In this document: positions 1 to 27,165 of the stretch, one piece after another
How positions within the stretch are numbered: position 1 is the first letter of the stretch
How the letters are laid out: each line of letters begins with the position of its first letter
DNA from: a virus
IMG/VR virus record: IMGVR_UViG_3300006621_000087
Coordinates: 72,897-100,061 of that record
Strand: one strand, 5' to 3'
Length of the DNA stretch: 27,165 bases
The notes under the pieces: generated by a model
Seen by the model: the letters and a program-made list of their open reading frames with translations, nothing else
What the model was told of the DNA's origin: nothing
The model's database searches: none
Position numbers and translations under genes: made by a program

Positions 1-3000
1 GACGGTGGTCAAATGACATTGAACAACTCAGGTTCTCAGTTCGGTGACATCTCAATGCGTGCAAGAGGTTCAACTGTTATTATTAAACCTGCACAAGCTA
101 ATGACCTTAACCTAATTTCTAATACAGATTTTGCAGATACTCTTGATGAAAATCAAGCTGAAATTATCGATAATATGATCGATTATTTAACTGCAAATAC
201 TACAACAGGATTTGAAGGCGGACCAGGACTTGGTTATCAAGGTTATAATGCTGATAAATGTTTCAGAGATACAGGATTAATTGTTGATTCTGCATCTTAT
301 GACGTTGCAACAAATTCTAACTACTGGGGTCGTTTAAACGGTATCACATATCGTTCGCCAATTTCATATGTTGTTATTAGCGATCAAATGACTGAAACAG
401 TAGGTTCTATTGAACATATTAAAGCAGACATTAATCATATCTTTACTAATGAGCAAACAGGCGAAGTACAAACTCGTTTAGATAGATCTTTAGATGAGAC
501 ATTAAATATTCTTCAAAATGGTGAAGAAGCTGCTGAACCAATTATCTTTGCTAATACTGGCGATACAGACGCAGTTGCGGCAAGAGAGCTTGTTCAAGAT
601 AACAGAAACTTAATCATTGATGAGTTTGTAGATTGGATCGATAATAACGATGAATTCTATGCTTACGATGGCGATAAATGTGAAAGAGACGTAAAAGAAT
701 ATATCTTACCAGCAACTAAGTTTGACATGTTATTGGATACAAACTATAATGCTGTAACTACTGGATTAGCATATTATGTTAATACTGCTAGAACATCTCT
801 TGAAAATCAAAGAAACGAAACAGTAGCTGCTTTCGAAAGATTACGTAAAACAACTGATGAAATTATTCAAGACGATTCTCCTGCTGGCGCAGTAGACGCT
901 TATGCATCATTTAATACGATCATTAATGCTCTTGCTAACTCAGGTAAGAAATATACTCCAACTAAAGTAACATACGATCCAGAAACTGGTAGAATGGTTA
1001 TTACAATCGGTACCCACGATTTAACAGTTGGACGTTATGTTAACATTGCAGAAGGTGGTGTTACATTTACATGTGCTTCTGATAACTTTAAAACACAAAT
1101 CAGCCATCCAAGAAAAGTTGATAAAGCTTATCTTGCTGCTTTACCTATTGTTGAAGTATCGGCAAAAACAATTACAGTTAATCCTGGATTAGGAAAAGCT
1201 AACTTCGAACATAGATTTGTTGAAGCAAAAGATGATGCAGTATCAGTAATCGGCGACGCAATTACATTCAGCGATAATTCATCTATCGATGTTAATAAGC
1301 GTAATGCTCGAAAAGGTTTACAATTAAATAGAGAGTTCGTACAAGATTATATGATGGACTGGGTAGATAATGAATTCTACTTCTATGACAGCAAGAAATG
1401 TCACAGAGATACAGAAGAATATATCTTACCTGCAGTTCAAAGAGACTTAATGCTTGGTACAAACTATAACTCAATTCAAACTGGTGCAGCTTATCGTACT
1501 AAGTCTGGAGAGGTTAGTGTTACTGAACAGTTAGTTGAAACAGTTGGTTCAATTAATTACTTAAAAGCAGAAACTGCAGAATTAGTAACTAACTCAATTG
1601 CCGAAGATAGAGCAAATAAAGCATTCGATGAAATGACAAGATTGCTTAACAATAACGGTAAGAAATATACTCCTACAAATGCAGTATATACTCCAACATC
1701 AGGCACAACAGTACTTACAATTGGTTCTCACGATTTCCAAATTGGCGATAGTATCTTTATTGAACCAAATAGTTTAACATTTACATGTGCATTAGACGGA
1801 AATACTACCGAGCATTCATATCCAACTACTGAGTTTATTAACTATACTCCTACAACTGCATCTTATGATCCAGAAACTGGCGAGTTTAGTGCAGACATTG
1901 GATCAAATGCTCTTAAAGCTGGCGATCTTGTAGAGTTCAAACCAAACTCAATTGTATTTACATGTGCAATGGATGGTAATATAACTAATCATCCAGCTCC
2001 TGAATCACATCACCCATTCTATAAGAAACAAATTGTTATTGATAGAGTTGATGGTACTACGATTCATATGAATGTTGGCGCTGTTACAAACGGCGGCGGA
2101 TTACATACATTTGTATCAGCAGAAACTAATGCTATACAAGCCGAGAAAAGACATCCTGCATATAAGAAATCAATTAAGATTTCTGATAGAGATGCAACAA
2201 CAATTACAGTAAATGTTGGTGAGTCAAGCGACACATCAGTTCATACCTTTGTATCTGCAACAACCAACGCTATTCGCGAAGGTGATATGTGGACAGGAAC
2301 ATTTACTCCAGAAACTGCAACATACGATCCAGTATCAGGCGATATGGAACTTACAATTGGTAATCACGATCTACCAGTTGGTAAATGGATTGAAATTGCT
2401 CCAGAATCAATTGTATTTAGTTGCGATGTTGGTGGTGTAACAGGAACAGATGCTGCTCCATTATACGACCACCCTGCATATAAAGAACCAGTAAGAGTTA
2501 AAGCAGTAACTGGTAATACAATTACAGTAAACGTAGGTAATGCAAATGGCCATGCTAATAACCATACATTTGTAAGTGCAACAGCTGATTGTATCGATGC
2601 TAATGCATTGTTCTTCTCAGATCCTGCTAAAGTATTAAAAGCTTATACTCCTACAGATGCAGATTATGATCCAGTAACAGGTATCCTAGATATTACAATT
2701 CCAGGTCACGATCTTACAACTGACGATCATATCGAATTACAACCACAAAGTTTTGCATTTAGTTGTGCACACAATGGTGGAGGTACTGATTTCTCACCAC
2801 GTATCGGAGACTGGTCATACAAGTTACCATTAGCAATTACAAATGTTGCTGGTGATGTTGTTACAGTTTATTGCGGTACTGCAGGAACAAATACAGACAC
2901 CCATACATTTGTAAGTGCAGACGAAGGTTCAGTTATTAAAGTAGCTGGTTCTCAACAGGGTGTATACGCATCGAGAATCTTACAAAAGAACAAAGCATAT

Positions 3001-6000
3001 CTACAAGCTGAAGTCGATGCATATATGAATGATAACTACTTCATCTATGATAAAGATAAATGTATGCGAGATACAGGATTTATTTTAAATGCTGTAGCAA
3101 GAGATATTGCAACTGATTCAAACGTTAACTCAGTATATGTTGGTAAAGGTTATAGAATCGGTACAGTTGGCGCAAACAACGTAGTTAATAATCAGCTTAC
3201 TGAAACAGTTGGAGCTATTACTTGGTTAAAAGATAAGATTGCAACTGAAGTATTAACTGACGCTACCGCAATTGCAAGATCAAATGCTTCATTCGATGAA
3301 ATTATCGATATTATGTCAAACGGAAATGCTGCTGCTGACGCATTAGTATTTGGTGGGCAATCAGTATCGATTGACGCATACGCTGCAAAAACTGCATTAC
3401 AAGTTAACAAAGCATTTATACAAAAAGAAGTTATTGCTTGGATTGCTGCTAATCATGGATCCTTAGTATACGATGAGACAAAATGTAGAAGAGATACAGG
3501 ATTCTTAATTGAAGCAGCAGCTTACGATATTAGACACGGTTCTAATGTTGCAATGAGAGACTTTGCTAAACTATACTTCGAAAATGGTATTAATGTTGGA
3601 TTACCTGAAGCTCAAAGAGCTCCAACTGCCGCATTATATAACCACTTAGCCGCAGTAGCTGAACAAGTTGTTCTTAAGCAAACAGTTACTCCTACAACAG
3701 GTAACGGAGTTTCTCAGGTAACATCTGGATTCGGTAACGTTGTTGGCGCATCTGGTATCGAGGTTGAGTTACTTATTAAGATCGTTGCAGATATTATTAC
3801 TGATGATTCATTAATTAATCTACCACAAGCAAGAGAAGCTACAGTTACTGACGCTGCTGCTACTGGTTATAATTTTGAAATTGAAAAAGATCTTATCCTT
3901 GGACGCAAAGAAGCTCTAGGATCTTCAGTTGTTCAATACTTAAATGATAAGTTTGCATTCCTACAATACGAAGAAGCAAGATGCAGAAGAGATACAGGTT
4001 ATATCGTCGATGCAATATCACATGATATTCAGTACGGTGGTAACGCTGCAATGCATGGAACAGCAGAACTTTACTTTAAGAATGCAGTAAATATCTTACC
4101 AATAGATCAACGCCAAGCAACAAGAGAAGCCTTTGAATATATGGCTAAAGTTGTTCAACATGTTGTTCGTAACGAGCCAGTTGAAAGAGAAATTGGTAAT
4201 CAGTTTACTCCTTCAAGCGCAACATACGATCCTGATACAGGAATCTTTACAGCAACATTAGGTACAGGACACGGTCTTACAGCTGGTGATCATGTAATGA
4301 TTGCTCCTGAAAGTATCGTATTTACATGTAGCTTGGACGGAGATATTGCAGAACATCCATCTCCACAACTTGGCGATCCATACTATGGTAACCCATATTA
4401 CATTACAAGTGCTGATGCAACTACGATTACAATGCAAGTTGGTAAAGTACCATACGGTCGTGGCGGTGGAGCTCATACATTTGTAAGAGCATCACTCAAT
4501 GCAATATCACATGTTACTGGTAACCACGTTAAACAAGAAATGCCAACCATAGCAGCTAGAAGACCTATTGCTACTGAAGCTATGAACCTAGCATTAATGT
4601 TAAGCAAAGTTTCAGACGATAACAGTCCATCAGCAATACCTGCAAGAGTTGAGCCATTCACAAACTGGATCGACGCAGATATTCTTGCTGCTAAAAATGT
4701 TATTGATAATAACACAGTTCAAATGGCAACTGATCTACAAACATACATTTACGATACTTATAACGGTATTAGTTACTCTAAAGAGAAATGTAGAAGAGAC
4801 GTTGGTACAATGATCGATGCATTATCTCACGATGTTAACTACTCAACAAACTATGCAACTGTTCAAACTGCAGGTCTTTACTTTGTAAATGCAGTATCAG
4901 TATTACCAGCAGATCAAAGACAACAAACTGCAAGATTCTTTACTGAATTAGCAGACACTGTCGAGAAGATCGTAGTTGGTGGAACAGTTGATACTTCAAT
5001 ATCCAAGCATAGTTCATCAACTCAAGTGGCAGTTACAGCCGCTACCACAGTTGAAGCTGAAGAAGTAGCTGATCTTGTAAGAATAGTTGAAGATACAATT
5101 AGAAGAGATTCAGTTGATGTTATCCCAGCAATTACAGAGCCTGATCTATCTTGGGTTGGAGCTGATAGAATAGCAGCTGCTAACTCAATCGATGAAAACC
5201 TTGACGAACTTGCAGATGATGTAACTGAATTCTTGAAAGATACATTTACAATCGTAGATTACTCTAAAGCTAAATGTAGAAGAGATGCTGGTTATATCCT
5301 AGATGCTATGTCTTGGGATCTTAACTACGGTGGTAACCTTGCAACAAGATGGAATGCAAACTTCTACTTCTGGAATAACGAATTAAGAGTTCCTGAAGAT
5401 ACAAGAGAAGCAACTGCTCAAGCATATCGTCAACTTGGTTACATTGTTGCACAAATTGTTAGAGGTACATATCCTGGTCAGGTTATTAGATCTGAACTTG
5501 GTACTGAAGTACAATCACAACAAGCAACAGATTTAGGATTAATCTTCTACAACGCATTATTCTACAATGATGTTAACAAGCTTGGACCAACAATAGAACC
5601 GAACTTTGGTTGGGAAACTGATAAAACATTCAAGTTTGCTAAAGATATTCTTGGCGATAACAGAACTCGAATACAGCGTGAAGTACAAAGATTCATTACT
5701 TCTGAATACAAGTTTATTGATCTACCTAAAACTTATCGTGATGCAGGTAACTTCCTTAAAGTTATCCAAAACGACTTTAGATATACTGATCCATCACTTA
5801 ATCCAAATAACTTATATAACGTTTCTGGTGCCGGTGCTGATCAAGCTTCTAGATCTTTCGTTGGCGCATTATTTAATATCGATGCACAACATGTATTCCC
5901 AGTGTTTAATCCGCCAGCATCATTTGCTAATTGGAGAAACTTAAGATTCAAAGGTACGGTCGTTGATGCAGCTGCAAGAGACGCATTAACTGATATGAAA

Positions 6001-6555
6001 CGTTGGGATGCATATATCATTCCAACTAATAATAACGGTAATCGCTATGTTGGCGAAATCTTCCACTGGACAGGCGTAGCTTGGGCATCAGTTGGTCAGA
6101 ATAATACTGATTTACTTGACGCATTCACAGGCGCTTGGACACAGATGAAAACTTATATAAATAACAATATTGCTCCGGACCTAACGCATAGAAATATGGT
6201 AACCGAATTGATTGATAACGTAATTATAGATAGTGTCATACGACCTAACTTCCTAGTATTTGGATCGCTAGTTGAATCCATTGCTCACCAGTTCAACGGT
6301 GCTTCGGCAGGTGTTAACAGAAACGCCTTACCATTGAACTTCAGGAACGTTGGTGCTGCTATCGGTGCTAATGCTTCGGTATTATCAGAAAATGGCGGTC
6401 GAATCAGATGGTCTGGATCAGACGAATTAAATAACCAGTACTTCGCACGAGGATTGAAGATTAATGGTAGAACAGGTCGAATCGAAGGTCGACCGTTTAC
6501 ATCATCGGTAAGAAAACTCGCACGAAGGGCATCTAACTCAAGGGCATCACTATAA
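1..6555 (+). CDS. Giant repeat-built virion structural protein (5'-partial)
   Basis: The frame is already open at base 1 (DGGQ precedes the first Met at 13) and no good ribosome site precedes that Met. The visible N-terminus (MTLNNSGSQFGDISMRARG) resembles an internal stretch of large marine T4-like phage structural proteins, so the real start is probably upstream. The visible 2180 residues combine two repeat types. Type A is a predicted helical unit with the motif KCxRDxGxIxDAxxxD; its Cys falls near residues 83, 223, 463, 1017, 1158, 1324, 1593 and 1755, with a ninth degenerate copy (KTYRDAG) near 1907. Type B is a beta-rich unit running from YTPxxAxYDPxTG through FTCxxDG to HTFVSA, in six copies between about 312 and 1500. 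The C-terminus is basic (RKLARRASNSRASL). There is no signal peptide or membrane segment. By family resemblance it is a tail-associated or fibre-like structural protein; the exact position in the virion is unknown. The stop overlaps the next start by 1 nt. Confidence 0.85.
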   Translation, partial: DGGQMTLNNSGSQFGDISMRARGSTVIIKPAQANDLNLISNTDFADTLDENQAEIIDNMIDYLTANTTTGFEGGPGLGYQGYNADKCFRDTGLIVDSASYDVATNSNYWGRLNGITYRSPISYVVISDQMTETVGSIEHIKADINHIFTNEQTGEVQTRLDRSLDETLNILQNGEEAAEPIIFANTGDTDAVAARELVQDNRNLIIDEFVDWIDNNDEFYAYDGDKCERDVKEYILPATKFDMLLDTNYNAVTTGLAYYVNTARTSLENQRNETVAAFERLRKTTDEIIQDDSPAGAVDAYASFNTIINALANSGKKYTPTKVTYDPETGRMVITIGTHDLTVGRYVNIAEGGVTFTCASDNFKTQISHPRKVDKAYLAALPIVEVSAKTITVNPGLGKANFEHRFVEAKDDAVSVIGDAITFSDNSSIDVNKRNARKGLQLNREFVQDYMMDWVDNEFYFYDSKKCHRDTEEYILPAVQRDLMLGTNYNSIQTGAAYRTKSGEVSVTEQLVETVGSINYLKAETAELVTNSIAEDRANKAFDEMTRLLNNNGKKYTPTNAVYTPTSGTTVLTIGSHDFQIGDSIFIEPNSLTFTCALDGNTTEHSYPTTEFINYTPTTASYDPETGEFSADIGSNALKAGDLVEFKPNSIVFTCAMDGNITNHPAPESHHPFYKKQIVIDRVDGTTIHMNVGAVTNGGGLHTFVSAETNAIQAEKRHPAYKKSIKISDRDATTITVNVGESSDTSVHTFVSATTNAIREGDMWTGTFTPETATYDPVSGDMELTIGNHDLPVGKWIEIAPESIVFSCDVGGVTGTDAAPLYDHPAYKEPVRVKAVTGNTITVNVGNANGHANNHTFVSATADCIDANALFFSDPAKVLKAYTPTDADYDPVTGILDITIPGHDLTTDDHIELQPQSFAFSCAHNGGGTDFSPRIGDWSYKLPLAITNVAGDVVTVYCGTAGTNTDTHTFVSADEGSVIKVAGSQQGVYASRILQKNKAYLQAEVDAYMNDNYFIYDKDKCMRDTGFILNAVARDIATDSNVNSVYVGKGYRIGTVGANNVVNNQLTETVGAITWLKDKIATEVLTDATAIARSNASFDEIIDIMSNGNAAADALVFGGQSVSIDAYAAKTALQVNKAFIQKEVIAWIAANHGSLVYDETKCRRDTGFLIEAAAYDIRHGSNVAMRDFAKLYFENGINVGLPEAQRAPTAALYNHLAAVAEQVVLKQTVTPTTGNGVSQVTSGFGNVVGASGIEVELLIKIVADIITDDSLINLPQAREATVTDAAATGYNFEIEKDLILGRKEALGSSVVQYLNDKFAFLQYEEARCRRDTGYIVDAISHDIQYGGNAAMHGTAELYFKNAVNILPIDQRQATREAFEYMAKVVQHVVRNEPVEREIGNQFTPSSATYDPDTGIFTATLGTGHGLTAGDHVMIAPESIVFTCSLDGDIAEHPSPQLGDPYYGNPYYITSADATTITMQVGKVPYGRGGGAHTFVRASLNAISHVTGNHVKQEMPTIAARRPIATEAMNLALMLSKVSDDNSPSAIPARVEPFTNWIDADILAAKNVIDNNTVQMATDLQTYIYDTYNGISYSKEKCRRDVGTMIDALSHDVNYSTNYATVQTAGLYFVNAVSVLPADQRQQTARFFTELADTVEKIVVGGTVDTSISKHSSSTQVAVTAATTVEAEEVADLVRIVEDTIRRDSVDVIPAITEPDLSWVGADRIAAANSIDENLDELADDVTEFLKDTFTIVDYSKAKCRRDAGYILDAMSWDLNYGGNLATRWNANFYFWNNELRVPEDTREATAQAYRQLGYIVAQIVRGTYPGQVIRSELGTEVQSQQATDLGLIFYNALFYNDVNKLGPTIEPNFGWETDKTFKFAKDILGDNRTRIQREVQRFITSEYKFIDLPKTYRDAGNFLKVIQNDFRYTDPSLNPNNLYNVSGAGADQASRSFVGALFNIDAQHVFPVFNPPASFANWRNLRFKGTVVDAAARDALTDMKRWDAYIIPTNNNGNRYVGEIFHWTGVAWASVGQNNTDLLDAFTGAWTQMKTYINNNIAPDLTHRNMVTELIDNVIIDSVIRPNFLVFGSLVESIAHQFNGASAGVNRNALPLNFRNVGAAIGANASVLSENGGRIRWSGSDELNNQYFARGLKINGRTGRIEGRPFTSSVRKLARRASNSRASL
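250..5760 (+). repeat. Type A protein repeats (KCxRD helical units), 8 copies plus 1 degenerate
   Basis: Diverged repeats inside the first gene. The cysteine codons lie at 259, 679, 1399, 3061, 3484, 3982, 4789 and 5275. The last four copies (CRRD) are the closest to each other and carry YGGN or similar about 20 residues downstream. A ninth unit near 5731 keeps the RDAG core but has Thr in place of Cys. The first four have less regular spacing because type B units are inserted between them. The repeats are seen at protein level; DNA identity is only moderate. Confidence 0.75.
946..4506 (+). repeat. Type B protein repeats (FTCxxDG...HTFVSA beta units), 6 copies
   Basis: Beta-rich units of about 95-105 residues in the first gene. 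They begin near 946, 1666, 1843, 2299, 2638 and 4198. Each reads YTPxxAxYDPxTG, then a TIGxHDL turn, xxPxSxxFTCxxDG, HPxYKK, TITVNVG and HTFVSA. The copy starting at 1666 is split: its first half (1666-1836) and second half (2149-2274) flank the complete copy at 1843-2136. Similar units are frequent in marine T4-like phage structural proteins, from memory. Confidence 0.75.
6156..6163 (+). promoter_or_regulatory. Possible internal late promoter (TATAAATA)
   Basis: An exact TATAAATA inside the first gene (codons for the Tyr-Ile-Asn-Asn stretch), about 390 nt before the 140-aa gene. It could give extra transcription of the last two genes of the block. In AT-rich coding sequence a chance match is likely. 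Confidence 0.3.
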
Positions 6556-6977
6556 TGACTATTACAACAATCGTAACATCTCAGGCACCAGATGCTAAAC
6601 CGGTAGCCAAGTCCTTTACGTTGAGTACGAATTGGCAGACTATGATTGAAGTACCAAATTATGAGGTACCTGAATTAGTGTTTGGTGGTTCAACAACGGT
6701 AGAACCTGGAGTAGGAGAAGTTATTTCTCCTCTCATCTTATGTAACTTTACAGCAAATACAGTAATGGTTGACGTAAGAACGTATAGATATGAAGACAAT
6801 GATACTTTTTGGATTATTAGAAATCTTCAAATTCCAGCGTATGACACAATTCCTTTACCACTCAATGGACAATTCTTTAAATCTGGAGATTTACTAGAAT
6901 TAAAAACTGATACAAACTTAGCCGTGGATGCTTCATTATCCTTTACCCTTGGTCAATCCGAGGAGGATGATGTATAA
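6555..6977 (+). CDS. Small phage structural protein, beta-rich (140 aa)
   Basis: A complete 140-aa protein. Its ATG shares one base with the upstream stop (TAATG), and its own stop shares one base with the next start, so it is translationally coupled on both sides. A weak AAGGG lies about 10 nt upstream. The sequence alternates hydrophobic strands with turns: ISPLILCNFTANTVMVDVRTY, then FWIIRNLQIPAYDTIPLPLNG, then FFKSGDLLELKTD. This pattern fits a small beta-sandwich protein that is common next to fibre genes in marine T4-like phages. The C-terminus is acidic (SEEDDV). There is no signal peptide, membrane segment or catalytic motif. A fibre accessory or connector role is inferred from position only. 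Confidence 0.75.
   Translation: MTITTIVTSQAPDAKPVAKSFTLSTNWQTMIEVPNYEVPELVFGGSTTVEPGVGEVISPLILCNFTANTVMVDVRTYRYEDNDTFWIIRNLQIPAYDTIPLPLNGQFFKSGDLLELKTDTNLAVDASLSFTLGQSEEDDV
6961..6966 (+). promoter_or_regulatory. Shine-Dalgarno AGGAGG for the collagen-like fibre gene
   Basis: A perfect AGGAGG lies inside the last codons of the 140-aa gene, 10 nt before the ATG at 6977. It supports this start even though the gene overlaps its neighbour by one base. Confidence 0.7.
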
Positions 6978-9900
6978 TGGCTTTTAGATCAATAAGCGGT
7001 AGCAAAATCGTTGGACAGGGCCAACCGCAACAGGTCCCTATTCAACTCGATCCGGCTCCATATACAGGTGCGGTCGCTTATGGTAGCGATGGTCTTATAT
7101 ATGTATCAAATGGAACAGTTTGGACAGCAGTAGGTGCTGGTGTTCAAGGTACTACAGGTTCAACAGGACCTGCTGGTCTTCAAGGTTTACAAGGAGATTA
7201 TGGTCCAGGATTCGATGTAATCGGTTCTGTGGCTGATGTAGACGCAGGTGGAGATCAACAATTAACTTTAAACACAGCTTTTCCTAGTGCAGCACTTGGT
7301 AACGCAGTCATCGATAATGCTGATGATGAGTTATGGGTTTATGACGGCGCAGTATGGGTAAATATTGGTTCATTTAGAGGTGTTCAAGGTTTCACTGGTA
7401 TCCAAGGATTACAAGGTAACCAAGGTACTATCGGTGAAGAAGGTATTCAGGGATCAAGAGGTTTTAGAGGTTTCCAAGGTACGCAAGGTATTCAAGGCTT
7501 TATTGGTGTTCAAGGCTTGCAAGGTATTCAAGGTAACCAAGGGACACAAGGACCACAAGGTGTGCAAGGTGTCCAAGGAATACAGGGCGACTTCGGTATT
7601 CAAGGTACGCAAGGACCACAGTCAATTCAAGGTATGCAGGGTACACAAGGTATCCAAGGTGATACAGGTTTCCAAGGTTTTAGTGGAGACGATGCAGGTC
7701 ACGTAGTAGAATTTAGAATTAAAGACGATATCGTTGAGGCTGATCCAGGCACTGGTGACATGATCATGAATGGTGCACCTAATCCTGGCGATAACTTCAG
7801 TGCAGTTACCAAAATTTGGATTGACGATGAAGCTTTCTATGGTGTAAACCTAGAAGGTCTATATACTGCTATTGCTGCTGTAGGTACTGCAAATAAAGGT
7901 ATTATGAAAGTTACTCTTCGTAATAACCCATCAAACTATATGATCTTCCAAATTACTGGAGCGACAGATAGAACAGGTTATTGGGAATTAGATGTTACTT
8001 TCTTATCAGGCGATGGTATTAAGAGCGACTTCGTTCAGTTAAATACGCCAAACCCAGGCACTACAACACAACTTCCAACATTAGTTGCGTTCAGTTTAGC
8101 TGGTGATCAAGGTATTCAAGGTACACAGGGCGTTCAAGGATTACAAGGACTTCAAGGCTTACAGGGTCTACAAGGTGTTCAAGGTCCACAATCAATTCAA
8201 GGTACACAGGGTTTTCAAGGTTTTACCGGCATTCAAGGAATGCAGGGAACTCAAGGTGTGCAAGGCTTACAAGGTGACGAAGGTTTCCAAGGTTCGCAAG
8301 GTACTCAAGGACATCAAGGTGTTCAAGGAACTCAAGGCTTCCAAGGTACTCAAGGCTTTCAAGGCACACAAGGATTCCAAGGAGTTCAAGGCTTACAGGG
8401 TGATGTAGGTATCCAAGGGTACCAAGGAACTCAAGGCTTTCAGGGACTACAGGGACTACAGGGTGCTGTTGGTTGGTATGGTGGTTTAACATATGAGTGG
8501 GCTTTCACTAATAATGTTGACCCAACTACTAATCCAGGCATTTCTTCTTGGAAAATTAATAACACTAACGTTCAAAACGCAACTAAATTAGTATTAGACG
8601 ATATTCCATTAAGTAACTATACTGGTGAACTTGATGAAATGTTTGATTGGTTAGCAGCTATTCCAGGATCTTCAAAGGGTCTTGTTGTAATAGAAAGTTT
8701 TGATGATGGCAATGGTCCTGGCGGACACCATCAAGTTGTATATGAATTCTCAGCAGTTAATTGGGATTCAAGTGGTACTAAAACTTTCGTTATATTCGAT
8801 GTTACTTATGTTGGCCAATATGGACTTAGTTCAGGTAATAGTTATAGCTGGGATTTAGATGTTATTGGTTCTGGTCATACAGCAAAAACATTAATTAACT
8901 TTGTTCCACGCGGTGATGCTGGTATTCAAGGTATTACTGGTTCTCAAGGAGCACAGGGTACTCAAGGCTTACAAGGATTACAGGGTACACAAGGTTTCCA
9001 AGGTACTCAAGGATTCCAAGGCGTACAAGGCGCTCAAGGTATTGCTGGTGCTTACGGTGGAGCTTCATTCGAATATGACTTTACTCCAAGTACAACACCT
9101 ACAGGTCCAGCTTCAGGATTAATTAAATTTAATAATACTGATCTTACTGCCGCTACAATTATGCGCATGTCAGATACAGAAACAAATGGTGCAAACCTCG
9201 ATGATTATCTAAGAAGTTTAGATGATGGTGGTTCTGCAATGCTTGGTTATATCAAGATTGTTTCTATTGCTGATCCTGCAGAATTCTTACTTTATAGTTT
9301 AACAGGTTTAGTAGAAAATTCAACTTATTATAACTTAAGTATTACGTACTTAACTAAATCTACTAATGCTGACGCAACATATTTTACAAATAATACTGAT
9401 ATAATCTTTACCTTTACAAGAGCTGGCGAACAAGGTTTGCAGGGTATTCAAGGAATACAAGGCATTCAAGGTTTCCAAGGTGACTTAGGTTTCCAAGGTT
9501 CAACCGGTGCTGGAGCTCAAGGTACAGACGGATTCCAAGGTGATCTTGGTTTCCAAGGTATTCAAGGTTTCCCAGGACCAATTGGACCACAGGGTGTTCA
9601 AGGATTTACTGGTCTTCAAGGTGGAGGCGGTTTCCAAGGTTCAACTGGTGGATTTGGTGGTGTAACATTTGATTACACATATAGTACAAATACAGCAGCT
9701 TCTGATCCAAGTAGTACAGATTCAACTGGTTATTTAAAATTCAATAATGCTTCTCTTAGCAATGCAGCTAAGTTGTTCATTGACGATAGAGATGATAACT
9801 TTGTAGATATTCAACCTTTCTTAAGAACAATCGATGATTCTACAAGTCCTATTAAAGGTCACTTTAAAGTATCAGAAAAAGCTACTCCAGCAAACTTTGT

Positions 9901-11755
9901 AATATATACAATATCTGGTTTAACAGAAAGTTCTGGTTACTTCGATGTTGATTGTGCATTTGTAAGCGGATCAGTATCGAACTTTAGTCAAGACGCAGAT
10001 GTTATTATTACGTTTGCTAGAACTGGTGACATTGGTCCAGCAGGTATTCAGGGTCTTCAAGGTTTTGAAGGATTCCAAGGATCTCAAGGTCTACAAGGTG
10101 GACCAGGTGAAGCTGGTATCCAAGGCTTCCAAGGAATGCAAGGTACTCAAGGTTTCCAAGGTCAAGCAGGATTTGTTGGTGGCGACGGTACACAAGGTTC
10201 ACAGGGTACTCAAGGTACACAATCTGTTCAAGGTATTGCTGGTGCTGATGGAGACGAAGGTTTCCAAGGATCACAAGGTACTCAAGGTTTCCAAGGTACA
10301 GCTAATCAAGGTACACAAGGTTTCCAAGGCTTCCAAGGTTTTGCTGGAGTCGGTGCTACCGGTATTCAGGGTTTCCAAGGTATTCAAGGTGACGCATTAC
10401 AAGGACACCAAGGTATTCAGGGTGACTTAGGTCCTCCAGGAGCTGGTATTCAAGGTATCCAAGGTCCACAAGGTATTGAAGGCGAAGTTGGCGACGAAGG
10501 TATTCAAGGTCTTCAAGGTTTAACTGGTATCGGTGAAGGCGGTGTTCAAGGTATCCAAGGTATCGACGGCGACGACGGTGTTCAAGGTTTCCAAGGTGAC
10601 GCCGGAGACGGTATTCAAGGTACTCAAGGTTTCCAAGGTCCAGCTGGTATCGGTGATGAGGGTGTACAGGGCTTCTTCGGTTTCCAAGGTACACAGGGTC
10701 TTATCGGTGATCTCGGTGAAGGCGGTTCTCAAGGTGTTCAAGGCTTCTTGGGTATTCAAGGTTTCCAAGGTCTTGGCGGTGGATTGGGTAATGATGGTAA
10801 CCAAGGTGCTCAAGGTTTCCAAGGTGACTTAGGTTTCCAAGGTCCTCCAGGAGTTGGTTCACAGGGTATTCAAGGTTCTCAAGGTGTTCAAGGTGATCTT
10901 GGTATTCAAGGTTTCCCAGGTCAAGGTACACAAGGTATTCAAGGTACTCAGGCTGCTCAAGGTTTCCAAGGTGAACGCGGATTCCAAGGTACTCAAGGTA
11001 TGCAGGGCTTTGGTCCTGAAGGTGGAGTTAACAACCTACAGAATATTCACGAAACAGGATTACAAGGTACTCCAGTATTCATAACAATGTTCGAAGGTGG
11101 TAACACATCTAGACCAATGATGGGTACAACTGGTCCAAACCCAGGTGGAGAATCTAACTTCTTCTATACTTCATCAGATGACGAATTAACAGTAGAAAAT
11201 ATCCAAGTTGAAGGTAACCTTACAGTTGTTGGTACATTAACAGCCGCAGGTATTGATGGTAACACAAGTTCTTTCTGGATTCCAGCTGATCAAACATTAG
11301 GATTCGGCGGTACTGGTAGTTCACCTTATGTAGAAACATTATACGAAACTTCTTCTAATGCATATGTTATTAGAGGCGATTCAGGTAACATGCCAACTGT
11401 TGCATTTAGAGGTGGCACAAACGCTGACGTATTTACATTCGATATGACAACTGGTGACTTTACTGCAACTGGTGATTTAAATGCTAACTCAGACGAAAGA
11501 TTAAAAGAGAATATCGTAACTATCGATTCTGCTCTTGAAAAAGTTTGTGATCTAAGAGGTGTTTACTTCGATATGAAATCAAGACCTGGTGTAAGAAAAG
11601 CCGGCTTTATTGCTCAAGAAATTGAAAATGTATTACCAGAAGTTGTTACTGAAGGAGATGATGGAATTAAGAGTGTTGCATATGGTAACGTTACTGCACT
11701 CATAGTAGAAGCAATTAAAGAACTTAAAGACGAAGTTAACGATCTTAAAGGCTAA
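6977..11755 (+). CDS. Collagen-like tail fibre protein with C-terminal Peptidase_S74 chaperone domain
   Basis: A complete 1592-aa protein, probably a trimeric virion fibre. Residues 1-54 form an N-terminal head. A short G-x-y stretch (55-77) and a small domain with WVYDGAVWVNIG follow. Five collagen-like arms made mostly of G-x-Q triplets (GFQ, GIQ, GTQ, GVQ, GLQ) lie at about 135-237, 376-496, 646-691, 817-891 and 1017-1349. They are separated by four related beta domains of about 125-150 residues, which share FNNxxxxxATKLxIDD-like cores and end in xFxxxGDxG. After a beta-rich region with VEGNLTVVGTLTAAG, the last 88 residues match the Peptidase_S74 intramolecular chaperone: NSDERLKENI with the putative nucleophile Ser1505, then AGFIAQEIENVLPEVV and a final helix. 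In that family the domain assists trimerisation and then cleaves itself off just before the Ser. An intrinsic terminator follows 22 nt after the stop. Confidence 0.9.
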   Translation: MAFRSISGSKIVGQGQPQQVPIQLDPAPYTGAVAYGSDGLIYVSNGTVWTAVGAGVQGTTGSTGPAGLQGLQGDYGPGFDVIGSVADVDAGGDQQLTLNTAFPSAALGNAVIDNADDELWVYDGAVWVNIGSFRGVQGFTGIQGLQGNQGTIGEEGIQGSRGFRGFQGTQGIQGFIGVQGLQGIQGNQGTQGPQGVQGVQGIQGDFGIQGTQGPQSIQGMQGTQGIQGDTGFQGFSGDDAGHVVEFRIKDDIVEADPGTGDMIMNGAPNPGDNFSAVTKIWIDDEAFYGVNLEGLYTAIAAVGTANKGIMKVTLRNNPSNYMIFQITGATDRTGYWELDVTFLSGDGIKSDFVQLNTPNPGTTTQLPTLVAFSLAGDQGIQGTQGVQGLQGLQGLQGLQGVQGPQSIQGTQGFQGFTGIQGMQGTQGVQGLQGDEGFQGSQGTQGHQGVQGTQGFQGTQGFQGTQGFQGVQGLQGDVGIQGYQGTQGFQGLQGLQGAVGWYGGLTYEWAFTNNVDPTTNPGISSWKINNTNVQNATKLVLDDIPLSNYTGELDEMFDWLAAIPGSSKGLVVIESFDDGNGPGGHHQVVYEFSAVNWDSSGTKTFVIFDVTYVGQYGLSSGNSYSWDLDVIGSGHTAKTLINFVPRGDAGIQGITGSQGAQGTQGLQGLQGTQGFQGTQGFQGVQGAQGIAGAYGGASFEYDFTPSTTPTGPASGLIKFNNTDLTAATIMRMSDTETNGANLDDYLRSLDDGGSAMLGYIKIVSIADPAEFLLYSLTGLVENSTYYNLSITYLTKSTNADATYFTNNTDIIFTFTRAGEQGLQGIQGIQGIQGFQGDLGFQGSTGAGAQGTDGFQGDLGFQGIQGFPGPIGPQGVQGFTGLQGGGGFQGSTGGFGGVTFDYTYSTNTAASDPSSTDSTGYLKFNNASLSNAAKLFIDDRDDNFVDIQPFLRTIDDSTSPIKGHFKVSEKATPANFVIYTISGLTESSGYFDVDCAFVSGSVSNFSQDADVIITFARTGDIGPAGIQGLQGFEGFQGSQGLQGGPGEAGIQGFQGMQGTQGFQGQAGFVGGDGTQGSQGTQGTQSVQGIAGADGDEGFQGSQGTQGFQGTANQGTQGFQGFQGFAGVGATGIQGFQGIQGDALQGHQGIQGDLGPPGAGIQGIQGPQGIEGEVGDEGIQGLQGLTGIGEGGVQGIQGIDGDDGVQGFQGDAGDGIQGTQGFQGPAGIGDEGVQGFFGFQGTQGLIGDLGEGGSQGVQGFLGIQGFQGLGGGLGNDGNQGAQGFQGDLGFQGPPGVGSQGIQGSQGVQGDLGIQGFPGQGTQGIQGTQAAQGFQGERGFQGTQGMQGFGPEGGVNNLQNIHETGLQGTPVFITMFEGGNTSRPMMGTTGPNPGGESNFFYTSSDDELTVENIQVEGNLTVVGTLTAAGIDGNTSSFWIPADQTLGFGGTGSSPYVETLYETSSNAYVIRGDSGNMPTVAFRGGTNADVFTFDMTTGDFTATGDLNANSDERLKENIVTIDSALEKVCDLRGVYFDMKSRPGVRKAGFIAQEIENVLPEVVTEGDDGIKSVAYGNVTALIVEAIKELKDEVNDLKG
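7379..7687 (+). repeat. Collagen-like arm 1 (G-x-Q triplets)
   Basis: About 34 Gly triplets with Gln usually in the third place and Phe, Ile, Leu, Val or Thr in the second. At DNA level this gives a 9-nt rhythm of GGT-NNN-CAA. One Gly-to-Ser interruption (QGPQSIQGMQG) lies near 7616-7640. A short additional G-x-y stretch precedes it at 7139-7210. Confidence 0.85.
8102..8464 (+). repeat. Collagen-like arm 2 (G-x-Q triplets)
   Basis: About 40 Gly triplets, dominated by QGFQGTQG and QGLQG units that are nearly identical at DNA level. It has the same PQSIQG interruption as arm 1. It lies between the first and second beta domains. Confidence 0.85.
8912..9049 (+). repeat. Collagen-like arm 3 (short)
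   Basis: About 15 triplets (QGLQGLQGTQGFQG type) between the second and third beta domains. It is the shortest of the five arms. Confidence 0.8.
9425..9649 (+). repeat. Collagen-like arm 4
   Basis: About 25 Gly triplets between the third and fourth beta domains. It is more mixed than the others, with GFPGPIGPQG-type Pro-containing triplets and a Gly-rich end (QGGGGFQGSTGG). Confidence 0.8.
10025..11023 (+). repeat. Collagen-like arm 5 (longest)
   Basis: About 110 Gly triplets, one third of all the collagen-like sequence in the gene. Acidic and Pro-containing triplets (GDA, GDE, GPP) are mixed with G-x-Q units. Irregularities include a register slip at GTANQGTQG, Gly-to-Ser at TQSVQG and Gly-to-Ala at TQAAQG. 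The repeat composition also opens long reading frames in other frames and on the - strand that are not genes. Confidence 0.85.
11489..11752 (+). other. Peptidase_S74 intramolecular chaperone domain
   Basis: This region encodes residues 1505-1592 of the collagen-like fibre. It opens with SDERLKENI, the family signature, in which the Ser is the expected autocleavage nucleophile. AGFIAQEIENVLPEVV, a VAYGNVTALIVEAIKEL helix and a terminal coiled segment follow. Size and order agree with chaperone domains known from endosialidases and tail spikes. Confidence 0.85.
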
Positions 11756-11777
11756 TAGAATTTGCACGTGACAAATA

Positions 11778-11799
11778 GGGGGCTTCCGCCCCCTTTTTT
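11778..11799 (+). terminator. Strong intrinsic terminator
   Basis: A perfect 6-bp GC stem (GGGGGC / GCCCCC) closes a TTCC loop and is followed at once by six T. It lies 22 nt after the stop of the collagen-like fibre gene and before the late promoter of the next gene, so it separates two transcription units. Confidence 0.93.
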
Positions 11800-11823
11800 C
11801 GATATTATCCTATGTTGTTCTAT

Positions 11824-11831
11824 TATAAATA
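11824..11831 (+). promoter_or_regulatory. T4-type late promoter (TATAAATA)
   Basis: An exact match to the T4 late-promoter box, in the 113-nt gap after the terminator. Transcription would start near 11837 (inferred from the T4 spacing), leaving a leader of about 32 nt before the ATG at 11869. In T4 this box is read by gp55 sigma with gp33 and the sliding clamp gp45. Confidence 0.85.
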
Positions 11832-11868
11832 AAGAAAAATAGCTTTTATAAAAGAGATAATAGATAAG

Positions 11869-12198
11869 ATGAGTAGTTCCCAATTAAACATTTATATAGA
11901 CCAAGGTACAGATTTTAGGCTTACCGTCGAATTATTTGATGACGATGACTTAGATCTGCCAATAGCGAATTATTCTTTTTTCGGAGATATAAGAAAGCTA
12001 TACTCTTCAAAAAGAACCGCGGAGTTTGAATTTGAAAAAAATGAAAATGATATTACTTTAAAACTGGATGCGCTTGTTACAAGTCAGCTCAAGCCAGGAA
12101 AGTATCAATATGACGTGATTATGAGAAAACCAACCGGAGAATTGTCAAAAATAGTTGATGGAATAGTATTCGTTGTATCAACAATCACGGAGGTATAG
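11869..12198 (+). CDS. Small beta-rich structural protein, BppU-N-like (109 aa)
   Basis: A complete 109-aa protein, the first gene after the late promoter. It reads as one compact beta domain: LNIYIDQGTDFRLTVELFDD, IANYSFFGDIRKLYSS, EFEFEKNENDITLKLDA, LKPGKYQYDVIMRKPTGE, then VDGIVFVVSTITEV. The order QGTDFxLxVxLxDDD ... F/GxIRKxYSS ... LxPGxYxYDVxMxxP is common in small phage proteins encoded just before tail fibres, resembling the N-terminal domain of siphophage baseplate protein BppU. An adaptor joining fibres to the baseplate is plausible but inferred. The upstream ribosome site is weak (GAG at 11854-11856). The stop lies 2 nt before the next GTG. Confidence 0.75.
   Translation: MSSSQLNIYIDQGTDFRLTVELFDDDDLDLPIANYSFFGDIRKLYSSKRTAEFEFEKNENDITLKLDALVTSQLKPGKYQYDVIMRKPTGELSKIVDGIVFVVSTITEV
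12189..12193 (+). promoter_or_regulatory. Shine-Dalgarno GGAGG selecting the GTG start at 12201
   Basis: GGAGG lies 7 nt before GTG 12201, within the final codons of the 109-aa gene. No ATG is suitably placed nearby. The resulting N-terminus (MAVKVKVGQTKNIRLV) resembles that of fibre proteins in related phages, which supports the GTG. Confidence 0.7.
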
Positions 12199-12200
12199 GT

Positions 12201-15200
12201 GTGGCCGTAAAAGTTAAAGTTGGTCAAACTAAAAATATTCGCCTCGTAGCAGCAGGCGAAAAAAGACCGGTCATTGTACCAGATTCTATTGCATTAGGTA
12301 TAGATACAGTAGGCGAATATGTTCGCGCAATAGACGGCGGACAAGGTATTATCATAACACCAGAAAATGATACCGAATCAGCAAACCTTGTAATATCACA
12401 TTCCAATACAAGTTCAGTAGCAAACACAGTTAATAGTAGCTTACAATTTTTACAAAATGCTACTTTTGATACGTTTGGTCACGTACTTGGTGTTTCCAAT
12501 TCAGGATTAAATGCTAATAACTTTGTTGTTGCAGATGGTTTAATCAATACAAAAGATTTTACAATTGGTAACACATCAATTACGTTAGGCGAATCAACTA
12601 ACGAATTAAGAGAATTAAATCTTATAGAAGCTGGCGAATTTAGTATTACTGCTAATACTATTTCGGTACCAGCAGATCTTAACTTTGATCTCGCCAATTC
12701 AGACTCAGTAGTTAATATTGGTACTCATCGTATTATTAACGTTGAAGATCCAGTTAATCAACAAGACGTAGTTAACAAAAGATATTTAGAATTTGAATTA
12801 GATCGAGTAGAAACAACTATTAAGGTGTTCGATGACCCGATCTTGCCCACTGATGCTACCAATAAAAGATATGTAGATAATATTGTTAAAGGTCTGGTAG
12901 TACGTCCATCAGCTCTTGGTGCAACTACAGCCGATCTCGGGGCAACTTTTGAGCAAGGTAATAACACATATTCAGATACACTTACTCTACCTCCAGTCAA
13001 TGTTTTATATATCGATGATATTACTACTTGGGATATTGGAGATAACTTACTTGTAAAAGATCAAAATGATGCTACTCAAAACGGTTCATATGATCTTATC
13101 CAACAAGGTAGTGCTAATACTGCTTGGGTATTCCAAAGAACAGTTTGGTCAAACGAAGATTCAGAACTTCCAGGTTCATATGAGTTTGTTACAGATGGTA
13201 CAGTAAACGGCGGAACTGGTTGGGTTGCAACAGTTGAAGACGCATCTTCGTTCAGTATTAATGACGACGATGTTACTTGGACTCAGTTCCAAGGCGAAGG
13301 AACATTCTTAGCTGGTAATGGTTTAACACTTAATGGTACTGAATTTAATGTTGATAGTACTTTACCACTTACAGCAATTACTCCTACAGGATCTGGTGAC
13401 GTTCTTACCATTTCAGGTGAAGGAGCATTAACGTTACCAGTAGGTTTATCTACTGATCGTCCTACTGCTGTACAAGGCATGGTACGATTTAATTCTAACG
13501 ACGGGCAATTCGAGGGATACGATGGTATTGCTTGGTCAGGTCTTGGCGGTGTTATTGATGTTGACCAAGATACAAAAATTACTGCAGAGTCAAGTCCTGG
13601 CGCTGACAATGATCAAATACAAGTTTTTGCCGGTGGCACATTATCTGCAACCTTTGAAGCAAATAGAGTAGACTTTACTGGTGATGTTGGTATTGCTGGT
13701 AATCTTACAATCGGTGATCAAGATTCAGATACAGTAGCGTTTGCCGCAGACGTTACATCTCATATCATACCAGATCAAGATAGAATTTATTCTCTTGGTT
13801 CTGCATCTAAAAACTGGCATAAAATTCATGTCGATACTATTACAAGTTCTGATGAAACGATAGTATTCGATACAAATGGCGCTGTTAAAATGCCATCAGC
13901 AAATACTGCTTTAAGACCAATTGGTCAAGCAGGTATGCTACGATTTAATACAGATGAAGGAAGGTTTGAAGGATACGATGGAAGTATCTGGACAGGTCTT
14001 GCCGGATCGGTAATCGACTTAGATAAAAATACTTATATCATTGCTGAAACTTCGGCCGGTGCAAATAACAATGAACTAGATTTCTACACCGATGCCGTTC
14101 AGAGAATGCAAATCAATGATCAAGGTAATCTATTATTTGGTTCTAACCTTGATAAGCTGATAATTAATTATAACACAGGTGACATGTTTGTCAACGGTTT
14201 ATTAACAGCAACCAATGATTTAACTATTAATCCTGTTGGCGATATTAATGTTGCAAACAATACTATTACTGGTCTTGCAGAACCTGTTAATCCTGGTGAT
14301 GCAGTTAATCTTGGTTACCTTGATAATACATTCTCATCTGGTTTAACAATTATCGATCAGGCTAACACTTATACAGATGGTGTTAACTTACTTTCAAGTC
14401 CAACAATCGATCTTGGTCGTGGTCTTGAATTACAAGAATTAGATTCAGCAAATAATAGCTTTAAGATTGGTCTAGATGATCCTATGACAGGATCTGAAGG
14501 TATGTATGGTACTGATGGATTTACACCTCGTATCAGAATTACACCTGACGGTCGTATTGATTTTGCTACAGATATTCCACTGGAATTACAAGCTAACGCG
14601 ATTCCAAACTTTACAGAAACATCTCGTGATATTATTGGTCTTATGTTTACCGATGGTGTTCACGAAGGTATTATCGTTGTAAACGATGATGCTAACGACG
14701 TTATTAATCTTTTAGCAAATGACTTCAATATTACTTTAGCTGGAGATCTTAGCGGTACTTCAACAGTTTCAAGATTAACAAATACTACTGTTACTGCCTC
14801 CATTACAGCTGATTATATATCGCATGTAACAAGTGATGATGCAAATACAGGTATTATTGTTACACATACACCTGGACCAAATTCTAACTCAGCTATCGAA
14901 GTTGATTATACAGAACTTAACACAAGATATATCACAACATCTGGTGGTGAATCTTCTGGTAACATTATTGCTCCAAGATTTGTAGATTCAGATAATACTC
15001 AATTCTATGTAGATCCTAATGGAACTTCACGACTTAATAAAGCTGAATTTGGCTTTGGTTCCACATTCGCAGAAATTAAAATGCGCGATGGACCAGGAAG
15101 CTTCTCGCACTTATATTCAAGTGGCGGTAAAATTGGTTTCCTTGATAATACATTTAACTATGCTGCTTTCTCAGAAAGATCAACCGGTAACTGGGTTGTA

Positions 15201-16157
15201 CAAAACGGTAATGTATTAGCTGAAAAATTTGTAGATCACGATTCTCAAACATATTTCTTACATCCAGGCGGTACTGATTCGTACTTAAAACAAATTCAGA
15301 TACAAGATAAACTTGTTGTCGATGATGTAAGTATTGGTGGGGATGTAGGCGCAAGAACTATTAAAGTAACTTCTGGTATACTTGATATTGAATCCAATGA
15401 TGGAGTAAGTATTGACGCAGCTGGAAATGATATCGATGTTAATAGTTCTAAAATTACCAACCTTTTAAATCCAACTGCTAACCAAGACGCTGCAACTAAA
15501 TCATACGTTGATTCTGCAGCTCAAGGACTTAGAGTTATTCCTGCAGCACTCGCCGCAACAACAGCAGATCTAGGTGGATCGTTTAGTGCTGGGGTTATAA
15601 CTGCAGGATCTAACGGAGCATTTGTTCTTGATGGTGTAACTGCTTGGAGTGTTGGTGATAGAGTTCTTGTTAAAGATCAAACAAATCAAGAAGAAAATGG
15701 TTCGTATGATGTTACTGTAGTTGGTGATGCATCAACTCCTTGGGAACTTACTCGAGGCGAATACTTTAACGAATCAAGTGAAATTCCTGGATCATTCCAG
15801 TTTGTAACAGACGGTACTGTAAATATCAGTACAGGTTTTGTTGCTACCGTTACTGATGCCGAAACATTCGCTGTTAATACAGACGCTGTAGTTTGGTATC
15901 AATTCTCTGGAGCAGGTACATATACTGCCGGAGAAGCATTAACACTTACAGGTACAGAATTCTCTATTACTGATGGAGATATTGATAACGTAAAACTTGC
16001 TAATTCTTTGATAAATATCTCAGGAGAATCAGGTGCAAATACTGCTATTGCGTTAGGTGAAACCCTAACAATTGAAGGAACTGATGGAGTAGATACTACC
16101 ATTACATCCGGAAAGATTGAGATAGCAGTTAACATATTAGATGGTGGAACGTTCTAA
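12201..16157 (+). CDS. Modular tail fibre-like protein (1318 aa)
   Basis: A complete protein with a GTG start. It begins MAVKVKVGQTKNIRLV, then an FQNATFDTFGHVLGVSNS-like segment near residue 85. Two diverged copies of a larger module follow. Each starts with a DATNKRYVD or DAATKSYVD helix, continues into GLxVxPxALxATTADLG, then WxxGDxxLVKDQxxxxxNGSYD, EIPGSF/YxFVTDGTV and VWTQF/YQFSG, and ends TAGxxLTLxGTEF. They lie at about 213-384 and 1090-1270. Such modules are frequent in phage tail fibres. Between them are two copies of GMxRFNxxxGxFEGYDGxxW (near 427 and 578), each followed by VIDxDxxT. One APRFVDSDNTQFYVDPNGTS repeat (near 924) and one degenerate copy (near 1008, YFLHPGG) are of the type that dominates the gene at 18515. 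There is no signal peptide. It is a likely host-recognition or baseplate-attached fibre; the exact location is unknown. Confidence 0.82.
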   Translation: MAVKVKVGQTKNIRLVAAGEKRPVIVPDSIALGIDTVGEYVRAIDGGQGIIITPENDTESANLVISHSNTSSVANTVNSSLQFLQNATFDTFGHVLGVSNSGLNANNFVVADGLINTKDFTIGNTSITLGESTNELRELNLIEAGEFSITANTISVPADLNFDLANSDSVVNIGTHRIINVEDPVNQQDVVNKRYLEFELDRVETTIKVFDDPILPTDATNKRYVDNIVKGLVVRPSALGATTADLGATFEQGNNTYSDTLTLPPVNVLYIDDITTWDIGDNLLVKDQNDATQNGSYDLIQQGSANTAWVFQRTVWSNEDSELPGSYEFVTDGTVNGGTGWVATVEDASSFSINDDDVTWTQFQGEGTFLAGNGLTLNGTEFNVDSTLPLTAITPTGSGDVLTISGEGALTLPVGLSTDRPTAVQGMVRFNSNDGQFEGYDGIAWSGLGGVIDVDQDTKITAESSPGADNDQIQVFAGGTLSATFEANRVDFTGDVGIAGNLTIGDQDSDTVAFAADVTSHIIPDQDRIYSLGSASKNWHKIHVDTITSSDETIVFDTNGAVKMPSANTALRPIGQAGMLRFNTDEGRFEGYDGSIWTGLAGSVIDLDKNTYIIAETSAGANNNELDFYTDAVQRMQINDQGNLLFGSNLDKLIINYNTGDMFVNGLLTATNDLTINPVGDINVANNTITGLAEPVNPGDAVNLGYLDNTFSSGLTIIDQANTYTDGVNLLSSPTIDLGRGLELQELDSANNSFKIGLDDPMTGSEGMYGTDGFTPRIRITPDGRIDFATDIPLELQANAIPNFTETSRDIIGLMFTDGVHEGIIVVNDDANDVINLLANDFNITLAGDLSGTSTVSRLTNTTVTASITADYISHVTSDDANTGIIVTHTPGPNSNSAIEVDYTELNTRYITTSGGESSGNIIAPRFVDSDNTQFYVDPNGTSRLNKAEFGFGSTFAEIKMRDGPGSFSHLYSSGGKIGFLDNTFNYAAFSERSTGNWVVQNGNVLAEKFVDHDSQTYFLHPGGTDSYLKQIQIQDKLVVDDVSIGGDVGARTIKVTSGILDIESNDGVSIDAAGNDIDVNSSKITNLLNPTANQDAATKSYVDSAAQGLRVIPAALAATTADLGGSFSAGVITAGSNGAFVLDGVTAWSVGDRVLVKDQTNQEENGSYDVTVVGDASTPWELTRGEYFNESSEIPGSFQFVTDGTVNISTGFVATVTDAETFAVNTDAVVWYQFSGAGTYTAGEALTLTGTEFSITDGDIDNVKLANSLINISGESGANTAIALGETLTIEGTDGVDTTITSGKIEIAVNILDGGTF

Positions 16158-16168
16158 TTTATTAGAAC
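16151..16168 (+). other. Hairpin over the stop codon of the 1318-aa fibre gene
   Basis: GTTCTAA and TTAGAAC form a perfect 7-bp inverted repeat around a 4-nt TTTA loop, and the stop codon TAA lies in the left arm. It lacks a T-run, so it is not a convincing terminator; RNA stabilisation or a processing signal is possible. A 12-bp palindrome (AGCTATATAGCT, 16186-16197) follows in the same gap. No TATAAATA box is visible between 16158 and 16219. Confidence 0.4.
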
Positions 16169-16219
16169 ATATTAGTATATTAAAGAGCTATATAGCTATT
16201 ATAACAAAGGGACATAGAT

Positions 16220-18454
16220 ATGTCAACAATTAAATTACGCCGAAGTTCGGTTGCCGGTCGAATACCGACCACTGCTCAACTGGAACTTGGTGAACTCGCG
16301 ATCAACACCCAAGATGGTAAGATCTATTTTAAGAAATATGATGCAGTTTCAAATACTGAATCTATTATTGATATATCATCAAATCTTGACGCGTCAGCAA
16401 TCCTTGCAGAATTAATTACCGTTGACGGAGCTGGATCTAATCTAGACGCCGATTTTCTTGATGGAGAATCCGGAGCATATTACCTAGATTATAATAACTT
16501 TACAAACGTACCACCCGCAACATTAGATTTTACTTTAGAAGGTAAAGTAACAGGTACAGCATTCTCTAATACTGGTGTAATGACAGTTCAAACCGAGCTT
16601 GCAAATACAGCAGTTACCGCAGGATCTTATGGTTCTGCATCTTTAATTCCTACATTCACTGTTGATGAAGATGGTAGATTAACAGCTGCAGCAGACGTTT
16701 CAGTCGCCGGCGTAAGTTCAACTACCTTTGCAACAGCAAATAATACATTTACTATTGGTACTGCCGATGGCGGATTTTTCCATACAATTATACAAGACTT
16801 TAATAATATTAGTGCAAACAATATTACTGTCGATGGTTTAGTTGATGGTCGTGATCTTGCTGCAGATGGTGCTAAACTCGATTTATTAGAAGATGGACTT
16901 GATCTTACATTAACTGGTAAAGTTACAGGTACAGCTTCTTCAAACACTGGTGTTATGACTCTTGCTACTGAGCTCGAGGATACAGGTGTTACAGCAAATA
17001 CATACGGTTCATCTACAGGTATTCCGGTACTTACAGTAGATGTAGACGGTAGAATAACAGCCGCTTCTGAAACTCCAGTTGCAGGCGTTGATGATTTCTC
17101 ATATGCTGCGGCAAACAATACAATTACTTTAGAAACTGGTGATGGTTCAGTATTTAATATCCGAACTGAAACAGAAGTTACATTAAGTGGTAAGGTAACA
17201 GGTACTGCAACTTCAACTGACGGTAATATAGCAATTACTACTGAGCTTGCAAATACAGCGGTAACTGCAGGAGCTTATGGTTCATCTACAGCAATTCCAA
17301 CATTTACAGTCGATGAAGACGGTCGATTAACTGCGGCTGGTGAAGCTTCAGTATCTGGTGTTGATGATTTCCAATGGTACTCAGCAAATAATACATTAGT
17401 TTTAAGTACAAGTACTACAGATTATAATGCGTTACTTGATACATTTAGTGATATCACAACAGGCGATATTACAACTGCAGGAACTGTAGATGGTAGAGAT
17501 CTTTCAGTTGATGGTGCTAAACTTGATTTAATCGAAGACAACGCAACAGCAGATCAAACAGCTGCAGAAATTTTAACAGCAATAAAAACCGTAGATGGCG
17601 CAGGTTCTGGATTAGATGCAGACCTATTAGATGGTTCTCACAAATCAGATATCTTAGCAACGGCAGCTTCTAACGCTGCATCACAAATCGGTAATGGTAG
17701 AGTTACAATTACTGGTGGTAATGCTCTTGATGGTACTGGATTCTTTAACTTAAATGATTTTGCTAATACTTCGATTACAATCGACCATGCCGATACATCA
17801 TCAGTTGCAGATGTTTCATTAGCAGCCGGTAATGTAATTACTGGTATTACTTTTGATACTTATGGCCATACTCAAACCACGACATCTACAGATTTAGATG
17901 GTAGATATTATACAGAAACAGAATTAGATGCTGGTCAACTCGATAACAGATATTATACTGAAACTGAATTAGATGCTGGTCAATTAGACAATAGATATTA
18001 TACCGAAACAGAATTAGATGCCGGTCAATTAGATAATCGTTACTATACAGAAACAGAAGCAGATGCTAACTTTGTAGATGTTACTGGCGATACAATGTCT
18101 GGTGACTTGACAGTTAATGCAGATATTATTCAGACCGAGTCAAGAACAAAATCATTTAAATTAACAACAACAAGCGCATCACAAGTTGCGTTACTTTCTT
18201 TTGCTCATGCAGATTTTGGAGCATCGGAAGTATTGATTAATACAACCACAGGTAATGATCGTCATATGACTAAGTTACTCATAACCCACGATGGAACAAC
18301 TGCTGTTGCTACTGAGTATGGTGTTGTATATACAAATACTGAACTAGCTTCATATGATGTTGCTATATCAGGAGCAAATTTAGAATTAAGAGTAACACCG
18401 GCAAGCGCAAGTTCTACAGCATTTAATGTAGTGACTACGCTACTGGATGATTAA
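16220..18454 (+). CDS. Tail fibre protein with AQLxxGELAINT N-terminus (744 aa)
   Basis: A complete 744-aa protein with a good ribosome site (AAAGGGAC, about 8 nt upstream). The N-terminus (RIPTTAQLELGELAINTQDG and KIYFKK) is a widely shared phage fibre attachment motif. A GAGSNLDADFLDG segment leads into three related units beginning GKVTGTA near residues 108, 233 and 324. Each has TELxxTxVTAxxYGSS, IPxxTVDxDGRxTAA and a VDDF/ANNT part. Two units end with VDGRDLxxDGAKLDLxED. GAGSGLDADLLDG, ITFDTYGHTQTTT and a 15-residue tandem repeat (562-615) come next. The C-terminal 110 residues form a separate compact beta domain (FKLTTTSASQVALLSFAHAD and following), perhaps a capping or binding head. 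It probably shares the late transcript that starts near 11837, since no promoter is visible in the 62-nt gap. Its role is virion fibre; the receptor is unknown. Confidence 0.85.
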   Translation: MSTIKLRRSSVAGRIPTTAQLELGELAINTQDGKIYFKKYDAVSNTESIIDISSNLDASAILAELITVDGAGSNLDADFLDGESGAYYLDYNNFTNVPPATLDFTLEGKVTGTAFSNTGVMTVQTELANTAVTAGSYGSASLIPTFTVDEDGRLTAAADVSVAGVSSTTFATANNTFTIGTADGGFFHTIIQDFNNISANNITVDGLVDGRDLAADGAKLDLLEDGLDLTLTGKVTGTASSNTGVMTLATELEDTGVTANTYGSSTGIPVLTVDVDGRITAASETPVAGVDDFSYAAANNTITLETGDGSVFNIRTETEVTLSGKVTGTATSTDGNIAITTELANTAVTAGAYGSSTAIPTFTVDEDGRLTAAGEASVSGVDDFQWYSANNTLVLSTSTTDYNALLDTFSDITTGDITTAGTVDGRDLSVDGAKLDLIEDNATADQTAAEILTAIKTVDGAGSGLDADLLDGSHKSDILATAASNAASQIGNGRVTITGGNALDGTGFFNLNDFANTSITIDHADTSSVADVSLAAGNVITGITFDTYGHTQTTTSTDLDGRYYTETELDAGQLDNRYYTETELDAGQLDNRYYTETELDAGQLDNRYYTETEADANFVDVTGDTMSGDLTVNADIIQTESRTKSFKLTTTSASQVALLSFAHADFGASEVLINTTTGNDRHMTKLLITHDGTTAVATEYGVVYTNTELASYDVAISGANLELRVTPASASSTAFNVVTTLLDD
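17903..18055 (+). repeat. 45-bp in-frame tandem repeat (3.4 copies)
   Basis: Three full units encode RYYTETELDAGQLDN, at 17903-17947, 17948-17992 and 17993-18037. A partial fourth unit (RYYTETEADANF) follows. The protein units are identical, while the DNA differs at synonymous sites (for example CAACTC versus CAATTA), so the array is not brand new. Confidence 0.9.
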
Positions 18455-18460
18455 TGTACT

Positions 18461-18468
18461 TATAAATA
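18461..18468 (+). promoter_or_regulatory. T4-type late promoter (TATAAATA)
   Basis: An exact TATAAATA box 7 nt after the stop of the 744-aa fibre gene. A start near 18474 (inferred) would give a leader of about 40 nt before the ATG at 18515. It gives the giant fibre gene its own late transcript. Confidence 0.87.
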
Positions 18469-18498
18469 TAGTAAAATCATATGTTTAAAAGCCTAACT

Positions 18499-18506
18499 GG
18501 GGAGAG
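18499..18506 (+). promoter_or_regulatory. Ribosome binding site of the giant fibre gene
   Basis: GGGGAGAG ends 8 nt before ATG 18515 and fixes this start. An ATG at 18481 opens only a 15-codon frame in another phase. Confidence 0.7.
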
Positions 18507-18514
18507 TGAACCGA

Positions 18515-21500
18515 ATGGCCAACGATAAAAAATTCATAGTAAAGAACGGTCTGCAGACAGAAGAAAATGTCGTAATTGGATCTTCTTCAGATAACGGGTC
18601 TGATAGACTCCAGGTCACGGGTTCAACCAAGCTTACAGGTAAAGCTGAAATAACCCAAGCCATACAAAATACACCTTCTCTAAAAGTAGAAAACTCTGGT
18701 GGACCTTCCGCTGAAATTGCTCAATTTGCGGGTACATCTCAATCAATTAAAATTATCAATGATACATTTGGTGATTATCGTATTGTTAATTCTGGTCAGA
18801 ATAATGGTTTTAAATTATACGATAATACAGTTGGTGTAGAAATACTTTATAACGGTACTGTTGATTTAGATTTTAATTCATTAGGAATTGACTTTAAACG
18901 CGAACCAACATATAATGGTAACGTATTCTGGAATGCTGGTAACGATGGTGCAGGATCTGGTCTTGATGCTGACGTACTTGACGGGTTAGATTCATTACAG
19001 TTTGTTCGTTCAGATCAAGATGATACTCTTGATGGTAACTATATCATCACCGGTAATCTTACAGTTCAAGGTACACGTACTGAAGTTCAATCAGAAACAG
19101 TTTTAATTGCTGATAACCTACTCACTCTTAATAGTAATTTTACAACTGGTTCTCCAACAGAAAATGCTGGTTGGGAAGTTCTACGTGGTGGTGAAGCAAC
19201 ATCATCTTTACAATGGGATGAAACAAACGACTGGTTTAAACTTATTTCAGACGGAGTCGATTTAGGTCGTATCATTACAACAGCAGATGAAGGTTCAGGT
19301 AACTTATTTGATGCTGATACTGTCGATGGTTTAGAAGCTTCTCAATTCTTAAGATCAGACGTAGATGATACTGCGGCTGGTAATATTACTATTGAACAAG
19401 ATTTAACTGTTGGTGATGGTAATGGTACTGCATTTATTAAGATGTCTGCTTCCGGTGGTACAGAACAAATTGCGGCGACTGGCGGAGAAATTGGTTTCCT
19501 TGGAAGTGATTTTAACTTCTCGATTAAACAAAAAACTGATAATGATATCGAAGTAAGAAATGATATTTTTGCAGAAAGATTTATTGATAAAGACGCTACA
19601 ACATATTTTGTACATCCTGGCGATGCATCTGTACTTAATAACATAAACCTTGAAGGCGCATTAAGACATAATGGAGAAATTGATACATTAATTGATTTCC
19701 CAAACTCAGATCAAATTGGATTTGATTTAGGTGGTGCAAATTATGGTTTAATGACTACAACAGCATTTACCTATACTGGTAATATAATTGCCGATAAACT
19801 TATTGATAGAAATAATAACGGTTACGTAGCTGATCCTTCAGGTACTTCAACAATGCATGAAATTGGAATTGATGATAATCTTTTCCATAACGGTGATACA
19901 GATACTAAACTTTCGTTTGGTACAGGTACTATTTCATTAGCAACTAATGGTACTAACAGAGTTTCTATTGCTGACGCTTCAGTAACTATTCAACCAGATT
20001 TATATGCACCAAGACTTATTGATACAGCCGATAATACTAAGTTTGTTGATCCAGCCGGTTTATCCGAATTACATTCTGCAAACTTCTATAGTGGTGGAGC
20101 AACAAACGAAATAAACATTGGTCGTACTTCAGATCAAAGATTTAACTTTCATGTTACTGATAGTCAAGGCTATATTAGATATTATCAAGATGAAAGTGAT
20201 GCAACAGATCATAGTGTAAACTTTGAGATTATATCGTCTGGTATCGGACTTAACGAATTTAAATTTAATGCACCAATTAATGCTGGTGCAAATACTATAA
20301 CAGCTGGATTTGGTGTATTTAGTCAAGGTGCTTACGCTCCTATTTACTACGACTATGATGATGAAACATATTATGCAGATTATAATAATACTGCAGTTTC
20401 TCAAAAAATGGCCGGCCAAATTATTGGTGGTAACGGTACAGCTGCTTTACCAACATATTCATTCGTATCTGATCCTAATACTGGTATGTATAGAGGAGCG
20501 GCAGATCGACTAGCATTTAGTGCTGGTGGTAATGAAGAAATGCGAGTATATACAAGTTATGTACAAGCATTAGGTTCATTCAGAGCTCCAATATTCTATG
20601 ATTCAACAAACACTGCTTATTACTTACATCCAAACGGTGATTCACAATTAAACACTATTGATATTGATGATAATATCAGACACCGTGGCGATACAAACAC
20701 TTATATGGGTTTCCCAGCTGCAGATAGACAAGCATTTGTAACTGGTGGAACTGAAAGAATTGGAATTCAAAATACTCGAGTTGATGTTTCGGTAGATTTA
20801 TATGCTCCAAGATTAATTGATTCTGGTAATAATAATTACCTTGTAGATCCAGCCGCTGATTCAGAAATGAATACAATTAATCTTGACGATTATATTCAAC
20901 ATCGTGGAGATACAAATACACTATTTGGTTTTTCGGCTAATGACACTTTCGTAGTTAATACAAACGGCGCAACTCGATTAACAGTTAATAATAGTGCAGT
21001 AACTTCAGCACTTAATGTTTATGCTCCAAGATTCTACACAAACGATTATCTTACACATAACGGCGATACAAATAGTTATATCGGTTGGGATGCTGCTGAT
21101 CAATTTGGTGTATGGACTGGCGGCGGTAAGCGTATTCAAGTTACTGATGCTTATACGTATATTAATCAACCAGTAAGTATTGGTCAAACTGCAGCGCCAA
21201 GTTCTTTACAACACGGTATAATTGCTCCTAAGTTACACGTATCTCAAACAGATACAACCGGAACATATAACCTCGTAGCAAGATTCGAAGCTGGTGGCGA
21301 TGCTGATGCTACCGGCGCATCGATATTAATTAATCACAGTAATGATCGTGGTGTATTAATTGAAGGTGGACGAGACGTAAGTGATCGTGGTATCGGTCAT
21401 TTTGGTATTCTTAATTCATCTGGCGTAAATACAAGAGTTCTTACATTAAGACAAGATGGCGGTAATTATTGGGCTGGTATTAATAGCCAAACTCCAACTT

Positions 21501-24500
21501 CACCATTATCTGTTAGAACAACTGGTACAATGGGTGCTAACCCGTTTGCAGCTTCAAATAGAATTGTAGACTTCGGTGATGGTGGTGCAGACTTTAGATT
21601 TGCAGGAGATAATGCTGGTAACGCATTCTTAATTACTGATAATAACTTTACAATGTATAACTCAGGTGCAACCGGTATATTTGCCGCGCTTTCATCTGGC
21701 GATTTTATTATTAATAATGATTCAACAACATATACAGTTTCAGATAATACAGCACTTGTTGGTTCAATTGCTAATAATAAATTACATGTCGATGGATCAA
21801 TACAACTTAACGGTGCAAACGATGCAATCGTATTTGGTGCTGGTACTTCAACATTCTTAAAAGATGAAGAGCTAGGATTTGGCTGGGGCGGCGGTTTCTA
21901 TATGACCGAAGGAACCACAGTTAAGATTCGTAATAACAAAGCACTATATACAACTGGTAATATTACAGGTGCTCGTTTCTACGATGGTTCAGATGCTAAT
22001 TACTACTTAGATCCAGCTGGCGATTCTCAATTAAATACTATCGATATCGATGATTATATTAGACATCGTGGAGATACAAATAACTATTTCGGTTTTGCTG
22101 CTAATGATACTTTCAGAGTATGGACTGGTGGAACACAAAGATTAAACATAGATAATAACTCTGCTGATTTTGGAGTTAATGTATATGCACCTCGTTATTA
22201 CGATTCAAATGATGCTAATTATTATGTAGACCCAGCTGCTGATTCAATTATGAATAGCATTGTTCTTGATGATTGGGTTTATCATAGAGGAAATACAGAC
22301 GCTTACTTTGGTTGGGCTGGTAATAACAACTTTAAAGTATACACAAACGGAACACAACGTTTTAATATCGACGCTAACTCAGCAGACTTTGCTGTTAATG
22401 TTTATGCGCCTCGCTATTATGATTCAAACGATAATTTATATTACGTAGATCCTGCATCTACTTCAAGAATGAATAATGTTACCTTCGGTATTCCAGGCAA
22501 TGGAGCTAATACTAAAGGTCGTTACTTATCTATTGAAGGTAATACTGATTCAAGTGGAGAAGGTTCAGCTCGTATATTCTTCGCAGAACATAACTCAACA
22601 ACTGCTTCACAAGACAGATATGGTATGGCTCTTGCATATCAAGGTGGATCGGCAACAGTTAATAGTGTTACAGGTCAGCCAGTAACTCTAAATGGTTTAT
22701 CAAACGGAACTTGGGGACTGATTGGACATGATAATAGTGTCAACGGTGCTTGGGCAATGCGTGGTCCTAGAAGTGGTGGACATGTAGAAGCTCGTGGTGA
22801 CTTTAGAGCTCCAAGATTCTATGATTCAAATAACACTGCTTATTACGGTGACTTTGCTTCAACATCTATAATGAATGCTGTTCGTGTAAATCAATTACAA
22901 GTGGATGTATCTGGAAGATATATTGATTCACCATCTGGTAACTACGGTACAATTAAAGTTGAAGGTGATACTGGTGGTTGGGCAGGTTACGCAATCAGAG
23001 ATGATTGGGTCTTTATGTCAAATGGCGCGTCAGAAGCTGGTCTCTATAATGACACAAGAAATGAATGGGCTATCTTAGCACAAGATAATAACCAAACAAG
23101 AATCTTTGCAAACGGTACACATCAACTATCTGCACAAAATGGATATGGTTATGCTCCAAACAGCATGCGTTCACCAATATTCTATGATCACAATGACACA
23201 GCTTACTTCGGTGATTTTGCATCTCGTTCTAAGCTTAAAACTCTTGAGCTTGGTAATCAAGGCAACTTAACAGGTTCCGGTTCATATCCACTTGGTATCT
23301 GGCATAATAACAGATATCTTGCAGGAATGAGAAACTCTGGTGCTGGTTCAAACTATCCTTGGTTAGTACATGATAATTATAACTTTAACCAAACTGGTTC
23401 TAAAGACGCATTCATTGTACACTTCAATGGATTAGGTGATAGGTTATACTTAGATGAAGCTGGTAATATGCTTATTACTGGTGAGATGGCCGCATCAAAC
23501 TATAACCTGAATGCTGGTAACGAAAACATCTCATTAAACCCATCATACGGTACTGGTAAAACAGAATTAAAACTATTCGATGGCGCTAAGTACTGGGAAA
23601 AGAGAGCTATCCAAGCTTTACAAGGTGCTGAAGATTCTCCAACTGGTACTACGGCTGAATATGTTAAATCAACCGATTCTCCAGCTCCATCATCATATGT
23701 ATTAAGAGCTTCAGGATACAGAACATTCTATTCGGATTACATCGAAGTAGAACCTGGTGAAGAAGTTTACGGTGAAATGTATGTTAAACGAATTTCAGGA
23801 TCAGGTGGATTATTCTATTATGGTATTGAAAGATTTGATAAAGATAAGAGACCAATTGCTGGTAATACTGGTACAACATATTTTGTTGGCGGCGGTAGTA
23901 ACGTAACAAGTACTTCTTGGCAGAAGTTCTCTGGTCATACGACTATACCGACTACTCACACAGTATATAACGGCTCAGACGGCCAAGCATGTAGATATGT
24001 AAGAATAAGAATTCTTATGAATTACAGTACTGGTGGTGCTCTTCGTGAGTTCACTCCACCTATCTTAATGAGAACAAAGATTCCTTCAAGAATCCGTACA
24101 GATCAAGCAGTTTACTCACCAATCTATTATGATTCAAATGATACTGGTTATTACTTAGATCCAAACTCAACATCTAAACTGAACACAGTAGATGCAAGTA
24201 ACTTTAGAGATAGAGATAATACTGCACGATTCATGAATCCAAACTCTGGCGGTAATGTTCAGGGTACTTGGAACTGGAATAATGGTTCTATTACTAAGCT
24301 AAACAATCTAACATTTAATGATCCTGGCGTTAACGAAGGTGTTAAGTGGGAAGGTGGTAGCTTATGGCAGATTTATGAGTCACCAGATAACCAAACAAAT
24401 GCTGCAGGTAATTTACAGTTTACTTCAGGCGGTGGTAATGGTACAAGAAGATTAACACTTAACGGATCAGGCGATGCTATTGCTGGTCGTTATATGGATG

Positions 24501-27165
24501 CATACAGATTCCGCGATAGAGATAATACTGGTTATTATGTAGAACCAGCCTCTACTTCTGTAATGAACGAAATCTATCTTAATGATTACTTGCGCCATAA
24601 CGGAGATACTAATACTTATCTAAGATTCCCAGGCGGAGACGATATGCAGCTTGTTGCTGGCGGTCGTCAAATGCTTAGAATGGCTGAAGGTACAAACCCT
24701 GATAGACTAAGATTTGTAACTGATTCTAACTGGACAGACTCTTCAGGTAACTGGGCAATGTCTGGTAACATTACAGTTTCTGGTATTGGTTATTCATTAG
24801 CAAGTGCTAGATCACCAATCTTCTACGATTATAACAATACAAGTTACTATGGTGATTTTGCATCTACATCGAGAATGAATGTTATCAATGCAAATATGTA
24901 TACCTTAAATGATGGTTGGGATATTTACGATGATAATGGTGAAACATTAAATATTCGTTCTAATAACTCTGACCACGGTTATATTATATTTAGAGATTCA
25001 AATAGTACAGATTGTGGTAGAATTGAATTCGACGATGATAACTTCTTCGGTCTTAAAACTCCAAGTAACGAATGGGGTGTTTATATTGAAAGAGATGCTC
25101 GAGTTTATACTTACTATAATGGTACTTGGGAAGAAAGAACAGCTCCAGGTTATATGGAAGCTCGTGGTTCTTATCGTGCTCCAATCTTCTATGATTCAAA
25201 CGATACTGGTTGGTACGCAAATCCAAACTCTACTTCAAGATTCCGTGGATTAACAGTTAATGACGTAATTACTGCGCCAGGAGTTACAGGATACGCTGGA
25301 GCATTATTAAGAAGAGATAATAGAACTATTGAACCAAATGATGATCCAGCTGGACAATTAAAGTTTGGTTTCGGTTCTTGGAACAATAATAACACTGCAC
25401 CTTGGGCTGATTATTTACACTTAAGATCATACACAGATTCTTCCGGTGGATCAGATAACCTTCTTATGTTTAAGAAGTCTGGCCGTGGTATGCGTCTATA
25501 TCAACAGTCTTGGAACTCAGGCTCAGTATATTCAGCATACTCTGATTTAGCAATATACAATGCTAATCCAGGCGGTGGTTCAAATGCATACTTCTATGCA
25601 AGTAGATACTATGATTCAGATGATACTGGTTATTATATGGATCCAAATAGTAACTCACGCATTAAGCATCTTAAAGTTGCTGCTACAAGTGCCAATGCAA
25701 GATATGACTTTGCTGCTCTTGAAGTTAGAGAACTTAACCATGCTGGAGCTCAAAGTGCTAATGCTCAAACTGCTCCAAGAATTGGTTTCCACTGGGGTGG
25801 ACGAGTTGCATCGCAAATTATGCTTGAAACAAATGGTGAGATCCAGATTAGAAACAATCCTGGTACTGGCTACGAAGATTTCAGAGCACAGATTGGTTTC
25901 TTCCAAGGTGATGTAAGAGCCCCTCGTTATTACGATTCAAATAACACTGGTTATTATGGCGACTTTGCAAGTACGTCGGTAATGCACACACTTGATGTTC
26001 GTTCAGAAGTATACAACGATGGTTGGTTCCGTAACGATGTAAATGGTCGTGGTTTATATAACACTGCAACAGGAATGCACTGGTATTCAACTGCATCAAA
26101 TACTTGGAGAGCTTATTCTGGACAAAATACTGTAAGAATTAATATGCACACATCTGGTAATAACAGACGTGGTACATTCTATGCTAATAACAGTAACGAA
26201 GTAGGTATTCTATCACAAGACGATGGTTGGGCGTTACAAACCACTAACTCTAAAGTAGATTCACATCATAACTTCTATGCTCCTATCATGTACGATAGAA
26301 ATGATAGTAACTACTATATGGATCCAAATGGTACATCTAGATTAAATCAAGTTAGAGCAAACTACTTTACAAATGATGGTAGTGTATCTTCAAATGATCT
26401 ATTTGGTATGTATTGGTCTTCAGATAGATCACAAGCATATGCAATCTTTAGAGAATCAGGTGGCTGGTCTTACCCATATCCTGATCTAAGAATTGCTTTC
26501 CATACAGGTATTAAGTTTGGTGCAAACGCTTCTTACCAAGGTATGCGTTTCTACACTGACTATAATATGTCCGGTCAGGTTATGTCGATTAACAACGGTT
26601 CTGATCCACTTGGTGGCGGTAACGTTTATGTTAACAATAACCTACAAGCTGGTTCATCGTTAAGAGCACCAATCTTCTACGATTCAAATAACACGTCTTA
26701 TTACTTCGATGGCGCATCGGCTCACAGTACAAGGTTTGAGGGTGTAAGTGCTAGAACAATGGCATACACTAACAAACCTGGTCATACAAGAAACTCTGGT
26801 GATTATTACAGATCGAGACCAAGACAAACTAGTGACAGTAACTATTGGACTGGTGCTTCAGGTTGGGGACGTCAGGATATGAACGTCGTTGGTACTTGGG
26901 GTTCAGGCTTTATCGATTCTTGGTCAAACCCACCAAACCAGCCTTCAGGTACATCACACTGGGTTGGTACTCAGGCTTATCACTATAGAAGTTCTAATAC
27001 TTCTGGTTATGGTTGGCAGATGGTTGGTGGTCCAATTGAGAACTTAAGATTCCGTTCTTCTTGGGCTGGTTGGAGATCTTGGAGAACAATTCCAATGCTT
27101 GGTGTTAACAATGGTAACGGAGCTGCAATGTATGCAAGCATCTATTACGATTCAAATAACACTGG
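18515..27165 (+). CDS. Giant cassette-built tail fibre protein (3'-partial, at least 2883 aa)
   Basis: The frame stays open from ATG 18515 to the window edge (2883 codons plus 2 nt). The N-terminus (MANDKKFIVKNGLQTEENVV) is a common fibre start in marine T4-like phages. GAGSGLDADVLDG and LTVQGTRTEVQSETVLIADN follow, then a domain with PTENAGWEVLRGG. From about residue 353 to the end, about 20 copies of a short motif recur: xAPxFYDSNNTxYYxDPxS, then TSxxN. Early copies are joined to a second unit with DDYIRHRGDTNxYFGF and VWTGGTQRLNI. Later copies alternate with different beta cassettes. One at about residues 1691-1862 looks like a carbohydrate-binding-type jelly roll (SDYIEVEPGEEVYGEMYVK, then GIERFDKDKRPI). 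One near 2746-2865 ends GWQMVGG, LRFRSSW, WRSWRTI, like a pyocin-knob domain. No enzyme motif is seen. It is the likely main host-contact fibre; the C-terminal tip lies outside the window. Confidence 0.88.
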   Translation, partial: MANDKKFIVKNGLQTEENVVIGSSSDNGSDRLQVTGSTKLTGKAEITQAIQNTPSLKVENSGGPSAEIAQFAGTSQSIKIINDTFGDYRIVNSGQNNGFKLYDNTVGVEILYNGTVDLDFNSLGIDFKREPTYNGNVFWNAGNDGAGSGLDADVLDGLDSLQFVRSDQDDTLDGNYIITGNLTVQGTRTEVQSETVLIADNLLTLNSNFTTGSPTENAGWEVLRGGEATSSLQWDETNDWFKLISDGVDLGRIITTADEGSGNLFDADTVDGLEASQFLRSDVDDTAAGNITIEQDLTVGDGNGTAFIKMSASGGTEQIAATGGEIGFLGSDFNFSIKQKTDNDIEVRNDIFAERFIDKDATTYFVHPGDASVLNNINLEGALRHNGEIDTLIDFPNSDQIGFDLGGANYGLMTTTAFTYTGNIIADKLIDRNNNGYVADPSGTSTMHEIGIDDNLFHNGDTDTKLSFGTGTISLATNGTNRVSIADASVTIQPDLYAPRLIDTADNTKFVDPAGLSELHSANFYSGGATNEINIGRTSDQRFNFHVTDSQGYIRYYQDESDATDHSVNFEIISSGIGLNEFKFNAPINAGANTITAGFGVFSQGAYAPIYYDYDDETYYADYNNTAVSQKMAGQIIGGNGTAALPTYSFVSDPNTGMYRGAADRLAFSAGGNEEMRVYTSYVQALGSFRAPIFYDSTNTAYYLHPNGDSQLNTIDIDDNIRHRGDTNTYMGFPAADRQAFVTGGTERIGIQNTRVDVSVDLYAPRLIDSGNNNYLVDPAADSEMNTINLDDYIQHRGDTNTLFGFSANDTFVVNTNGATRLTVNNSAVTSALNVYAPRFYTNDYLTHNGDTNSYIGWDAADQFGVWTGGGKRIQVTDAYTYINQPVSIGQTAAPSSLQHGIIAPKLHVSQTDTTGTYNLVARFEAGGDADATGASILINHSNDRGVLIEGGRDVSDRGIGHFGILNSSGVNTRVLTLRQDGGNYWAGINSQTPTSPLSVRTTGTMGANPFAASNRIVDFGDGGADFRFAGDNAGNAFLITDNNFTMYNSGATGIFAALSSGDFIINNDSTTYTVSDNTALVGSIANNKLHVDGSIQLNGANDAIVFGAGTSTFLKDEELGFGWGGGFYMTEGTTVKIRNNKALYTTGNITGARFYDGSDANYYLDPAGDSQLNTIDIDDYIRHRGDTNNYFGFAANDTFRVWTGGTQRLNIDNNSADFGVNVYAPRYYDSNDANYYVDPAADSIMNSIVLDDWVYHRGNTDAYFGWAGNNNFKVYTNGTQRFNIDANSADFAVNVYAPRYYDSNDNLYYVDPASTSRMNNVTFGIPGNGANTKGRYLSIEGNTDSSGEGSARIFFAEHNSTTASQDRYGMALAYQGGSATVNSVTGQPVTLNGLSNGTWGLIGHDNSVNGAWAMRGPRSGGHVEARGDFRAPRFYDSNNTAYYGDFASTSIMNAVRVNQLQVDVSGRYIDSPSGNYGTIKVEGDTGGWAGYAIRDDWVFMSNGASEAGLYNDTRNEWAILAQDNNQTRIFANGTHQLSAQNGYGYAPNSMRSPIFYDHNDTAYFGDFASRSKLKTLELGNQGNLTGSGSYPLGIWHNNRYLAGMRNSGAGSNYPWLVHDNYNFNQTGSKDAFIVHFNGLGDRLYLDEAGNMLITGEMAASNYNLNAGNENISLNPSYGTGKTELKLFDGAKYWEKRAIQALQGAEDSPTGTTAEYVKSTDSPAPSSYVLRASGYRTFYSDYIEVEPGEEVYGEMYVKRISGSGGLFYYGIERFDKDKRPIAGNTGTTYFVGGGSNVTSTSWQKFSGHTTIPTTHTVYNGSDGQACRYVRIRILMNYSTGGALREFTPPILMRTKIPSRIRTDQAVYSPIYYDSNDTGYYLDPNSTSKLNTVDASNFRDRDNTARFMNPNSGGNVQGTWNWNNGSITKLNNLTFNDPGVNEGVKWEGGSLWQIYESPDNQTNAAGNLQFTSGGGNGTRRLTLNGSGDAIAGRYMDAYRFRDRDNTGYYVEPASTSVMNEIYLNDYLRHNGDTNTYLRFPGGDDMQLVAGGRQMLRMAEGTNPDRLRFVTDSNWTDSSGNWAMSGNITVSGIGYSLASARSPIFYDYNNTSYYGDFASTSRMNVINANMYTLNDGWDIYDDNGETLNIRSNNSDHGYIIFRDSNSTDCGRIEFDDDNFFGLKTPSNEWGVYIERDARVYTYYNGTWEERTAPGYMEARGSYRAPIFYDSNDTGWYANPNSTSRFRGLTVNDVITAPGVTGYAGALLRRDNRTIEPNDDPAGQLKFGFGSWNNNNTAPWADYLHLRSYTDSSGGSDNLLMFKKSGRGMRLYQQSWNSGSVYSAYSDLAIYNANPGGGSNAYFYASRYYDSDDTGYYMDPNSNSRIKHLKVAATSANARYDFAALEVRELNHAGAQSANAQTAPRIGFHWGGRVASQIMLETNGEIQIRNNPGTGYEDFRAQIGFFQGDVRAPRYYDSNNTGYYGDFASTSVMHTLDVRSEVYNDGWFRNDVNGRGLYNTATGMHWYSTASNTWRAYSGQNTVRINMHTSGNNRRGTFYANNSNEVGILSQDDGWALQTTNSKVDSHHNFYAPIMYDRNDSNYYMDPNGTSRLNQVRANYFTNDGSVSSNDLFGMYWSSDRSQAYAIFRESGGWSYPYPDLRIAFHTGIKFGANASYQGMRFYTDYNMSGQVMSINNGSDPLGGGNVYVNNNLQAGSSLRAPIFYDSNNTSYYFDGASAHSTRFEGVSARTMAYTNKPGHTRNSGDYYRSRPRQTSDSNYWTGASGWGRQDMNVVGTWGSGFIDSWSNPPNQPSGTSHWVGTQAYHYRSSNTSGYGWQMVGGPIENLRFRSSWAGWRSWRTIPMLGVNNGNGAAMYASIYYDSNNT
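23585..24100 (+). other. Putative carbohydrate-binding-like beta domain in the giant fibre
   Basis: A long cassette without the fibre repeat, located between the repeat copies at 23165 and 24118. The series YWEKRAIQALQG, YVLRASGYRTFYSDYIEV, EEVYGEMYVKRISGSGG, GIERFDKDKRPI, TSWQKFSGHTTIP and CRYVRIRILMNYSTGG alternates strands and aromatic residues as in jelly-roll sugar-binding modules. The assignment rests on pattern only. Confidence 0.45.
26750..27110 (+). other. Putative pyocin-knob-like domain in the giant fibre
   Basis: A cassette between the last two repeat copies. The Trp-rich stretch (SGWGRQDM, GTWGSGFIDSW, SHWVGTQAYHY, GYGWQMVGG, LRFRSSWAGWRSWRTI) matches the general layout of knob domains in phage and pyocin fibres, which end in W-x-x-W-R. 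A receptor-binding role is inferred. Confidence 0.5.

Follow-up and report, generated by a model that had tools for sequence, protein, structure and literature searches.

Tetart is said to have described, in 1998, recombination between conserved motifs in the fibres of T-even phages. There is ample documentation of shuffled domains in the receptor-binding proteins of phages, including one survey (PMC10684548). In T4-like aquatic phages, the pelagi-/cyanomyophage host recognition cluster is a hypervariable fibre region within the structural module (PMC7029224). Among plasmids, the PilV shufflon varies by site-specific inversion, carried out by Rci at sfx sites, and in the IncI2 plasmid TP114 the constant part of PilV spans 345 aa and is followed by a variable end (PMC9045228). 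The gene described here resembles the T-even case in that it encodes a T4-like fibre, short conserved motifs flank the segments that appear to be exchanged, and exchange occurs between relatives.

The giant tail-fibre gene, its motif and its cassettes

The window, by which we mean the whole stretch of 27,165 nucleotides analysed here, lies at the end of a virus record of 100,061 bp, of which it forms the last 27 kb. The record carries T4-type baseplate genes (a gp6-type wedge, phrog_219, E 4e-139, and a hub/lysozyme, phrog_430), by which its genome is that of a T4-like myovirus; the best phage match is Sinorhizobium phage phiN3, at 40%. The window closes within a giant gene whose 3' end is open at the contig end and which has 2886 codons when counted from 18506; the ATG at 18515 is the more likely start over the GTG at 18506. 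In the nearest relative, L021, the gene continues about 300 aa past the window's end. The first-pass annotation had placed the fibre at 19571-27165, and we found that the motif array does span this interval, but the gene begins upstream of it (18506/18515) and overruns the contig end. The gene matches PHROG tail fiber families 18345 (E 1.7e-28) and 972, whereas Pfam and NCBIfam searches gave no match, megablast of phage records returned nothing, and no solved relative of the protein was found. Its homology and its position among fibre genes mark the product as a phage tail fibre protein, and its neighbours encode collagen/S74, T7-tail-N-like and other fibre proteins.

Three of the genes that precede it have features of their own. 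A 2180-aa fibre/structural protein (13-6555) has a match to the Pfam Phycobilisome family (PF00502) at aa 39-158 that passes the curated cut-off (E 2.8e-9), and the first 200 aa of this protein have no sequence relative in phage records or solved structures. A 1592-aa collagen-repeat fibre (6977-11755) ends in a Peptidase_S74 chaperone, and the adjoining fibre gene (12201-16157) holds a single strong copy of the giant gene's motif near 14970 (36 bits).

To locate the motif in the giant gene (Table 1), we used a profile built from the gene itself, with 200 shuffled copies of its protein as the control. Between 19571 and the contig end, 20 copies scored 8 bits or more and 16 of these scored 15 bits or more, and no match in the 200 shuffled proteins reached 8 bits, which bears out the initial count of about 20 copies of YDSNNTxYYxDP. 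The motif is about 23 aa long and its rough consensus is APxFYDSNNTxYYxDPxSTSxMN.

Up to 22474, the spacers between motif copies are largely repeats of one family of about 48 aa (family 01), and beyond them, starting at 22481, come 11 spacers in a row, each of a different cassette family. The spacers had been called unrelated from about 22450; as families they are indeed all different, but profile comparison detects remote kinship among some of them, between families 02 and 10 at 98.9% probability and between 04 and 10 and between 10 and 21 at 85-88%. Cassette 03 is predicted to form a jelly roll, as had been proposed for one of the cassettes. Its model has a pLDDT of about 92 for much of the segment spanning residues 160-300 and matches CBM22, CBM4, CBM16 and phage tail structures; the cassette is thus a predicted carbohydrate-binding-module-like jelly roll. 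Cassettes 06 and 11, whose model bears on the knob-like domain that had also been proposed, gave a poor monomer model (pLDDT 57), and in both monomer models the motif takes the form of two short strands at low confidence. The gene may be a store of receptor-binding domains.

Table 1. Positions of the giant gene, its motif copies and its spacers in the window.
Feature	Position	Strand	Basis or remark
Giant tail-fibre gene	18515..27163	+	ORF call; PHROG tail fiber matches; starts GTG 18506 or ATG 18515, MANDKKFIVKNGL
N-terminal module, family 05, conserved	18515..19564	+	in 43 panel genes, always first
Motif copy 1, degenerate	19571..19639	+	AERFIDKDATTYFVHPGDASVLN, motif profile
Motif copy 2, degenerate	19790..19858	+	motif profile
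Motif copy 3	20336..20404	+	35 bits
Motif copy 4	20585..20653	+	45 bits
Shaft repeat, family 01, 48 aa	20660..20803	+	cassette clustering
Motif copy 5	20804..20872	+	18 bits
Family 19 spacer: shaft repeats and longer domain	20879..21964	+	cassette clustering
Motif copy 6	21968..22036	+	28 bits
Shaft repeat, family 01	22040..22186	+	cassette clustering
Motif copy 7	22187..22255	+	39.5 bits
Shaft repeat, family 01	22262..22405	+	cassette clustering
Motif copy 8	22406..22474	+	46 bits
Cassette family 21	22481..22807	+	cassette clustering
Motif copy 9	22808..22876	+	49 bits
Cassette family 02	22883..23170	+	family 03 next after it in 45 genes
Motif copy 10	23171..23239	+	45 bits
Cassette family 03, 290 aa, predicted CBM-like jelly roll	23246..24115	+	in 53 panel genes
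Motif copy 11	24116..24184	+	51 bits
Motif copy 12, weak	24194..24262	+	10 bits
Cassette family 08	24263..24499	+	holds left edge of tract replaced in L022 lineage
Motif copy 13	24500..24568	+	45 bits
Cassette family 23	24575..24811	+	family 29 instead in L022/L023/L146
Motif copy 14	24812..24880	+	right edge of replaced tract exactly at start of this copy
Cassette family 10	24887..25177	+	cassette clustering
Motif copy 15	25178..25246	+	49 bits
Cassette family 16	25253..25597	+	cassette clustering
Motif copy 16	25598..25666	+	44 bits
Cassette family 39	25673..25918	+	cassette clustering
Motif copy 17	25919..25987	+	52 bits
Cassette family 04	25994..26278	+	in 40 panel genes, many different neighbours
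Motif copy 18	26279..26347	+	47 bits
Cassette family 11	26354..26665	+	cassette clustering
Motif copy 19	26666..26734	+	40 bits
Cassette family 06, Trp-rich	26741..27133	+	structure model poor
Motif copy 20, truncated by contig end	27134..27165	+	motif profile

Cassette turnover among relatives

Three IMG/VR scans yielded 102 ORFs carrying three motifs or more, and the 66 non-redundant ones form our panel; these 66 genes, and the pairs drawn from them, are phylogenetically non-independent. We cut the panel genes at the motif and grouped the resulting cassettes by average linkage, since under single linkage the shaft repeats drew most of them together. The 66 genes gave 1068 cassettes in 119 families, 90 of them with more than one member, and many families have several different left and right neighbours. 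The plan of the gene is constant: N-terminal module 05 (43 genes) is followed by shaft repeats of family 01, usually by the 02-03 pair, then by a variable row and finally by a cap. The caps are of several kinds, including families 15 (with Peptidase_S74), 18 and 28. Judged from the near relative L021, the window's type is cap 18, its own cap lying past the contig end; the L021 cap has no Pfam match, and S74 caps other homologues (for example L029, L015 and L004). In one homologue (L091, 4560-13125), the gene is broken into four overlapping ORFs, suggesting frameshifts that may reflect error or decay.

At 92% DNA identity, L003/L021 is the nearest relative, and we found 5.5 kb of collinearity between it and the window. 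L022 and L023 (81%) are collinear with the window except that cassette 23 (24575-24811) gives way to a cassette of family 29, which is also found in L024. The same two cassette states occur in a different assembly, in which L145 is 99.0% identical to L021 and L146 is 99.9% identical to L022/L023. A single Rhodobacteraceae metagenome bin (Water_Bin34) contains three phage contigs that carry this fibre, L145, L146 and L147, of which L145 and L146 have the alternative cassettes; this is a weak hint as to host and co-existence.

When we compared pairs of genes by DNA identity, the share of differing cassettes was 0.05 at identities of at least 90% (8 pairs, of which two and not three differ, as the apparent difference between L089 and L092, collinear over their whole length, is a motif-detection artefact), 0.10 at 85-90% (8 pairs), 0.24 at 80-85% (8 pairs) and 0.60 at 75-80% (40 pairs). 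L098 and L102 have two replaced cassettes at 97% identity, and the collinear closest pairs are the window and L003, L070 and L071, and L079 and L080. Synechococcus phage DSL-LC03, an isolate whose genome is complete, also has five motif copies; its cassettes are related to panel families 06 (52%) and 25 (82%), and its fibre has a different backbone and its own cassette order. The first-pass annotation had proposed comparing the gene in related phages, and among the 66 non-redundant homologues we found cassettes gained, lost, replaced and reordered; the pattern that it had held to be contrary, with the same cassettes in the same order and point changes only, is seen just in very close pairs. 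At the level of sequence, these comparisons show that relatives share a pool of cassette families and differ by whole-cassette replacement, insertion, deletion and reordering.

Exchange boundaries and the DNA of the motif

Of 3904 binned ends of DNA similarity between genes, 31.6% lie inside the motif, as compared to 15.6% when the motifs are shifted (at most 17.6% in 200 draws). At order-changing junctions, defined as joins of cassettes that are non-adjacent in the partner gene, the midpoint lies in the motif in 78% of 134 cases as compared to 23% expected (highest of 500 draws, 35%). A stricter set places 45 of 49 junctions in the motif; because that set allows little gap and could favour similar motifs, the relaxed set (n = 134) gives our main figure. 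Exchange boundaries thus lie at conserved motifs between relatives, as in the T-even gp37/gp38 system.

In the mean of 74 junctions, the upstream partner shows an identity of 0.75-0.76, the level of the true counterpart, as far as motif nt 30, after which the value declines to 0.63, 0.50 and 0.35 (by nt 60-75), and the downstream partner attains 0.74 by nt 90; random motif pairs have baselines of 0.53, 0.62, 0.58, 0.48 and 0.39 in the five motif bins. Since upstream identity drops after nt 30 and downstream identity rises by nt 90, the average switch of partner is located inside the motif, around its second half. Junction homology was measured on registered motif copies; unregistered copies had given a two-peaked result.

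In pairs of at least 84% identity, 54% of 109 likelihood change points fall in the motif as compared to 23% (highest of 300 draws, 40%), and several recent exchanges have one or both ends in neighbouring homologous cassettes. Between L098 and L102, one replacement runs from motif to motif and the other overshoots its motifs by about 25 aa at the front and 45 aa at the back. In the comparison of the window with L022, the replaced tract starts inside cassette 08 and stops at motif copy 14. Breakpoints inside the motif, as had been anticipated, therefore account for the large majority of order-changing junctions but for only about half of the refined breakpoints in close pairs, and the motif is a favoured, not an exclusive, breakpoint site.

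One alternative that we consider unlikely, though it deserves weight, is that joining was illegitimate, with crossovers falling anywhere and only those at domain joints yielding a working fibre. Boundaries do coincide with protein domain joints and DNA homology at them is weak; however, most junction motifs stay in register, the average identity profile changes partner inside the motif, and the motifs of junction partners resemble each other slightly more than random copies do, so that homology seems to help.

Another possibility, that the motif is kept up as DNA to act as a recombination site in cassette swaps, seems to us improbable. The motif had been described as nearly constant at the DNA level, which does not hold: in the first 48 nt, copies in the window have a mean pairwise identity of 58% and a maximum of 79%, and their synonymous codon agreement is barely above chance (0.544 as compared to 0.519 after synonymous shuffling, a non-significant z of 1.2). 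A small excess in codon agreement over 59 genes (0.507 as compared to 0.472, with 19 genes above z = 2) would favour maintenance, as would junction motif partners that are slightly more alike than other copies (0.641 as compared to 0.600, p ~3e-6, for 81 non-independent pairs), which lends only modest support to a dependence of exchange on homology. In contrast, random motif pairs in the first three bins have identities of 0.46-0.53 within one gene and 0.45-0.51 between genes, and because sharing a gene does not make copies more alike, we see no sign of concerted evolution; several exchanges also ignore the motif. Of the double role first suggested for the motif, that of a structural joint agrees with the strong enrichment of boundaries, whereas that of a homology patch is at odds with the lack of any special constancy of its DNA.

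It is very improbable that the motif repeats led assemblers to fuse different strains. Several contigs, the window's among them, do break inside this gene, and the window's last 23 bases recur elsewhere in the window; however, independent assembly gave the same two cassette states at 99-99.9% identity, the complete-genome isolate has the motif and related cassettes, and no exact in-register repeat shared by motif copies of the window is longer than 21 bp. The independent contigs that break inside the gene do so at 27134-27165 of the window, within a motif copy, and at the starts of L021, L022, L145 and L146; such breaks are expected if strains sharing cassettes co-occur.

Proposed mechanism and comparison with known systems

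We found no tyrosine recombinase (PF00589) in the window's contig or in three relatives of 156-221 kb, contigs that may be incomplete, and no serine recombinase (PF00239) in the three relatives. There was also no reverse transcriptase (PF00078) in the window's contig or the three relatives, and thus none nearby of the kind that marks a diversity-generating retroelement, and no Rci-type site-specific recombinase in the same element, as a shufflon would have. A RecA-family match is present in two of the three relatives and absent from the window's partial contig. Because close relatives are collinear, the locus does not look like a phase-variation switch. Site-specific shuffling, as by a plasmid shufflon or phage invertase, is hardly credible, since the presence of the motif in the pilus-tip adhesin of shufflons (PilV), ahead of the C-terminal end, is set against the absence of these recombinases from the window's contig (tyrosine) and the three larger relatives (tyrosine and serine), closest relatives that are collinear and not freely rearranged, and cassettes that all have one orientation and one reading frame.

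Homologous recombination with selection for fold-preserving joins would fit these data best. We consider it probable that the gene encodes a long modular fibre in which the motif is a structural joint where homologous recombination between phages gives viable fibres. Such a fibre would consist of an N-terminal anchor, a repeat shaft, about 8-14 different cassettes and a C-terminal cap, with the motif of about 23 aa, probably a small beta-hairpin, as the standard joint between cassettes. Exchange would take place by ordinary phage homologous recombination between co-infecting relatives, with the crossover in whatever homology exists, either in neighbouring cassettes or, where the neighbours differ, in the joint. 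Crossovers in the joint would survive because reading frame and fold are kept, and the motif would be mainly a protein-level joint that makes exchange tolerable, its short DNA homology being only incidental. Recombination at the motif itself would need a permissive recombinase, because the copies share little DNA (58% over 48 nt). The cassettes may bind, or help present, host surface glycans. If they bind receptors, the list of cassettes would be a readable host-range code for uncultured aquatic phages, and the joint would be a natural rule that keeps modular fibres functional during change.

The motif is found once in the PilV shufflon adhesins of Pseudomonas and Bosea plasmids (L143, 2640-4067; L144, 2502-4028), upstream of the C-terminal region; in PilV of the Pseudomonas plasmid it lies at aa 293-315 (APIFYDDNDRTYYVDPNQTSVLN). 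Because it is present in these plasmid pilus-tip adhesins, the joint is in use outside phages. A broader and more tentative reading, which we put forward as possible and somewhat doubtful, is that the motif is a general adhesin joint, common to the fibres of phages and the pilus-tip adhesins of plasmids. Cassettes that end in the motif could then be joined functionally in any pairing, which would give a combinatorial fibre with about 10 slots and a pool of roughly 100 interchangeable receptor-binding cassettes, swapped on the time scale of strain divergence. The PilV shufflon has the same motif and a variable C-terminal adhesin of its own, but it has one variable end, a single motif copy and inversion by Rci, and we found no such enzyme here.

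In the host recognition cluster of pelagi- and cyanomyophages, radical SAM genes lie nearby, as they do downstream in L021, but variation there is at the level of genes and here it concerns cassettes inside a gene (PMC7029224). In L021, the three radical SAM genes are in tandem (11941-14943), downstream of the fibre gene. The survey of receptor-binding proteins likewise describes recent domain shuffling between related phages; in the accessible part of that source, it is agnostic on mechanism and concerns terminal domain exchanges, with no repeated joint motif (PMC10684548).

Fibre exchange is best known at the tip, and in T-even fibres it concerns the terminal adhesin or its loops. In contrast, about 8-14 internal cassettes lie here in one giant gene of 9-12 kb with a different motif, and whole cassettes from a pool of about 100 families appear to be exchanged, inserted, deleted and reordered along it, with a turnover rate and a joint that can be measured from sequence. 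As compared to the open-access literature, what this locus would add to the known systems is the internal exchange of many cassettes, with its turnover and its joint both measured.
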